From NCBI RefSeq assembly GCF_014850975.1, contig NZ_JACXST010000003.1, positions 1,178,001-1,242,000 of the forward strand: a DNA stretch of 64,000 nucleotides. Reading direction: 5' to 3'. The position numbers and the translations under genes were made by a program. This document shows positions 1 through 64,000 of this stretch, piece by piece; positions within the stretch are counted from its first letter, which is position 1, and every line of letters starts with the position of its first letter. The notes beneath the pieces were generated by a model, which did not search any database, had not been told where the DNA came from, and saw nothing but the letters and a program-made list of their open reading frames with translations. The DNA comes from Methylomonas fluvii (GTDB lineage Bacteria; Pseudomonadota; Gammaproteobacteria; Methylococcales; Methylomonadaceae).

Positions 1-1
1 T

Positions 2-526
2 GCCCCGTATCTGCAAGGCCTGTTATTGACCGGCGCCAGCCGTGAAGAATTAGCCGAACTCAAGTGGTCGGACATTGATTTTAAATTAGCCGCCATGTGG
101 TTAAAGGATAAGGTAGACGATGAAGGCCGGATGATTCCCTTGCCGCCTTATTTATCGAGCCTTGTTATCGCTTTGCCTCGCCGGAATGAATGGGTATTCA
201 GCAGCCCCACGGCCGCAGATGGCAAGCTGGCCGAACCTCGTATTGCCCACAATCGCGCCCTTGATGCTGCTGGCCTGGAACATGTCACCCTGCACGGCTT
301 ACGCCGCACCTTTGCCAGCTTGGCCGAATGGGTTGAAATGCCGGTTGGCGTCGTCGCGCAAATCATGGGCCACAAACCCAACGCCACCGCCGAAAAGCTC
401 TACAAAACCCGCCCGCTTGAGCTGCTGGCTATCTGGCACGGCAAGTATGAGGCTTGGATATTGGAACAGGCCGGTATCGAGTTTGCTCAGGCTGAGCAGA
501 TGCAAGGGTTGCGCGTCGTCAAATAG
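2..526 (+). CDS. tyrosine recombinase/phage integrase, C-terminal part (cut by window edge)
   Basis: This is the catalytic half of a site-specific tyrosine recombinase. The reading frame is already open at the window edge, so the N-terminal DNA-binding part lies outside; a TTG at 26 is not the true start. Visible catalytic elements are the first Arg in TGASREELAEL, the HxxR box (HGLRRTF), the following His (IMGHKPN) and the nucleophilic Tyr in EKLYKTR. Domain order and spacing fit the phage/integrative-element integrase family. It is followed within 50 bp by a toxin-antitoxin pair, which suggests the end of an integrated element. The catalytic half looks intact, but whether the enzyme is complete cannot be judged. 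Confidence 0.85.
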   Translation, partial: APYLQGLLLTGASREELAELKWSDIDFKLAAMWLKDKVDDEGRMIPLPPYLSSLVIALPRRNEWVFSSPTAADGKLAEPRIAHNRALDAAGLEHVTLHGLRRTFASLAEWVEMPVGVVAQIMGHKPNATAEKLYKTRPLELLAIWHGKYEAWILEQAGIEFAQAEQMQGLRVVK

Positions 527-572
527 CGACCATAATCACTTGACAAGTGTTTCCTTTAAGATACATTAATCC

Positions 573-872
573 ATGAAATACGAATTGCAGAGCACCCAAA
601 CTTTTAACAGATGGTTATTTGGATTGAAAGACAGAACGGTCAAAAACCAATTACTGTCGCGGTTAGCACGAATGGAAAACGGCCATTTCGGTGATTACAA
701 ACCTTTATCTGCCGATTTGTTTGAACTGCGTTGCTTCTTTGGTGCTGGCCTTCGGGTTTATTACACGATACGCAATCAACAGGTAATTCTGTTGTTAGTC
801 GGCGGCGATAAATCCAGCCAAGACAGGGATATTGAAAAAGCCCAAACCATTTTGAAAAGCCTGGAGAATTGA
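573..872 (+). CDS. RelE/ParE-superfamily toxin (HI1419-type addiction module killer)
   Basis: A 99-residue basic protein of the RelE/ParE fold, of the group often named addiction module killer protein (HI1419 type). Characteristic pieces are FNRWLFGLKD near the N-terminus, the GHFGDYKPL turn, the ELR strand, GLRVYYT and the conserved C-terminal block GGDKSSQDRDIEKA. Family members act as mRNA-cleaving or gyrase-type toxins; which activity applies here is not evident. The antitoxin follows 2 bp after the stop, the usual toxin-first order of this subfamily. The gene appears full length. Confidence 0.87.
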   Translation: MKYELQSTQTFNRWLFGLKDRTVKNQLLSRLARMENGHFGDYKPLSADLFELRCFFGAGLRVYYTIRNQQVILLLVGGDKSSQDRDIEKAQTILKSLEN

Positions 873-874
873 CT

Positions 875-1153
875 ATGAGTGAAACCATTACCCCGTTCGA
901 CATTGCCGAACACCTGGAGACAGAAGCGGATATTCAAGCCTTTTTGCGTGAAACCGCAGCCAACGGCGATGTGTCCGATTTTATCCATGCGCTAAACACT
1001 GCTGCCCGCGCCAAAGGTATGACCGAAGTTGCCAAACAAGCCGGTGTCACAAGAGCCAGTCTTTATAAATCTTTGGCCGACGATGGCAACCCACGCTTTG
1101 AAACTATCGTTAAGATTGTTGAGGCCCTTGGCTGTAAATTGGTAGTGTCGTAA
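875..1153 (+). CDS. HigA-like antitoxin (HI1420-type), HTH protein
   Basis: A 92-residue antitoxin partner of the preceding RelE-like toxin. The N-terminus (FDIAEHLETEADIQAFL) is typical of the HI1420 group, and an Xre/HTH region follows (MTEVAKQAGVTRASLYKSL, then NPRFETIVKIVEALG). It should neutralise the toxin and repress the joint promoter by binding its operator. I chose ATG 875 because a GGAG sits about 8 bp upstream; an in-frame TTG at 869 would overlap the toxin stop by 4 bp. The C-terminus is intact. Confidence 0.87.
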   Translation: MSETITPFDIAEHLETEADIQAFLRETAANGDVSDFIHALNTAARAKGMTEVAKQAGVTRASLYKSLADDGNPRFETIVKIVEALGCKLVVS

Positions 1154-1295
1154 TGGCCCAGCACGAGACCACCCCACCAAACATTGAGGCGTAGCAAGTC
1201 TGAACACCGCCAATATCCCTTTTTGCTGCGCCTAGCTTTAGCGGGCGAACGCCGGAACCTTCACCGGCCGACGACGGCAATCTGTAGTGGTCTAA

Positions 1296-2345
1296 GGCTT
1301 TGTTGCATAAACCCAATGTTATCCCCATGTTATGTGAGTAATCGCCCGGATGCCAAAGCCACAACCGCACAAATACCGAACCACGAACTGGGGAGACTAC
1401 AACCGATCCTTGAAATAACGCGGCTCGCTATTACTGTGGATTGATAAAGAGATGGAGTGGTTAGCACCTAGCATTGGCAAGCAAGGTCGGGCAGATAAGT
1501 TTTCCGATGCCGCTATTCAGTTTTGCCTGATGATCAAAAACCTGTTCGGATTGGCGTTGCGTCAAGCCAGTGGAATGGTAGCGAGTCTGTTGAAACTGTC
1601 GGGACTCGATTGGTCGACACCGGATTACTCGACGTTATGTCGCCGCCAGCAACGCTTACAGGTCTGCATTTCCTATCGCCCTAAGCCGAAAGGCTTGCAT
1701 TTGCTCGTCGATAGCACCGGCGTAAAAATGCTGGGCGAAGGCGAATGGAAAACCAAGAAGCACGGCGCCGAGTATCGTCGTCAGTGGCGCAAGGTTCATT
1801 TGGGTGTCGATGCCGAAACCCTGGAAATCCGAGCTATTGAGGTGACGTCCAATCGCGAGGGGGATGCCCAAGTCCTGCCGGCGTTACTGAATCAAATTCC
1901 CGCCAATAAACGCATAGAGTCTGTCAGCGGTGACGGCGCGTACGACACCAAGAAGGCTCATACCGCAATTTCCGAACGGAACGCCGAGGCCATTATCCCT
2001 GTGCGCAAAAACGGCAAGCCCTGGAAAGAAAACACCGCAGGCGCCAAAGCTCGAAACGAAACCCTGCGGGCCATACAGCAATTGGGGCGAGCAATTTGGA
2101 AGAAATGGAGCGGCTATCATCGACGCAGCTTGGTCGAAACCAAGATGCGCTGCTTCAAATTGTTGGGTGAACGCGTTAATGCTAGGCTCTTTAACAGCCA
2201 AGTCGCCGAATTACAAATTCGAGTGGCATTACTCAATCGGTTTACCCAACTGGGGACGCCGATGACTGTGGCCATGCCCTAAATCCGTCTTGCGGATTTG
2301 GGGTAAGGGGAAATTTGGCTCTTATTGGGTTTATGCAACAAAGCC
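1296..2345 (+). mobile_element. 1,050-bp IS5-family insertion sequence with perfect 22-bp terminal inverted repeats
   Basis: The element is bounded by perfect 22-bp inverted repeats at 1296-1317 and 2324-2345 (outer bases GGCTTTGTTGCATAAACC and complement). It holds one DDE transposase frame. The flanking bases (CTAA on the left, ATTT on the right) are not a direct repeat, so either the duplication has decayed or the flank was rearranged after insertion. Size and transposase place it in the IS5 superfamily. Confidence 0.92.
1350..2282 (+). pseudogene. IS5-family transposase with in-frame nonsense codon at codon 23
   Basis: Read from ATG 1350, the frame starts MPKPQPHKYRTTNWGDYNRS, hits TAA at 1416-1418 where relatives usually carry Gln (SLK-stop-RGSL), and then runs open to 2282. 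The downstream part carries the DDE residues: Asp in VDSTGVKM, Asp in DGAYDTKKA, and Glu in RRSLVETKMRCF. A restart at ATG 1452 would give 276 residues lacking the N-terminal region. This looks like a recent point inactivation (CAA to TAA) in an otherwise intact element. Translation from the internal start cannot be excluded. Confidence 0.82.
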
Positions 2346-2378
2346 ATTTGCTTACCAGAAACTTACAGGCAACAAAAA

Positions 2379-2406
2379 AGGCCTAGGTCGTTAAACCTAA
2401 GCCTTT
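2379..2406 (-). terminator. intrinsic terminator downstream of tRNA-fMet
   Basis: Read on the minus strand, an AAAGGCTTAGGT/ACCTAGGCCTTT hairpin (one mismatch) is followed by TTTTTTG. It lies just past the tRNA 3' end, as expected for the tRNA terminator. Confidence 0.75.
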
Positions 2407-2414
2407 AATTTGTC

Positions 2415-2491
<77 letters not shown>

Positions 2492-2564
2492 ATTGATTTG
2501 GCTTATTATACAGACCTTAAATTATTTAGCAAGCAATAAACATGCTATTTGTTAAATAATGTCA

Positions 2565-2585
2565 CCAGATAAGTTCCTTATCTGG
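2565..2585 (-). terminator. perfect 9-bp hairpin past the heme-binding-like gene
   Basis: CCAGATAAG (2565-2573) and CTTATCTGG (2577-2585) form a perfect stem with a 3-nt loop, 25 bp past the stop of the gene ending at 2611. The following T content is weak, so this is a terminator-like hairpin, not a textbook terminator. Confidence 0.45.
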
Positions 2586-2610
2586 CTGCCGTTGCTTTTA
2601 CAGCGGATGA

Positions 2611-3441
2611 TTAGGGTTGGCCGGCAGGCAAAGCCGCTGTATTCAGATCGGTATTTAAACAAGTTGGATGACCGAAACCTCCTGCGCTAATTCCGGTACC
2701 TCCTTTCGGATTGGCAGCAATGTCGTAAATGATATTATCAGGACGCTGTGAATCGCCACTCACTCCCCCGACGCCGACAATGTGGTCAAGCCCCAGATTA
2801 TGTCTGACTCTCCAGGCGATATTATGATCGGCACAAGAGGTGTCGCCGCTTAAACCGACGCCACCGACCAGCGTTTTTCCGACTGAATACAAGCCCAGGC
2901 CACCACCGAATACATTAACGCCGCCAATTCTTGACCCTACCATAGGATCTTGAGGAGTACCGTTTAACCCTGGGTTTCCGCCGTAAGCAACGCTCGTTTC
3001 AACTGGATTGCTCTCTTGAAGTCCGAACAAACTACCACCAGGTTGCACGGCTGAATATAAATTCGCTGTCGATAACGCCAAACCGTTGGGGTTGCCGGAG
3101 CCAGCGGAATCAGAAGAAGAATCAAGACTGAGCGAATTGGCGGTATTGGCTTTTTGCGCTGAGATAACTCGACTGGCCGGCCACTGTGCCCCCCGATGGG
3201 TGCCGGAAAACGCTACGGCACAAACTACGCCGTCACGGTTGACTAAAGTGGCCCACATATGCAAATTAAGCCCGCTTTCCTCCGCACTCACTGCATCGTC
3301 AAGTGCTGCTTTCAATATGGCGTGATTAGGCAAGCCCCTACATGCCTGCCCCACCCCTTTATTGTTATCTTTATCGGCAATTGCCGCACCAGCGCTAGTC
3401 AGCATCACAAGTGAAGCAGCGAATAACCATCTTGTATTCAT
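2611..3441 (-). CDS. secreted GlcG/HbpS-like (DUF336) heme-binding-family protein
   Basis: A 276-residue exported protein. It has a cleavable signal peptide (MNTRWLFAASLVMLTSAGAAIA) and then a GlcG/HbpS-type fold: the N-terminal helix region LPNHAILKAALDDAVSAEE, the strand pair HMWATLVNRDGVVCAVAFSG, and glycine-rich C-terminal blocks VGSRIGGVNVFGGGLGLY and GKTLVGGVGLSGDT. The glycine-rich middle with an SLSLDSSSDSAGSGNP stretch is longer than in typical 140-residue members. Family members bind heme or small ligands; a specific role is not evident. AGGAGG lies a few bases before the ATG. It stands alone, with about 175 bp of untranslated sequence upstream. Confidence 0.75.
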   Translation of the reverse strand: MNTRWLFAASLVMLTSAGAAIADKDNNKGVGQACRGLPNHAILKAALDDAVSAEESGLNLHMWATLVNRDGVVCAVAFSGTHRGAQWPASRVISAQKANTANSLSLDSSSDSAGSGNPNGLALSTANLYSAVQPGGSLFGLQESNPVETSVAYGGNPGLNGTPQDPMVGSRIGGVNVFGGGLGLYSVGKTLVGGVGLSGDTSCADHNIAWRVRHNLGLDHIVGVGGVSGDSQRPDNIIYDIAANPKGGTGISAGGFGHPTCLNTDLNTAALPAGQP

Positions 3442-3617
3442 AAAAAGTCCTCCTAATTGTTTGTATTGTTATTAGGTTTGAAGCTTAATATTTGCGGCAC
3501 CGCTGCACGCAACCAATCCCCAAACCGGCATGGATTTTAGTCGCATGAATTATCATGGGTCAAATGAGAACAATGCCCCCAAAACCACTGGCTTGTTGAA
3601 CGAAAACAATCGTTAAC

Positions 3618-4130
3618 TCAGTTCGCCGGAAAATCAAACCAGAAGTGCATAATCAAGCCAGCAAAAACTCCTGCCACCACGTCGTCCAACATAATGCCGA
3701 AACCACCGTGCACGTGCTTATCAAGCCATTTGATCGGCCAGGGCTTGACGATGTCGAAAAAGCGGAACAGCACAAAACCGGCCACTAAACTCTGCCAGGA
3801 ATAGGTCACTCCAATCATCGTAATCAAAAATCCAGCGACTTCATCCCAAACGATACCGCCGAAGTCATGGACTTCCAATTTTTTAGCCGCTTGACCGCAA
3901 ATCCAGATGCCGATGCAAACGCTGATCAGCGTGACCGACAGATAAATCCATTCATTGGCTTGCAGCAGAGCAAGATATAGCGGAATCGCGGCGAGCGTGC
4001 CCATCGTACCGGGCATTTTCTTAGCCAACCCAGAGCCGAAACCAAACGCCAGAAACAAGGTGGGATCTTTGACGATTTGTAACGCAGTCAAACGTGCATT
4101 GCCATAATGCTCTCTAAGAAAAATGCTCAA
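3618..4130 (-). CDS. pgpA: phosphatidylglycerophosphatase A
   Basis: This membrane phosphatase removes the phosphate from phosphatidylglycerophosphate to give phosphatidylglycerol. The 170-residue length is normal. Recognisable family blocks are GSGLAKKMPGTMGTLAAIPLY near residue 35, WDEVAGFLITM, FRFFDIVKPWPIKWLDK and GGFGIMLDDVVAGVFAGL, with hydrophobic segments between them. It overlaps thiL by 17 bp and is the last gene of the rib-nusB-thiL operon, the common gammaproteobacterial order nusB-thiL-pgpA. Confidence 0.95.
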   Translation of the reverse strand: MSIFLREHYGNARLTALQIVKDPTLFLAFGFGSGLAKKMPGTMGTLAAIPLYLALLQANEWIYLSVTLISVCIGIWICGQAAKKLEVHDFGGIVWDEVAGFLITMIGVTYSWQSLVAGFVLFRFFDIVKPWPIKWLDKHVHGGFGIMLDDVVAGVFAGLIMHFWFDFPAN

Positions 4131-5046
4131 AACCCTTCACCTCGAATGCACCCACGCACCCTGCCTTATGCATCCGCAAACCCGGCTCGGCCTCGATAAT
4201 CCCCACACAAATAGCAGACGGTAATGCTTGAGAACAATCTGCCGGCACCGTAAAACACAATTCGTAATCGTCGCCGGCAATCAAGGGCATGCGCCAATCG
4301 CCGCTGTGATCGATAAACTCTCTCACTGAAGCAGATAGCGGCAAGTTGTCCCATCGCAAACACGCACCGACGCCGCTTTGCTGCAAAATATGCCCCAAAT
4401 CGGCGGCTAATCCGTCGGAAATATCGATACAGGCATTGGCGATGCCGCGTAGCGCCAAGCCTTCGCTCACTCGCGGTAGCGGCTGGTTGAAGCAACGCAA
4501 AGCCAAACCCGGATCAGCACAGTCATAACCCTGTTTAATTTTTAAACCCAAGCCGGCATTGCCGAGCTGACCGGTAACGTATATCAAATCACCAACCTGG
4601 GCACCGGAACGCAACAGCGCCCTGCCCTGCGGCACCGCCCCCATCGCTTGCACCGTCAAAGTCAACGGTCCGGATGTGGTATCGCCGCCAATCAGATCGA
4701 CATTGTGCTGACGCGCCAGATTGATAAAACCTCGAGAGAACGCTTCCAGCCAGCTTTCATCGACTTTAGGCAAAGTCAAAGCCAAGGTGACCGCGAATGG
4801 TTCGGCACCCATGGCCGCCAAGTCACTGAGATTAACCGCCAGTAATTTATGGCCCAGCAATTCAGGATCGGCATCGGCAAAGAAATGCACATTCTCGACC
4901 ATCGTATCGGCGGTGACCGCCAATTGGTGGCCGGCCGGCAGGTTCAGTAACGCGCAGTCGTCGCCTATACCCAATTGATTGAACGGATGCAGGGGGGCAT
5001 GCACCGCAAAATAGCGGCGGATCAGATCGAATTCGGCGACTGCCAT
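4114..5046 (-). CDS. thiL: thiamine-monophosphate kinase
   Basis: ThiL phosphorylates thiamine monophosphate to thiamine diphosphate with ATP. The 310-residue protein has the PurM-like fold markers: FDLIRRYF, GIGDDCALL near residue 27, AVTADTMVENVHFF, GHKLLAVNLSDLAAMGAEP, IGGDTTSG, and ACIDISDGLAADLGHIL in the second half, plus AGDDYELCFTV near the end. Its start codon shares one base with the nusB stop, and it overlaps pgpA, so the three are translationally coupled. Confidence 0.96.
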   Translation of the reverse strand: MAVAEFDLIRRYFAVHAPLHPFNQLGIGDDCALLNLPAGHQLAVTADTMVENVHFFADADPELLGHKLLAVNLSDLAAMGAEPFAVTLALTLPKVDESWLEAFSRGFINLARQHNVDLIGGDTTSGPLTLTVQAMGAVPQGRALLRSGAQVGDLIYVTGQLGNAGLGLKIKQGYDCADPGLALRCFNQPLPRVSEGLALRGIANACIDISDGLAADLGHILQQSGVGACLRWDNLPLSASVREFIDHSGDWRMPLIAGDDYELCFTVPADCSQALPSAICVGIIEAEPGLRMHKAGCVGAFEVKGFEHFS

Positions 5047-5489
5047 CAGTTTTGAGATTTCGCCCGCTTGGCGGCAATCTCAACGGCACGCTGTTTCTGC
5101 GCGACTTTATCCAGAATGCCGTTGACGTATTTATGACTGCCGTCGGCACCGAAGTCCTTGGCCAGATTGACGCCTTCGTTAATGATGACTTTATAGGGCG
5201 TTTCCAAGCGGTTCATCAGTTCGTAAGCGCCGATGCGCAGAATCGCTCGTTCCACAGGATCGATTTTTTCCACCGGCCTATCGACGAATTCGGCTAGGGC
5301 CGCGTCGATCACATCCAATTGTTTCGGTACGCCATGAAACAATTCGCTGAAATAGGTTTTTTGCGCGCCTTTCAGATGCTCTTCTTCCAGAAAATATGTT
5401 TCGATACGGATCAGGCTCTCGCCGGACATTTGCCATTGATACAGCGCCTGTACCGCGCACTTTCTGGCGTTGGTTTTTGCTTGACTCAT
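5046..5489 (-). CDS. nusB: transcription antitermination protein NusB
   Basis: NusB binds boxA RNA with NusE (S10) to form the antitermination complex on rRNA operons. The protein is 147 residues, the usual length. Typical segments are RKCAVQALYQWQMSG at the N-terminus, RPVEKIDPVERAILRIGAYEL in the middle and TPYKVIINEGVNLAKDFG followed by KYVNGILDKVA. It is coupled by single-base overlaps to ribH upstream and thiL downstream. Confidence 0.96.
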   Translation of the reverse strand: MSQAKTNARKCAVQALYQWQMSGESLIRIETYFLEEEHLKGAQKTYFSELFHGVPKQLDVIDAALAEFVDRPVEKIDPVERAILRIGAYELMNRLETPYKVIINEGVNLAKDFGADGSHKYVNGILDKVAQKQRAVEIAAKRAKSQN

Positions 5490-5965
5490 TAACGACCCAG
5501 GTTGTTGAACAGACTGACCATTTCGATCGCCGACAGCGCTGCTTCCGCGCCTTTATTGCCGGCTTTGGTGCCGGCACGTTCGATAGCCTGCTCGATGCTG
5601 TCTACGGTCAACACCCCAAACGCCACCGGTACGTCGTATTGCAAGGCCACTTGAGCGATACCTTTCACGCATTCGCCGGCTACATACTCAAAATGCGGTG
5701 TACCGCCGCGAATGACTGCGCCCAAAGCGATAATCGCATCGTATTTTTTGGTAGCCGCAATACGTTGCACCACCATCGGCAACTCGAAAGCGCCCGGCGC
5801 CTTGACCAGAGTGATGTCATCTTTATCTGCACCATGGCGCACCAAGGCATCGATCGCACCACCTTCCAATTGTTCGACGATAAAGCTGTTGAAGCGTGAA
5901 GAAACAAGGCAAAACTTGCCGCCTTGCGCGGAAAAGTTGCCTTCCAGAGTAGTGACTGCTGCCAT
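5489..5965 (-). CDS. ribH: 6,7-dimethyl-8-ribityllumazine synthase
   Basis: RibH condenses 5-amino-6-ribitylaminouracil with 3,4-dihydroxybutanone 4-phosphate to lumazine, the penultimate riboflavin step. The 158-residue protein shows the N-terminal [15 protein letters not shown] block, the substrate segment [31 protein letters not shown] with the catalytic His region, and [20 protein letters not shown]. It follows ribBA after 62 bp without a visible terminator and is coupled to nusB. Confidence 0.96.
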
Positions 5966-6027
5966 GTGTTTACCTGTTGTTGAATGATTAAAATGGTGTA
6001 AAACGCGTCGAATGAATCGACCCTATA

Positions 6028-7140
6028 TTAATGCGTTGAATCGATATGTTCGACGACTTCCAAATCGAAGCCGGACAAACCAATGTATTTTTTCTGAGCC
6101 CCCATCACCTTCAGGCGCCGCACGCCCAAGTCCGACAAGATGCGTGAGCCAGCGCCAGTGGTGCGCCAGTCCGAATCGGCACTTAAATCCTGACTGTTTT
6201 TGACGCCATGATCCTGCATTTGGTAGGCATGGATCAGTTCCACCAGATCCTTGTTGTTTTCTTTTTGACGAATGATCACCAAAACACCGCGCCCGGCTTC
6301 GGCGATATTTTTCAAGGCTTCCCGCACCGGCAGACTGCAATCGCTGCGTTTGGAAAACAATAAATCGTCGATCAAGTTGCGAGCGTGGACCCGCACCAGC
6401 ACCGGCTCGTCGCCGGCCACATCGCCCATCACCAAAGCCAGATGCACATTGTCGTCGTTACAATCCTGGTAGGCATACAATCTAAAATCGCCGAATTCGG
6501 TGGGATAAACACATTCGCTGATCCGCTCCAGGGTGTTTTCGTGTTTGATGCGGTAGTGAATCAAATCGGCGATGGTGCCGATTTTCAGATTATGCTGCTC
6601 GGCAAACACTTCCAGATCGGGCCGGCGCGCCATCGAACCGTCGTCGTTGAGAATTTCCACGATCACGGCTGCCGGCTCGACACCGGCGAGCCTTGCTAGA
6701 TCGCAACCGGCTTCTGTGTGACCAGCCCGGTTTAATACGCCGCCGGCTTGTGCCATCAATGGAAAAATATGTCCGGGTTGTACCAGATCGCTCGGCTGGG
6801 CATTTTTTGCCACCGCAGCCTGCACGGTCAACGCGCGGTCAGCGGCGGAAATACCGGTGGTCACGCCGGTAGCCGCTTCGATCGATACGGTGAAATTGGT
6901 CGTATAGGGCGTATTGTTGTCACTGACCATCAACGGTAAACGCAACTGTTGGCAGCGTTCGCGGGTCAAGGTCAGACAAATCAGGCCGCGGCCGTATTTG
7001 GCCATAAAATTAATGTCTTCCGGCCGGGCAAATGCCGCAGCCATCAACAAATCGCCTTCGTTTTCCCGATCTTCGTCGTCCATGATGATGACCATCTTGC
7101 CTTGACGAAGGTCGGCTATGATTTCTTCTATGCTATTCAT
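6028..7140 (-). CDS. ribBA: 3,4-dihydroxy-2-butanone-4-phosphate synthase fused to a degenerate GTP cyclohydrolase II domain
   Basis: Residues 1-200 are a complete RibB domain: [11 protein letters not shown] (acidic metal loop), the long [18 protein letters not shown] block, [43 protein letters not shown] and [11 protein letters not shown]. It makes the four-carbon precursor from ribulose 5-phosphate. Residues 205-370 align with RibA, but the zinc-binding cysteine cluster is missing: where RibA has a CxDxxxSxRCDC-type stretch, this protein reads [18 protein letters not shown]. Cyclohydrolase II activity is therefore unlikely, and a separate ribA should exist elsewhere. This form is known as RibBX in other gammaproteobacteria. 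It overlaps the ribE stop by 3 bases. Confidence 0.92.
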
Positions 7141-7793
7141 TTAATAAAGCCTGCGTTTTGTAATAAGGCCTCGGTGACGCCGCCTTGACTGTAAGCGGCG
7201 GCTTCCCCTTTCATCAGGCGTTCCAAGTAGCGGGCCAGCAAATCAACTTCCAGATTCACCTCGCTGCCGGCTTCGGTTTGGCCTAAGGTGGTTTCTTGCA
7301 AGGTATGCGGCACGATATTCACGGAAAAATAAGCGCCATCAACTGTGTTCACGGTCAGGCTGATGCCGTTAATGCAAATCGAGCCTTTTTCGGCAATGTA
7401 TTTAGCCAGCGTGTCCGGCGCTTTAAATTTAAAACGGATCGAGCGGCCGTCTGCCTGTTTCTCGACCACTTTGCCGATACCATCGACATGACCGCTGACA
7501 ATATGCCCGCCTAAGCGACTGGACGGCGTCATCGCCAACTCCAGATTCACCGGCGTACCGGTAGTTGCAGTCTTTAAGGTGGTACGCGATAAAGTTTCGT
7601 TGGAGACATCAGCGCAAAAATAATGTTCGCCCAACTCCACGGCGGTTAGGCAAACACCGTTCACCGCAATGCTGTCGCCCAAGGCGCATTCGCGCAGCGA
7701 TAACTTGCCGGTATCGATAATCAAGCGGCAATCGCCGCCTTTAGGCTGGATGGCCTTGATTTTGCCGATGGCTAAAATTATCCCGGTAAACAT
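7137..7793 (-). CDS. ribE: riboflavin synthase, alpha subunit
   Basis: The enzyme dismutates two lumazine molecules to riboflavin. The protein has two homologous beta-barrel halves. The first begins MFTGIILAIGKI and contains GDSIAVNGVCLTAVE; the second contains SRLGGHIVSGHVDGIG and GSICINGISLTVNTVDG. The C-terminus NLEVDLLARYLERL is typical. I chose ATG 7793 because family members begin MFTG; a GTG at 7802 is in frame three codons upstream. It sits between the small secreted gene and ribBA in the same operon. Confidence 0.94.
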   Translation of the reverse strand: MFTGIILAIGKIKAIQPKGGDCRLIIDTGKLSLRECALGDSIAVNGVCLTAVELGEHYFCADVSNETLSRTTLKTATTGTPVNLELAMTPSSRLGGHIVSGHVDGIGKVVEKQADGRSIRFKFKAPDTLAKYIAEKGSICINGISLTVNTVDGAYFSVNIVPHTLQETTLGQTEAGSEVNLEVDLLARYLERLMKGEAAAYSQGGVTEALLQNAGFIK

Positions 7794-7830
7794 GGTTATC
7801 ACTCAAAAAAGGTAAAAATGTCCGTTACGA

Positions 7831-8091
7831 TTAGCGCGGCGCGGGCTCGGTGGTTTGCTTTGGCGTTTGGGGGTCAGGGTCTTTCTTTAGCGACTCGGCT
7901 GACTTACGATAAACATCAAAGGTTTGATAGGTGCCGCTATGATAATCGTAGACTTCGATTTCGTGCTTTTCGCCGATCACTTTGCCGCCTTGAATCTGCA
8001 AGGTGCTGGTTTCCGGCTTATCGTCCTCATCCGCCGTCGCCCAAGCAGGCAGCAGGCCAATTACCAATGTCATTACAATAATAGTTTTCAT
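7831..8091 (-). CDS. small exported hypothetical protein within rib operon
   Basis: An 86-residue protein with a clear signal peptide (MKTIIVMTLVIGLLPAWATA), an acidic stretch (DEDDKPET) and a short beta-rich segment (KVIGEKHEIEVYDYHSGTYQTFDVY), ending in a Lys/Pro/Thr-rich tail. I do not recognise the family. It begins 4 bp after ribD and precedes ribE, so it is transcribed with riboflavin genes, though nothing in it suggests an enzyme. Its tight operon position and clean signal peptide argue that it is real. Confidence 0.68.
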   Translation of the reverse strand: MKTIIVMTLVIGLLPAWATADEDDKPETSTLQIQGGKVIGEKHEIEVYDYHSGTYQTFDVYRKSAESLKKDPDPQTPKQTTEPAPR

Positions 8092-8095
8092 CGTT

Positions 8096-9187
8096 TCAAT
8101 CGGTGTTTGCTTGATAACGTAATCTCAAATCCGGTCCAATTTGCCGGGCTTCGAGCAGGCGCAGGCTTTTTTTATCTTGCATGGTCAGCATGCCCGACAG
8201 ACTGAACAGGCCGCGCGCTTGATCCCCCAACACACAGGGCGCCATATAAATCAACCATTCATCGACCAGTCCATTATCGAGCAGCGCACCGTTCAGCGTG
8301 GCCCCGGCCTCCACCCAAACCGTGTTGATTTGTAACTCGGCGAGCAACTTAAAAACCTGCGCCAAGTCTGCACGCCCATTCCGCGCCTCGACTCGAAAGA
8401 CTTTGCAGCCCACGTCGCGTAATTTCTGCTGTTTTAGCGCGTCGTCGCTACAGGTCATAATCCAAACTTCTACTGCATTTTCTAACAGCCTGGCGGATAA
8501 AGGCATACGTAATTGCGAATCCAGCACCACTTTGACCGGCTGCTCCGCATCGAAATCCACACGTGCAGTCAATTGCGGATCATCGTACAACACCGTGTCG
8601 ATGCCGGTGACAATGGCGCTGCTGGCTGCCCGCCAAATCTGGACGTCTTGCCTGGCGTGGGCGGACGTAATCCATTGACTCTCGCCGGAGGCCAGCGCGG
8701 TGCGGCCGTCCAGGCTCATGGCCAGCTTGCTGCGTATCCAGGGCAAACCCTGCCGCATACGTTTAAAAAAGCCTTGGTTTAGCTTTTCCGCTTCCTGCTG
8801 CAAGACGCCGACCAGTACCTCGATGCCGGCTTCGCGGAGTTTTTGCAAACCGCGGCCAGCCACCAGGGGATTGGGATCCTGCATCGCCACGACGACTCGA
8901 CGGATGCCGACAGCGATTAATGCCTCGCTGCAAGGGCCGGTTTTACCGTGATGGCTGCAAGGCTCAAGCGTCACATAAGCTGTCGCACCTAGTGCGTTGT
9001 CTGTTTTGGCCAGCGCATCGACTTCGGCATGGGCAAAACCCGCGCGTTGTGTCCAACCCTCGGCAATCACCTTGTCGTCCTTGACCAACACACAGCCCAC
9101 ATGCGGGTTGGGGTCGGTTGTGTATTTACCGTTCTCCGCCAATTTGACGGCACGCGCCATATAGGCCGCGTCTTGGCTAGGCGTCAT
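8096..9187 (-). CDS. ribD: bifunctional diaminohydroxyphosphoribosylaminopyrimidine deaminase / 5-amino-6-(5-phosphoribosylamino)uracil reductase
   Basis: RibD carries out the deamination and reduction steps after GTP opening in riboflavin synthesis. Residues 1-145 are the zinc deaminase: HAEVDAL supplies the His and Glu, and [16 protein letters not shown] the two Cys ligands. Residues 150-363 are the NADPH-dependent reductase: [24 protein letters not shown], then [19 protein letters not shown] and [13 protein letters not shown]. Length 363 is typical. The start overlaps the nrdR stop by 11 bp. Confidence 0.96.
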
Positions 9188-9635
9188 GCTTTTGCAGATT
9201 TTCGATCATCGCGGTGAATTCGGAGACATCCTGGAAGCTGCGATACACCGAGGCGAAGCGCACGAAAGCGACATGATCGAGTGTTTGCAATTCTTGCATC
9301 ACCAGTTCACCCAATTCGCGAGCCGGAATCTCGCGCTCGCCTTTTGCCGTCAGGGCTTTTTTAATGCGGCTAAGCGCGGCCTCGACGGCGTCTACTTGTA
9401 CCGGGCGTTTTTCCAGGGCGCGCTGCATGCCGGCCCGTAGCTTGGCTTCGTCGAAACTCTGCCGGGCGCCGTTGCGTTTGATGATACGCGGCAAGGTCAA
9501 TTCAACCACTTCAAAGGTAGTAAACCGCTCTTTGCAGGCCACGCATTCGCGGCGGCGTTTGACTTGATCGCCGTCGTCGGCCAAGCGGGTATCGATTACC
9601 CGAGTATCTTGTGCTGAGCAAAACGGACAACGCAT
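9177..9635 (-). CDS. nrdR: transcriptional repressor NrdR
   Basis: NrdR senses ATP/dATP and represses ribonucleotide reductase genes at NrdR boxes. The 152-residue protein has the N-terminal zinc ribbon (CPFC ... CVAC with [19 protein letters not shown] between), [19 protein letters not shown] leading into the ATP-cone, and [19 protein letters not shown] near the end. It is the first gene of the riboflavin operon, the usual nrdR-ribD arrangement. The promoter should lie in the 84-bp gap above 9635. Confidence 0.96.
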
Positions 9636-9719
9636 AGTTAAAGAGCCAAATCGAGGTTCAAAGGGCGGCCATTTTATTACAGAATGGCTTTATATTGAAA
9701 TCGGCTAATAAACCTCGCC

Positions 9720-12700
9720 TCATTCGTTCAATATCCCTTTCGCGACAGAGCGGATATGCACGTCGCGTTGTGGAAAAGGTATCTCGATATGGTGGGCCAA
9801 CAAGGCTTCGTATATTTTCGTGTGCAGGCGATGGGTAACCACCGTCCTATCGCTGAGTTCGCGGACGAATACGTTAATTTTGAACTGCAGGGCGCTATCA
9901 CCAAAACCAATAAAGATTACCATCGGTTCCGGATCGCTCAGCACTTGCTCTACGCTTTTTACCGCATCCGCCAGAATTTCCTCCACCATCGCCACGCTGG
10001 TGCCGTAGGCCACGCTGACCGGCACCACCACCCGGGTGACGGTATCCGATAATGTCCAGTTGATCAATTGATCAGTAATAAAGGTTTTATTCGGCACTAC
10101 CAACTCTTTTCTATCCCAATCGACAATATGCGTCGCCCGCATTTGTATTTTGCTAACCCGGCCCGTGACATCGCCGACAGTCACGGTGTCTCCGACCCGA
10201 ATCGGTCGTTCGAACAGCAAAATAATACCCGATACCATGTTCGCGAAAATCTCCTGCAAACCAAAACCTAAACCTACTGACAGCGCAGCTACCAGCCACT
10301 GCACTTGCGACCAGCTACCGCCAAGCTCGTTGGCAATCGCCAGAAAGGCCACGGTAATCAGTGAATAGCGCACCAATTGAATCAGCGCGTAACGGCTACC
10401 GGCGGTCATAGCGAACTTGCCGGCGGTTATCAAATCGACCAGAGCCGGAAAGTTACTGGCAAATATAAAAGCCAGTCCGCTATACACTAAACAAATCAAT
10501 AGATTGATCAAGGTAATGGGCGCTAATATTTCCTTGCCGTCCACCATTTCACTATGCTGCCACAGCACCACCTGATCGAATACCGTCAAGGCCGGTAAAA
10601 TATCGCTCCAGATCATCCAGAAACCGACCAACATGATCACCATGACCACCGTGGTCAACAACTTATGGCTTTGCTGATTAATTTTGGAAATATCCAGCAA
10701 CTGCTCCTCGACAGGATACCCCCCTTCCAGATTAGCGCTGCTAACGGCGGCTTGCTCGACCTGCTTGCGTTTTTTTTCCGCATTCTTCAACGCTAGCTTG
10801 CGTTCGGTATTGCGCAACCAACGCAATACCAAGCCTTGGAACAATACGGTGAGAAAGATCAAACGCAAGCTCATTATCAACTTGCCTTGCAGTTCCAGCG
10901 CACTTTGGTAATAGCCCGTCACTCCAAAACCGATGATTACCAAGGGTACCAACACCGCAATTGCGTACCACACATAACGCAAGCGGCTAATCCAGCCTTC
11001 CGATTGCAAATACCAGTTCTTTGCCAATCCCGACTGCGGGTGCATCAGACGGTGAAACAAATAGGCCATCGTTGCCATCATCACGACCAACGCAGTTCGG
11101 CCCAATGCATAACTGTGTTCGGAGAACAGATCACTACCGGTCATTGCGATAAGAAACACGCAGGGCACCAGTATGAATCGGGCCCACTTCATTTGCGTGT
11201 ACAACAACAAAATAGCGTGATCAGACCAATGGAACAGGGTATCCGCGACACCTCGCGGCCTAAACAATCGATAGAAGAACTGCACTAGGCACAATGACAA
11301 GGCCGAAGCGATTAAACCGGCGGCGAACGAATGACTGAAAAAATCGGCGCGCGCGTTCAATATCAGCACGCCACCAATCCAGGCCATCAACAAGGCCCCG
11401 TAAAGAGACATCAATAACAGATAAAGCAGACTGGAAACAATATCGCCAAAATTGTGATTGATAGCTTTTTTTGCTAACAGCACGGCGAGTTGCTGCTTGA
11501 TTCGAACCCGGAAACGCCAATGGAGTATTACGATACCCAAACCCACCAATACCAGGAGCGGGAAATGGTTGATGCCATCCCAGAAAGCCGTCGCCACACC
11601 TAGCCAATTGCTCGGACTCATGAACCATAGCAATGAGGAAAAAATTTCCTGAAAATAATGTTTGTCGATAACCGGCGCACTAGGCACCCACAATAAACGC
11701 TGATCCAGATAGCCGCTAAATTTATCGGCGATACTCAACATTTGCTGCAAACTGAAATCGACATCACCCAAGAGCCGGCCGTAGTCGCTATAACCACTCG
11801 CCAGTCTTGCCACCAGGTCTTTCTGGTCGTTCAACAACATGCGTAACTCGGTACGCACCCGTAGCCTTTCCGACTCGTCCGTCTCCGCCGGCAATTGGGC
11901 AATGCGCGTCAGCAACACCTGGTTAATATCGACCAGATTTTTTTTGACCTCGTCCAACTTGAACATTTCCAGGCTGGTCAAGGCAATCTGGTTTTGAACC
12001 TCTTCACTCAAAGTGCCGTATTGTTTGCGTTGCGGCAAATTACGGCGTTGTTCGCGCAGTAAATTGCCCAAAGCAGGACTTAAGCCCGCCAGGCTGATTT
12101 TTTGCTCGGCGCTCTGAAAATCTTTCTCCAGCTGCTTATATCGAACGTCTATTTCATTTTTTTGGAGCGAGTACTGCTCCATGTTTTTATTGATTTCCTG
12201 CAAACTGCGGTTGAACTGCATGTTCTCTTTCGTGGCAGCCCGAATCAACGGATGTTTGCCCTCCGCGTCCTTCTCGGCCTGCAATAATGCTGCCTGCTCT
12301 TTATCAGTTTCCTGTTGGCGCCGCTCCAGCAAGAAATTATCGAGGTCAGCAATTAGTAAACTCTGCTGCTCCCGTTGCAGAGTCAACAGATGTACACGAT
12401 CCTTGTTAGCTTGCAGTTGCAAGGGATTACTAAGATTTTCCAATTCCAGCGTTTTCAGCGTGCTGTTTAACAGACGAATCCGGCTATCCAGTTGTATCTG
12501 CCTGGCCTCTTTTTGATAAAGATTGTCGTCAGCCCTGGATGCCAAACTCTGCTGTTCCTGCTGACTGGAAGTCTGTTTGCTCTTGATTTCGGAGACTTTT
12601 TCCCGAATCCATTGCGGCCGGCTGTTCAATTCGCCCAAAGTCGCTTCGATACGGCTGATTTCGGCGTCTAAATCGCTAAGCTTGGTTTTTTCGATAAGCA

Positions 12701-13091
12701 GACGTTGCTCCAACTCATCCGTCGGAAAAATTACCAGCTTCTCGGACTTCCTATTTTTTAAATTGCTTTCGGCCTCAGCTATTTGCCTTGCCAATTGCTT
12801 CACTTCTATCGGTAGGCTGTTTAAAGCCTGCTTGAAGGATTCGGCTTGTGCGTCCTGTGCCTCCAATTCGTTGAGGTTATCTTCACTTTCGTGATACGCC
12901 GCCAAAATCCGGTTTTTCTGTTCTTCAGGCAGATTCTGCTTATCTTTGATGACTTGAATACGTTGCTGTATATCGGTATGCGACAGCGTTTTGTTGGCCG
13001 GGTTTTGATTTGCAGCGTGCGCAAGGTTTAAACTGATCAACAAAAACAGCAAACAAAAGGCAAAGCCGGGTCTTAAAAAATTAGGTTTCAT
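9720..13091 (-). CDS. large MscK/KefA-like mechanosensitive channel
   Basis: A 1,123-residue mechanosensitive ion channel of the MscK type. After a signal peptide (about residues 1-27, FCLLFLLISLNLAHAA) comes a periplasmic region of about 450 residues with strong heptad character, then about 11 transmembrane helices and a C-terminal MscS core. The pore-lining helix and beta domain are clear: GLGFGLQEIFANMVSG, ILLFERPIRVGDTVTVGD, VVPNKTFITDQLINWTLSD. I chose ATG 13091; an upstream TTG at 13277 would overlap the divergent aldolase gene. Such channels open under hypo-osmotic shock. It stands alone on this strand. Confidence 0.9.
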   Translation of the reverse strand: MKPNFLRPGFAFCLLFLLISLNLAHAANQNPANKTLSHTDIQQRIQVIKDKQNLPEEQKNRILAAYHESEDNLNELEAQDAQAESFKQALNSLPIEVKQLARQIAEAESNLKNRKSEKLVIFPTDELEQRLLIEKTKLSDLDAEISRIEATLGELNSRPQWIREKVSEIKSKQTSSQQEQQSLASRADDNLYQKEARQIQLDSRIRLLNSTLKTLELENLSNPLQLQANKDRVHLLTLQREQQSLLIADLDNFLLERRQQETDKEQAALLQAEKDAEGKHPLIRAATKENMQFNRSLQEINKNMEQYSLQKNEIDVRYKQLEKDFQSAEQKISLAGLSPALGNLLREQRRNLPQRKQYGTLSEEVQNQIALTSLEMFKLDEVKKNLVDINQVLLTRIAQLPAETDESERLRVRTELRMLLNDQKDLVARLASGYSDYGRLLGDVDFSLQQMLSIADKFSGYLDQRLLWVPSAPVIDKHYFQEIFSSLLWFMSPSNWLGVATAFWDGINHFPLLVLVGLGIVILHWRFRVRIKQQLAVLLAKKAINHNFGDIVSSLLYLLLMSLYGALLMAWIGGVLILNARADFFSHSFAAGLIASALSLCLVQFFYRLFRPRGVADTLFHWSDHAILLLYTQMKWARFILVPCVFLIAMTGSDLFSEHSYALGRTALVVMMATMAYLFHRLMHPQSGLAKNWYLQSEGWISRLRYVWYAIAVLVPLVIIGFGVTGYYQSALELQGKLIMSLRLIFLTVLFQGLVLRWLRNTERKLALKNAEKKRKQVEQAAVSSANLEGGYPVEEQLLDISKINQQSHKLLTTVVMVIMLVGFWMIWSDILPALTVFDQVVLWQHSEMVDGKEILAPITLINLLICLVYSGLAFIFASNFPALVDLITAGKFAMTAGSRYALIQLVRYSLITVAFLAIANELGGSWSQVQWLVAALSVGLGFGLQEIFANMVSGIILLFERPIRVGDTVTVGDVTGRVSKIQMRATHIVDWDRKELVVPNKTFITDQLINWTLSDTVTRVVVPVSVAYGTSVAMVEEILADAVKSVEQVLSDPEPMVIFIGFGDSALQFKINVFVRELSDRTVVTHRLHTKIYEALLAHHIEIPFPQRDVHIRSVAKGILNE

Positions 13092-13136
13092 GCGTTGGCT
13101 GGATAACAAAATAAATCTTAAAAACACATTATAAGA

Positions 13137-13796
13137 ATGGAAAACGGATTGAGCGAACTGGAAGGTGTTATTAAATATCACCTTGATCATCAGCATGGCG
13201 AGTTCGCGGCGGACATCGATATCAGCGAACTCAACGCCTGGCGCAGCCTGTTTTATCGCTTGCGACTGATTGGGCAAATAGCCGAAAAATACGCTGGACT
13301 GGGATTTGGCAACATCAGTCGACGCCTAGCTCGCGGTGGTGGTCAGGAGTTTTTGATCTCCGGCACTCAAACCGGACATTTGCCGGTTCTTAAAAAACAA
13401 CACTATGCGCTGATCGAAAGTGCATCGCCGGAACATAATGCCATCAAGTCGCAAGGCTTATCTCAACCGTCCTCGGAAGCACTCACCCACGCCAGCGTTT
13501 ATCGTCAACACCCAGCGATTAGCGCCGTGATACATGTGCACTGCCCGGAGTTATGGTTGCAGACCAACCGGCTGAATCTGGCTTTTACTGCGGCAGACGT
13601 GCCCTACGGCACCCCGGAAATGGCCAACGCCGTTGCCGAGTTATTTGCCTCAGGTAGACTGAAAAAAACTGGATTATTCAGCATGCTCGGCCACGCAGAC
13701 GGGATTGTGGCGTTTGGTGCAACCCTACCCGAGGCGTCCTGCTTATTAATCGAGGAACTCGCCAAGGCCGTGGCTATTGAGCAAAACCGGCCGTAG
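13137..13796 (+). CDS. class II aldolase/adducin-family protein
   Basis: A 219-residue protein of the class II aldolase fold (fuculose-phosphate aldolase / MtnB group). Features: GFGNISRRL near residue 60, the phosphate-type loop SGTQTG, SSEALTH with the acidic catalytic position, the zinc-binding HVHCPELW and GHADGIVAFG with the third His. The substrate is not evident; MtnB (methylthioribulose-phosphate dehydratase) is possible, but no other methionine-salvage genes adjoin. It is divergent from the channel gene with about 45 bp between the start codons, so their promoters must overlap. Confidence 0.8.
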   Translation: MENGLSELEGVIKYHLDHQHGEFAADIDISELNAWRSLFYRLRLIGQIAEKYAGLGFGNISRRLARGGGQEFLISGTQTGHLPVLKKQHYALIESASPEHNAIKSQGLSQPSSEALTHASVYRQHPAISAVIHVHCPELWLQTNRLNLAFTAADVPYGTPEMANAVAELFASGRLKKTGLFSMLGHADGIVAFGATLPEASCLLIEELAKAVAIEQNRP

Positions 13797-13839
13797 CTTT
13801 AGAATACCTTCATTCATTAGCATTTATTAATTTTTTCTC

Positions 13840-14094
13840 ATGCCGGAAATTATCATTTACACCGCGAAGCTCTGCCCGTATTGCACCATGGCAAAAAAAC
13901 TTTTTGATCGCAAAGGCGTCGGCTATACGGAAATCAATGTGGATGCCGAACCTGGACTACGTCAGCAAATGATGGAAAAAACCAAACGTCGCACGGTACC
14001 CCAAATCTATATCGGCGAGCGGCATATAGGCGGTTTTGATGATTTGCATGCACTGGATATGAGCCACGAACTGGATCCGCTACTAAACGCTTAA
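13840..14094 (+). CDS. grxC: glutaredoxin 3
   Basis: An 84-residue thioredoxin-fold disulfide reductase with the active site CPYC at residues 12-15, preceded by IYTAKL. The glutathione-binding cis-Pro segment RRTVPQIYIG and the GGFDDLHAL helix follow. It reduces protein disulfides and mixed glutathione disulfides. It lies 43 bp after the aldolase gene, probably in the same transcript. Confidence 0.95.
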   Translation: MPEIIIYTAKLCPYCTMAKKLFDRKGVGYTEINVDAEPGLRQQMMEKTKRRTVPQIYIGERHIGGFDDLHALDMSHELDPLLNA

Positions 14095-14234
14095 GCAGCA
14101 TTGACATGGCTTTTTGGACTCGTTTCTGACTAAACGGCTCCAATAATAAACAGGCTTGTGATATTTGCGTAGAGTAATGCCGGGGCAAAAATGCCTAAAG
14201 TGCATGAATCAACGGCAAGCAGGCCAACCACACC

Positions 14235-14813
14235 TTATTTGACGATCACCAATTGCAGACCGAGGCGGGTGACCAGTTCGTTGCTCTCTACCCAAACCAC
14301 TTTGCCCAAAGCGCTCAATCCCAGCTCGGTAGCCAACAGCTTAACCGGAGCGTTGACCTTAATACAGGGATGATGACCGGTTAATTTCAGGCACATACCC
14401 TGTACCGAACGATTCACACCTTCCACACTAAAGCGCTCCTTGTCGATAAACAATTCGGCTTTAAACGCTTCCAGTTTGCGGTAGCCGCACCGCTTGCGCC
14501 AGAGCTTGTGGGCGTTGTGTACGACATCCCGAAACTCCAGGCCCATCATGAGGCGGTTGCGTTCCCGTTTAACCCAAACAATGTCGACTTCACCGGCCAA
14601 CATCAATTCTGCGACAAATATTTCAGCTTGCCGGTCTTCGTTCAGCAACGCTTCAAAATCCTGGATAGTGGTGAGCAAGTCGCCAGGACTGACTTCAACC
14701 ATCGCGCCTTTCAGCGACACATCGTAGCAATTCAGTTGCAAGGTTTCGCCACCCACAAACAGTTGGCCTTCCGCGTTAAAGTTTTTTCGGTACTCTTTTC
14801 TATCCTGAAACAT
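14235..14813 (-). CDS. PilZ-domain protein, probably two-lobed
   Basis: A 192-residue cytosolic protein. The N-terminal half has PilZ c-di-GMP-binding features: the RKEYR arginine motif at residues 5-9 and CYDVSLKGAMVEV with the DxSxxG pattern. The second half repeats the theme more weakly (RFSVEGVNRSVQGMCLKLTG, then LGKVVWVESNELVTRLGLQL), so it may be a tandem PilZ/PilZN-like arrangement. It would act as a c-di-GMP effector; the partner is unknown. It is convergent with grxC. Confidence 0.8.
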   Translation of the reverse strand: MFQDRKEYRKNFNAEGQLFVGGETLQLNCYDVSLKGAMVEVSPGDLLTTIQDFEALLNEDRQAEIFVAELMLAGEVDIVWVKRERNRLMMGLEFRDVVHNAHKLWRKRCGYRKLEAFKAELFIDKERFSVEGVNRSVQGMCLKLTGHHPCIKVNAPVKLLATELGLSALGKVVWVESNELVTRLGLQLVIVK

Positions 14814-14899
14814 GATCGCAATCTCTCTATAACGTCGGTCAAAGATAGCTTAATTTTGGATTTACGTGGCGCGACAGCAGGCTTTACCGACCCGCACCA

Positions 14900-16090
14900 T
14901 CAGCAATTTGTCAGTCCGTTAAGCAAATCGGCCTTGATGTCATCGATATTTTCCAAACCCACCGAAATTCTTACCAAGCTGTCTTTGATTCCCGCTTCGG
15001 CTCTGGCTTCCGGGCTCAAGCGGCCATGTGTAGTGGTCGCCGGGTGAGTGATGGTGGTTTTAACATCGCCCAAATTCGCTGTAATCGACAACATGCGTGT
15101 CGAATCAATCAGTTGCCAAGCATGATCTTTGCCACCTTGCAATTCGAAACTGACCACTGCGCCGAAATGCGTCTGCTGGCGCTTAGCCAACTCGTGCTGA
15201 GCATGGGATTGCAATCCAGGGTAATGCACCTTGGCTACGGCCGGTTGTTGCTCCAGCCATTTGGCCAGTTCAAAAGCGCTGTCGCAATGCGCTTTCATAC
15301 GCAAAGCCAGCGTTTCCAGTCCCCCCAAAAACACCCAGGCATTGAACGGACTCATCGTCGCACCGCCGGTACGCAGATAGGGATACACGTATTTTTCGAT
15401 CAATTCTTCGTTAGCCACCACCGCACCGCCGACGCAACGCCCTTGGCCATCGATGTATTTGGTCGTGGAATGCACCACCAAATCGGCGCCCAAAGTTAAT
15501 GGCTGTTGCAAGATCGGCGTGCAGAACACGTTATCAACCACCAAGAGCGCACCATGCCGATGTGCTATATCGGCTATGGCCCGAATGTCGGCGATTTCGA
15601 TTAACGGATTGGAAGGTGTTTCCAGAAACAGAAATCGGGTATTGGGCTTAATCGCCGCTTCCCAAGCCGCCGGATCGGTCAAGCTGACGAAATCGGTCTC
15701 GACGCCAAACTTGCCGAAATAATTTTGGAAAGTCAGCACTGTATTGCCGAACACACTGCGCGAACAGACCACATGGTCGCCGGCCTTCAACAGAGCCATA
15801 CCCACAGCCATAATCGCCGCCATGCCCGACGCAAACGCCAGGCAGCGCTCGCCTTTTTCCAGATGCGCTAAGCGCTCCTGAAACGCGCTGACGGTTGGGT
15901 TGGTGAAACGCGAGTAGATATTGCCGGGTTGCTTGCCGGTAAAGCGCAGTGCCGCTTCCTCAGCCGATTTGAACACATAGCTGGAGGTAGCGAAAATCGG
16001 GATGCTATGTTCGTCTTCGTGAGTGCGCTTATGCCCGGTGCGGATGGCCAAGGTTTCCGGGGCGTAGTCTTGCCAATCAAATTCACTCAT
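14900..16090 (-). CDS. metZ: O-succinylhomoserine sulfhydrylase
   Basis: A PLP enzyme that makes homocysteine from O-succinylhomoserine and sulfide. The 396 residues fit the Cys/Met metabolism family: ALRFTGKQPGNIYSRFTNPT, CLAFASGMAAI, DNVFCTPILQQPLTLGADLVVHSTTKY with the PLP lysine in STTKY, and a C-terminal LGDVKTTITHPATTTH substrate loop. MetZ is preferred over MetB or MetC because this cvpA-purF-metZ order is common in Pseudomonas-like genomes. It starts 11 bp after purF and ends the operon. Confidence 0.92.
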   Translation of the reverse strand: MSEFDWQDYAPETLAIRTGHKRTHEDEHSIPIFATSSYVFKSAEEAALRFTGKQPGNIYSRFTNPTVSAFQERLAHLEKGERCLAFASGMAAIMAVGMALLKAGDHVVCSRSVFGNTVLTFQNYFGKFGVETDFVSLTDPAAWEAAIKPNTRFLFLETPSNPLIEIADIRAIADIAHRHGALLVVDNVFCTPILQQPLTLGADLVVHSTTKYIDGQGRCVGGAVVANEELIEKYVYPYLRTGGATMSPFNAWVFLGGLETLALRMKAHCDSAFELAKWLEQQPAVAKVHYPGLQSHAQHELAKRQQTHFGAVVSFELQGGKDHAWQLIDSTRMLSITANLGDVKTTITHPATTTHGRLSPEARAEAGIKDSLVRISVGLENIDDIKADLLNGLTNC

Positions 16091-16101
16091 TTCGGGTCCT
16101 G

Positions 16102-17613
16102 TTACTTTGCAACCTGCATCTCTATGATAAAACTGCCGCTGTTGCGCAATTCCTGGGCATTGTCATTGCGTAAGGCTTCAATGCGCGCCAAATAAGCATC
16201 GTCAATATCGCCGGTAATGTAATCGTGGCTGAAGCACGAGGTATCGAAATGCTTGATGTCCGGATTACCTCTACCGACCGCTTCAATCAAATCGTCCAGG
16301 CTTTGATAAATCAGCTTATCCGCGCCCAAGGCCTGGCAAATTTCCTCCTCGGTACGATCATGCGCAATTAACTCATGCGCAGCCGGCATATCGATGCCAT
16401 AGACATTGGGATAACGTACGGGTGGTGCCGCAGACGCAAAATACACTTTCTTGGCACCGGCATCGCGGGCCATCTGAATAATCTGCTCGGAAGTCGTGCC
16501 GCGCACGATGGAATCGTCTACCAGCAATACATTCTTGCCGTCGAATTCCAGCGAAATGGCGTTCAGCTTTTGCTTGACCGATTTTTTACGCATTTTTTGC
16601 CCGGGCATGATGAAAGTCCGGCCGATATAGCGGTTTTTCATAAAGCCTTCGCGAAACTTCACACCCAGGTCGTGGGCAATCTGGGACGCGGCGGTACGGC
16701 TGGTATCCGGAATCGGAATCACCACGTCGATGTCGTGGTTCGGCCATTCCCGCTGAATTTTTTCCGCCAGTTTTCTGCCCATCCGCATTCTGGCTTTGTA
16801 CACAGAAATATTGTCGATGATCGAATCCGGCCGAGCAAAATAGACGTATTCGAAAATACACGGGCAATGATCGACCAATTCGGTACATTGCCGGGTATGC
16901 AACTGGCCGCCCGCTTCGATAAACACAGCCTCGCCCGGTTCTATGTCACGTATCAACTGAAAATCCAGCACGTCCAGCGCCACGCTTTCGGAAGCAATCA
17001 TGTAATCATCAGTGCCATCCTCGGTTTTGCGTTTGCCGAACACAATGGGCCGAATGCCATGCGGGTCGCGGAAACCCAATACGCCGAAACCGGCAATCAT
17101 CACGACTACCGCGTAAGCACCGCGAATACGCTTATGTACCGAGCTAACCGCTTGAAACACGTCGTCCACAGTCAATTTGAGCTTGCCGAATTGCGCTAAT
17201 TCATGCGCGAATACATTCAGCAACACTTCCGAATCCGAATCGGTGTTGATGTGGCGCTGGTCATCCATGAATACCTGATATTTCAGTTCTTCGGTGTTGG
17301 TCAAATTGCCGTTGTGCGCCAGCGTCAAGCCAAACGGCGAGTTCACGTAAAAAGGCTGCGCTTCCGCCGAACTGGTACAACCGGCGGTCGGATAGCGTAC
17401 ATGAGCGATGCCCATATTGCCCTTCAACTTCATCATCTGCTTGCTGGAAAAGACGTCCCGCGCCAATCCGTTATCCTTGCGCAAATGCAAACGGCTACCG
17501 TCGCACGTGACGATACCGGCGGCATCCTGACCACGATGCTGAAGTACCGTCAGGGCGTCGTATAAATCCTGATTAACACTTTGATTGGAAACAATAGCGG
17601 CAATACCACACAT
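16102..17613 (-). CDS. purF: amidophosphoribosyltransferase
   Basis: PurF catalyses the first committed purine step, PRPP plus glutamine to phosphoribosylamine. Cys2 in MCGIAAIV is the glutaminase nucleophile after Met removal. Glutaminase markers are [16 protein letters not shown] and INTDSDSE. The phosphoribosyltransferase PRPP loop is [15 protein letters not shown], preceded by [12 protein letters not shown]. The length of 503 residues is normal. It lies 12 bp after cvpA in the conserved cvpA-purF order. Confidence 0.97.
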
Positions 17614-17625
17614 AGCAGACCCAAG

Positions 17626-18144
17626 TTATCGATAATGGATGTAATCCGCCAAACCAGTCGGCATGTGGGTTTTCAACCACACCGCCAAGGCTTGGAACGG
17701 AGGAATGAGAAGGGATTGTTTCCACCAGGGATCTTCCGGCAACGGCGTTAAGCCGGCCAGCATCACCAACAAGGAAACCAGTACCGCCCCGCGGGCAATA
17801 CCGAATAACATACCCAGCAGACGATCGCTACCGGTCAAGCCGGTTTTTTCGATAAGCTGACTCAGCAAAAAACTGATTAAACTACCCAAAATCAAGGTGG
17901 CGAAAAACAGCAACGCGAATGCCGCAGCGATTCTGGCCGAAGGATAGCTAATGGTGGATTGCAGCAGTACCGAAACATCCCGGCAGTACTGCGTTGCCAC
18001 CCAAACCGCCACCATCCAAAGCACCAAGGCAAACGCTTCTTTAATAAATCCGCGCATTAGGCCCATTATCGCCGAAATCAAGATAATGGAAATAACGACG
18101 TAATCGACCCACAGCAACTTGGCCCAGGGTACAAAATCCAACAT
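17626..18144 (-). CDS. cvpA: CvpA family inner-membrane protein
   Basis: A 172-residue membrane protein with four hydrophobic segments: WVDYVVISIILISAIMGLMRG, EAFALVLWMVAVWVATQY, IAAAFALLFFATLILGSLISFLL and LLGMLFGIARGAVLVSLLVMLAGL. The GxxRG after helix one and the DRLLGMLFGIARG block are family signatures. CvpA is linked to colicin V production and biofilm/envelope traits; its molecular role is unsettled. It sits between dedD and purF, its usual place. Confidence 0.92.
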   Translation of the reverse strand: MLDFVPWAKLLWVDYVVISIILISAIMGLMRGFIKEAFALVLWMVAVWVATQYCRDVSVLLQSTISYPSARIAAAFALLFFATLILGSLISFLLSQLIEKTGLTGSDRLLGMLFGIARGAVLVSLLVMLAGLTPLPEDPWWKQSLLIPPFQALAVWLKTHMPTGLADYIHYR

Positions 18145-18186
18145 AGTCTAGCCGGCTAAATCAAACAAAACGACTTTGGCAAAGGG

Positions 18187-19029
18187 TTATTCGTCCGCCG
18201 AAACAAAACTGTTGACGTTAATTTGCGCCAACTTTGCCTTCACGGCTTGGGCCTTGGCTTTATCGACGATAGGCCCTATGCGCACTTTAAACACCGTACC
18301 TTTATCGCTGGCAACTTCTCTAACCGACGCGGCGAAACCTTGTTGCTTCAGATTATCCTGCAAACTCACGGCGTTGGGTTTTTGACTGAACGTACCCACT
18401 TGCAAATACCAGCGATTGTTGTCCTCGGCAGCGGCCGCCGGCGCTTTGCCGATCGCGTTAGGCACTGGCGCCTGAGCGGGAATTGCCGCTACCTCTGCTT
18501 TGGGTTCAGGTAATTTGTTAACCGGCTTAAGCACTTTCGGCGTTGGACTCACCGCTTGCAAAGGCTGGATGGTAGGTGCCGGCGATTTGCTTGGTTTGCT
18601 CAGGACTGCCGGCGGCACATCTTCCGCTTCAGCAGGTTCCTCATCGATTTGTGCAGCAGCCGCAGCCTGTGCAGCAGCGGGTTTGGCGGCCGGCAGGCTC
18701 CGTGGCGCCGGAGCGGTTTCTTTGGCGGTCAATTTAACTTGGGGCTTGGGCACTTCCAACTCGGCTTCCGATTCGCCTTCTTCCAGCACTTTCACCGCTT
18801 GTCTGGGTACATTCGCTGCAGGCAGAGTTTCCGCTACCTCTTCAACTTTTTCCGGCAAAGGCATGATTTCCACATCCTGAGCCTTGGCAGGCAGTTCGGG
18901 GATTTTCAGTTCATTGATACTTTTGCCGGTTTCGTCAATCGGGTCGTCGAATAACATAGGCACGAAAATCGCCGCCAACGCGGTAATCACCGCCGCACCA
19001 ATCAATCGTTGCTTTAACTCTTGATCCAT
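18187..19029 (-). CDS. dedD: DedD-like SPOR-domain protein
   Basis: A division-associated membrane protein. It has a cytosolic N-terminus (MDQELKQRLIGA), one membrane helix (AVITALAAIFVPMLF), a long Pro/Ala/Glu-rich periplasmic linker, and a C-terminal SPOR domain (WYLQVGTFSQKPNAVSLQ through VFKVRIGPI to VNSFVSADE) that binds denuded septal peptidoglycan. I chose ATG 19029 with GAGGTG 6-7 bp upstream; a GTG at 19038 is three codons earlier. Position between folC and cvpA is conserved in gammaproteobacteria. Confidence 0.9.
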   Translation of the reverse strand: MDQELKQRLIGAAVITALAAIFVPMLFDDPIDETGKSINELKIPELPAKAQDVEIMPLPEKVEEVAETLPAANVPRQAVKVLEEGESEAELEVPKPQVKLTAKETAPAPRSLPAAKPAAAQAAAAAQIDEEPAEAEDVPPAVLSKPSKSPAPTIQPLQAVSPTPKVLKPVNKLPEPKAEVAAIPAQAPVPNAIGKAPAAAAEDNNRWYLQVGTFSQKPNAVSLQDNLKQQGFAASVREVASDKGTVFKVRIGPIVDKAKAQAVKAKLAQINVNSFVSADE

Positions 19030-19040
19030 TCTGATCACCT

Positions 19041-20306
19041 CTAAGAAAATTTCGATAAATATTCGGATACTAGAAAAAAAGAACCAAAAATCAAAAGCAA
19101 GTCGTCCTGTCCGGCATTTTGCCGGGCGGCTTGAAATGCCTCGGTAAAATCGGTAAAACCGCTACGGACATTATCCAGGCCTTGTTGCTGAAAAATGGTT
19201 TCTAACATATCCGGAGTTGCAGCGCGAGGATTAGCAAGTGGCGCTAAATACCACGTGGTCACTCTGTCGCGCATCATGTTCAATACGCCGGCAATATCTT
19301 TATCCCGCATCATCGCAAAAACTGCATGTATTCTGATCTCGGGGAAGTATTCGCACAAATAGTTGATTAATGTTTGCACAGCCTGCGGGTTGTGCCCGAC
19401 ATCGAGCAAAATTCGCGGTGCGCCGGCAATCAACTGAAAACGCCCTGATAGCTGGGCAGTTTCCAAGCCTTGCCGAATTGCATTGTCACTGACTGCTAAT
19501 ATAGGCTGAAGGGTGTTTATAGCCATTATCGCCGCCGAAGCATTTCGATATTGGTGTTCGCCCTTAAACGCCGGTGCCGGCAAGCCGTTTATCTGCTTAT
19601 CCGCAGAGTGCCATTCCCAGCTATCGCGCTGTTTTTGATAACTGAATTCGCTGTCCATTTGCAGCGCAATGGCTCCCACTTGCTCAGCCACCTCAACGAC
19701 TGAGCGTGGCGCTTGCGCATCGCCAATAATCGCTGCGACATCGGATCTGAAAATGCCCGCTTTTTCCCGGCCAATGGCTTCTTCGGTATGACCCAGCCAA
19801 TCGACATGATCGAGAGCTATCGTCGTCACAATCGCTGCATCGGGGTCAACGATATTCACCGCATCAAGTCTGCCGCCCAAACCGACTTCCAGTAACTGAA
19901 TATCCAGATCCGCCTCGGCGAAAATACTCAAAGCAGCCAACGTGCCAAACTCAAAATAGCTCAAACTGGTCTCGCCGCGCGCCGCATCAATGCGGGTGAA
20001 AGCATCGCAAATCAAGGCATCCTCGACCGGTATCCCATCAATACGAATGCGTTCGTTATAACGCAAAATATGCGGCGATGTATAAGCGCCAACCCGGTAG
20101 CCCGCAGCGCGATAGATCGCTTCCAGAAACGCTACGCAAGAACCCTTGCCGTTGGTACCGGCAACGGTGATGGTTAGCGGTTTTTTTTGTTCGGGATTAA
20201 GCTGCCGATATACGCCGGCAACCCTTCCCAACCCTAAATCGATAGGCCGAGGATGTAGTTTTTCCTGCCACTCCAACCAGGCTTGCAGCGAATCAAAACG
20301 TGTCAT
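19041..20306 (-). CDS. folC: bifunctional dihydrofolate synthase/folylpolyglutamate synthase
   Basis: FolC adds glutamate to dihydropteroate and then to folates. The 421 residues carry the Mur-ligase ATP loop TVAGTNGKGSCVAFLE, the Omega loop YTSPHILRYNERIRIDG, TSLSYFEFGTLAAL, LEVGLGGRLDAVN and TTIALDHVDWLG with the GREKAGIFR lysine, and the C-terminal LDVGHNPQA with GSFFLVSE. It lies between accD and dedD with about 11 bp on each side. Confidence 0.96.
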   Translation of the reverse strand: MTRFDSLQAWLEWQEKLHPRPIDLGLGRVAGVYRQLNPEQKKPLTITVAGTNGKGSCVAFLEAIYRAAGYRVGAYTSPHILRYNERIRIDGIPVEDALICDAFTRIDAARGETSLSYFEFGTLAALSIFAEADLDIQLLEVGLGGRLDAVNIVDPDAAIVTTIALDHVDWLGHTEEAIGREKAGIFRSDVAAIIGDAQAPRSVVEVAEQVGAIALQMDSEFSYQKQRDSWEWHSADKQINGLPAPAFKGEHQYRNASAAIMAINTLQPILAVSDNAIRQGLETAQLSGRFQLIAGAPRILLDVGHNPQAVQTLINYLCEYFPEIRIHAVFAMMRDKDIAGVLNMMRDRVTTWYLAPLANPRAATPDMLETIFQQQGLDNVRSGFTDFTEAFQAARQNAGQDDLLLIFGSFFLVSEYLSKFS

Positions 20307-20317
20307 TTCGACCGTAT

Positions 20318-21259
20318 TTATTCCTGAGGCTGCGGATTATCGCTCTCACCCTGATTGCTTAATGGCTCGATGTTGGCAATCACTTCGACCACGTCGGCCT
20401 TGCTACTACCGGCGCACATAATAGCCAGAATACTGGATATTTTATCGCGCATCTCGCGGCGATCAACGATCATGTCTACGGCTCCGTGTTCCTGCAGAAA
20501 TTCGCTACGTTGGAAACCTTCCGGCAATTTTTCCCGCACCGTCTGCTCAATCACCCGCGGGCCGGCAAACCCGATCAAAGCGTCCGGTTCCGCCACGTTA
20601 ATATCACCCAACATCGCCAAACTGGCGGAAACACCGCCCATGGTGGGGTCGGTCATGAAGGAAATATACGGAATTCCGGCTTCGGCCAGTTTGGTCAAGG
20701 CCGCGCTGGTTTTGGTCATTTGAAACAGTGAGAACAAAGACTCCTGCATTCTGGCACCGCCGCTGGCAGTAAAGACGATGAACGGCACACCCAAACGCAA
20801 ACTTTCGTTCACGCCGCGCACGAATCGCTCACCAACCACCGATCCCATAGAGCCGCCCATGAAACCAAAATCAAACGCCGCCGCAACGATACCGGCACCT
20901 TTTAGCGTGCCCTTCATCACCACCAACGCATCATTCTCGTTGCTTTGTTTCTGAGCCTGACTAATCCGATCTTTATAGCGTTTGCTGTCCTTAAATTTCA
21001 GAGGATCGCTCGGTTTTAGTCCAGCACCGATTTCTTGACGGTCGTCTTCATCCAAAAAGATATTCAGGCGTTTACGCGCCGAAATGCGTAAATGGTGATC
21101 GCATTTCGGGCAAACGCTTAAGTTTTTCTCCAGCTCGGCGTTAAACAAAATCGCATCGCAACGCGGACATTTATTCCACAAGCCTTCCGGCACGGTGGTT
21201 TTCTTCTGCGACGATTCGGTTCTGATGGCAGAGGGAACCAGTTTTTCAAACCAACTCAT
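20318..21259 (-). CDS. accD: acetyl-CoA carboxylase carboxyltransferase subunit beta
   Basis: AccD is the beta subunit of the carboxyltransferase that makes malonyl-CoA. The 313-residue protein starts with the AccD zinc ribbon CPRC ... CPKC (about residues 31-53), then has the crotonase-like core with [47 protein letters not shown] and [13 protein letters not shown]. It follows trpA by 24 bp, the conserved trpA-accD-folC linkage. The C-terminal tail is acidic and Gln/Pro-rich. Confidence 0.97.
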
Positions 21260-21283
21260 TCGGTGTAATCTCCGCTTGAAAGC

Positions 21284-22083
21284 TTAAACATCCATGGCTG
21301 CGCGCATGGATTTCAATAAAGTGATGATCTCATGCTTGGCTTGCTGAGGATCATCGAGATTCGCTTCTATTTTACTGATCAGTGCGCTACCCACCACGAC
21401 GCCGTCGGCAATCGCGGCAATGGTTTTCGCTGTATCGGCATCTTTAACGCCGAAACCAACACCTACCGGCAGTGCAGTATTCTGGCGAATGAGTTGCAAT
21501 TTTTCTTCGACATCGGCGGTATCCAGATGACCCGCACCAGTGACGCCTTTCAGAGACACGTAATACAGGTAACCGCTGCCCACCGCATCCATTTTCTGGA
21601 TCCGTTCGGCATTGGTGTTCGGCGCTAATAAAAAAATTTGATCGATGCCGCGTTCGCGCAGCATGCGAACACAAGACTCGGATTCTTCAGGTGGCAAATC
21701 CACCGTCAATACACCATCAACCTCAGCGCGCTGCACGGCATTCGCAAAGTCTTCGTAACCCATGATTTCTATCGGATTTAAATAGCCCATCAATACCAAC
21801 GGTGTGTCCTGATCGGTTTTGCGAAACTCCATGGCCATGCTCAACACTTTCCGCAAGCCAACATGATGAGATAAAGCCCGCTCGCTGGCACGTTGGATCA
21901 CAGGCCCATCAGCCATCGGATCGGAGAAAGGCACGCCTAGCTCGATCACGTCGGCACCTGCGGCCACCATTTCATGCAGCAATGGTACGGTAAATTCCGG
22001 ATAAGGATCGCCGGCTGTGATAAAAGGAATCAAGGCTTTGCGCCCGGAGGCTTTCAATTCAGCAAATTTGTTCGCTAAACGGC

Positions 22084-22087
<4 letters not shown>
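21284..22087 (-). CDS. trpA: tryptophan synthase alpha chain
   Basis: TrpA cleaves indole-3-glycerol phosphate to indole. The TIM-barrel protein is 267 residues. Catalytic Glu and Asp are in [16 protein letters not shown], and the phosphate site is in [11 protein letters not shown] and [21 protein letters not shown] and [11 protein letters not shown] are also family blocks. It overlaps trpB by 4 bases (ATGA), so the two subunits of the complex are coupled. Confidence 0.97.
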
Positions 22088-23286
<1,199 letters not shown>

Positions 23287-23291
23287 AGTTC

Positions 23292-23912
23292 TCAAGTCGC
23301 TTGATTAGTTATTCTTATGAAAGCAGCCATTTTCGCCGCATCCTTGATGCCTTTCCCGGCCTCAACACCGCTGCTGACATCCAGTGCATACGGTTTTACC
23401 GCTTTAATCGCTTCCCCGGCATTTTCCGGCATCAATCCGCCCGCGAGAATGATAGGCAAACTGCGGGCCTTTGGAATCAAATCCCAGTCAAAACTGCTAC
23501 CACTGCCGCCTGGCACGCCCGGATGATAAGCATCCAACAGTAATCCGGCCGCATCGTGGTATTGCTGTTGCAAGCTGACGACGTCGGTATCGGGTTGCAT
23601 GCGAATGGCTTTGATATACGATTTATCGTAAATCCGGCAATCCTCAGCAGGCTCATCGCCATGAAATTGCAGGCAATCCACTCTCACTTTATTCAATACT
23701 TCGCGGATCAAAGCCGGCTCGGCATCGACGAACAAGGCTACCACGTTAACAAAAGCTGGCAACGCCCTACTGATGCTTGCGGCTTGTTCAATACTGACGT
23801 TTCTTGGACTGGGCGAATAAAACACCAAACCAATCGCGTCGACGCCCAAATTGGCCGCATAAAGCGCATCTTCCACCTGGGTAAAGCCGCAAATTTTAAC
23901 GCGGGTACGCAT
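23292..23912 (-). CDS. trpF: phosphoribosylanthranilate isomerase
   Basis: TrpF converts phosphoribosylanthranilate to the carboxyphenylamino-deoxyribulose phosphate. It begins [11 protein letters not shown] with the catalytic Cys, and has [46 protein letters not shown] and [19 protein letters not shown] 23912 is preceded by GAGG at good spacing; the ATG at 23924 has none. It is the first gene of the long operon running to metZ (14900), which couples tryptophan, fatty acid, folate, purine and methionine genes. Confidence 0.95.
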
Positions 23913-23977
23913 CGAAAGCCTCATAAAAAATGGCGGCGTAGGATAACACAGGTATCCGATATGTCATGTCCGCGCCA

Positions 23978-24006
23978 ATAAAAAAAGGCTGACCCTTGTC
24001 AGCCTT
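23978..24006 (-). terminator. intrinsic terminator after DUF2231 gene
   Basis: On the minus strand GGCTGAC/GTCAGCC (23987-23993 with 23998-24004) forms a 7-bp stem extended by AA/TT, followed by a run of about eight T. It separates the DUF2231 gene from the trpF operon, so trpF needs its own promoter in the roughly 65 bp below it. Confidence 0.85.
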
Positions 24007-24031
24007 CGTCCGGCGGCTCATCAGGTATGCG

Positions 24032-24793
24032 TTAATGCGCATGATGATGGTCGTGATGATGACCGGCAGCGCCATGCGTCGTTTCATCCTGATGACTATC
24101 TTCCGAATTCAAATCTTCGATTTCGGTTTCGTCAGACGTTGCAGGCAAATTCTGCGGCGCAACGCCCTCGTGTTCATGGGCGAGCGCTGCCGCACGATTG
24201 ACCTGCTCCGCAGCTTGCACGGATACACCATGCTTATAAACCATCAACCCACCCAGATCGGCGGTGGTCGCCAGCAAGGCGGATAAAATCGTCGCCAGTA
24301 ATAAATACAGCGTGTTAGCCGGTCCGACTATCAGCCCTTTGCTAAACAAACGCCACGCCGACAGCAGAGTAGCCAGACTCAATACCGAGATACCCAGATG
24401 CTCGTGATGCTCCATAATCTCGTGAACATCCCCACCATGCGCCACACTCCCTGCCGCCACCAGACCCGCCGCCACGGTAAGTGCGGCAAACACAGTGCCC
24501 AAATACAAAAACGCACCGGCTATCTGCCGCCACTCCGAGCGCTTCGCCAAGCTGCCGATCAAATCCAGGGTGAAAAACAAGGTCAACAGTGCAATCGGAA
24601 AATGCACCAGCAATGGATGAATGTTCTGAAGCGCGGCAATGCCGGGCAACACGCTATTAAAACTTTCCGACGGAGATTGCCGCACCAGCACTTCAAGGAA
24701 GGACAATAAGCTCTCCACCCCGCCGGCCACTCCTCCACCGTTGTCCCCGCCACCATGCACGGCGAACGTCAAGTGATCGTTTAGACCCCACAT
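24032..24793 (-). CDS. DUF2231-type membrane protein with His-rich tail
   Basis: A 253-residue inner-membrane protein. The DUF2231 hallmark is HPLLVHFPIALLTLFFTLDLIG near residue 60, followed by three more helices (FLYLGTVFAALTVAAGLVAAG, LGISVLSLATLLSAWRLF, LYLLLATILSALLATTADLGGL). Conserved His in EIMEHHEHLG and the His-containing N-terminus suggest heme or metal. The C-terminus is acidic then very His-rich (AAGHHHDHHHAH), a likely metal-binding tail. The function of the family is not established. It is 52 bp below apbE and may share its transcript. Confidence 0.78.
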   Translation of the reverse strand: MWGLNDHLTFAVHGGGDNGGGVAGGVESLLSFLEVLVRQSPSESFNSVLPGIAALQNIHPLLVHFPIALLTLFFTLDLIGSLAKRSEWRQIAGAFLYLGTVFAALTVAAGLVAAGSVAHGGDVHEIMEHHEHLGISVLSLATLLSAWRLFSKGLIVGPANTLYLLLATILSALLATTADLGGLMVYKHGVSVQAAEQVNRAAALAHEHEGVAPQNLPATSDETEIEDLNSEDSHQDETTHGAAGHHHDHHHAH

Positions 24794-24845
24794 AAAATCT
24801 CCCCCGATTCAGTTTTGCGTGGATACTACCACGATAGAACTAAGC

Positions 24846-25871
24846 CTAGTTAATCGTCACTTGGGTCGACATGGTCAAGGCTCTGGTTTTGCTTTCCAAA
24901 AACTCGGTGCCTTGCTGCTGAATAAACATCACCTGCAATTTCTCGGCATCGGCAAGTTTCATCCCCTCTTCCTGCCCCAGGCATAACAAAGCGGTAGACC
25001 AGGCATCGGCGATAGTCGGATTTTCGTTAAACACGCTGACCGCCACTAAATCGTGACTAACCGGCGCGCCGCTACGGGCATCGAGGATGTGGCTGTAACG
25101 CTTACCTTTGACATCAAAATAATGCCGATACGTGCCGGAAGTCATCACCGACATTGGGCTGTCTTTCGGCAGGGTCACTACCTTATGCATTTTTTGCTCG
25201 CCCGGCAGCGGCTTTTCCACCGCAATCCGCCAAGCCTTGCCGTCCGGTTTGCTACCCAGCGCTTTCAATTCGCCGCCTATTTCCACCAAGTAGTTTTGGA
25301 TACCCATAGCCTGCAGCGCATTACTGATTTTCTCTACGCTGTAACCCTGAGCTATCGACGAGACATCGACACGCAAATTCGGCAGTTTTTTTGACATATG
25401 ACTATCGTCCACCAGCTGCAACTTGTCCATGCCGACATTCGCCAAAGCAGCCTGTAACGTTGCATCGTCGGGAATAGTCAAATCATCCCCCATGAAGCCC
25501 CACAGCTCGAACAAAGGTTTGATGGTCAAATCGTAACACCCCTGACTCAGAGCGCTGACGTTCTGCGCGATTTTAACCAAAGCGACAAGTTCCTCGCCGA
25601 CTGGCTGAGCATCCGTCGAAGCGTTGGCATTGAACTGCTCGATTAGCGAATCAGGTCGGTAATTGGATAAGGTTTTATCCAAATCCAGGAAAACCTTTTC
25701 AACTTCAGCGGTGATCTGCGCCTCATCCAAGGCTTGCGGTGACCAATAGCTAATATGGTAAGTGGTCCCTTGCGCAAAACCGCTAAAAGTATGCAACGGC
25801 GGCAGCGGCTCCGCGCAACCTTGTATTAGCAACAGTCCCAGTATGACCGCGTTCCATCCCTTCCGTAGCAT
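24846..25871 (-). CDS. apbE: FAD:protein FMN transferase, lipoprotein
   Basis: ApbE attaches FMN to threonine of target flavoproteins (for example NqrB, NqrC or RnfG subunits) in the periplasm. The 341-residue protein has a lipoprotein signal (LLLIQGCAEP, Cys19), then QGTTYHISYWS, the LDKTLSNYRPDSLIEQFN block, RVDVSSIAQGYSVEKIS, VEIGGELKALG, and the FAD/Mg site HYFDVKGKRYSHILDARSG with VFNENPTIADAWSTALL. No candidate substrate flavoprotein is in the window. Confidence 0.93.
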   Translation of the reverse strand: MLRKGWNAVILGLLLIQGCAEPLPPLHTFSGFAQGTTYHISYWSPQALDEAQITAEVEKVFLDLDKTLSNYRPDSLIEQFNANASTDAQPVGEELVALVKIAQNVSALSQGCYDLTIKPLFELWGFMGDDLTIPDDATLQAALANVGMDKLQLVDDSHMSKKLPNLRVDVSSIAQGYSVEKISNALQAMGIQNYLVEIGGELKALGSKPDGKAWRIAVEKPLPGEQKMHKVVTLPKDSPMSVMTSGTYRHYFDVKGKRYSHILDARSGAPVSHDLVAVSVFNENPTIADAWSTALLCLGQEEGMKLADAEKLQVMFIQQQGTEFLESKTRALTMSTQVTIN

Positions 25872-25886
25872 TAAACCCCCGTGACA

Positions 25887-26453
25887 CTAGCGCAGAAGCG
25901 CTGAAATAGTTTTGAAATGACTATGCCGAGCATCCCGCAACCATTCGAACAACACGGATTCGTGACAACTCAACGTAACACCCTGCTGCTGCACGCGCTG
26001 CAAGGCGTAATCTTTATGCTGGACCTGCCGTGAACAAACCGCATCTGCCACTACATGCACTTGATAGTTTGCACTTAACAACTCAAGCGCGGTTTGCAAC
26101 ACGCACACATGCGCTTCCTGACCGATGATCACCACTTGCTGCCGACCAGTATCAGCCAGGGCTTGTTGGAAGCCATCCGCAGCGCAACAAGAAAAACCGG
26201 TTTTACTGAAAATACTGGCACTGCCGGGCAAACGCTCGCTAATCTCCGCTTGAGTAGGCCCTAGCCCTTGCGGATACTGTTCGGTCAACAACACCGGCAC
26301 ATCCAGCAGCCCGGCGGCTTGCAATAAACGCTGACCGTGCATAAGCATCTGCTGCAAGTCTGTAACGGGCATCGCCGCCGACAACCGTTGTTGAATGTCC
26401 ACCACCAGCAACACGCTGTTGTCTGCGTCCAGTAAATTAGGATGCGTCGCCAT
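25887..26453 (-). CDS. isochorismatase-family hydrolase
   Basis: A 188-residue cysteine hydrolase of the isochorismatase/YcaC group. The catalytic triad is visible: Asp in LLVVDIQQRL, Lys in FSKTGFSCCA and Cys in GQEAHVCVLQTALEL. Such enzymes act on amide or vinyl-ether bonds; the substrate is unknown. I start at ATG 26453, just after the smpB stop; an earlier start would overlap smpB. apbE begins 16 bp past its stop. Confidence 0.85.
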   Translation of the reverse strand: MATHPNLLDADNSVLLVVDIQQRLSAAMPVTDLQQMLMHGQRLLQAAGLLDVPVLLTEQYPQGLGPTQAEISERLPGSASIFSKTGFSCCAADGFQQALADTGRQQVVIIGQEAHVCVLQTALELLSANYQVHVVADAVCSRQVQHKDYALQRVQQQGVTLSCHESVLFEWLRDARHSHFKTISALLR

Positions 26454-26458
26454 CGAGA

Positions 26459-26944
26459 TTAGCCGTGCTTCATGATGCGGGCGCGGTCGCGTTGCCAATC
26501 TTTGTCTTTGGATGCGGCGCGTTTATCGTGCAATTTTTTACCTTTCGCCAAACCGATTTTCAGCTTGGCACGGCCCTTAATCCAGTACATCGACAATGGA
26601 ATCAAGGTATAACCCTTGCGCTCCACGGAACCGATTAATTTGTTCAATTCACGTCTGTGTAACAACAATTTTTTCTTGCGCACCGCATCGGGATTGACAT
26701 GGGTAGAAGCCGACAGCAGCGCCGACACATGCGCACCACTCAACCAGGCCTCGCCGCGCCTGATCTCGACATAACTTTCCTTGAGCTGAATCCGACCGTC
26801 GCGCAAGCTTTTAACTTCCCAGCCTTCCAATACCAAACCGGCCTCGAAAGTCTCGTCTATGGTGTATTCGTGAGAAGCCTGACGATTCACCGCAATGGTG
26901 TTATCGGTGGCTTTGTTGTCCTTCTTGGATTTTTTGGCTGCCAT
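26459..26944 (-). CDS. smpB: SsrA-binding protein SmpB
   Basis: SmpB delivers tmRNA to stalled ribosomes for trans-translation. The 161-residue protein starts MAAKKSKKD, with IAVNRQASHEYTI, EAGLVLEGWEVKSLRDGRIQ, the SYVEIRRGEAWL strand, RKKKLLLHRRELNKLIG, GKGKKLHDKR-type tail (LAKGKKLHDKRA) and the basic C-terminal helix. ATG 26944 fits the family length; longer upstream readings are not supported. It is divergent from the symporter gene, with a 100-bp shared promoter region. Confidence 0.96.
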   Translation of the reverse strand: MAAKKSKKDNKATDNTIAVNRQASHEYTIDETFEAGLVLEGWEVKSLRDGRIQLKESYVEIRRGEAWLSGAHVSALLSASTHVNPDAVRKKKLLLHRRELNKLIGSVERKGYTLIPLSMYWIKGRAKLKIGLAKGKKLHDKRAASKDKDWQRDRARIMKHG

Positions 26945-27044
26945 TACGTAGCGAAGATTTTTTAAACTGACTGAAAACGTGAATTTTGATATTTTACTCA
27001 CACACCCGTTAAATAACGACATAAAAACACAAGGGCTCTCCAAC

Positions 27045-28403
27045 ATGACCGATAAAACCCCCTCCATCCACGGCGAATGGTCCTCCCGCTTCGCCTTTAT
27101 TCTGGCTGCCACCGGTTCGGCGGTCGGTTTGGGTAATATCTGGAAGTTTCCTTACATCACAGGCCAAAACGGCGGCGGCGCCTTTGTGATGGTGTATTTA
27201 ATCTGCGTGGCCGCCATCGGCATACCGATCATGATTGCGGAGATTATGCTGGGCCGCCGCGGCCGGCAAAGCCCCATCAATACAATGCAATCTCTGGCTG
27301 CCGAAGCCAAAGTCGATCCGCGCTGGGGCTATTTAGGCTGGATTGGGATGATCGCCGGTTTTTTAATCCTGTCCTACTACAGCGTGATTGCCGGCTGGGC
27401 TATGGCTTACATCTTCAAAGCGTTTTTCGGTGGCTTTTTCGGTACCGACGGCGGCGAAGTTAAGCAGATATTCGACAATTTGATGGCCAGCCCTATCCAG
27501 CAAATTTTCTGGCACACCGTGTTTATGTTCATCACCATGCAAGTAGTGATGCGCGGTGTGAAAGGCGGCCTGGAAAAAGCCGTACGCTTTTTAATGCCGG
27601 CCTTATTTGTGATCCTGATCATTTTAGTCGCTTACGCGATGGCATCCGGCTATTACGCGCAAGGCATCCACTTTTTATTCAGCCCCGATTTCAGCAAAAT
27701 CACCGCTGATGCGGTGCTGACCGCGATGGGCCACGCCTTCTTTACTCTGAGCCTGGGGATGGGCGCGATCATGGTCTATGGCTCTTATCTGCCAGGCCAT
27801 ATCTCAATTGCCAAAACCACCTTTTTCATCGCCGGCGCCGATACCGCCGTGGCCTTACTGGCCGGCATCGCCATCTTTCCCTTGGTATTTGCGAATAATC
27901 TGGAGGTAGCTGTCGGCCCCGGCTTGATATTTCAAACCCTGCCCTTGGCCTTTGGACATATGAGCGGTGGCTGGTTATTCGGCGTATTGTTTTTTGTGTT
28001 GCTGTTCTTCGCCGCTCTCACCTCCTCCATTTCCTTGATTGAACCGGCGGTGGCCTGGCTGGTAGAAAATAAAAACATTGGTAGGCAAAAAGCCTGTGTC
28101 TGGTCCGGCACTGCCTGCTGGGGCTTGGGCGTGGCCGTGGTATTTTCCTTTAATATTTGGTCCGACTTTAAAATCTTCGATAAAAACCTGTTCGAACTGC
28201 TGGACTACCTGACCGCCAACCTGATGCTACCCCTGGGCGGTTTGTGCATCGCCGTGTTTGCCGGTTGGATGATGAAACAAGCCCATGCCGAACAGGAACT
28301 GGAACTGCCTGCGCAAGGCTTTCAAGCCTGGCAATTTCTGATTAAATACGTGGCGCCGGCGGCGGTATTCATCGTCTTCCTACATGTACTCGGGGTGCTG
28401 TAA
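27045..28403 (+). CDS. sodium-dependent transporter, NSS (neurotransmitter:sodium symporter) family
   Basis: A 452-residue inner-membrane Na+-coupled symporter of the LeuT fold. Helix 1 carries the sodium/substrate motif GSAVGLGNIWKFPYI with NGGGAFVMVYL after it. Later segments include LSYYSVIAGWAMAYI, FFTLSLGMGAIMVYGSYLP (helix 6 region) and LFFAALTSSISLIEP (helix 8). About 11-12 helices can be drawn. Relatives move amino acids or amines. ATG 27045 has AAGGG upstream. ratA begins at the next base, so the two are likely coupled. Confidence 0.92.
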   Translation: MTDKTPSIHGEWSSRFAFILAATGSAVGLGNIWKFPYITGQNGGGAFVMVYLICVAAIGIPIMIAEIMLGRRGRQSPINTMQSLAAEAKVDPRWGYLGWIGMIAGFLILSYYSVIAGWAMAYIFKAFFGGFFGTDGGEVKQIFDNLMASPIQQIFWHTVFMFITMQVVMRGVKGGLEKAVRFLMPALFVILIILVAYAMASGYYAQGIHFLFSPDFSKITADAVLTAMGHAFFTLSLGMGAIMVYGSYLPGHISIAKTTFFIAGADTAVALLAGIAIFPLVFANNLEVAVGPGLIFQTLPLAFGHMSGGWLFGVLFFVLLFFAALTSSISLIEPAVAWLVENKNIGRQKACVWSGTACWGLGVAVVFSFNIWSDFKIFDKNLFELLDYLTANLMLPLGGLCIAVFAGWMMKQAHAEQELELPAQGFQAWQFLIKYVAPAAVFIVFLHVLGVL

Positions 28404-28841
28404 ATGATCACGGTTGTACAGAAAAGCGCCCTGGTCAAGTTTTCTGCAAAGCAGATGTTCGATCTGGTAGACGACATTGAGTCATATCCCAAGTTTTTAC
28501 CTTGGTGCTCCGGCAGCAAAATATTGAAGCGTGAAGGCAATATCGTTGAAGGCCAAATCGACATCGCCAAGGCTGGTTTTCATAAATCCTTCACCACGCG
28601 TAACAAGGTAGACCAGGGCGGCCGAATCCAGATCAGTTTGCTGGACGGTCCGTTTTCCTCGCTAGAAGGCTTTTGGAGTTTCATGCCGTTGCGCGAAGAC
28701 GCCAGCAAAATCTCGCTGGATCTGGAGTTTGAAATCTCCGGCATGCTGGCCAATCTAGCCTTCGGCCCGGTGTTCAACCAAATCTGCAACACCATGGTCA
28801 CCTCGTTCACCCAGCGAGCCAAAGCCTTATATGGCGGATGA
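28404..28841 (+). CDS. ratA: RatA-type ubiquinone-binding START-domain protein
   Basis: A 145-residue protein of the RatA/Coq10 family. Typical segments are SAKQMFDLVDDIESYPKFLPWC near the start, ARV-like GFHKSFTTRN, and FSSLEGFWSFMPL. E. coli RatA has been reported as an inhibitor of 70S ribosome assembly and the family also binds ubiquinone, so both roles remain possible. It overlaps rnfH by 11 bp, the conserved ratA-rnfH pair near smpB. Confidence 0.93.
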   Translation: MITVVQKSALVKFSAKQMFDLVDDIESYPKFLPWCSGSKILKREGNIVEGQIDIAKAGFHKSFTTRNKVDQGGRIQISLLDGPFSSLEGFWSFMPLREDASKISLDLEFEISGMLANLAFGPVFNQICNTMVTSFTQRAKALYGG

Positions 28842-29112
28842 TTTGATAGCGGTGGAAGTGGCTTACGCCATGCCGGATCGGCAAGTGCTTATTCCGATCA
28901 GCTTGCCGGCGAATTCCACCGCCAAACAAGCCATAGAAGTTTCCGGCATCTTGCGGGAGTTTCTGGAAATTGATTTAAGTCAGCAGAAGGTGGGGATTTT
29001 TGGGCAGATTTGTAATTTGGACAAAAATCTCAGCGCAGAAGATCGCGTTGAGATTTACCGGCCTTTAAAGCAAAATCCGATGGATGCGCGGCGGGGGCGA
29101 TTGCAGAAATAG
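28831..29112 (+). CDS. rnfH: RnfH family ubiquitin-like protein
   Basis: A 93-residue beta-grasp protein: IAVEVAYAMPDRQVLIPISLP, AKQAIEVSGIL, VGIFGQICNLDKNLSAEDRVEIYRPLKQNPMDARR split across the C-terminal half. The ending NPMDARRGR is the family signature. Its biochemical role is not known. It overlaps ratA and ends the backbone segment before the cassette-like region. Confidence 0.93.
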   Translation: MADDLIAVEVAYAMPDRQVLIPISLPANSTAKQAIEVSGILREFLEIDLSQQKVGIFGQICNLDKNLSAEDRVEIYRPLKQNPMDARRGRLQK

Positions 29113-29221
29113 TTTGGGTAAAATTTGATGGTTAACCCATTTAATTTAGGCAATGCCAAATGCAGATACACAGTTGAAATGAAAGGATATTTTTATTTTT
29201 TGAAACGTTTGGACATCGTTC

Positions 29222-29241
29222 TGACGCAATGTTTTGCGTCA
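29222..29241. other. perfect inverted repeat TGACGCAA-TGTT-TTGCGTCA
   Basis: An 8-bp perfect stem with a 4-nt loop, 20 bp before the cassette boundary at 29261. No T-run follows, so it is not a clear terminator. It repeats the TGACG/CGTCA theme of the cassette ends. Confidence 0.5.
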
Positions 29242-29260
29242 TTTAGGTTGTCTAATTTTA

Positions 29261-29271
29261 GTTAGGCGTCA
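29261..29271. other. integron-type core site GTTAGGC (left cassette boundary)
   Basis: GTTAGGCGTCA matches the GTTRRRY core at which integron cassettes are joined. Its exact reverse complement, TGACGCCTAAC, occurs at 30039-30049 at the other end of the amidase gene. This inverted pairing of RYYYAAC and GTTRRRY is what a cassette carries at its ends. Confidence 0.6.
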
Positions 29272-29285
29272 TTCAGGAGACAACA

Positions 29286-30041
29286 GTGGTTCAGATCGAG
29301 AGTGCCCGAATTCAATCAGACAGCTACGGAGCGAGAACTCAGAAAGTGGATACCTTGGTTCTCCACTACACGGCCCTGGATATCGAGTCGTCATTACGCG
29401 TGCTTCGATACCGAGGGGTGAGCGCCCACTACGTCCTTGCACCTGACGGTGTTGCCTACAAGATCCTCAACAATGATGAGGTGGCATGGCATGCTGGTGT
29501 CTCGATGTGGAGAGGAAAGAAGCTTGTAAATGGTCGATCAATTGGCGTGGAGATAGTGAACCTCGACGGAAACAAGAACGACTATCCACAGGCCCAAGTC
29601 GCCGCCTTGGTAGAACTCTGCAGGGTAATCATTTCCGAAAACCCCTCTATCACCAACGCGAACGTCGTTGGGCATTCCGATGTTGCACCTAAGCGCAAGG
29701 TTGACCCGGGTAAAAACTTTCCTTGGAAGCTGCTCGCGGATCAAGGTGTGGGACTTTGGCCGAAGCTATCATCAACAACGCAAATTGGAAGCGACTCGCA
29801 GATTCAAGCACTTCTCGAGCAGTGCGGATACGCCAAGCCGCACGGGTACGGAAAGAAGGGTGAGGCTTACGTGATGGTCGATGACCCAGCCTTTCCACCA
29901 CCGGGCGTGACTGGCGTTGTAGCAGTAGGAACCAAGGACATTCTGAAGGCCTTTCAGTTGCACTACCAACCAAGTTCCGCGACTGGCACTCCCAATCTTA
30001 CAACGATGCAATTGCTTGAAGGCCTTGCAGCTGCTCAATGA
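29286..30041 (+). CDS. N-acetylmuramoyl-L-alanine amidase (Amidase_2/AmiD-like), cassette-borne
   Basis: A 251-residue zinc amidase that would cut the MurNAc-L-Ala bond of peptidoglycan. Zinc ligands fit AmiD spacing: His27 (VLHYTA), His130 (GHSDVAP) and Asp140 (KVDPGKNFPW). AWHAGVS and SIGVEIVN are further family blocks, and a C-terminal extension follows with a peptidoglycan-binding look (KDILKAFQLHYQP). Start is GTG 29286 with AGGAG 7 bp upstream. No signal peptide is visible, which is unusual for AmiD. Flanking core sites and a composition unlike the backbone suggest it arrived as a gene cassette. Confidence 0.85.
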   Translation: MVQIESARIQSDSYGARTQKVDTLVLHYTALDIESSLRVLRYRGVSAHYVLAPDGVAYKILNNDEVAWHAGVSMWRGKKLVNGRSIGVEIVNLDGNKNDYPQAQVAALVELCRVIISENPSITNANVVGHSDVAPKRKVDPGKNFPWKLLADQGVGLWPKLSSTTQIGSDSQIQALLEQCGYAKPHGYGKKGEAYVMVDDPAFPPPGVTGVVAVGTKDILKAFQLHYQPSSATGTPNLTTMQLLEGLAAAQ

Positions 30042-30072
30042 CGCCTAACCCCTCGTTCGAGGCTGGGCTGAC
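30039..30072. other. partial attC-like site after the amidase gene
   Basis: TGACGCCTAACC at the stop codon has the RYYYAAC core, followed by the palindrome CTCGTTCGAG. No matching GTTRRRY core is seen before the next gene starts at 30085, so the site looks truncated or fused to the next cassette. Confidence 0.5.
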
Positions 30073-30084
30073 GGCACCACACCG

Positions 30085-30684
30085 ATGGACATACTCACCT
30101 ATCCTGTCGGCTCTTATTCCGAAAGGGCTGATCTTGTCAACCGAGTCGTTGACCTTGTGGGGGCGGAATACCGCCCAACTCATGTACTCCTCGATGGCGA
30201 AGATTATTCGAAGACAGACGGCGTACTAGAAGAATTCAAGGACATTGCCTTCTACTGGAACCGCGATCATGCTATCAATTCTGTTCCATCTCACGTCCTA
30301 GCTGTCATGAAGGACGTGGCATGCCATCACATGGTTTGGCTTTCGCGCAGAGCGCTCGAAGAAGACGAAATTCTTTTTGTCTGGATCGTTGCCCACGAAC
30401 TGCGACATTTCTTCCAAGTTACACACCACTTCTCACTCGCCTCACTTCGTCAGGAGTCGCAGAATCTTCGCCGGCGCCAACAATATAGAGGTCTACCCTC
30501 CGGTCCAATGGCGCCAGCCGAACTAGACAGTGACATCTTCGCCATGAGCACATGCGAAACATTCTTCGGAAAAGCCGACATAAATTGCTATTTCGCAAGA
30601 CGTCGCCTCCCACGGTGCCCCTTTACTTCGTACCCGGCCTACCTGCAAGACTTACAGCAGCTATGGAACCCCTCCACCCAATAG
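30085..30684 (+). CDS. putative zincin metalloprotease-like protein (HELRH motif)
   Basis: A 199-residue protein of no family I can name. It contains IVAHELRHFFQ, an HExxH-type zinc motif (His104, Glu105, His108), and a downstream acidic AELDSDIFA (Glu146, Asp148, Asp150) that could supply the third ligand, as in ExxxD-type zincins. No signal peptide or membrane helix is seen. It follows the amidase gene by 43 bp in the cassette-like segment, and the decayed third gene follows its stop directly. Protease activity is inferred from the motif only. Confidence 0.6.
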   Translation: MDILTYPVGSYSERADLVNRVVDLVGAEYRPTHVLLDGEDYSKTDGVLEEFKDIAFYWNRDHAINSVPSHVLAVMKDVACHHMVWLSRRALEEDEILFVWIVAHELRHFFQVTHHFSLASLRQESQNLRRRQQYRGLPSGPMAPAELDSDIFAMSTCETFFGKADINCYFARRRLPRCPFTSYPAYLQDLQQLWNPSTQ

Positions 30685-31002
30685 CGCCTGCTAACCCTGC
30701 ACTCAACCAGCCTGGGCGTTGCCGAACTGAACGGAGTTCCACAAATCTATGAGGCTGAGGTCGGTCACAGCACTGATGAGTAGGGTGACACCTACTTCCT
30801 TTCGCCCGTAGACCAACACGTCCTCACGCTAGTGTTGGGGGACTGGAAAATCTGGCTGCGCAGGGAGTCAAGATTCAAGCAGAGCGAAACCGCTATCGAA
30901 ACTCATCCGGCACTATCTGGCGATCGCAGGCGCCAAGACGAACTCAAAGCCGAGCTTGGCGATCTCGGCTGGCAACTGATCCAACGAATCGGTCACGCAT
31001 GA
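30685..31002 (+). pseudogene. decayed cassette gene with missing start and in-frame TAG
   Basis: Directly after the preceding stop, one frame reads LTLHSTSLGVAELNGVPQIY and continues to GHSTDE, stops at TAG 30781-30783, then resumes with GDTYFLSPVDQHVLTLVLG, WKIWLRR and DELKAELGDLGWQLIQRI to TGA 31000-31002. Protein-like composition on both sides of the stop, and the lack of a start codon, argue for a gene of roughly 105 codons that lost its 5' end and gained one nonsense codon. I do not recognise the family. Confidence 0.55.
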
Positions 31003-31072
31003 AGGGTGCCTTTAGCATCGCTCCAGCCGGTGGTGAATGGCAAGGAATGCTCGTACGGTGAGAACGAAAGAC

Positions 31073-31192
31073 GCCTAACCCTTCGCTGGAGCGGACCTCC
31101 ACCGGCAAGTCACTTGGCCCGCGAGGCGCTCAGGCTTAGCATCGACCTCGCGGGCCAAGCACCACTTTATGCCAGCCTCCAGACGGTTAAGG
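31073..31192. repeat. attC-like recombination site (about 120 bp)
   Basis: It starts with the core GCCTAAC (31073-31079) and ends near GTTAAGG (31186-31192), an imperfect partner core. The interior folds back: the 14-bp arm CTTGGCCCGCGAGG (31113-31126) is perfectly complementary to 31146-31159 with a 19-bp loop, and the outer arms (AAGTCACTT with AGCACCACTT; CTGGAG with CTCCAG) also pair imperfectly. Such a long imperfect hairpin with conserved ends is the structure of an integron attC site. Confidence 0.68.
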
Positions 31193-31242
31193 ATTGGTTT
31201 CTTTCCTAAACTTCAGGGTGTTGATAAACATGCTAACCGGAA

Positions 31243-31434
31243 TTAATGCCGATCAATTTCCTTGGCCTGTGCCCCGTTATCTATGGCTTTGTCGATTAAC
31301 ATCACGCTGCCGCGTATCAACGCCGCAAATAGCAATAGGGAAAACACCAACCCCATGGGTAATACGCCCAGCAAGCCGGCCATGACCACGATGAGTATGG
31401 CGATACCGGTATTTCCTATCTTAGCGATCTTCAT
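31243..31434 (-). CDS. small two-helix membrane protein
   Basis: A 63-residue protein made almost entirely of two hydrophobic segments (GIAILIVVMAGLLGVLPMGL and VFSLLLFAALIRGSVMLID) with a short charged tail. A strong GGGAGGG lies 4 bp before the ATG, which supports translation. No family is recognised. It is on the same strand as, and just downstream of, the AAA+ ATPase gene, 146 bp away. Confidence 0.65.
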   Translation of the reverse strand: MKIAKIGNTGIAILIVVMAGLLGVLPMGLVFSLLLFAALIRGSVMLIDKAIDNGAQAKEIDRH

Positions 31435-31579
31435 TTGCCCTCCCGGACCGTGTTTCGGTCGAAACGAAATCTCGCTTTCACTATATCGGCTTATTAAAAA
31501 TCAACAATACACGCAAAAAGCAATTTATTGTTTTACTTAATAAAACAGTAGCAAAACTAAGTATATTGCTGTTTTCTAA

Positions 31580-33286
31580 TTAGGCGGCTTCGTCCAACAA
31601 TTCCAAGCCCCTAAACACCGAACAGCGCTTAAACACTTCCAGCTCCGGTGCCAGCTGTTTTTGCTGACAGAACTTGGCGACCAACTTGGTCAAGCCCTTG
31701 ATGTCGCGACCAGTGGCACCGGGAAAGATCGCCGCCAACTCGTCGATCAATTCTTCCTTGACCGGCAAACTAAATTGCTCGGTCATCACCCGCCAGATTT
31801 TGCAACGATCAGCATGGTCCGGGGCGTGATAGCGCAGCATGGCAATGCAACGGGAAATAATGGCTTCGTCGATGTCGTCGACCCGATTGGTGGTTAAAAA
31901 CAACAGACCGTTGAAATACTCCAGCACCCGCAAGAACACGCCAACCACGGCATTGGAGGCCAGATTATCCGCCCGGCTTTTGATGTAAACATCGGCTTCG
32001 TCGATCAGCATCACCGCCCCCCAACGTTGGGCGCGGATCAGGGTGTCCTTCAAGGTTTTTTCCATCTCGGCGACGTTTAAGCCCAATTGCCCGGAATGCA
32101 CCCTGTACAAAGGCCGCTTGATGATTTCCGAATAGACTTCCGCCGTCAGCGTCTTACCCACGCCGGCCGGACCGGCGCACAGCACGGTGGTACCACCGGA
32201 TTTACCGGCGACGATGTCGTCCATCAGCATGTCCATTTCCGCGGTCAGGATGTCGATCAGATCGGTCTGCTCCGGCGGCAAAATCAGTTTTTGCTTCAAT
32301 TCCGGCTGATACACATAAGGCTGAGTATCATCGACATGCACCCAAACATGGTGATGCAATTCCAGATGGAACATCAGGATATAGCCATGCACCGGCATTT
32401 CCGTGAACATGCCCTTGGGTACATCGGCTTTGGCGGCTTCCATCGCGCTTTCGGTTTTGCTGTCGTAACGCATGCTTTTACCGGCCTTGCGCAGATAAGT
32501 GCCGAGAATGTCGCCGGACGCGTCCAGGCTCAGAGCCCGTTCGCTGAGGATATTCTCGTCATTGACCAAGCGGCAGATCCCGCCGCCGGAGGACATGACC
32601 ACCGTATTTTTCCGCGTCCAGTCACTGCTGCGGTGGCTGGCAGTTGGGTCCTCGGCGTATTCGCCGGTTCCCCAACCGGAAAACTGCTCACCATAGCGCG
32701 CCCGCCAATCGAAATAGCGGCTGGAGGCTTCGTCGTAACTGGCAATTAATTCCGGGGTTTCTTTTAAGTAACCTTTGGTGGCAAAAATCTCCGGGATGGT
32801 TTTGTTAGCCAGATCCTTGCTACGAATAATCAGGCTCTCCACCATGATTTTACCCTTGGTATTGGCTTTCAATTCGATCAAGATCCGCCCGGCTTCTTCC
32901 TCACCTGGTGGCGTGTAATCCAGGCGGGTGATCAGATAGGCCAAGGTTCTGCCGGACGGCTGCACATGAAACAACCATCCACGCAGCCCGCCTTCCAATA
33001 AATAATTAGCAATGGCCGGCAACAACATTTCCAGTTGATCGACGTTGTAGCGATGGCTGTTGTCGGCCAGCGCCGCTTGCAGTGCGATCAATAGTGCTGC
33101 TTGCTGCTGCAAGGCTTCGCCTTGTTGCAAGTAAATGCCGGCCAGACTGGCTAATTCGGCCTCGCTGAGTAAATCGTAAGGCACTTGCGCCTTGGTGCCA
33201 AAACGCAATTGCTCATTGATGCTTTGCAGGCGGGGGTGATCGATAAGCAGTTGTTCGAGATGACGTTTGTCGATGGTTAATTTCAT
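31580..33286 (-). CDS. AAA+ ATPase with large N-terminal domain
   Basis: A 568-residue protein. Residues 1-340 are an uncharacterised domain with a leucine/glutamine-rich helical start (QGEALQQQAALLIALQAAL) and a mixed beta region. Residues 345-568 are a classical AAA module: Walker A GPAGVGKT (372-379), Walker B VMLIDEAD (about 425-432), sensor-1 FLTTNR, and the arginine-finger region EAIISRCIAM. Only one AAA module is present. The partner or substrate is unknown. It lies 4 bp after the Fe-S oxidoreductase gene, so the two are one transcript. Confidence 0.82.
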   Translation of the reverse strand: MKLTIDKRHLEQLLIDHPRLQSINEQLRFGTKAQVPYDLLSEAELASLAGIYLQQGEALQQQAALLIALQAALADNSHRYNVDQLEMLLPAIANYLLEGGLRGWLFHVQPSGRTLAYLITRLDYTPPGEEEAGRILIELKANTKGKIMVESLIIRSKDLANKTIPEIFATKGYLKETPELIASYDEASSRYFDWRARYGEQFSGWGTGEYAEDPTASHRSSDWTRKNTVVMSSGGGICRLVNDENILSERALSLDASGDILGTYLRKAGKSMRYDSKTESAMEAAKADVPKGMFTEMPVHGYILMFHLELHHHVWVHVDDTQPYVYQPELKQKLILPPEQTDLIDILTAEMDMLMDDIVAGKSGGTTVLCAGPAGVGKTLTAEVYSEIIKRPLYRVHSGQLGLNVAEMEKTLKDTLIRAQRWGAVMLIDEADVYIKSRADNLASNAVVGVFLRVLEYFNGLLFLTTNRVDDIDEAIISRCIAMLRYHAPDHADRCKIWRVMTEQFSLPVKEELIDELAAIFPGATGRDIKGLTKLVAKFCQQKQLAPELEVFKRCSVFRGLELLDEAA

Positions 33287-33290
33287 GGCA

Positions 33291-34646
33291 TCAATCCTGT
33301 GACGGTAAGGCTAAACAAAGTACTTCGGCTAAATGCAACGGCTTGGCGAATCCGCCGTTGCCGATTTGCTGCTGGCAAGAAAAACCGTTGCTGACCAGCA
33401 GCGCATCGGGTTCGGCGCGTAAGGCCGGAAATAAGGCCAACTCGGCCATGGCCTGGGCTTGCTCGTAATGCTCGGCTTCGACGCCGAAATTACCGGCCAT
33501 GCCGCAACACGACGATTCGATTAATTCGAATTTCAAATCAGGCAGTTGTTTCAGCAGTTTGCGTACCGATTTGATGGCACCAACGGCTTTTTGATGGCAA
33601 TGGCCGTGCAATAGCAAACTGTTGACGCCAGGAATGGCTTGAAACGCGATAGGCCAGCGTTTGCCGGCTTGCTCGCGGACGATAAACTCTTCCAGCAACA
33701 AGACTTTTTCCGCCAGATTTTGCGCCGGTTCGCCCAAGCCTAATTTCAAATATTCGTCGCGTAAACTGAGGATGCAGGACGGCTCCAGACCGATAATGGT
33801 GCGGCCGGCGGCAACATGTTCAGCCAGCGCCGTGACCATGCGTGTCGCCTCGGTGCGGGCCTTGTCTATCAGGCCGTTGGAAAAATAAGTGCGCCCGCAA
33901 CACAAAGGGCGGTCAGCGTCGTCACCCGCCAACGGCGTGGCGATGTGTACGTGATAGCCGGCGCTATTCAACAGCTTTTTGGCAGCTTCGGCGGCGGCGG
34001 GATTGAAGTAGTAATTGAAGGTATCAACCAGTAAGATGACTTGTTTATCTGCCAACTCCGGATGCAAACTTAATTCGGATTGCGTGTGTACTTGAAATGG
34101 TAGCTTGGCCGGTTCCGGCAAACGGACTTTAGCACTGATACCCAGCCAGGCTTCGCCTAAGCGCGCCAGCATGGGAGAATGATTTCGCCAATTGATCAAA
34201 GGCCCCAGTCCGCGCCAACGCAGTATTTTCGGTAACTCCGCCCACAGCCGCCGGCGTACTGGAACGCCGTTACGCTTTACTTGTTGCGCCAGAAACTCGG
34301 CTTTGATCAGGGCCATATCCACTTCGTTTTCGCACTCGCGTTTGCAACCCTTGCAGCTGACGCATAAGGCCATGGCTTCGGCCAGGTCCCGATTGAAAAA
34401 TGCGTCTTCGTTGTCGGCATTCAACGCGGCCTTCAGAGCCTTGACCCGGCCACCCGGCGACAAACCGGCATTTTGCGTCACCCTAAAGCTTGGGCACATC
34501 ACCCCTTTAGCATCCCGCTCGCATTGCCGGCTACCGATGCAAACCGCCACGGCCTTGGCGAAATCGGCGCCGTGCTTGGGAATATCGGCATAGGCGTCGC
34601 CCATCCCGGCGTTTTCATAAGACGACCAATCCAGAAACAGTTTCAT
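33291..34646 (-). CDS. Fe-S oxidoreductase with two CCG domains (GlpC/YdiJ C-terminus-like)
   Basis: A 451-residue electron-transfer protein resembling the C-terminal half of FAD-linked oxidases such as D-2-hydroxyglutarate dehydrogenase, but with no FAD domain. It has a Cys-rich ferredoxin-like part (CIGSRQCERDAKGVMCPSF, then CVSCKGCKRECENEVD) and two cysteine-rich CCG domains (PLCCGRTYFSNG; HGHCHQKAVGA with SSCCGMAGNFG). A separate flavoprotein partner would be expected but is not adjacent. I chose ATG 34646; a TTG at 34655 is three codons upstream. Confidence 0.83.
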   Translation of the reverse strand: MKLFLDWSSYENAGMGDAYADIPKHGADFAKAVAVCIGSRQCERDAKGVMCPSFRVTQNAGLSPGGRVKALKAALNADNEDAFFNRDLAEAMALCVSCKGCKRECENEVDMALIKAEFLAQQVKRNGVPVRRRLWAELPKILRWRGLGPLINWRNHSPMLARLGEAWLGISAKVRLPEPAKLPFQVHTQSELSLHPELADKQVILLVDTFNYYFNPAAAEAAKKLLNSAGYHVHIATPLAGDDADRPLCCGRTYFSNGLIDKARTEATRMVTALAEHVAAGRTIIGLEPSCILSLRDEYLKLGLGEPAQNLAEKVLLLEEFIVREQAGKRWPIAFQAIPGVNSLLLHGHCHQKAVGAIKSVRKLLKQLPDLKFELIESSCCGMAGNFGVEAEHYEQAQAMAELALFPALRAEPDALLVSNGFSCQQQIGNGGFAKPLHLAEVLCLALPSQD

Positions 34647-34924
34647 AGGCACCAAGCTGCTTAAAAACCTGGATCAAGCAAAAACGAAGCCAGACAAGCT
34701 TGGCGGATGCGCCATGCGTATCCGCCCTGTCATTGGCGCAGTTGTTACATTTCCAAGCCTCCGTTACTTAACCCGCCATGTAGCAAATCCGACAATCAAG
34801 ACCCATAGCGAACGATTTACCACAGCGTTATCCGCTTAAACCGGCAAGAAACCCTGACAATTCGGCCCACTTATTCCGGCACAAATATTGCGGAAATTAG
34901 TTTCTTTGACTTGGGAAAATCGAA

Positions 34925-35233
34925 GTGGAATTGGGAAACTGTGAGTACCGCTATTTCATCAGCTATAGCGGCGTGAAATTACCGTTGAAACTGGTCAACG
35001 AACTGGAAGATGCAAGCCATCTGGAAAACCGCAACACCTATTTTCGCGGCCGCTACGATGCCGAGCAACGTCTGATGCTACTGGAAAAACTGGTCTACGG
35101 CGAAGTGGAATTGCGCCATGTCTACACCTACCATGCTAACGGGATGCTAGCCGCAGCGGAAATAACGGACGCGGATGGCGAGATCGACCTGTTACGCTTC
35201 GACGAAACGGGAGCAACTTTGAAATTCGATTAG
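34925..35233 (+). CDS. small conserved hypothetical protein (DUF6156-like)
   Basis: A 102-residue soluble protein beginning CEYRYFISYSGVKLPLKLVN and continuing NRNTYFRGRYDAEQRLMLLEKLVYGEVELRH, YHANGMLAAAEIT. This layout resembles proteins I know as DUF6156, without known function. The start is taken as GTG 34925; no strong ribosome site is visible, so the start is uncertain. It precedes the acetyltransferase gene by 125 bp on the same strand. Confidence 0.6.
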   Translation: MELGNCEYRYFISYSGVKLPLKLVNELEDASHLENRNTYFRGRYDAEQRLMLLEKLVYGEVELRHVYTYHANGMLAAAEITDADGEIDLLRFDETGATLKFD

Positions 35234-35358
35234 CTGGCTGGTGGAATGGATTCATCAACCTTTGCCATAGGCAATCCGCCACTGCCTACAATACAATATG
35301 CCACTCCCGCCTTAAGCTTGGCGACCGACATTTTGTTTTCATTCAACCGCAAACCAGC

Positions 35359-35964
35359 ATGAGCAAAGACATCCGCATCCAGCGCCTCAGCGGCGACGCC
35401 TTGATTCAATACATCCCGGAACTGGCGCGCCTGCGCATTGAGGTGTTCCGGGATTTCCCGTATCTGTATGACGGCGATTACGAGTACGAGAAGAAATACC
35501 TGCAAACTTACATAAACTGCCCGGAAAGCGTCATCGTGTTGGCGTTCGACGGCGACGCCATCATCGGCGCGTCGACAGCCATTCCGTTGAAATATGAAAC
35601 CGACGAAGTCAAAAAACCCTTCGTCGAAAACGGCTACAACCCCGACGAGGTGTTTTATTGCGGCGAATCGGTGTTGAACAAGGCTTATCGCGGCCTCGGT
35701 ATTGGCGTGCGCTTCTTCGAACAACGCGAAGCCCATGCCGAAGATTTAGGTGGTTTCAAACATATCACCTTCTGCTGCGTCGAGCGCCCGCTTGACCACC
35801 CGCGCCGGCCGGCCGATTACGTACCGCTGGACGCTTTCTGGAACAAGCGCGGCTACTTCAAACATCCCGAGTTGAAAACCACCTACACCTGGAAGGATCT
35901 CGACGACGTCGCAGAAACCGCCAAACCGATGACATTTTGGCTGAAGGAAGACCGCAATGCCTAA
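35359..35964 (+). CDS. GNAT-family acetyltransferase paired with nitrilase
   Basis: A 201-residue protein with the GNAT fold: an N-terminal strand-helix (IRIQRLSGDALIQYIPELARLRIEVFRDFPYLYDGD), ESVIVLAFDGDAIIGASTAIPL, and the acetyl-CoA loop VLNKAYRGLGIGVRFFEQREA with the RGLGIG signature. Its last 8 bases overlap the nitrilase start. The tight pair suggests a two-step acylation/amide modification of one metabolite; the substrate is not evident. Confidence 0.85.
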   Translation: MSKDIRIQRLSGDALIQYIPELARLRIEVFRDFPYLYDGDYEYEKKYLQTYINCPESVIVLAFDGDAIIGASTAIPLKYETDEVKKPFVENGYNPDEVFYCGESVLNKAYRGLGIGVRFFEQREAHAEDLGGFKHITFCCVERPLDHPRRPADYVPLDAFWNKRGYFKHPELKTTYTWKDLDDVAETAKPMTFWLKEDRNA

Positions 35965-36817
35965 AATCGCCAGCGCCCAATACGACATCAGCTTCCTGGA
36001 AACCTGGGAAAACTTTGAAATCAAGGCCCGCCGTTGGGTCAAGGAAGCGGCCGACAATAAGGCCGACATTCTGCTGTTCCCAGAATATGCCTGCATGGAA
36101 CTGGCGTCCCTGTTTCCTAAGGAAGTGTATTCGTCCTTGAACGGCCAGTTGGATGCGTTACAAACCCTGCTGCCGAAATATCTGGACTTGTTCAAAACCC
36201 TGGCCGCCGAGCATCGGGTTTATATTCAGGCCGGTACCTATCCGGTAAAACACGACAGCGGCGAATTTCGCAATCACGCCTATTTCTTCACCCCGCAAGG
36301 CGATGTGGGTTATCAGGAAAAACTGACGATGACCCGCTTCGAAAACGAGCAATGGCATATTTCCCGCGGCCTGGACATTAAATTGTTCGACACGGTGTTC
36401 GGCAAAGTGGCGATCAATATCTGTTACGACAGCGAGTTTCCGCATTACGCCCGCCAGCAAGCCGAGCGCGGCGCCACTTTGATTCTGGTGCCCAGCTGCA
36501 CCGATACCGAGGCCGGTTATTACCGGGTGCGCATCGGTTGCCAAGCCCGTGCTTTGGAAAATCAATGTTATGTAGTGCAAGCCTCATTGGTGGGTAACGC
36601 CGATTGGTCGGAAGCGGTAGACATCAACTGCGGCGCGGCGGCGATTTACACACCGGTGGATCGTGGCTTTCCCAACAATGGCATTCTGGCGATAGGCGAA
36701 TATAACCAGACGCAATGGGTTTACGCTGATCTGGATTTGGCCGCAGTTGATACCGTGCGTCAAGAAGGTCAGGTGTTTAATTACCGGGATTGGCCTAAGC
36801 AATTCGATTGCCACTAG
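35957..36817 (+). CDS. carbon-nitrogen hydrolase (nitrilase superfamily)
   Basis: A 286-residue nitrilase-superfamily amidase. The catalytic triad is clear: Glu43 (LLFPEYACME), Lys122 (GYQEKLTM) and Cys156 (INICYDSEFP). Downstream LVPSCTDTEAGYYRVRIGCQARALENQCYV is split over the dimer-interface region. It is probably cytosolic, since no signal peptide is visible. It overlaps the GNAT gene by 8 bp. Nitrilase-superfamily members paired with acyltransferases often act on amides or acyl donors, but this is inference. Confidence 0.9.
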   Translation: MPKIASAQYDISFLETWENFEIKARRWVKEAADNKADILLFPEYACMELASLFPKEVYSSLNGQLDALQTLLPKYLDLFKTLAAEHRVYIQAGTYPVKHDSGEFRNHAYFFTPQGDVGYQEKLTMTRFENEQWHISRGLDIKLFDTVFGKVAINICYDSEFPHYARQQAERGATLILVPSCTDTEAGYYRVRIGCQARALENQCYVVQASLVGNADWSEAVDINCGAAAIYTPVDRGFPNNGILAIGEYNQTQWVYADLDLAAVDTVRQEGQVFNYRDWPKQFDCH

Positions 36818-37219
36818 GCGCTCAAAGCCCTTCCGGACGGAAAGCTACTAAAACGCACAAGAGTGTGCATTCAATAATCCGACGGAAGGGTAAGTAGAGG
36901 GCTAGCGAGGCTGTCAGGATTTAAGCTTGCTTTTGTGCACCAGGGTAATGCCCAAATGACGATGGCGCGCAAGGCATTTTGCTAAAACAGCTTGCGAATC
37001 AGGAAACCATTCTTCCTCCGCGCTCACCCCAGCAAAACGGCGATTAATTGACATGTTAATCCTTCATGCATAAGGCTGCTGGTTTAACAAAGCTTATCTC
37101 CTTGGTTTTTGCGCCAATTCTCCTAAAATTGCGCAATGCTAAAAAATCAGTGCCCGCAATAGCCAAAGCCCGGTTATTATCGGGCAGTTATCCATTTACA
37201 CGCCCCGGTGGAGATATGC
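36818..37219. other. structured 400-bp intergenic region
   Basis: No gene is seen. Several fold-back sequences occur: CCCTTCCG near 36828 with CGGAAGGG near 36882-36890, enclosing a small GCACA/TGTGC hairpin; GCGCCAATT with AATTGCGC around 37113-37136; and GCCCG/CGGGC around 37167-37183 just before the next gene. The first could be a terminator-like structure or small RNA after the nitrilase gene; the last could be a leader hairpin. None has a convincing T-run. Confidence 0.4.
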
Positions 37220-37819
37220 ATGCTTGACTCAATCGCTCTAGATATTCAGGCTCTGGTCAACCTGCTGAGCAGGTTAAGACCGGAATTGCTGGATCAAATT
37301 TGCGCGAAACACCCCGGTTACACCGAAACCCTCAGGCCCGGAAAATTAATCGGGCAAGACAGTGCGTCGCAATCCCAACTACTGGTCGATTTAGCCATGA
37401 GCACCAAGGGCCTGGTCAGACAGGAGTGTTTGAGTGTTTATAATTTGCTGAACACGCGTTTGCGAGGCTCTGTGCGCTTGCGTCTGATCGGCAGCACCAT
37501 CGCCACCGTGTCGGCGGGCGCATTGATAGCGGCATTAACTCAGGGTATCCCAAAGTTGGTACTGGCTTTTGCAGTATTGACGGTGTTTGCGGCAGCATTC
37601 ATGCTGGTGGGCGAGTGCCTGGAAGGTTATTTCGGCCGGCACCGCGGCTTGCGGGAAATGCAGGATAGGCTGCTGAAAAACCTGCTGGAAGTAGCCGATA
37701 TTGAAGCCGAATTGCGCCTGATGGAATTTCGCGGCAATTTCGACGGCATCGAACCGCAAATCCGCAAATTAAATACCGTCGCGATTACCAGTCAGCAAAT
37801 CCAGCATTTGGTCGGCTAA
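37220..37819 (+). CDS. hypothetical protein with two central membrane helices
   Basis: A 199-residue protein, not recognised. The N-terminal 85 residues are soluble and helical (ALDIQALVNLLSRLRPELLDQIC). Two hydrophobic segments follow (LIGSTIATVSAGALIAALTQG and LVLAFAVLTVFAAAFMLVGECL), then a charged helical C-terminus (MQDRLLKNLLEVADIEAELRLMEF). ATG 37220 has GGAG 6 bp upstream; a GTG at 37208 is in frame. It could be a small membrane sensor or scaffold; nothing more specific can be said. Confidence 0.68.
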   Translation: MLDSIALDIQALVNLLSRLRPELLDQICAKHPGYTETLRPGKLIGQDSASQSQLLVDLAMSTKGLVRQECLSVYNLLNTRLRGSVRLRLIGSTIATVSAGALIAALTQGIPKLVLAFAVLTVFAAAFMLVGECLEGYFGRHRGLREMQDRLLKNLLEVADIEAELRLMEFRGNFDGIEPQIRKLNTVAITSQQIQHLVG

Positions 37820-37865
37820 GCGCATTTCCAGACCTGAATCTTGTCCGACCAACAGATACTTAATT

Positions 37866-38228
37866 TCAGTAACGAAGCTTCAAATCGCATGCCCCAACCA
37901 ATCGACTGGACAAGGAATTGTCTTCACTGGGGAATTGGTTTACATCGACACCGCAGCCCAAGTTCACCGGCCGGCTTTTGCGTTTTTCAGTCGGTTTAAG
38001 GTTTGCCGTGCTTCGCCCGGCATTACTTAACAAAAGATTCGAGCTATCAGTGGCATCGGCTGTCAGCGCTTGATCCGAAGGGGTCAGAATTAACGCGGAT
38101 GGCGTTTCAAAACTTACCGGTGGCGGCGCATCCGCGAGGACGTTTAGCGCACAAATAACTAGCCAACCGCCAATGACAGCGGAAATGGGTTTGGACTGCT
38201 TTAGAAACGAAAAATCATGGGCTTTCAT
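37866..38228 (-). CDS. small exported hypothetical protein
   Basis: A 120-residue protein with an N-terminal hydrophobic segment (ISAVIGGWLVICALNVLADA) that may be a signal peptide, followed by a Ser/Thr/Leu-rich low-complexity region. The C-terminus has two cysteines (LGCGVDVNQF, VGACDLKLRY) that could form a disulfide. AGGAGG precedes ATG 38228. No family is recognised; it is convergent with the preceding gene. Confidence 0.6.
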   Translation of the reverse strand: MKAHDFSFLKQSKPISAVIGGWLVICALNVLADAPPPVSFETPSALILTPSDQALTADATDSSNLLLSNAGRSTANLKPTEKRKSRPVNLGCGVDVNQFPSEDNSLSSRLVGACDLKLRY

Positions 38229-38694
38229 GATTTCCTCCTGTTCCAAAGTTGGCATTATGAACACGGTGAACAAACCCTCCTGTTAAAGAAGCTTGTCCAA
38301 CCCGCTCGGTCTCAGCTATCTGCCGGTAGCGGCCAAATTACCCTGACGATTAACAATCCGCTATAGCAAATGCGTTCCTAACTAAGCATTGATCGCTTAA
38401 CACATTTTTAATTCCGTACTGCGAACCAGGCTGCAAATACAACCCTGGAAACGGGTTTAATAATAGCCCGATACCGGTTGCGTGGCGAATTTTAAAACGC
38501 TTAGTTGCAAAATTTTTCTTATGATAGTCAATTAGTTGACAAACAAATCTCATAAATTTTCGAGCATAATTGATGCCAAGCGACGAAGACACGCACCAAA
38601 CCAGGCAAATTCATGGCAAGCCGGCTTTGCTTCGCCGATCAAAACCGGGAAATAATTTCGACACTTTTTCTAAGGCCGTCTCAGGAACAGACCG
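38229..38694. other. 466-bp intergenic region upstream of chrA
   Basis: No convincing gene is seen; an 80-codon open frame on the minus strand lacks a ribosome site and protein-like features. The part at 38490-38585 is very AT-rich and probably holds the promoter of the chromate transporter gene. A TTGACA at 38536 has no well-spaced -10 hexamer. Confidence 0.4.
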
Positions 38695-40071
38695 ATGAAC
38701 GACAATCAGGCATCCCGCAATCCACCGCCACCAGTGAGTTTGAAACAAGCTTTTTGGTATTGGCTGAAACTGGGCTTTATCAGCTTCGGCGGTCCCGCCG
38801 GGCAGATCGCCATCATGCATCAGGATCTGGTAGAAAATAAGCGCTGGATCTCGGAGCGCCGTTACCTGCATGCCTTAAATTACTGCATGCTGCTGCCCGG
38901 CCCGGAAGCCCAACAATTAGCAACCTATATTGGCTGGCTGATGCATCGCAGCTGGGGCGGCATCATGGCCGGCGGCTTGTTTGTATTGCCATCCTTGTTG
39001 ATTCTAATCGGTTTGGGTTGGGTTTATATGGCTTACGGGCATTTACCGGCCGTGGCCGGGATACTGTATGGCATAAAACCCGCCGTGACCGCGATTGTAT
39101 TGTTTGCCGCGTATCGGATCGGCTCACGGGCCTTGAAAAACGCTTTGTTATGGGCAATCGCCGCCCTAGCGTTTCTGGCTATTTTTGCGTTGCGAATACC
39201 GTTTCCGCTAATCGTGTTCGTCGCCGGCTTACTCGGCGCGCTTGGCGGTAAACTGGCTCCCAAATATTTTAATTTGGGCGGCGGTCACGGCAAATCTAAC
39301 CCACATTTCGGCACGGCATTGATAGACGACAACACGCCTACACCTGAGCACGCCCGCTTCAACACCGGTAAGCTGGTCAGGCTGGCTTTAATCGGTCTGG
39401 GACTTTGGGGATGTGCGCTCGGTTGGCTTTGCACTCAGTACGGCTGGGACGGCGCATTAACGCAGATGGGGTGGTTTTTTACCAAAGCTGCCCTGCTCAC
39501 GTTCGGCGGCGCCTATGCGGTGTTGCCTTATGTCTACCAAGGCGCGGTGGAACATTACCACTGGCTGACACCAACACAAATGATTGACGGTCTGGCCTTG
39601 GGCGAAACCACGCCCGGTCCGCTAATCATGGTCGTCACCTTCGTCGGCTTCGTCGCCGGCTGGAACCAGACGCTATTCGGCGGCGAGCATATATTTTTAG
39701 CGGGCGCGCTAGCCGCAACTGTGGTGACTTACTTCACCTTCCTGCCCAGCTTTCTGTTCATTCTGGCCGGCGGACCGCTCGTGGAATCGACTCACAACAA
39801 TTTGAAATTCACCGCACCATTAACCGGCATTACCGCCGCCGTGGTGGGTGTCATTTTAAATCTGGCCGTATTCTTTGCCTATCACGTCTTCTGGCCCCAG
39901 GGATTTGAAGACGTGGCGGATAAGGTCGCTCTGGTAATTGGGCTGGCCGCCATACTGGCTTTGTTTCGCTACAAAGCCGGGGTTATTCCGGTCATTGTCG
40001 GTAGCGGTACAGCCGGGCTGCTATTGAGTTTACTAAAGCCATGGCTAAGCCACCACGGCGTAAACTTGTAG
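38695..40071 (+). CDS. chrA: chromate efflux transporter ChrA
   Basis: A 458-residue CHR-superfamily membrane protein with two homologous halves. The first has FWYWLKLGFISFGGPAGQIA and ALNYCMLLPGPEAQQLATYIGW; the second has FFTKAALLTFGGAYAVLPYV and DGLALGETTPGPLIMVVTFVGF. The repeated FGG and PGP motifs are the family signatures. It exports chromate, possibly driven by the proton gradient. About 10-12 helices are present. No chrB regulator is adjacent. Confidence 0.92.
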   Translation: MNDNQASRNPPPPVSLKQAFWYWLKLGFISFGGPAGQIAIMHQDLVENKRWISERRYLHALNYCMLLPGPEAQQLATYIGWLMHRSWGGIMAGGLFVLPSLLILIGLGWVYMAYGHLPAVAGILYGIKPAVTAIVLFAAYRIGSRALKNALLWAIAALAFLAIFALRIPFPLIVFVAGLLGALGGKLAPKYFNLGGGHGKSNPHFGTALIDDNTPTPEHARFNTGKLVRLALIGLGLWGCALGWLCTQYGWDGALTQMGWFFTKAALLTFGGAYAVLPYVYQGAVEHYHWLTPTQMIDGLALGETTPGPLIMVVTFVGFVAGWNQTLFGGEHIFLAGALAATVVTYFTFLPSFLFILAGGPLVESTHNNLKFTAPLTGITAAVVGVILNLAVFFAYHVFWPQGFEDVADKVALVIGLAAILALFRYKAGVIPVIVGSGTAGLLLSLLKPWLSHHGVNL

Positions 40072-40109
40072 CTGCCGGCAAACTATTAACCCCGCCCTTA
40101 CATACCGTT

Positions 40110-40182
40110 AGCCTTTGAGCCTGAGGATAAGTTTATCGAAGGGCGCCCCAACCTCGGCGTCGGCGAGCTCAGCCCGAACGGA
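40110..40182. repeat. dispersed-repeat-like palindromic segment
   Basis: The stretch contains GAGCCTGAGG, ATCGAAGGGC and GAGCTCAGCCCGAACGG, the pieces of a palindromic intergenic repeat common in proteobacteria (of the type CCCTTCGACAAGCTCAGGGC). It is degenerate here. Only one copy is visible in the window. Confidence 0.4.
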
Positions 40183-40263
40183 ATACGCGTGATAGATAGC
40201 GCCAGGGTATACCGCTACATCAGGCAGGCCGGTCTGGAGCTTAACTTTAATTGAACAAGCCAG

Positions 40264-40575
40264 CTTGGCCCAGAAAATCCAGCGCTCTTTCGATTATGTG
40301 GAAAGTTTTTTCGATATTCCCTTATCGCTTGTCTGGCGGTGGTGCTTACCACTCGCAACTTGCACGATAAACAAGCGGAACGGCAATAATTGCAATCCCA
40401 AACCGCCTACCAAAGCTTGTCGCAAGTATTGGAATTGGCGGCGGACGAAAGCTCCGACCAAACCCAAAGATTTTCTGTAGCTGTCGGCATTGGCGACGCA
40501 AGCCGACAGTTGCGCGTCCTCGCCGGCTTACTTAGGCCCACTCCACACTCAACGCAAGTTGTCGTTTGCGGCTAA
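40264..40575 (+). pseudogene. possible decayed small membrane protein gene
   Basis: One frame reads FFRYSLIACLAVVLTTRNLH, then a charged segment DKQAERQ, TAA at 40387-40389, then LQSQTAYQSLSQVLELAADE, QRFSVAVGIGDASRQLRV, ending TAA 40575. A membrane helix followed by a helical domain with a single stop between looks like a disabled gene, but no start or ribosome site is clear. It could be chance. The rest of the 40072-40929 gap shows nothing gene-like. Confidence 0.3.
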
Positions 40576-40929
40576 GGCAACTCTGCCACTCAACAACTGT
40601 TGCCCTGCAAACACCCTTTAAACACAAGACCTGTGAAATTGGTGCTCAGCAAGCAATGCGGGATTAAATACCCGCGGAAACTCCTAGCTATCCGCTGGCA
40701 CATCGCCCGGCGTTTGCCCTGAAAAACAATCGATAAATAAATCACTTAGCGTTCTAACTCTCCATCCAAGCCAGACATAGCGACACTATCCGACAATCTG
40801 GCACAGCTCGTGCTTTATTAGAAATCAATAGCACCGATCAAAGCCTATTCATCATTTTAAACAATCGCTTACTTTACGCGGCACAACGGGGAATATGGCC
40901 TTTATATTTAAGAAATGGGGAACATTGGC

Positions 40930-41739
40930 ATGAGTAGTCCTTTAGCAACTTTTAATAAACTGGTACCGGCGGGAGCCCCCGCGGATTGGGACGCGGCAGA
41001 GGTGGTTTCATTAAAATCGCCTGTTGCTCAGTTGCCAGAAGGTTTGACGCATTCGCGCGTAGCAGTGGCCTTGGGGGATTTTAAGTACGTCACCGAAACC
41101 CGCGATCACAAATGGGTCGATTTTCTATTAATCGGCGCACTAACAATCTTTATCCACAATACGGTAGTCGATCATTTCAGTGGCGCAGCGTTTGAGCAAG
41201 AAATTGTCGAGCCCATCAAACCAGAGACCAAAGTCCAGATCACCCTGACCAGGCCGCAACCAAAACCGGTGCCGCCACCGCCGCCAAAAGTTAAACCGCA
41301 ACCGCCCAAACCCAAGGTCGTACCGCTAAAGCCGCCAAAAATCCAACCGGTGCCCAAAGTTGTTGAGGAAGCACCTGCGCCGGCGCCTGTTGAAGGGCCG
41401 GTAGTAGACAACGCCCCACCGGCTCCGCCAGCGCCTCCCGCGCCAGTGGTTGAAGAAAAAATCACCGAACCGGTAGCCGACGCGGCCTACCTGCACAACC
41501 CTCTACCCGAATACCCGGAAGTTGCGCAAGAACGCGGCTGGGAAGGCAAAGTGGTAATGAAAGTACACGTGCTGCCCGACGGCACCACCGATAGCGTGAC
41601 CGTCAGCAAATCCAGCGGCCAGAAAGTCCTGGACGATGCTGCCGTCAAAGCCGTTCTTAAGTGGTCTTTCGTACCGGCCAAGCGCGGCGACACGCCGATT
41701 GCCCGCTACACCACGGTTCCATTCACTTTTAAATTGTAA
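40930..41739 (+). CDS. tonB: energy transducer TonB
   Basis: A 269-residue TonB. A membrane anchor (FLLIGALTIFIHNTVVDHF) follows an unusually long cytosolic N-terminus of about 60 residues. The periplasmic linker is Pro/Lys then Pro/Ala/Glu rich (PKPVPPPPPKVKPQPPKPK onward). The C-terminal TonB fold is YLHNPLPEYPEVAQERGWEG, MKVHVLPDGTTDSVTVSKSSG and AVLKWSFVPAKRG. ATG 40930 has GGGGA upstream; ATG 40915 is an alternative. It is followed by exbB and exbD, a full energising complex for outer-membrane receptors. Confidence 0.92.
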   Translation: MSSPLATFNKLVPAGAPADWDAAEVVSLKSPVAQLPEGLTHSRVAVALGDFKYVTETRDHKWVDFLLIGALTIFIHNTVVDHFSGAAFEQEIVEPIKPETKVQITLTRPQPKPVPPPPPKVKPQPPKPKVVPLKPPKIQPVPKVVEEAPAPAPVEGPVVDNAPPAPPAPPAPVVEEKITEPVADAAYLHNPLPEYPEVAQERGWEGKVVMKVHVLPDGTTDSVTVSKSSGQKVLDDAAVKAVLKWSFVPAKRGDTPIARYTTVPFTFKL

Positions 41740-41759
41740 TTATTTTTTGAGGATCAAAA

Positions 41760-42536
41760 ATGTCTGATATCGCAACCAACGTCATCGTCGATGGCACCCT
41801 GAATACCTTAATCGCCGCCTCGGTCGTGACCTGGGGCTTAATCCTGATCAAAGGCGTACAACACATCCGTATTTCGTATCACAACCGTCGCTATAACAAG
41901 GAATTTTGGAGCGCTCCGAATATCCAGGCGGCCGCGCATTTGGAAAACCAGGATGGCCCGGCTGCCCGAGTCGCCGGCATCGGTTTTTCGACATTGATCG
42001 AAACCGACGGCGGCGCCTCTACTCACGATTTGGAACACACCTGGGACAGGCAAGAGTTGCTGGACAGACGCTTGCGTCAGCAAATGCAAAAGGAGCGCGG
42101 CTCGCTGGAAAGCGGTCTGGCGGTGCTGGCGACCATCGGCAGTATCTCGCCGTTCGTCGGCTTGTTCGGTACCGTCTGGGGCATCATGGGTGCCTTGACC
42201 AATATCAGCAAAACCGGCTCGGCCAGTTTGGAAGTCGTTGCGGGTCCTATTGGTGAAGCGTTGATCGCCACCGCAGTCGGTATCGCGGTCGCGGTGCCGG
42301 CGGTGGTGGGTTACAACTTTTTCATCCGCCGCAATAAAGTGGTTTGGGCCTTTTTGGATGATTTTGCCATCGATTTTGTGCATTTGGCTCTGAAAAGCTC
42401 GTTCATCATCGAACGCGCCGGCAGCAAACCGGCAGCGGCAGCAGCGTCCGCACGTTTGACCGATGTCAGCGGCGGCAAAAAATCCAATCTCAAAGATACC
42501 CATGAAGAATTGATCGCGAAAGAGGCGCACGCATAA
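41760..42536 (+). CDS. exbB: ExbB-type proton channel subunit
   Basis: A 258-residue MotA/TolQ/ExbB proton-channel protein. It has an N-terminal helix (TLIAASVVTWGLILIKGVQ) and the family core ERGSLESGLAVLATIGSISPFVGLFGTVWGI with MGALTNISKTGSASLEVVAGPIGEALIATAVGIAVAVPAVVGYN in the last two helices. The C-terminal extension is Ala- and Lys-rich. It lies 20 bp after tonB and shares one base with exbD. Confidence 0.94.
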   Translation: MSDIATNVIVDGTLNTLIAASVVTWGLILIKGVQHIRISYHNRRYNKEFWSAPNIQAAAHLENQDGPAARVAGIGFSTLIETDGGASTHDLEHTWDRQELLDRRLRQQMQKERGSLESGLAVLATIGSISPFVGLFGTVWGIMGALTNISKTGSASLEVVAGPIGEALIATAVGIAVAVPAVVGYNFFIRRNKVVWAFLDDFAIDFVHLALKSSFIIERAGSKPAAAAASARLTDVSGGKKSNLKDTHEELIAKEAHA

Positions 42537-42946
42537 TGGCATTCAATACTAAAGAAGACGGCGGCGATGACGTCATGGGCGAAATCAACGTCACCCCATT
42601 GGTGGATGTGATGTTGGTACTGCTGGTGGTGTTTATCGTCACCGCGCCCTTATTAACCCAAGCCGTACACGTCAATCTGCCGAAAACCGCGGAAACCGCG
42701 CCACCGGATGACAAACAGGCGTCTTACCTGAGTGTCGATGCGCAAGGCAAAATCTACATCGATAAACAGGAGTTTCCGCTGGAAATCATCGAAGGCGAAC
42801 TGAGAAACCGCCTGGCGGCCAATCCGGAGTTTGCGTTAAATCTGAACGCGGACGACGCGGTGCAATACGGCATCGTTGCCAAGGTGATGTCATCCATCGA
42901 ACGCGCCGGCGTCACCAAGCTGTCGGTTCTGACGGTTCCGCAATAA
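42536..42946 (+). CDS. exbD: ExbD biopolymer transport protein
   Basis: A 136-residue single-helix protein. The helix PLVDVMLVLLVVFIVTAPL carries the proton-coupling Asp. INVTPLVDV precedes it and a periplasmic domain follows (YLSVDAQGKIYIDKQEFPL, LNADDAVQYGIVAKVMSSIERAG). It works with ExbB and TonB to power TonB-dependent receptors, one of which is cut by the right window edge. A 158-bp gap separates it from the next gene. Confidence 0.95.
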   Translation: MAFNTKEDGGDDVMGEINVTPLVDVMLVLLVVFIVTAPLLTQAVHVNLPKTAETAPPDDKQASYLSVDAQGKIYIDKQEFPLEIIEGELRNRLAANPEFALNLNADDAVQYGIVAKVMSSIERAGVTKLSVLTVPQ

Positions 42947-43104
42947 ATCATGATCCGGCCGGGTAACGAGCTTGCCCGGCTAGTTAATCACGGCGCCAAA
43001 CGCCGGAGCACAAAAACAACCCGAACCACACCAAAACCAGGAATGCAGCCATTGCGTCCACGGTTTATTTGGGTTTAGGCACACACCTTTAGGAGAACTG
43101 CAGG

Positions 43105-43998
43105 ATGGCGCGCAAGACCGCTCAAGAATTTCATCCGGAAGCCTTACAAGCTTTCGACAAATATGTGCACGGCGATATTTCCAGGCGGGATTTTTTATCA
43201 TCCGTACCTAAATATGCCTTGCTCGGCCTGACCGCCGAAGCGCTGCTGGAAGCGCTGAATCCGCGTTTCGCCGAAGCGAAACAAGTCGCCGACGACGATC
43301 CGCGCATCAAAGCCACGTATGTGGAATACCCCTCCCCACACGGTAACGGCAAGATTCGCGGTTACTTGGTGCAACCGGCCAAAGCCGCTGGCAAACTGCC
43401 GGTGGTGCTGGTTATCCACGAAAACCGGGGCTTGAATCCGCATATCCAAGACATCGCCCGTCGTCTGGCGCTGGATAATTTCATAGCCTTCGCACCGGAC
43501 GCGTTGTTTACCTTGGCCGGTTATCCCGGCGACGAAGACAAGGCACGGGAATTGTTCCAAAAACTGGATAAAGAGAAAACCCAGGCCGACTTTTTGGCGG
43601 CGGCGCAAGCCATCAAAAAACTGCCGCAAAGTAACGGCAAGCTCGGCGCGGTAGGCTTTTGCTACGGCGGCGGCATCGTCAATTTCCTGGCCACCCGGCT
43701 GCCGGATCTGGCGGCCGGCGTACCATTCTACGGCGCCCAACCCGCCGCCGATCAGGTCGCAAAAATCAAAGCCCCGTTACTGATCCATTACGCCGGCATC
43801 GACGACCGCATCAATGCCGGTTGGCCGGCCTATGAAGCGGCCTTGCAAAAAGCCGGCGTCAATTACGAAGCCCACACTTATCCAGGTGTGCAACACGGCT
43901 TTAACAACGACACCACCCCACGCTACGACGCCGCCACCGCCAAGCTGGCCTGGGATAGAACCATCAGTTTTTTCAACGCTTATCTGCGCGACAGTTAA
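43105..43998 (+). CDS. dienelactone hydrolase-family protein with Tat-like leader
   Basis: A 297-residue alpha/beta hydrolase. The catalytic triad is Cys186 (VGFCYGGG), Asp233 or Asp234 (HYAGIDDRI) and His264 (GVQHGFNN). The N-terminus has SRRDFLSSVPKYALLGL, a twin-arginine-like signal, so it is probably exported or membrane-tethered, as in the YghX group. The substrate is unknown. GGAG precedes the ATG. It heads a group with a cytochrome b and a cytochrome c'. Confidence 0.87.
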   Translation: MARKTAQEFHPEALQAFDKYVHGDISRRDFLSSVPKYALLGLTAEALLEALNPRFAEAKQVADDDPRIKATYVEYPSPHGNGKIRGYLVQPAKAAGKLPVVLVIHENRGLNPHIQDIARRLALDNFIAFAPDALFTLAGYPGDEDKARELFQKLDKEKTQADFLAAAQAIKKLPQSNGKLGAVGFCYGGGIVNFLATRLPDLAAGVPFYGAQPAADQVAKIKAPLLIHYAGIDDRINAGWPAYEAALQKAGVNYEAHTYPGVQHGFNNDTTPRYDAATAKLAWDRTISFFNAYLRDS

Positions 43999-44016
43999 AC
44001 CCTAGGGAGGATTTCA

Positions 44017-44727
44017 ATGAAAGTGGAAGTGCATATTTGGGATTGGCCATTACGCCTGTTTCACTGGTTGCTGGTAGTAGCCGTGGTCGGCGCTTACGCC
44101 ACCGGCAAATTGGGCGGCAATCTGACCGACTGGCATGCCCGCTTCGGCAGTTTGATTCTGGGCTTGTTGGTATTTCGATTGATCTGGGGCTTTATTGGCA
44201 CCACCCACGCTCGCTTCGCCAATTTCTTTCCGACCTTTTCCAGGCTGGTGGAATACGTCAAAGGCGAATGGCAAGGCGTAGGCCACAACCCGGCCGGTGC
44301 CATAGCAATTATTGCTTTGCTGGCTGCATTGAGTTTTCTGGCTGTCACCGGCTTATTCGCCAACGACGATATTGCTTTTGAAGGCCCGCTGTTTCATAGC
44401 ATAGACAAAGAGCTCAGCGACAAACTGAGCGGCTGGCATATTTACGCGGTGAATATCCTGCTGGGCTTGGTAGCCGTCCATGTCAGCGCGATTGTCCTAT
44501 ACCAACGCCTGAAAAAAACCAATCTGGTCGGTGCCATGCTGACCGGCAAAAAACAACTGCCCAAATCCCTGGCGCCCTCCCCGATCAAACCGGTAGGACC
44601 GTTCCGCTTCGTGATCACCTTGTTGATCGCGGTGACGGTGGTCTGGAGTGTGTGGAGCGGCGGCTTTGTGAATTATCTGGCGCCGTTGGCCAGTTTCCAA
44701 AGGGCTACGGCCCATCCAAAAACTTAA
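44017..44727 (+). CDS. di-heme cytochrome b561-type membrane protein
   Basis: A 236-residue four-helix membrane cytochrome of the bacterial b561/Ni-Fe hydrogenase b-type family. Likely heme ligands are His16 (RLFHWLLV), His40 (TDWHARFG), His141 (GWHIYAVN) and His155 (VAVHVSAIV). A fifth hydrophobic segment near the C-terminus (FVITLLIAVTVVWSVWSGG) is present. It would pass electrons between quinone and periplasmic partners, plausibly the cytochrome c' encoded 35 bp downstream. The pairing cyt b561-cyt c' is known in other proteobacteria. Confidence 0.9.
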   Translation: MKVEVHIWDWPLRLFHWLLVVAVVGAYATGKLGGNLTDWHARFGSLILGLLVFRLIWGFIGTTHARFANFFPTFSRLVEYVKGEWQGVGHNPAGAIAIIALLAALSFLAVTGLFANDDIAFEGPLFHSIDKELSDKLSGWHIYAVNILLGLVAVHVSAIVLYQRLKKTNLVGAMLTGKKQLPKSLAPSPIKPVGPFRFVITLLIAVTVVWSVWSGGFVNYLAPLASFQRATAHPKT

Positions 44728-44762
44728 ACGTTACATTTTCTACAACCACAAGGAGTTAACCC

Positions 44763-45224
44763 ATGAAATTGAAACTGATAGTCGCACTGGCGCTGGGCGC
44801 TGTCACGACGGCGGCCGTAGCCGGCGATGTGGAAGACCAGATTCGCTTCCGCCAATCCGCTTACTCGTTCTTAGGCTGGAATACCGCGAAAATCAAAGCC
44901 CAAGCAGCCGACCATCCGGAAACCTTCAACAAGGATCAGGTGATCGCGGCCGCGAATGCCGTGGCTGCAGTAGCCAATTCCGGCCTGCTCAGCCTTTACG
45001 GCCCTGGCACCGATAAAGGCACCGGCTGGAAACCGACCCGTCTGAAGCCCGAATTCTTCGAAAAGCAGGACGAAGTGAAAGAAATCGAAGCGACGTTCAT
45101 CAAGGAAGCCAACGAGTTGCAAAAAGTGGCGGCCAATGGCGATGCCGCGGAAGTTAAAGCGCAGTTCGGCAAAGTCGGCGCTACCTGCAAAAGCTGCCAC
45201 GACTTAATTCGGGTTCGCGAATAA
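44763..45224 (+). CDS. cytochrome c' (class II cytochrome c)
   Basis: A 153-residue periplasmic four-helix cytochrome. It has a cleavable signal peptide (MKLKLIVALALGAVTTAAVAGD) and the heme site CKSCHDLIRVRE close to the C-terminus, as class II cytochromes do. Helical blocks IRFRQSAYSFLGWN and QDEVKEIEATFIKEA fit the bundle. Cytochromes c' bind NO and CO and are linked to nitrosative stress defence. It lies after the b561 gene, before a strong terminator. Confidence 0.93.
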   Translation: MKLKLIVALALGAVTTAAVAGDVEDQIRFRQSAYSFLGWNTAKIKAQAADHPETFNKDQVIAAANAVAAVANSGLLSLYGPGTDKGTGWKPTRLKPEFFEKQDEVKEIEATFIKEANELQKVAANGDAAEVKAQFGKVGATCKSCHDLIRVRE

Positions 45225-45288
45225 TTCCATCGGCTCAGAAGGCCAAAATCCAGCGTTAAGACATTTCCAGCCGGCAATTCGGCTTGTC

Positions 45289-45321
45289 GGGACTTGTCCG
45301 AACCCTATTCGGACGAGTCCC
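45289..45321 (+). terminator. strong hairpin after cytochrome c' gene
   Basis: GGGACTTGTCCGAA (45289-45302) pairs with TTCGGACGAGTCCC (45308-45321) over 14 positions with one G-T pair and a 5-nt loop. ATTTCT follows. It lies 65 bp past the stop and probably ends the 43.1-45.2 kb transcript. Confidence 0.65.
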
Positions 45322-45882
45322 ATTTCTAAACCACGAATAGAAACACCAGCTCGTTCAGGTTGACCACTCTCCTAAAAATCGGCATCCCTAGCTTTGGAGC
45401 TGCACTTCTAATTTAGGCATATTAATTTCAAATATTATCGTTTTATTTAATGAGTTGGTTTCGCTACCCTCTGCGTCTATTAGCAAAACATCCGTTATTA
45501 GGGACTTACTGGACAGATACTCATGCCTTTACAACAATTAGTCGAATATTTTAACGATAGACTTGAGCAGGAACACAATAACGGCTTACGGCCGTTTGTG
45601 CTGGACAACGGCGCTGTGCACGGGGTATTCGGCCCCATCTGCATCGGCAGCAGATTGTCGCCGCTGCGCCAGACTTTGCGCACGGCCAATGTTATAGGTC
45701 ACATCGCGCAACTGAACGTGTCCACTATTCACAAACAAACGATACCAAGCAGCGAGCTGGAACAATACCTGGCCCAGCCCCAGGCCGAACAAACTAATGT
45801 CGAGTCCATCATCAACTTCGACCGGATGTCGCGCGCCGTGCATATGCTGAATTATTTGCCGCAAGCACACCTCGACGAATTA

Positions 45883-47399
45883 GTCGCCCCTGAAAAGCCA
45901 CAAATTCACGGCTAAAGCATTGAAACACAATAAATAATTGAAGAAAAAGACGGGCAATAATTGCAAGAAATTAGTAAAATAGATATTAATTTCTTGCAAA
46001 TTTTTATCGAAAATGAAGCCAAAATCCCAAGAAAGTAGCGGCCAAATCGATCTATTCAACACACCACTGGCCGACCTGTTGAATCCGAAGCATGAGCTTT
46101 ACCAACTGGCAAATTTGATCGATTGGAAAGTACTGGATGATGCGTTCGGTGAATTTTTTACCGAGAACCAAGGCGCTCCGGCGTTGCCAACGCGTCTTAT
46201 TGCCGGGCTTCATTACCTCAAACATGCGTTTGCACGCTCGGACGAAGCGGTCGTGGCACAGTGGCTTGAAAATCCCTATTGGCAATATTTTTGTGGCGAA
46301 GAGTATTTCCAACACCAGATACCTTGCCACCCCACGTCACTGACCTATTGGCGAAAACGGATCGGAGAAGAAGGTTGCGAGTGGATGTTATCGGTGACGA
46401 TCCAGGCTGGCGTAGCCAGCAAGACCGTGAAGAAACAGGATTTTGAATCGGTGACGGTTGATAGCACGGTGCAAGAGAAAGCCATCACGTATCCGACCGA
46501 TGGAAAATTGTATGAACGCTGTCGCCAGCACATGGTACGTCTGGCTGAGCAGCATGAGATTACACTACGGCAGAACTACAACCGCAAAGCCCCCTATTTG
46601 CTGATGATGGCGAACCGGTACAGTCATGCCAAGCAAATGAAGCGCAAACGCAAAATGCTCAAACAGCTCAAAACTTTGGTGGGTCGGGTTTACCGAGATA
46701 TCGAGCGCCAATTGACGGATCAATCCGATGCAGTCAAATTGGCTTTTAAAGAGACGCTAGAGAAAACCCAACGGATTTTGAACCAACAACCCCAGGATAA
46801 AAACAAGCTGTACAGTTTCCACGCCACGGAAGTCGAATGCATTTCCAAAGGCAAAGTCCACAAGAAGTATGAATTCGGCGTCAAAGTGGGCATCACCGTC
46901 ACCAACAAAAGTAATTTTGTGCTCGGCGCCCGCAGCTTTTCCGGTAATCCCTACGATGGACACACCCTGGAATCGTGTCTGGAACAGGCGGAGATTCTAA
47001 GCGGTACACGCGCAAAAGAAGCTTTTGTGGATTTAGGATACCGTGGTGTCGAGGTCCCGAACGTGACCATTTACAAAGCCCGGCAAAAGAGAGGAATAAA
47101 CACCCGGCGACTCAAACGCGCCCTCAAACGCCGCAATGCCATCGAACCCGTCATCGGGCACCTCAAAAACGACGGATTGCTGGGCCGCAATTACCTGAAA
47201 GGCGAACTGGGCGATGCCATGCATGCCATCTTATGCGGTGCTGGCCACAATATCCGTATGATCCTCAGGCAGTTGAGGATTTTTTTGCCTCATTTTTGGA
47301 GACCGCCATGTCGGATTTTGGCGCGGCCATTGAGCGCGCCGTTTTTATTGTCGGCCTGAATGCTGGTGTTCGGAAAATATCGGCTTTTTCAGGGACGAC
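45883..47399 (+). mobile_element. 1,517-bp insertion sequence, copy 1 (inside EAL gene)
   Basis: The ends are imperfect inverted repeats: left GTCGCCCCTGAAAAGCC, and right, read inward, GTCGTCCCTGAAAAAGCC. A 6-bp direct repeat GAATTA flanks it. It carries one 448-codon DDE transposase on the plus strand. A second copy of identical length and coding content lies at 49036-50552 in inverse orientation. Confidence 0.92.
46013..47359 (+). CDS. IS transposase (IS5-superfamily DDE), copy 1
   Basis: A 448-residue DDE transposase. It starts with an N-terminal region typical of IS5-superfamily members (QIDLFNTPLADLLNP, LIAGLHYLKHAFARSDEAVV), and the catalytic residues are Asp in VTVDSTVQEK, Asp in AFVDLGYRGVE and Glu in RNAIEPVIGHLKNDG followed by RNYLKG. 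The C-terminus ends 40 bp before the element's right end. The translation is identical to that of copy 2, so the element is recently active. Confidence 0.92.
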   Translation: MKPKSQESSGQIDLFNTPLADLLNPKHELYQLANLIDWKVLDDAFGEFFTENQGAPALPTRLIAGLHYLKHAFARSDEAVVAQWLENPYWQYFCGEEYFQHQIPCHPTSLTYWRKRIGEEGCEWMLSVTIQAGVASKTVKKQDFESVTVDSTVQEKAITYPTDGKLYERCRQHMVRLAEQHEITLRQNYNRKAPYLLMMANRYSHAKQMKRKRKMLKQLKTLVGRVYRDIERQLTDQSDAVKLAFKETLEKTQRILNQQPQDKNKLYSFHATEVECISKGKVHKKYEFGVKVGITVTNKSNFVLGARSFSGNPYDGHTLESCLEQAEILSGTRAKEAFVDLGYRGVEVPNVTIYKARQKRGINTRRLKRALKRRNAIEPVIGHLKNDGLLGRNYLKGELGDAMHAILCGAGHNIRMILRQLRIFLPHFWRPPCRILARPLSAPFLLSA

Positions 47400-47876
47400 G
47401 AATTATTGTTTCTGGAAGTCGATCCGCGGCATATTCTCGGTGTCAAGGAAGATCATGGCGCTTATTTTGAAGAAGTGATCGTGGCCTGCGGCTTACAAAC
47501 CGCCAACGTCGCCATCACGCTGGCCGCAAACAACGCCTATGCCGGTTTTTATCAATTGCTGCTGCGAGGCTTGCAAAATTATCAACGCCGCGGTTACCAA
47601 CTAGCATTGAAGTTTGATTATCACTCGCTGGAAAAATCGGCCTTCGAGTTAATTACTCGCGCAGCGCCCGACTTCGTCGGCATCTCGGCGCTGAAGCTGG
47701 ACCGTATCCGCGACAATAAACTCCTGGAAAAACTCCAACAGTTAAGCAGTTTGGCAAGATCGATCAACAGCCGAAGCTTCTTACTGCAAATAGACGACAA
47801 ACGCACAGCCGCATTGGCTCGTAACACCGGCTTTGATCTGGTACAGGGAGACTATTTCGAACGAAGCGTCGAATTA

Positions 47877-48968
47877 CTGCTCATAAAGAAAGTATTGTCA
47901 CTCGCCGGCATATCGACATTCCGGGTGCCTAAAGAAAGATTTAACGACCTGCGGGAGTTTCTGTAATCGGTGCATGGCCGATTGAACGAGTTTCTTTAAT
48001 TCGATTTTATTTTCCGGCATTTGCTTGGCGACGCGCGGATTGATATAGCCCCAGACCTGTTCGTCGGGATTCAATTGCGGCGCATACAGTGGCAAAAAGG
48101 CCAATTTCAACCGGCCTTGCTGCTGGTCCACAAAGGTCTTTACAATCTTGGCCTTGTGAATCGGATGTCCATCGACGACCAGAATGATCGGCTGTTCGGC
48201 ACCACGCAGCAGGCGCTTCAAGAATTCGACAAACACCTCGGCGGTGACGTTGCCTTCCTGCACCATGAAGCGAAAATCGCCCCGCGCGCTGACCGCCGAG
48301 ATCAGATTCAAACCGTAGCGTCGCCCGGTCGCCTTCACGATGGGTGTTCGTCCGACCGGCGCCCAAGTGGTGCCGGCATGAAAATCAGAACGGACGCCCG
48401 CTTCGTCAGCAAAATAAATCACCGCGCCGGTGCGTTTGGCTTCGGCTTTCAAGGCAGGAAACTCGTCTGCCTGCCACTTTTCGACTAAAACTGGGTCTTG
48501 CTGTCAAGCCCGATATAAAGGTTTTTGCGGCGTAAACCCCAGCAACCGCATGATCCGCCCGACGCTTGGCGCGGTCAGACGTTTACCAAACTGGCGGTAA
48601 ATGACTTCGCCTATCAACGACAAGGTCCACAAGCCACACTCCAGTTTCATCTGCCAGGGCGTTTTATCCCGCACCATCTCGGCAATCCAGCGCATTTCGT
48701 CGGGTGTGACCAACGGCGGGCGACCTGTAATCTTCTTGGTCAGCAACGCATTTTGCCCCCCGGTCGCAAAGTCTGACAGCCAGCGAAACACCGTGCGGAT
48801 GTTGACGCCCATCGCTGCCGCTACGCTGGCCGCAGTCTGCCCGTTTTTCACGGCCTGCTGACGCATCACTTGCAGGGTATGATGGTCAATTTCTCGACCG
48901 TCGGAATCTCGTTTGCATTTCATGGGTCTATTATCCCATGAATATGGCTTAACTTATTTTAAGAGCAG
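47877..48968 (-). mobile_element. 1,092-bp IS630-family element inserted in EAL gene 3' end
   Basis: Ends are CTGCTCATAAA at 47877 and, inverted, CTGCTCTTAAA at 48968, each bordered by the TA dinucleotide that IS630/Tc1-type elements duplicate. It contains one transposase frame on the minus strand with 21 bp and 45 bp to the ends. Confidence 0.87.
47898..48923 (-). pseudogene. IS630-family transposase with in-frame TGA
   Basis: From ATG 48923 the frame codes for an N-terminal HTH region (NGQTAASVAAAMGVNIRTVFRWL) to LLGFTPQKPLYRA, stops at TGA 48504-48506, and continues in the same frame with QQDPVLVEKWQADEFPAL. Relatives have Trp at the stop (YRAWQQDP), so TGG became TGA. The catalytic part is intact: Asp in VIYFADEAGV, Asp in LVVDGHPIHKAK and Glu in LNPDEQVWG. 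Total length is about 341 codons. An internal TTG restart at 48452 could only give the catalytic half. Confidence 0.85.
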
Positions 48969-49010
48969 TATCTGCCGCCAACGGCTAATTCAAAGCAATC
49001 GGCACAAAAA

Positions 49011-49029
49011 AGCCCGCATAAAGCGGGCT
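49011..49029. terminator. bidirectional terminator hairpin beside the IS copy 2 insertion
   Basis: AGCCCGC (49011-49017) pairs with GCGGGCT (49023-49029) with a 5-nt loop. On the minus strand it is followed by TTTTTTG, a good intrinsic terminator for transcripts coming from the right. On the plus strand the T-tract after the stem is cut by the IS boundary at 49036, which lies only 6 bp away. It once ended the EAL gene. Confidence 0.75.
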
Positions 49030-49035
49030 TAGCTA

Positions 49036-50552
49036 GTCGTCCCTGAAAAAGCCGATATTTTCCGAACACCAGCATTCAGGCCGACAATAAAAACGGCGCG
49101 CTCAATGGCCGCGCCAAAATCCGACATGGCGGTCTCCAAAAATGAGGCAAAAAAATCCTCAACTGCCTGAGGATCATACGGATATTGTGGCCAGCACCGC
49201 ATAAGATGGCATGCATGGCATCGCCCAGTTCGCCTTTCAGGTAATTGCGGCCCAGCAATCCGTCGTTTTTGAGGTGCCCGATGACGGGTTCGATGGCATT
49301 GCGGCGTTTGAGGGCGCGTTTGAGTCGCCGGGTGTTTATTCCTCTCTTTTGCCGGGCTTTGTAAATGGTCACGTTCGGGACCTCGACACCACGGTATCCT
49401 AAATCCACAAAAGCTTCTTTTGCGCGTGTACCGCTTAGAATCTCCGCCTGTTCCAGACACGATTCCAGGGTGTGTCCATCGTAGGGATTACCGGAAAAGC
49501 TGCGGGCGCCGAGCACAAAATTACTTTTGTTGGTGACGGTGATGCCCACTTTGACGCCGAATTCATACTTCTTGTGGACTTTGCCTTTGGAAATGCATTC
49601 GACTTCCGTGGCGTGGAAACTGTACAGCTTGTTTTTATCCTGGGGTTGTTGGTTCAAAATCCGTTGGGTTTTCTCTAGCGTCTCTTTAAAAGCCAATTTG
49701 ACTGCATCGGATTGATCCGTCAATTGGCGCTCGATATCTCGGTAAACCCGACCCACCAAAGTTTTGAGCTGTTTGAGCATTTTGCGTTTGCGCTTCATTT
49801 GCTTGGCATGACTGTACCGGTTCGCCATCATCAGCAAATAGGGGGCTTTGCGGTTGTAGTTCTGCCGTAGTGTAATCTCATGCTGCTCAGCCAGACGTAC
49901 CATGTGCTGGCGACAGCGTTCATACAATTTTCCATCGGTCGGATACGTGATGGCTTTCTCTTGCACCGTGCTATCAACCGTCACCGATTCAAAATCCTGT
50001 TTCTTCACGGTCTTGCTGGCTACGCCAGCCTGGATCGTCACCGATAACATCCACTCGCAACCTTCTTCTCCGATCCGTTTTCGCCAATAGGTCAGTGACG
50101 TGGGGTGGCAAGGTATCTGGTGTTGGAAATACTCTTCGCCACAAAAATATTGCCAATAGGGATTTTCAAGCCACTGTGCCACGACCGCTTCGTCCGAGCG
50201 TGCAAACGCATGTTTGAGGTAATGAAGCCCGGCAATAAGACGCGTTGGCAACGCCGGAGCGCCTTGGTTCTCGGTAAAAAATTCACCGAACGCATCATCC
50301 AGTACTTTCCAATCGATCAAATTTGCCAGTTGGTAAAGCTCATGCTTCGGATTCAACAGGTCGGCCAGTGGTGTGTTGAATAGATCGATTTGGCCGCTAC
50401 TTTCTTGGGATTTTGGCTTCATTTTCGATAAAAATTTGCAAGAAATTAATATCTATTTTACTAATTTCTTGCAATTATTGCCCGTCTTTTTCTTCAATTA
50501 TTTATTGTGTTTCAATGCTTTAGCCGTGAATTTGTGGCTTTTCAGGGGCGAC
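49036..50552 (-). mobile_element. 1,517-bp insertion sequence, copy 2 (inverted)
   Basis: Same length and ends as copy 1, in opposite orientation, with the transposase the same distance (130 bp) from its left end. Flanks are TAGCTA and TAATTA, not a clean 6-bp repeat, in contrast to copy 1. The flank therefore either mutated or was formed by recombination. Confidence 0.9.
49076..50422 (-). CDS. IS transposase (IS5-superfamily DDE), copy 2
   Basis: The predicted protein is identical residue by residue to the 448-residue transposase at 46013-47359, including the DDE residues (VTVDSTVQEK, AFVDLGYRGVE, RNAIEPVIGHL). Both appear intact. Two identical functional copies in inverse orientation bracket a 1.6-kb segment holding the 3' part of the EAL gene and the IS630 element. 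Confidence 0.92.
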   Translation of the reverse strand: MKPKSQESSGQIDLFNTPLADLLNPKHELYQLANLIDWKVLDDAFGEFFTENQGAPALPTRLIAGLHYLKHAFARSDEAVVAQWLENPYWQYFCGEEYFQHQIPCHPTSLTYWRKRIGEEGCEWMLSVTIQAGVASKTVKKQDFESVTVDSTVQEKAITYPTDGKLYERCRQHMVRLAEQHEITLRQNYNRKAPYLLMMANRYSHAKQMKRKRKMLKQLKTLVGRVYRDIERQLTDQSDAVKLAFKETLEKTQRILNQQPQDKNKLYSFHATEVECISKGKVHKKYEFGVKVGITVTNKSNFVLGARSFSGNPYDGHTLESCLEQAEILSGTRAKEAFVDLGYRGVEVPNVTIYKARQKRGINTRRLKRALKRRNAIEPVIGHLKNDGLLGRNYLKGELGDAMHAILCGAGHNIRMILRQLRIFLPHFWRPPCRILARPLSAPFLLSA

Positions 50553-50571
50553 TAATTAACCACCATGTTAG

Positions 50572-50594
50572 CTACCCCGGCCCGACCGGGGTAG
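50572..50594. other. 9-bp perfect GC-rich hairpin
   Basis: CTACCCCGG (50572-50580) and CCGGGGTAG (50586-50594) with loop CCCGA. It lies in the 170-bp gap between IS copy 2 and the OmpA-domain gene, on neither side followed by a T-run. It may be part of the terminator region of the minus-strand operon or a structured remnant. Confidence 0.5.
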
Positions 50595-50722
50595 ACGACG
50601 TGCAGCGCGTTTTTAGAGTCGGGGCTTTTTCGACGCAAACGACCCATAACTGCCAGCGGGATGTGATTTCATGCTTCCCTGAACCGGACATTCGTGACGT
50701 GCTACAAACAACATATTAAAGC

Positions 50723-52054
50723 TCAGTCCCTTACCTTGATAATCACTGATCTATTAAGCGGCTCACTCATATTCGGTGCAGTAATAACGGGAAGAGACTG
50801 GGTTGCTAGGTCTGACGAAAAGATGCGACTTGGTTCAATGCCTCCATAGGATATGAGTCGCTCCCTAACAACATCAGTTCGTTGCTTTGTGAGGGTACGA
50901 TTTCGTGCGGCTGACCCTGTAGTGTCGGTATTGCTTGAAAGGAGTAGAATTGAAGTAGGGTGAGCTTGTGCAATAGTGCGAATGATATCAATGGTATGGT
51001 CTGCCGACCTGGAAAGTTTGGATTCATTAGTATCGAACAATATTTGTTCACTCAAGGGGGGGCGCGCAGTGGTTTTATTCTCAGGACAGGAAAGGAATAT
51101 TGGTGGCGCCAAAGAAGGGTTGTCATTGATCAATACTCGCAGAATGGCCGAGGATATTTCAGCCCGTTCTTTGCTGATGTCCTTATCGGTATTCTTGCCG
51201 AATCCTGCCTTAATTAGGTCGCTGAATAGACTCACTGGGGCTTTTCCGGCTTCGCTAGAAAAGCCCTTTATGAATTCCGTTGCCGCAACTGAGGGAAGCG
51301 AAGAAGCATCTGACTCTTTACTTTCTGCTGCTTTTATAGCATTGAGAGCCATGTCGGCCAGTATACCCAAGAAGCCGCTATTAACCAATGGAGGTGTCGA
51401 CGCATGTGGAGGGCTAACCGGTTCCGAAGGCAAACCAGAGATTTTGGGTACAGCTTCGATCGGTTTTGATGCAGGGTAGACCCCTGGTGTTGTAAAACTT
51501 GCGCCTTGATTGTTACCCGAATGTCCGTCACCATTTGCGAGAGGGCACTGTTTAAATGGGGCAATTAGACAAGCGTAAACGCCGAGAATACTAAAAACAA
51601 TGGCAAGGAATATAAAAAATTGTGTTCGATTCCTCGTAGTTGGCTCAGCACCGTGATTTGCAAAGCAGTATTCCGTGCCATCATTCGCTTTTTCATCGCC
51701 TTCTGACAGGCAATCCTTGAGAAGACCGAGCACATAACACGACATAGCTAGCCACGCAAAGATAGCCACTGCGATAATGAAAGCAGATTCTTTAGTCAGC
51801 GCAAGATGATTGATAGACTCAAAGACCTTATTAAAAAGCCAAGCGCTTAATACCAAAATACCAACAATTGCAATAAAAAACCTCGAGCGACAATGAAAAA
51901 CCAATACATACCAACCACAAACTATTGCGTACGCAATAAACAATTGGCCAAAGAACTGAAGACGACCGCTATAGTTCGTAAGAATAATTTGACCAATAAC
52001 TATTAAAACGCCAGCCAAGAAAATAAGCCAATATGCTGCTTTTTTTCCAGACAT
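50723..52054 (-). CDS. inner-membrane protein with C-terminal OmpA-like peptidoglycan-binding domain
   Basis: A 443-residue protein. Five hydrophobic helices occupy residues 1-165 (for example YWLIFLAGVLIVIGQIILT, FFIAIVGILVLSAWLF, TQFFIFLAIVFSILGVYACL). A long Ser/Pro/Ala-rich stretch follows, then an OmpA/MotB-type domain: ILFDTNESKLSRSADHTID, LLLSSNTDTTGSAARN, LTKQRTDVVRERLISYGGIEPSRI and PLNRSVIIKV. The TDxxGS and NRxV elements are the diaminopimelate contacts. Anchoring in the inner membrane instead of the outer resembles MotB. It starts 5 bp after the 623-residue gene, so the two are coupled; its role is unknown. Confidence 0.78.
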   Translation of the reverse strand: MSGKKAAYWLIFLAGVLIVIGQIILTNYSGRLQFFGQLFIAYAIVCGWYVLVFHCRSRFFIAIVGILVLSAWLFNKVFESINHLALTKESAFIIAVAIFAWLAMSCYVLGLLKDCLSEGDEKANDGTEYCFANHGAEPTTRNRTQFFIFLAIVFSILGVYACLIAPFKQCPLANGDGHSGNNQGASFTTPGVYPASKPIEAVPKISGLPSEPVSPPHASTPPLVNSGFLGILADMALNAIKAAESKESDASSLPSVAATEFIKGFSSEAGKAPVSLFSDLIKAGFGKNTDKDISKERAEISSAILRVLINDNPSLAPPIFLSCPENKTTARPPLSEQILFDTNESKLSRSADHTIDIIRTIAQAHPTSILLLSSNTDTTGSAARNRTLTKQRTDVVRERLISYGGIEPSRIFSSDLATQSLPVITAPNMSEPLNRSVIIKVRD

Positions 52055-52059
52055 AGCGA

Positions 52060-53931
52060 TTATCTCCTAGAAATCAAAGAATAAATATAAGCTACCAATA
52101 CGCCCAGATGGAAAAATCCAGACGCAACAATTATGCAGGTAATTCCAATTAAAGACCAAGACGATTTATCGGGTGCGGCAGTGCCAGAAAAGAAAGCGCT
52201 CCATACTCCAGAAATAGCGGCCTTCCAACTTCCATCTATGAACCACCAAGCCATGCATGAAGCGCCGAGCCACAATAGAATCACAAGCATGAATAAAGGG
52301 AAAGATGCTAGAAGAAATTCCGCATACCACAAGATACCGTTGGTTAATAAACGGAATGGATTAGTTACTTTCAAACCAACCAAATGCCGATGCCAGCGGC
52401 GCATTCGCACCATGCACTCGTGTTCCTCCTCGAAACGTCCAGCCTCGCGGAAAACTTGGGCCAAGCGGTTCATAATGGTGATGAGCGAGTGCAATTCTGA
52501 TTCTCGCCGTTTATTCTTTGCAAACCTTACGGCAATAGCGTTAACTTCATTCTCGATTTCATCGGCGCGGGTTTTAACGTCGAAATGATAGCCAACCCCC
52601 ACGAATGCGCATTCCGCTCTGGCCTCGAATTCATGCTTTAGCACCAATGCCTGTAAAGTCATGGTAGGTGTCATGCCGCTGAGAAGTTCCGCCGCCTCTG
52701 TCGCCAATACCGCACCTTGGATGAAGTCCTGGACTGTATTGGCTTTCGGTAGTGTTTCTAATGCGCGGTTTAACAAGGTTTCGGCAATCAACATAAGTTT
52801 TCCGGGGGCGCCATGTCCGATCCCCTCAGCAAAGGCATCTGGAGTAAGTAGCCTAGGTGGCCAAAAGAAACCCTTGGCGTTTCCACGTCTATTTAGCTTT
52901 TCCCGAAGAAACCTGAACAGTCCCGCCTTCTGCCAGAGATCCATCATGCCGCCAGACGGTTTTAATACTTTTCGTCCACAACCTTCTTTTTTGTGTTCTT
53001 TTAAATAAATGAGATTTTTTTTTAGAGTGTCGTGACAAGGCATATCTTGGCCTGTTGTTATTAGAATCCTGAACTTAGAATTTTCGTGTATTTTGCATGC
53101 CGAATGGAGTCTTAGAAAATGGTATGCCCGGCCTTGTTTTTTATCATTGTCAATATCAAAATCAAGTATATTTTTGTTTAGAGGCTTATCAGGAAAATTA
53201 AGACTCATATCCTCAAGAAGAAGCTCGAAGCCATGCCCTTTGTCATTTTGTCCATCGTTGAACAATTTCGACATCAAGGTCCAAGAAGTAACGACATCCG
53301 TGCGATACCCATAACGAAAAGAGGTGTAACCATGAAAATAAGCAAAGCTCTTTTCATCTTCAATTGCCGCAGCTTTGTGCATTCGATTCGGAAGATTCAG
53401 GTTATTACCCTTATCAAATTTAACCGTGCAATCCTTTACCCATTGCCGTAATTCCAAAGAATCGAATATGGCGTCTCTTCTTGGGCAGGAAAGTAAACTC
53501 GGCAGAGAATGTTCAGCCACTAAAAACTTAGCTTTATGCTCTTCTTGTTCGTTTAGATCCTCTAAGCTTCCTAGTATCACCCCAAAAACCCAGTGAATCT
53601 CAGGAAATGTCAAAATCAGCATAGCAATCAGGTTATCCCAAGTGATTCCTTCGGCAATTGCGCTTAGGGCTTTCGGCCTTACCGTATCAACCAAAACCAC
53701 GATTTCATTTAACGGAATCTTTCCTTCATTACCGCCAGACACGCATTCAATAGCACTCGCCAAATATTCATAAGCCAATACGGCTCCTTCGCCGCCAGAA
53801 TAATACTCGCGATCCCAGATAATGCACTTAGGATCGGTAGGCTGTAGCTCAGGTTCGTTAAGCAATTCTAACCACCCCCCTAACGCAAGGGCGGTGACTT
53901 CGGATTGGGCCAAAATGAGATAATGCGACAT
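52060..53931 (-). CDS. hypothetical 623-residue protein with channel-like two-helix C-terminus
   Basis: No family recognised. The N-terminal 120 residues look like an alpha/beta domain with strands HYLILAQ, KCIIWDREYY, EIVVLVDTV and IHWVFGVI. A central soluble region (FAYFHGYTSFRYGYRTDVVTSW; ILITTGQDMPCHDTLKKN; GSGM-like KPSGGMMDLWQ) and a helical segment (ADEIENEVNAIAVRFAKNKRRESE) follow. The C-terminus has two helices (about 535-562 and 592-620) with a semi-hydrophobic re-entrant-like stretch between (WKAAISGVWSAFFSG), an arrangement like a 2-TM ion-channel pore, though no selectivity filter is seen. ATG 53931 is preferred over TTG 53946. Composition is AT-rich. Confidence 0.6.
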   Translation of the reverse strand: MSHYLILAQSEVTALALGGWLELLNEPELQPTDPKCIIWDREYYSGGEGAVLAYEYLASAIECVSGGNEGKIPLNEIVVLVDTVRPKALSAIAEGITWDNLIAMLILTFPEIHWVFGVILGSLEDLNEQEEHKAKFLVAEHSLPSLLSCPRRDAIFDSLELRQWVKDCTVKFDKGNNLNLPNRMHKAAAIEDEKSFAYFHGYTSFRYGYRTDVVTSWTLMSKLFNDGQNDKGHGFELLLEDMSLNFPDKPLNKNILDFDIDNDKKQGRAYHFLRLHSACKIHENSKFRILITTGQDMPCHDTLKKNLIYLKEHKKEGCGRKVLKPSGGMMDLWQKAGLFRFLREKLNRRGNAKGFFWPPRLLTPDAFAEGIGHGAPGKLMLIAETLLNRALETLPKANTVQDFIQGAVLATEAAELLSGMTPTMTLQALVLKHEFEARAECAFVGVGYHFDVKTRADEIENEVNAIAVRFAKNKRRESELHSLITIMNRLAQVFREAGRFEEEHECMVRMRRWHRHLVGLKVTNPFRLLTNGILWYAEFLLASFPLFMLVILLWLGASCMAWWFIDGSWKAAISGVWSAFFSGTAAPDKSSWSLIGITCIIVASGFFHLGVLVAYIYSLISRR

Positions 53932-54132
53932 GGTTTTATTGATCAAGTTTGCCGTTATATTTCAATCACACATTCATCGGATTATATATTAGAATTAATG
54001 AGCTAAATCATTCCTGCGATAGAAATTGATATTCGCTACATGCTGAAAACGAAAACAATCAGGGGTTTGTATTCTATTTAAGATACTGGCTTTTTTTGTA
54101 AAACACAGTCTTAATTTGAATCTGGTATAAAT

Positions 54133-54888
54133 TCAAATTGCACTCTTTACTTCTTCCAAAAGCTTTGTATAGTTCGATTGGAAATCATAATTGTAACCTT
54201 CATTTCTCACCCAGTTTAGAAACAGGAACAGTTCATTTGAATTTGAAAGGGAGCAGCCCTTTCTTCTTGTCCATTCAATTTTGATTTTTTCATCAAAATC
54301 GCTCTCTTTACTTAATCGTTTGTACCACCATTCTCTGCTAATCACATTCAAACCTTGTTTGGTTAGATTATTTATTTGGTGTGGACATGGATCGATAATA
54401 TGCTGAGATAATACATGCTGAGCTAATTGAAGAATAATATTCAAACCTGATAGGTAGAGCTGTTTGCTATCAAATAATAACCATGGTTTATTTTCATTAG
54501 AGCAGCCCTTTAATACCCAATTTTCAAGGGAGATCAACTCTTCTTTTGTAAATGGTTCTGTAGCAGAAACGGATCTATAGCGAACCCAATTCCCCTCCTC
54601 AAGTTCAGCAGACAAATCCCCAGCAGAAAAACGGACTACCGGTCTATCTTTGAGTATGTCTGGCCACTCGCAGGTGGAAAAACTTGCCCAATCGGATTCG
54701 TGGACTAAGAACCAGCATTTGTAAGCTGAAATTAAATTATTGGCATCTGTATCGTCAGTGTTACAAATAGTGAATTCTCGACCATTTATATCTCTCCAAC
54801 CGTCATCGTGCCAACGAAGAATGTCGATATCGGTGTTAATTGCCTTGTATGCCCTGTCAGGATTGGTAATGTCAAATAATAAAATCAT
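54133..54888 (-). CDS. hypothetical 251-residue protein of the kinase-like/receiver-like unit
   Basis: A soluble 251-residue protein without recognisable domain. It is rich in Trp (DILRWHDDGWRDING, YKCWFLVHESDWASF) and acidic residues, with a central RPVVRFSAGDLS strand and LLFDSKQLYLSGLNIILQLAQHVL helix, and a Trp/Arg-rich C-terminal part (REWWYKRLSKESDFDEKI). Its first 4 bases overlap the stop of the receiver-like gene (ATGA), so they are translationally coupled and probably function together. A 201-bp AT-rich gap follows. Function unknown. Confidence 0.6.
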   Translation of the reverse strand: MILLFDITNPDRAYKAINTDIDILRWHDDGWRDINGREFTICNTDDTDANNLISAYKCWFLVHESDWASFSTCEWPDILKDRPVVRFSAGDLSAELEEGNWVRYRSVSATEPFTKEELISLENWVLKGCSNENKPWLLFDSKQLYLSGLNIILQLAQHVLSQHIIDPCPHQINNLTKQGLNVISREWWYKRLSKESDFDEKIKIEWTRRKGCSLSNSNELFLFLNWVRNEGYNYDFQSNYTKLLEEVKSAI

Positions 54889-56129
54889 GAGACGCGAAAC
54901 TCTATTTCCGTTCTGGTATCAATGACTCTGACATTCACTATGGAACGAGCATCAACTCCCAATTTTTCTCCGCAATCGCCAAGATGGAACACAAGAGCTC
55001 TAAGTAACTCATAGGTATTTCCACCCTCAGAGGAAAAATTGTGCATTTTTTCTACTAATTTCGACCAAGGCTCATCGTAAACAATTCTAAAAAATTTGGA
55101 ATTACCTGCCTTTATCTCACAATTCGATATATTTGCTTTTCCATCGCGTTCATGATTTTCAACAAGAAGCGGGAAAAGGCGATCTGCGATAAGGCCTAGC
55201 CAAGCACGAATATGATCTTTTGACTGATGTTCACTACACAATAAAACTTCCCTACAGGATTTTTCAAGCCTGAAGTAAGTAGCCAATCTTTTAAGTTCAT
55301 TTTCATTCCATTTTCCACTTTGTATGGCAGACCTTAGGAATAAGATTGGGAGAACACCGATACATGGAAGATAACCGCTTTCTACATGACATTTTGCATG
55401 GCCGCCAATCAATGTTTTCAGTGCTTCAAAGTATCCTTCAAAATTTTCCTTAATTATTCTGGCAATAGGGTCCGGCAACTTTTGCATACCCAGGCATTCA
55501 GTGATTACAGGCAGAAATTTTTCCCATAACTGGTCTGAAAATATATGGGGCAGACCTTCTCCCGCGTCCGAAAAATGATTTTTCCAATTTGGCTTGTTCC
55601 ATAACGCTGATATTTTTTTTGGTGTTGTCGCTGCTAGACATTGGTCTAAAATGTCATTTACCCATCTAGTACGCTGATCATCAAAAAGTAGATTCCATGA
55701 TTTCTCCGATTGTTTGAGCCGAGATTCAATTTCATTTTTTTGATGAGTCCATTTTTGAACAATAAGTCCGGTAGCTGTTGAGCTGCTTATTAAATCCATG
55801 ATATGTCCAACTTCGAGCAAGCCGAACAAAGCCTTTTGAAGGTCGGTGCCAAGGTCATAGTCAGAATTATTAATTTTTTCATGCGGAAAAATGAGTTCTA
55901 CATCCCATATCCAAATAGATATGTCTTCATTAGCTTTAGATTGTATGAATTTAATGAGCCCTTCCTTTGAGTCAATTCGTTGTTCATCATCTGTGGCGGG
56001 AAAATCTAGTTTTATATTATCAGCTAACTCTGGTCTGAGCCAAAGAACTTCATGGGCGCGGCGCTTCTTGATTTCAGTAATAAATGTTTTTGCACGCTCT
56101 GCGTAATCATCAACAATATAGAATTTCAT
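54885..56129 (-). CDS. receiver-like (REC) N-terminal protein, 415 residues with unknown C-terminal region
   Basis: It begins MKFYIVDDYAERAKTFI, a response-regulator start with the acidic pair Asp7/Asp8. SIWIWDVELIF places an Asp at about residue 76 at the end of a predicted strand, the position of a phosphoacceptor, and SSTATGLIVQKW offers Thr118 to 120 and Lys126. The fit is loose, with an insertion before Asp76, so this is a divergent receiver, not a certain one. Residues 140-415 are helical and unrecognised (VITECLGMQKLPDPIARII; LRAWLGLIADRLFPLLVENH). AGGAG precedes ATG 56129. It starts 2 bp after the kinase-like gene and overlaps the next gene, so it belongs to a coupled three-gene unit. 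Confidence 0.62.
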   Translation of the reverse strand: MKFYIVDDYAERAKTFITEIKKRRAHEVLWLRPELADNIKLDFPATDDEQRIDSKEGLIKFIQSKANEDISIWIWDVELIFPHEKINNSDYDLGTDLQKALFGLLEVGHIMDLISSSTATGLIVQKWTHQKNEIESRLKQSEKSWNLLFDDQRTRWVNDILDQCLAATTPKKISALWNKPNWKNHFSDAGEGLPHIFSDQLWEKFLPVITECLGMQKLPDPIARIIKENFEGYFEALKTLIGGHAKCHVESGYLPCIGVLPILFLRSAIQSGKWNENELKRLATYFRLEKSCREVLLCSEHQSKDHIRAWLGLIADRLFPLLVENHERDGKANISNCEIKAGNSKFFRIVYDEPWSKLVEKMHNFSSEGGNTYELLRALVFHLGDCGEKLGVDARSIVNVRVIDTRTEIEFRVS

Positions 56130-56131
56130 TA

Positions 56132-58093
56132 TTAACTCTCCTGACGCCACTTAATAAATTCTGCAGGCATGGAAAAAGCCGTTATCCAATTATTACATTC
56201 AGAATCATAATCAAAGATTACTTTATCAATATCTCCGCCATAAACTTGAACTAGATAACGAATAACAGCCTCTGTGCCTCCATCATATTTTTTGCCTGGC
56301 TCAGTCGCATGATTTTTCATCAGAAATGAAATATTGCCTTTATCATAGTCAAATTTTAAGGATTTCAGATCCTCAGTTTTTTCAAGAGCATTCGAAAGAC
56401 TTGCGCTGAACAACCTTGCAAATCCTATATCGGAACCTTCACTTTTGAGTGGTATCCAGTATAAACGTGAATCACATAGGATAAGAGACTGTATTTTCTT
56501 GAATAGAGCTTCACTTTGTTTCAAAAATAAATCATCAATATCTCTTTTAAAAGAAGATTCAACAACGTCAATAGAAGAAAACGTTTTCGCAACATGGCTT
56601 GAAGCAATAACCTCAGTAAGCTTGTAAAGTGCATCAATCAAAGGCATTGGTGTAGAAATTTCAACACGGTTAAACCAACCCTTTCCAGTCCAGAGAGTAA
56701 ACTTATCAGCTACTGACTTATATATTTTCGGAGCCATTATTAGTTGCCAGTTTTCCGTTCTAACCATTTGGTTACGGTTTTGCTCTAATCGTCCAAATTG
56801 ATCAGATCCACTTGGTATAGCTGTCGAAAATTTGACTAAAAAATCATTTGTTAGAAACGATTGTAAATTTGATAATTCATGCGTGATGTTATCAAAAATA
56901 TCCCGAAAGGCTTGCGACTTTAATCTGCTTTTCTGATAATTACCGTAATATACGGTATCTGCTAAAGGTGCACTTGCAAATTGCATAAATAGCTTAATTA
57001 AGCCAATATCATCTTCGATATGCCCGCTCTCTTGTACTGTTCCTAAAAAAACAATGCCACAAGTAGATATTTTAGGTTCTGGATTTGTAATTTGTCCAGG
57101 TTTTTTTGGCATTGTATATTCGATTGGAAACTTGGGCGAATGTAATATTGGTACCACACAGTGGCCAAACTTCCGTATATCCATAATATTTAAAAATAAA
57201 TAAGGTATTACAGGAAAAAGAGCGTCATCATGTAAGAGAAGTATTTCCTTAATAAGGTAATTATTCGAGTTATCTCGATAATTATTTTCAATTGGGACAT
57301 TATCTTTTCTTTCTAGCGCATCAAAAACTTCTTTGACCGTTACGGAGCTACATAAAGATTGGATGTCATTCTGCGTATTATCAATAAAGAAGAAATACTC
57401 TGGTAAGCAGAAAAACTCTGAATCTTTATTTTCACCCGCCTTTTTCCAGCCCTGCTGAATAATGTCGATCAAGTTTTTATCAAGTGTTTTTTCATACGCC
57501 GATTTATTACGCCTGTCCCTAGCTCGTTCTGAAGTAGCTTTTAAGCCATTTGTTGATACTGCTGCATACCGCCAAATATCAAGCCATGCTTTTAATTTGG
57601 CAACAATGTCGGCAGAGTTAACATACGTAAATGGTTCCTCTTCAATTTTCCGATAAAACTCAGGGACTAAAACTGGAGCGGCTGCATCATTGATAACCTG
57701 CTTATCTCGTTGCATTTGAAATAAATTATGTATCCAATTGGAATATAATTTTTCTAAAGGATGCTTTTTCCCTGAGTCCCTATCATTAGTATTAAGGTAT
57801 GAAACTAATTTTTCAAGTATGGACTCTTTTGGTGGACTTTTAAGTATGGAGTCGTCTAGTGGAAGATAAGGAAATAGGTTTTCGTCTTTGTCTTTGGTAT
57901 CAGGATAATGCCTCCATAGCTCAAATGAGTTCGTCCCCATATTGGCTATTCCATATGCGCCTCCAAGCACATTAAAAGCACAAGCGATTTTATTAGTGGT
58001 CGCAACAAGTACCGCTTCATATTCTTCTTTTGGACATTTTCTCCAATCATTTAATGCATTTTCCAATTCTATGGCAAATTTCTCAATTTCCAT
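56132..58093 (-). CDS. divergent histidine-kinase-like protein (GAF-like, H-box, degenerate ATPase), 653 residues
   Basis: A soluble protein. Residues 1-220 are unrecognised. Residues about 225-385 have a GAF-like pattern, ending CGIVFLGTVQESGHIEDDIG and LIKLFMQFASAPLADTVY. Residues 395-418 read FRDIFDNITHELSNLQSF, an H-box-like helix with His405 at the phospho-acceptor position. The C-terminus has GGTEAVIRYLVQVYGGDIDK (605-624), which matches the G2 box and following helix of GHKL ATPases (compare GGTGLGLxIVxxIVxxxGG) but lacks the GLGL glycines; N and G1 boxes are not evident. It may be an inactive or phosphotransfer-type kinase. It forms a tight unit with the receiver-like gene. AT-rich composition. 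Confidence 0.65.
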   Translation of the reverse strand: MEIEKFAIELENALNDWRKCPKEEYEAVLVATTNKIACAFNVLGGAYGIANMGTNSFELWRHYPDTKDKDENLFPYLPLDDSILKSPPKESILEKLVSYLNTNDRDSGKKHPLEKLYSNWIHNLFQMQRDKQVINDAAAPVLVPEFYRKIEEEPFTYVNSADIVAKLKAWLDIWRYAAVSTNGLKATSERARDRRNKSAYEKTLDKNLIDIIQQGWKKAGENKDSEFFCLPEYFFFIDNTQNDIQSLCSSVTVKEVFDALERKDNVPIENNYRDNSNNYLIKEILLLHDDALFPVIPYLFLNIMDIRKFGHCVVPILHSPKFPIEYTMPKKPGQITNPEPKISTCGIVFLGTVQESGHIEDDIGLIKLFMQFASAPLADTVYYGNYQKSRLKSQAFRDIFDNITHELSNLQSFLTNDFLVKFSTAIPSGSDQFGRLEQNRNQMVRTENWQLIMAPKIYKSVADKFTLWTGKGWFNRVEISTPMPLIDALYKLTEVIASSHVAKTFSSIDVVESSFKRDIDDLFLKQSEALFKKIQSLILCDSRLYWIPLKSEGSDIGFARLFSASLSNALEKTEDLKSLKFDYDKGNISFLMKNHATEPGKKYDGGTEAVIRYLVQVYGGDIDKVIFDYDSECNNWITAFSMPAEFIKWRQES

Positions 58094-58141
58094 TAATTAT
58101 TCCGTTGGCATTAAGTTGATCTTAGCATCGTAGATTTACAC

Positions 58142-58990
58142 TCACTTTTTAGCCCAAAGCAATCCGACTTGCCAGTATCGAAAGGGATTTCCGACTTCCG
58201 TAAAGCCAGATCTTTTAAGCACCTCCATTTGCCTAGTCATGCTATCTAGTTTATTTTCCCACCGATAATGCCAAACCCAAGCATTCTTTAATTCACGAAG
58301 TTTCATGGCTCGTTCAGAATCTATGTCATCTGCTGATTTTGCTTCCCTCTCAAAATTATCTGAAATCCAATTTGTTTCCCATTTGGCAATTGTATCAGTC
58401 AAAATCGCTGATTCTTTTTTATAGTTAAATAGATCGCCCAATATAAACACGCCACCATCTTTGAGAAGGCTATGAATTAAACCAAATACCTTTTCTTTTT
58501 CGCATTCATTTTTATCTTCGTCAGAAGAAAAATGGTGGATGGTGAAAGCCGAAATGACTAAATTAAATTTTGTGACGTTAAAGCTATCCTTTGCTTGACA
58601 TTGAATTTTATTTAGTATTTCTTCTTCAAGTATGTCAGCTTCTATTAACCTATATCTATTCCTATCAATACGTAACTCATCGGCTCGTTCTTGAAATATA
58701 TCAAGCATAGGTTGGCATAGATCAATTCCAATGAGTTTTAGTGTAGGTATCTTTTCTAAAAGTTTTATTGCCTCTTCTCCTGTACCTGAACCAATGTCAA
58801 GAGCAATAATATTCTGGTCGTTACTAACCAACTCATCACCGAGCGATTCTTCAACCAATTGAAACATCATTTCGTGCATTAAACAATAATGCGGAGCGAC
58901 CCATTCAATGGTTTCATCATACATATTTGCTTCTTTCATTGCGTAAAAAAACTTTCTACGCTTTTCTGCATCATTCATGATACTACCCAT
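58142..58990 (-). CDS. class I SAM-dependent methyltransferase
   Basis: A 282-residue Rossmann methyltransferase. Motif I is ALDIGSGTGEEAI with Asp65, motif II is LIGIDLCQPMLD, then YRLIEADIL, and NLVISAFTIHHF is motif IV-like, with a family-typical SLLKDGGVFILGDLF strand. The N-terminal helix region and the C-terminal Trp/Tyr-rich cap (NAWVWHYRWENKLDSM) suggest a small-molecule substrate. It lies 48 bp before the kinase-like gene and 6 bp after the ABC ATPase. ATG 58978 is an alternative start. Confidence 0.85.
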   Translation of the reverse strand: MGSIMNDAEKRRKFFYAMKEANMYDETIEWVAPHYCLMHEMMFQLVEESLGDELVSNDQNIIALDIGSGTGEEAIKLLEKIPTLKLIGIDLCQPMLDIFQERADELRIDRNRYRLIEADILEEEILNKIQCQAKDSFNVTKFNLVISAFTIHHFSSDEDKNECEKEKVFGLIHSLLKDGGVFILGDLFNYKKESAILTDTIAKWETNWISDNFEREAKSADDIDSERAMKLRELKNAWVWHYRWENKLDSMTRQMEVLKRSGFTEVGNPFRYWQVGLLWAKK

Positions 58991-58995
58991 ATAGT

Positions 58996-59742
58996 CTAAA
59001 TATTATTCTGAAGGGCTTCTAGTTCTGAGAATGCATTCATAAAACTTATTAAAGCAGGCGTTTGGGGATTATTTAAAATCTCAAAGTTGCCACTTTCACG
59101 AATACATCCATTTTCGAGAAAAATCACTTTATCTGCCATGCGACGGACAAATCCAAGATAATGCGTAATCAATAATATAGTCATCCCATCATTTTTAAGA
59201 TTATTTAAGTGTTTGACGATTTCTGCTGCCTGTTCTACATCCAAAGCCGATGTTATCTCGTCAAGGAGAAGATAATCTGGCTTCAAAGCAAGAGCTCGTG
59301 CTAAAGCGACACGTTGCTTTTGTCCGCCCGATACTTCGTTTGGGTATCGGTCAATAAAGCTAGCCATATCAAATTGTTCAATAATCTCGTTAACAATATC
59401 ATTTGCTGATGAGTTTTTTTTTAATTCGAGAGGTAAGAGAATATTCTTTCGAAGCGTCAAATGCGGCCATAGGAAGAGTTGCTGAAATACCGCCGTAACT
59501 TTGGGCCATGGTTGCAAGTTTCTGAACCACATATCGAGTGGATAATTCGCTTGTTTGTCTCCTATGGTTAGCGTTCCGGAATTTGGTGGTTCTAGGCAAG
59601 CGAGAATACGTAGAAGAGTCGATTTGCCGGCACCATTAGGTCCAATCAGCGCAGTAATTGTTCCATCATCTAATTCAATAGATACGTCAGAAAGCACTGA
59701 GTTATTATCATAAGATTTGTATATATTGCGGCAATTAAGCAT
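58996..59742 (-). CDS. ABC transporter ATP-binding protein, polar amino acid type
   Basis: A 248-residue nucleotide-binding subunit. Walker A is GPNGAGKST, the Q-loop lies in FQQLFLWPHLTLRKN, the signature is VSGGQKQRVALARALA, and Walker B is YLLLDEITSALD with the H-loop in LLITHYLGFVRRMADKV. The sequence groups with GlnQ/HisP-type importers. The permease gene lies 7 bp upstream and the methyltransferase 5 bp downstream. Confidence 0.93.
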   Translation of the reverse strand: MLNCRNIYKSYDNNSVLSDVSIELDDGTITALIGPNGAGKSTLLRILACLEPPNSGTLTIGDKQANYPLDMWFRNLQPWPKVTAVFQQLFLWPHLTLRKNILLPLELKKNSSANDIVNEIIEQFDMASFIDRYPNEVSGGQKQRVALARALALKPDYLLLDEITSALDVEQAAEIVKHLNNLKNDGMTILLITHYLGFVRRMADKVIFLENGCIRESGNFEILNNPQTPALISFMNAFSELEALQNNI

Positions 59743-59749
59743 AGCTTGA

Positions 59750-60415
59750 TTATGTTTCAGAAATGTTTCTAGTATATTTCCATCGCAGCCATAACGCTAA
59801 TCCATTTAAAGGAAGGCATATCAACAGAAAGAAAATACCTAATGCAGAATATATCTCCACTGGTTTATAAATCATCGAATTTATGCGCTGAGCAACTCGA
59901 AAAATCTCTTCAACAGAAATCAAACTAGCAAATAATGTTGATTGAAACATGACAACCTGCAAATTCAGCAATATTGGAATCAATTGCCTGAGTAGGATAG
60001 GTAGCTTGATATGAAACAAAGCTTGGCGCGAAGTTAAACCAGTAACTTTTGCTGCCAAAATATATTGTTGAGGAAAATCGATGCTTGCATCCCGTACAAC
60101 TTGTGCAACCCCAAACGTGTTTACAATCGATAGCGCAAAAGCTGCAGTAATAAACGGTTCTATTACGATCTCAAGTGTGGCTTGTAAAGGGTAGTGAAGC
60201 CAAAAAAGAAGAACAAGAATTGGAAGACCCGAAAGGAAAAATGCTCCGATAGAGACAAATAAACCCACTGTTGCTGGGGCACGCGCCGCAATAACTCCTA
60301 ACAAACCGCCAAGAAAAATCCCAACACTCCAGATGATAGCCGAAAGTTTGACCGTAACCCAAAGGCCTTTTAGAAAAGCTTCCTGATAGTCTATGATGAT
60401 CTGAAAAATGCCCAT
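59750..60415 (-). CDS. ABC transporter permease, polar amino acid (HisM/GlnP) type
   Basis: A 221-residue permease with about five helices and the EAA loop around DASIDFPQQYILAAKVTGLTSRQALFHIKLP. The helix before (ITAAFALSIVNTFGVAQVV) and after (LLNLQVVMFQSTLFASLIS) fit the type. It would form the membrane channel for the amino acid-type substrate, as a homodimer because only one permease gene is present. Confidence 0.9.
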   Translation of the reverse strand: MGIFQIIIDYQEAFLKGLWVTVKLSAIIWSVGIFLGGLLGVIAARAPATVGLFVSIGAFFLSGLPILVLLFWLHYPLQATLEIVIEPFITAAFALSIVNTFGVAQVVRDASIDFPQQYILAAKVTGLTSRQALFHIKLPILLRQLIPILLNLQVVMFQSTLFASLISVEEIFRVAQRINSMIYKPVEIYSALGIFFLLICLPLNGLALWLRWKYTRNISET

Positions 60416-60451
60416 ATACTATATTAATAAGCTCTTATCCGACAAAGTTGA

Positions 60452-61396
60452 TTACTCTGATTTAACCAGTTCAAATGGTTGTGCACGACGATAAAATGCT
60501 CCGGGGAAAGGCTCATATTTCCTCAGAACTTGATCAACAAATCCGTTGTTTACTAATTCGTCAATAACATTATCTAATGTTCGCCTTAGAATTGTATCGT
60601 CCTGACGAAGCATCATGGTATTCGCATAGAGACGAATTGGTTTACCTGGACGAGCAGGACGAATTTTCCCTGGGTTAGTTTTGATGAAATCATAAGCGAC
60701 AAAAGGCTCTACAAAGGTAATATCCGCTTTTTTTTCAGCCACACTCAACAACGCTTGCGATATATCAGTAAGCTGTGGAAGTGAAAGCTTATTTGCCTTA
60801 GGGAAATCTCTCTGCGCAATTGCCTCTGTAACTTCACCATCAATTGTCGCTATGCGATATTTTGAATTGTTAAGAATTTCTAGATTCGCATCAAATCTGT
60901 CATCACCTTGCCGAACATATGCCTCAGCTCCCCCAAAGTAGATCGGTTGGGTAAAGTCCGCTACTTTTGCTCGTTGGCTGAGCGGCCAAACAGGAGAGCA
61001 AATAATGTCATATCGTTTGGTTTGAAGGCCTTCGACCATCGTTCCCCACCCAACTTCCTCCGTCCACTCCACCTTTAGACCAAGATTTTTGGCGGCTTCT
61101 TCCAATACCTCGGGGAAAACACCAGTGATTTCCCCCGTATTCGGGTCTTTAATGAGTCCAGGCGGATAAGCTACATAGCCGCACCGAATTACACCGGATT
61201 GAATGATTTTTTCATAAGCGATTTTGGAGTTGTCGCCAGACGTTTCGATTGAACCAAAACCAGCAGTGTTAGAAGTCCTGACGTCCAAGTTATTAATTGT
61301 AATAAATCCTGTAGAAATCATCCTGATGGTACTGACTACGATTATTGCGCCCATCAATACGGAAAGCAAAACTGTGAAGAGATTGGTCTGTTTCAT
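60452..61396 (-). CDS. ABC transporter substrate-binding protein (family 3), N-terminally anchored
   Basis: A 314-residue extracytoplasmic solute-binding protein. An N-terminal hydrophobic segment (LFTVLLSVLMGAIIVVSTIRM) without a clear cleavage site or lipobox may stay as an anchor. The binding fold follows: GVIRCGYVAYPPGLIKDP, TGEITGVFPEVLEEAAKNLG, VEGLQTKRYDIICSPVWPLSQRAKVADFTQPIYF, ending KLSLPQLTDISQALLSVAEKKADITFVEPFVAYDF. It is likely specific for an amino acid or aromatic/polar ligand. ATG 61396 with GAGAA upstream is preferred over TTG 61408. It is the first gene of the minus-strand block. Confidence 0.9.
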   Translation of the reverse strand: MKQTNLFTVLLSVLMGAIIVVSTIRMISTGFITINNLDVRTSNTAGFGSIETSGDNSKIAYEKIIQSGVIRCGYVAYPPGLIKDPNTGEITGVFPEVLEEAAKNLGLKVEWTEEVGWGTMVEGLQTKRYDIICSPVWPLSQRAKVADFTQPIYFGGAEAYVRQGDDRFDANLEILNNSKYRIATIDGEVTEAIAQRDFPKANKLSLPQLTDISQALLSVAEKKADITFVEPFVAYDFIKTNPGKIRPARPGKPIRLYANTMMLRQDDTILRRTLDNVIDELVNNGFVDQVLRKYEPFPGAFYRRAQPFELVKSE

Positions 61397-61610
61397 AAAA
61401 TTTCTCAATGTTGATTGCTTGTTTGATTATATGTTGATTTCTTGTGTAAAACCTCAGGCCTGATCGGATAGTTACTGGTTTTTTAGCAGGCGGTTGATTT
61501 TATCTCCTGCGCAAGTCGCATTAATTTGTTGCGCTAGACGTGCAGACAAGTCGTAAGACACTGTTCCATATGATAAAATCGTTCTATATCCAATATATTG
61601 TATCTCCCCT

Positions 61611-62235
61611 ATGCGCGGCACCGACATCACTCAAGAAGAACTCTACAGTTATCGAACTGTGGAAAGCCGGATTCCCCAAAAGCATCCGCTTCGCAAGTTG
61701 CGTAAAGTCGTCGACCTGCTGCTCGCCACACTTCAACACAATCTACGCCCGGCGTGGCCGGGATGATCCCTCCGGTACGCTTGCTGCGCGTAGTCTATTG
61801 CAAGTGCTGTTTTCCATTCGTTCGGAACGGTAATTGGTGGAAGATATTGATTTCGACTTACTGTACTGCTGGTTCGTCGGCTTGACGATGGGCGACACCG
61901 TATGGGATCACTCTACCTTCAGCGCCAATCGCGACCGCTTGCTGAACGAATATATCAGTAGTTTGTTTTTCGAACGGATACTGGCCTTGGCCGAATGGAA
62001 AAAACTGATCTCTGACGTGCATTTTTCGGTGGACGGCATGCTGATCCAAGCCTTGGCTTCGCACAAGAGTTTCGTCAAGAAAGACGGTTCGACGCCGCCG
62101 GAACACGGCGGCCGTAATCCCATGGTCGACTTCAATATCCAAAGGGCATAAAAGGCGAAAAGTGCAGCAACTATACACACGCATCGATCACTACCCCCAA
62201 AGCCTAGTTGTACAAGAAGAGCGAGGACGACAAAA
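61611..62235 (+). pseudogene. decayed IS5/IS1182-like transposase fragment
   Basis: ATG 61611 reads MRGTDITQEELYSYRTVESR and KHPLRKLRKVVDLLLATL, then the frame fails at TGA 61764-61766. Relatives continue with what is found in another frame (FNTIYARRGRDDPSGTL, SLLQVLFSIRSER, a stop), then LVEDIDFDLLYCWFVGL, WDHSTFSANRDRLLNE and DGSTPPEHGGRNPMVDF. Two stops after that and no C-terminal half show that it is a truncated, frameshifted relic. It closes the AT-rich block on the right. Confidence 0.8.
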
Positions 62236-62552
62236 CTTAGTTGGCCTTCCTTGGTGTTCGCTTAGCGCGAGTTGCTCCTAATCAATGGCAGTTTTTCAAC
62301 AACCCCTCTTTCAAGATTTTGCCAAATTCATTTTTCCATATTCATTGCCCCAAAGCGGCCAGTCGCGACCGGCAGTTTTTGGCCGAGACTTGCCCCCCCC
62401 AAAGTCACAACAACACCATGCCGCAAAGATGAATACCGATTAAGGCTAAAAGCCCGCGATTTTCCAATCATTGTGTCAAAACCCACCTAGGTCGTGACAC
62501 AACAATCAAATGGCTTCGTTCAATCAATTTCCACTAATTCTCACACACGGCC
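62236..62552. other. 317-bp region without recognised genes
   Basis: Between the transposase relic and the receptor gene. A frame reading LAFLGVRLARVAPNQWQFF is open on the plus strand but has no start signal or recognisable domain. I see no RNA gene; the region probably holds relic sequence plus the receptor gene's 3' flank. Confidence 0.4.
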
Positions 62553-64000
62553 TTAGAACTTGATCGTCAAGCCCACGAACGCCGAACGTCCCATCCCGGC
62601 GATGTTTCTGCCCCAGGGTACGGTGACATTGGCGGCTGCGGTTGGATTCATGCCGTAGCGATCGCCCAAATAAGCACCCGCCAAAGGATGGTAGTACTGC
62701 TTGTCCAGCACGTTATCCAGACCCACGTCAAAACGCACTTTGCCCCACTCGTAGCCGGTTCTGGCATTTAACAAAATATACGCCGCTGTCTCGGTTTCGT
62801 TGCGTATGGCCTGCACATCGTCCTTGCCGTCGACGAATTGCATTTCTATTGCGCTTTGCCAACTGCTCAAACGGTGATCCAAGCTCAGCTTCATGTTGAA
62901 CGGCATCATGTGATAAAGATTGCCGCCGTCCATGCGCTCGCCGCGCACGTAACTCATCGTGGTATGTGCGGCAAACTCACCGACGGTTGGGTCTTTGTAA
63001 ATCCGCGTCCGGCCGGACACATCCATCCCCCACAGTCTGGCGTCGTGATTGGCATATTGCAGATAGACGAAGCTGTTGGTGGCGGTTTGCGGTGTGGCTT
63101 TGCACCCGCTCGCCGCCGCATTGGAAGCACTGACGCAGCGGTCCGCATCAATGAAGTTGTTCACGTAGGTAAAATACGGCGTGACATTCAGTTCCCACAG
63201 ATTGTTTTTCGGTTCGTGGAATGCGGCGGTCAAGCTGACGGTGTGCGCGGTTTCCTCGGTCAAGTCCATATTGCCGACGTAGCCGTTGCCGTCGCCATGC
63301 CAGCCTATCATCGCCATATCCATATTGCGCGCGCCCCATACATAGCGCTCGTATAAATTAGGCGCGCGGTTTTTCCGGGCATATCCCAATTCGTATTGGC
63401 TCATGTCGTTGGGAGTAAATTGCACCAAAGCGGTCACGTCAAAGGTGTCGTTGCTGCGCTCGCGGTCGCGGGCGTTAAAGGCGTTGGCGGCGTTTAGCGC
63501 GGTAATCGCCCCGGCTCTATCCACGGTACGAGTCGGACCGGTGTTGATCAAATTTGGGTTGTAGGGTTGAACCTCACCGATATTCGTGGTGGTGTGATCG
63601 TAGCGCAGACCCAACAAGCTGCGCCATTTGGCGTCCCAATTGGCTTCCCACTCGCCAAAAAAACCCACCCGGTCGCGTTCGCCATTATTGATATTCAGAT
63701 AGGCTTCCGGCGCCATCATCCAATAGGCACTGCGGGCATCGGTATTATTGGCGGCAATACTGGTATTAGTGTGGACCGCCGGCCAGTAATCGTTGATTTT
63801 GTTGCTGTGATATTCGTTGCCGATGCGGAAGGTGTCGCGTTTGTTGAACGGAATTTCTGCTTGGATTTTATACCCCAGGTTGCGGCCACGGGTTTCCATC
63901 GGCATCCGATCATTGGGCGGCGCAAAGCTGCCGCCGCTGGCCGTGCCATCCAGAAACTGGCTGTGTTTGTCTTCGCCAATATCCATGCTGTGCTGGGTGC
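62553..64000 (-). CDS. TonB-dependent receptor, C-terminal barrel part (cut by window edge)
   Basis: The visible 477+ residues are the outer-membrane beta-barrel end: repeated amphipathic strands, long extracellular loops, and the C-terminal aromatic motif RSAFVGLTIKF with terminal Phe. Its frame stays open to the window edge, so the N-terminal plug and TonB box are missing. Blocks such as ARKNRAPNLYERYVWGARNMDMAM, GDGNGYVGNMDLTEETAHTVSL and the Met-rich loop near NMDMAMIGW recall copper-receptor types (OprC/NosA), but this is tentative. It would be energised by a TonB-ExbBD complex such as that at 40.9-42.9 kb. Confidence 0.85.
   Translation of the reverse strand, partial: TQHSMDIGEDKHSQFLDGTASGGSFAPPNDRMPMETRGRNLGYKIQAEIPFNKRDTFRIGNEYHSNKINDYWPAVHTNTSIAANNTDARSAYWMMAPEAYLNINNGERDRVGFFGEWEANWDAKWRSLLGLRYDHTTTNIGEVQPYNPNLINTGPTRTVDRAGAITALNAANAFNARDRERSNDTFDVTALVQFTPNDMSQYELGYARKNRAPNLYERYVWGARNMDMAMIGWHGDGNGYVGNMDLTEETAHTVSLTAAFHEPKNNLWELNVTPYFTYVNNFIDADRCVSASNAAASGCKATPQTATNSFVYLQYANHDARLWGMDVSGRTRIYKDPTVGEFAAHTTMSYVRGERMDGGNLYHMMPFNMKLSLDHRLSSWQSAIEMQFVDGKDDVQAIRNETETAAYILLNARTGYEWGKVRFDVGLDNVLDKQYYHPLAGAYLGDRYGMNPTAAANVTVPWGRNIAGMGRSAFVGLTIKF

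Follow-up and report, generated by a model that had tools for sequence, protein, structure and literature searches.

A probable seven-gene operon of Methylomonas fluvii combining a polar-amino-acid-type importer, a methyltransferase and a candidate degenerate two-component-like system

Methylomonas fluvii carries a row of seven co-directional genes on the minus strand, read from position 61408 to position 54133 of the window, by which we mean the whole stretch of 64,000 nucleotides that was analysed. In order, they encode the SBP, permease and ATPase of an importer, a methyltransferase, a kinase-like protein, a receiver-like protein and a third protein (Table 1), and the successive gaps are 36, 7, 5, 48, 2, and -4 bp. 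The original prediction had described the last three genes as a unit of their own. Their open reading frames are present at the predicted sizes (653 residues; 421 from the first start or 414 from the ATG of MKFYIVDD; 251 residues), and the 2-bp gap and 4-bp overlap between them are correct. However, the SBP, permease, ATPase, and methyltransferase genes precede the trio on the same strand, so that it is the tail of seven genes. The next gene beyond the third-protein gene is 186 bp away, with a GC content of 0.444 against 0.378 for the unit. An AT-rich block had also been predicted, and the GC content is indeed 0.378 over 54133-61408 compared to 0.520 over positions 1-45000 of the window. As for the proposed location between insertion sequences, two IS copies are found at 45878-47399 and 49036-50557, two further genes (50723-53946) separate them from the seven-gene unit, and a transposase remnant on the right-hand side was judged by reading only. 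Promoter and terminator scans gave results at chance level. The seven genes probably form one horizontally acquired operon.

Table 1. Genes of the seven-gene row, with positions in the window
Feature	Position	Strand	Evidence
SBP of importer, 318 aa	60452..61408	-	Pfam SBP_bac_3, E 6.7e-22
Importer permease, 221 aa	59750..60415	-	Pfam BPD_transp_1, E 8.8e-11
Importer ATPase, 248 aa	58996..59742	-	Pfam ABC_tran, E 2.4e-32
Class I SAM-dependent methyltransferase, 282 aa	58142..58990	-	Pfam Methyltransf_31, E 1.1e-12
Kinase-like protein, 653 aa	56132..58093	-	H-box-, N-box-, and G2-like motifs; N-terminal relation to L078
Receiver-like protein, 414 aa from ATG	54885..56129	-	MKFYIVDD start, Asp76
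Third protein, 251 aa	54133..54888	-	ORF; no recognized domain

The genes for the SBP, permease, and ATPase lie side by side, and all three Pfam matches are above the family cut-offs; judged by family, the products are a predicted polar-amino-acid-type ABC importer, and its ligand may be a polar amino-acid-like small molecule. The SBP gene starts with TTG, with an ATG available 4 codons further in, and the N-terminus of the protein has a hydrophobic stretch with no lipobox by reading. The SBP is 37 to 40% identical to five aligned relatives and the permease 40 to 61% identical to six. The best NCBIfam rows for the ATPase are arginine and glutamine importer ATPases, with scores below their cut-offs. 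Searches with the methyltransferase found no relatives in plasmids, none in 359 other genomes of the class at an E value of 1e-8, and no similarity to the methyltransferases of three importer loci in other bacteria, L071, L074, and L083 (best blastp E value, 0.72). Links to mads of the importer ATPase and of the L083 methyltransferase were taken as generic similarity.

In the kinase-like protein, the predicted His405 is in place within the H-box-like ITHELSN, and there are an N-box-like SLSNAL at residue 565 and a G2-like GGTEAV from residue 605. Asp76 and Lys126 of the receiver-like protein are also where they had been claimed to be; it is uncertain whether Lys126 is the beta-5 lysine of a receiver. 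The proposed domains fared less well. The GAF-like and GHKL domains of the kinase-like protein were recognized neither by Pfam, PADLOC, or NCBIfam nor among PDB sequences, and the receiver (REC) domain had no Pfam match at E values up to 1. Pfam matched nothing in the approximately 290 C-terminal residues of the receiver-like protein beyond the part bearing Asp76, and recognized no DNA-binding output domain in this protein. Profile ranks were obtained with hhalign over 322 or 402 ORFs (two ORFs gave no score), the GHKL ATPase and REC profiles being built from the domains of this genome. The kinase C-terminus ranked 9th of 322 ORFs against the GHKL profile, with 2 of 200 shuffled sequences as good, and the receiver N-terminus 37th of 322 against the REC profile, with 10 of 200 as good; both best alignments were in register. 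Such ranks and in-register alignments suggest GHKL and REC relationships without proving them. Two other candidates were rejected: a GHKL-like domain in the receiver C-terminus (85 of 200 shuffles as good against the profile, despite a Smith-Waterman similarity to the kinase C-terminus equalled by 8 of 1,000) and, for the third protein, a pseudo-receiver (rank 52 of 322 against REC, with 14 of 200 shuffles as good).

The third protein has no recognizable domain, as predicted, with no family from Pfam, PADLOC, or NCBIfam. Searches with the whole trio gave no family in Pfam and PADLOC at E values up to 1, only two chance-level rows in NCBIfam (E values, 0.057 and 0.092), and nothing among PDB sequences up to an E value of 10. 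PHROGs returned one weak family without assigned function for residues 123-145 of the receiver-like protein (E value, 0.0017). The AlphaFold2 models of the receiver-like and kinase-like proteins were poor (mean pLDDT, 37.4 and 41.0, respectively), and Foldseek with these models found no match at an E value of 0.001 or better, so that the GHKL, GAF, and REC folds are not supported by predicted structure. Because no domain was recognized and the models are poor, the three domain names rest on motifs in register. It could be that there is no phosphorelay, that the motifs are coincidental, and that the 653-residue protein is another kind of sensor or effector with unrelated partners. The Pfam, PDB, and structure searches and the REC rank of 37 of 322 agree with this explanation, which we nevertheless regard as quite unlikely.

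Co-conservation of the trio was not seen. The kinase-like protein has no relatives in 368 other genomes of the class, the receiver-like protein has none in 199 relatives and 397 other genomes of the phylum, and none of the three has a significant match in plasmids (five chance rows for the kinase-like protein and one for the third protein at an E value of 10; no match for the receiver-like protein at an E value of 1). The kinase-like protein is likewise without a match in phages, and viral contigs gave none for the receiver-like, kinase-like, and third proteins, a 628-residue protein, or the SBP alignment. In genome contigs, 15 pattern matches to the kinase-like protein were obtained and none was confirmed; both kinds of contig scan require exact short peptides and therefore miss distant relatives. 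The DNA of the kinase and receiver genes was not found in E. coli.

A scan with the SBP gave 23 loci, a set biased toward those sharing an exact short peptide with the query. Permease and ATPase genes are near the SBP gene in 9 of the 23, and 13 or 14 are without one or both importer genes nearby. The neighbours at some of these incomplete loci are ordinary, among them genes for DNA polymerase III, gyrase, ATP synthase, and thiolase. At two of the nine loci with a whole importer, L083 in Kordia and L074 in a Dysgonamonadaceae MAG, the importer has behind it a kinase-like and a receiver-like gene that overlap, in the order SBP, permease, ATPase, methyltransferase, NCS2 permease, kinase-like, and receiver-like (gaps of -4 to 3 in L083 and -20 to 62 in L074). 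Their receivers have D8, D9, D73, S109, and K136 in common, and 0 and 2 of 200 shuffles, respectively, were as good against the REC profile. Alignments of this pair found nothing in the PDB up to an E value of 10, and the L083 kinase has no match in plasmids. The window pair resembles the L083 and L074 pair in its position behind the importer, not detectably in sequence (262 to 657 of 1,000 shuffles as good). The predicted pairing of kinase and receiver is thus indirectly supported by a pair in the same place, but not by significant sequence similarity to that pair.

At another locus, L078 in Mucilaginibacter, where importer and fusion genes span positions 9827-14755, the gene behind the importer encodes a protein that combines an N-terminus related to that of the window kinase with a C-terminal part matching the Lamassu effector LmuA (E value, 2e-76). 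This fusion gene overlaps that of the importer ATPase. The region common to the two proteins covers residues 114 to 390, approximately. The hhalign score of the two N-termini is 36.2, which none of 300 shuffles reached (maximum, 25.6), and the match ranked first among 402 ORFs. Weaker tests of the relation gave 5 of 1,000 shuffles as good by Smith-Waterman and a blastp E value of 0.036; the best non-self blastp match of the L078 N-terminus is an unrelated ORF of L070, with an E value of 0.029. The importer adjoins the shared region in both the window and L078, and a search for the L078 N-terminus in 115 further genomes of the Mucilaginibacter family found nothing. The anti-phage link that had been predicted is supported indirectly by this relation to an LmuA-fused protein, but not by any PADLOC match for the trio.

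The same data bear on two other explanations. One is an uptake operon of the usual kind, in which a divergent two-component pair would control a nutrient importer and a methyltransferase, with no role in conflict. By score, the three importer proteins fall among polar amino-acid transport proteins, the purine-type permease in the L071, L074, and L083 operons looks metabolic, and three annotated plasmid loci with SBPs 28 to 30% identical have metabolic neighbour genes. However, the lack of a recognized DNA-binding output in the receiver-like protein, the recurrence of the kinase N-terminal region in fusion with a Lamassu effector, and the very rare and scattered occurrence of importer and sensor (the SBP is present in 2 of 237 genomes of the family, the other copy being a 26% match, and in 1 of 218 Bacteroidota genomes at an E value of 1e-50) make this somewhat unlikely. 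A stand-alone, Detocs-like anti-phage system of kinase, receiver, and third protein as effector, with the importer merely upstream, would fit the tight gaps within the trio, its distance of 48 bp from the methyltransferase gene, its horizontally acquired look, and the presence of HATPase and REC among the domain names of predicted defence systems in a defence-prediction paper of 2026 (PMC13092281). We consider it very unlikely, as PADLOC does not match the trio, the third protein has no recognized domain, the L083 and L074 pair sits inside the importer operon, and in L078 the gene with the relative of the kinase N-terminus overlaps that of the importer ATPase.

We tentatively favour the explanation, which is about as likely as not, that the seven genes encode an importer-coupled, degenerate two-component-like system and belong to a rare family of importer operons in which one output can be exchanged for another. 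The importer would take up a polar amino-acid-like molecule, which the methyltransferase may modify. The N-terminal region of the kinase would be sensory, of a family occurring beside such importers, and would allow the kinase to sense either the molecule, as imported or after modification, or the state of the importer. The signal may then reach Asp76 of the receiver by way of the degenerate HisKA/GHKL-like part, and the output could come from the receiver C-terminal region together with the third protein. In Kordia and Dysgonamonadaceae the output would be a kinase/receiver-like pair, and in Mucilaginibacter LmuA fused to the shared N-terminus. A defence role for the operon is possible but indirect. 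It is a further and unlikely possibility that these loci form a family, not described before, of immune or conflict operons gated by an importer. An importer dedicated to a small molecule, together with the methyltransferase, would pass a danger or kin signal on to the sensory region that the loci have in common, and a degenerate phosphorelay, a Lamassu-type effector, or some other module could serve as the exchangeable output. This operon type is not described in the literature searched, of which coverage was partial and which included parts of PMC10586767, PMC7159879, and PMC13092281. If such operons are importer gated, the response of the cell would be to a molecule outside it, for example one set free by lysed neighbours, and not to the phage itself. 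Most known defence systems sense events inside the infected cell; importer-gated defence, if right, would sense the outside. Nutrient-type importers would then be linked to immune-type effectors, with the same sensory region beside the importer fused to either a kinase-like module or a Lamassu effector. The window copy, carried by an environmental bacterium that is probably harmless, is compact at seven genes, and its ligand, phosphotransfer, and output are each testable.

In Bce-type and Pst/PhoR systems, a kinase/regulator pair works together with importer or ABC genes as a single sensory unit. The operon is similar in bringing together ABC genes and a kinase/regulator-like pair, but this pair matches no HisKA, HATPase_c, or Response_reg profile of Pfam, no known output domain is present in the receiver, and the row also includes a methyltransferase and a third protein. 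With Detocs it shares a kinase-like, a receiver-like, and a third gene in a tight row. In the first Detocs system, the third protein is a nucleotide phosphorylase/nucleosidase, whereas that of the window has no effector domain recognized by Pfam, PADLOC, or NCBIfam, though it may have a divergent one; in addition, the receiver has a long extra C-terminus and an importer belongs to the row. The PADLOC library of 2023, which may or may not include Detocs models, did not match the trio, and the analysis gave no support for counting the operon as a Detocs system. The likeness to Lamassu and ABC-3C systems (PMC10586767) lies in the relation of the kinase N-terminus to the L078 protein with its LmuA-matching C-terminus. 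No LmuA, LmuB, or LmuC was found among the nine window proteins scanned, where only generic P-loop rows appeared for the importer ATPase, and sensing in the window would be by the importer and not by an SMC-like protein. As in polar amino acid importers of SBP family 3, SBP_bac_3, BPD_transp_1, and ABC_tran are all present; a difference is that the nearest relatives collected, 37 to 40% identical in the SBP, adjoin methyltransferase, purine permease, kinase/receiver-like, or LmuA genes.

The open reading frames of the kinase-like, receiver-like and third proteins are present as originally predicted; they lie on the minus strand, with lengths of 653, 414 (421 by the first start) and 251 residues, and His405, Asp76, Lys126 and GGTEAV605 are all at the claimed positions. 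The prediction of a three-gene unit did not hold, as genes for the substrate-binding protein (SBP), permease and ATPase of a predicted polar-amino-acid-type importer and for a methyltransferase are located directly 5' on the same strand. From the SBP to the third gene, the intergenic gaps are 36, 7, 5, 48, 2, and -4 bp, followed by 186 bp to the next gene. The GC content of the seven genes combined is 0.378, against 0.444 for the following two genes and 0.520 for window positions 1 to 45000. Because of the common strand, the small gaps and the GC contrast, the seven genes read most naturally as one putative operon. Promoter-like and terminator-like sites numbered 30 and 10, with 30.3 and 10.5 expected by chance.

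Genes and elements in and around the seven-gene row
Feature	Position	Strand	Remark
SBP	61408-60452	-	first gene of the row
Permease	60415-59750	-	
ATPase	59742-58996	-	
Methyltransferase	58990-58142	-	
Kinase-like	58093-56132	-	653 aa
Receiver-like	56129-54885	-	414 aa from the MKFYIVDD ATG
Third protein	54888-54133	-	251 aa
628-aa and OmpA-domain proteins	50723-53946		behind the unit
IS, two copies	45878-47399; 49036-50557		opposite orientation
Transposase-like remnant	61834-62151		just 5' of the operon; by reading only

Two further genes, 5 bp apart, follow the unit and encode a 628-aa protein whose C-terminal part has hydrophobic segments and a 443-aa OmpA-domain protein. Searches of 90 other genomes, of plasmids and of viral contigs yielded no relative of the 628-aa protein. 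The two IS copies (1522 nt, 1636 nt apart) are 100% identical.

No relative was found for the kinase in 368 other sampled genomes of the class, for the receiver (415-aa query, one residue longer than the ATG form) in 199 relatives and 397 other sampled genomes of the phylum, or for the methyltransferase in 359 other sampled genomes of the class (E 1e-8). An SBP scan with short exact peptides covered 84,980 species genomes and identified 23 loci from several phyla; at nine of these loci the permease and ATPase are close to the SBP. By reading, the SBP N-terminus is plain hydrophobic in the window and carries a lipoprotein-like cysteine in L074, L083, L078, and L075. Clustered SBP genes of this family occur in L072 (five hits), L085 (three), and L086 (four).

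Two loci, L083 (Kordia jejudonensis) and L074 (Dysgonamonadaceae MAG), show the order SBP, permease, ATPase, methyltransferase, NCS2 permease (Xan_ur_permease, E 1.9e-29 in L083), kinase-like, receiver-like, with gaps of 3, -4, -4, -4, 1, and -4 and of 62, 5, -20, 1, -8, and -4, respectively. The window's pair is like theirs in position and kind, a leading argument that rests on two of the nine importer loci. The L083 and L074 kinase-like proteins are related (E 2.8e-18), as are the receiver N-termini (1/1000 shuffled sequences scoring as well as the real one); the C-termini are not (413/1000). Both receivers share D8, D9, D73, S109, and K136 (L083 numbering), which we take to be the REC acid pair, phosphoacceptor, Ser/Thr, and Lys. 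Neither gave a significant Response_reg match; against the REC profile they had 0/200 and 2/200 shuffles, ranking 3 and 20 of 322 open reading frames. The window kinase showed no similarity to the two kinases (272/1000 and 262/1000), nor the window receiver to the two receivers (385, 544, 657, and 607 of 1000). Within the window, the receiver C-terminus (54885-55230) slightly resembles the kinase C-terminus (56132-56500; 8/1000); the GHKL profile does not bear this out (85/200).

L071 (Obscuribacterales) holds permease, ATPase, NCS2 permease, methyltransferase, and SBP, with 42-44% (methyltransferase) and 44-45% (NCS2 permease) identity to L083 and L074. Importer, methyltransferase and NCS2 purine-type permease recur jointly in Obscuribacterales and Bacteroidota (L071:6523-10789, L074:9917-17593, L083:9899-18013). 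Importer ATPases in L076 (11429-12595) and L083 (11419-12612) each end in an additional domain, roughly 140-150 residues long, to which the Pfam scan assigned no separate family.

In L078 (Mucilaginibacter galii, 9827-14755), SBP, permease, and ATPase overlap a gene for an 860-aa protein (gaps -1, -4, -1), of which residues 436-823 match PADLOC LmuA (E 2e-76). Its N-terminus aligned with that of the window kinase by hhalign (36.2; 0/300 shuffles, maximum 25.6), the window kinase being the best of 402 open reading frames (the top three rows are the same gene; next, 28.4), with blocks such as FQMQRD/FQIQRK, VPEFYRKI/VPEFFKEL, and HSPKFPIEY/HSPKHPISY. The signal was weaker in the less sensitive Smith-Waterman (5/1000) and blastp (E ~0.035, behind an unrelated open reading frame at 0.029) comparisons. 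Judged from these alignments, the two N-terminal parts are related. The region fused to LmuA is sensor-like. In L075 (Methylumidiphilus MAG, 4196-8743), a membrane-like 453-aa protein, two genes before the SBP and adjoining a DUF3050 protein (E 4.8e-70), precedes SBP, permease, and ATPase; it resembles the L078 N-terminus (26.4 in the hhalign ranking; 6/1000) and showed no likeness to the window kinase N-terminus directly (394/1000).

The families of four of the genes, the tight row, the sensory-region relation and the importer-adjacent placement are established. An imported or modified molecule may bind or signal to the kinase N-terminus, phosphate would pass from His405 to Asp76, and the output would come from the receiver C-terminal region and the third protein.

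A tblastn search with the L078 860-aa protein hit 28 plasmid records, many annotated "ABC-three component system protein"; in two of four contexts viewed, the annotated names are effector, middle component 1, and AAA ATPase, while a third shares this layout but not the names and the fourth lacks the layout. The review PMC10586767 places ABC-3C in the Lamassu superfamily and includes double-Rossmann dehydrogenase domains among LmuA effectors. Six further L078-locus proteins contained no LmuB beyond a generic match of the importer ATPase. The LmuA fusion, the sole pointer in that direction, suggests that the window operon may have a defence role. HATPase and REC are named among predicted defence domains in PMC13092281. 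This operon type was not found in the literature searched, with partial coverage, and membership in Detocs has no support. Among nine window proteins scanned with PADLOC, none matched LmuA or LmuB beyond generic similarity of the importer ATPase, so the unit does not qualify as Lamassu. In working principle, the operon is nearest to importer-linked two-component systems.
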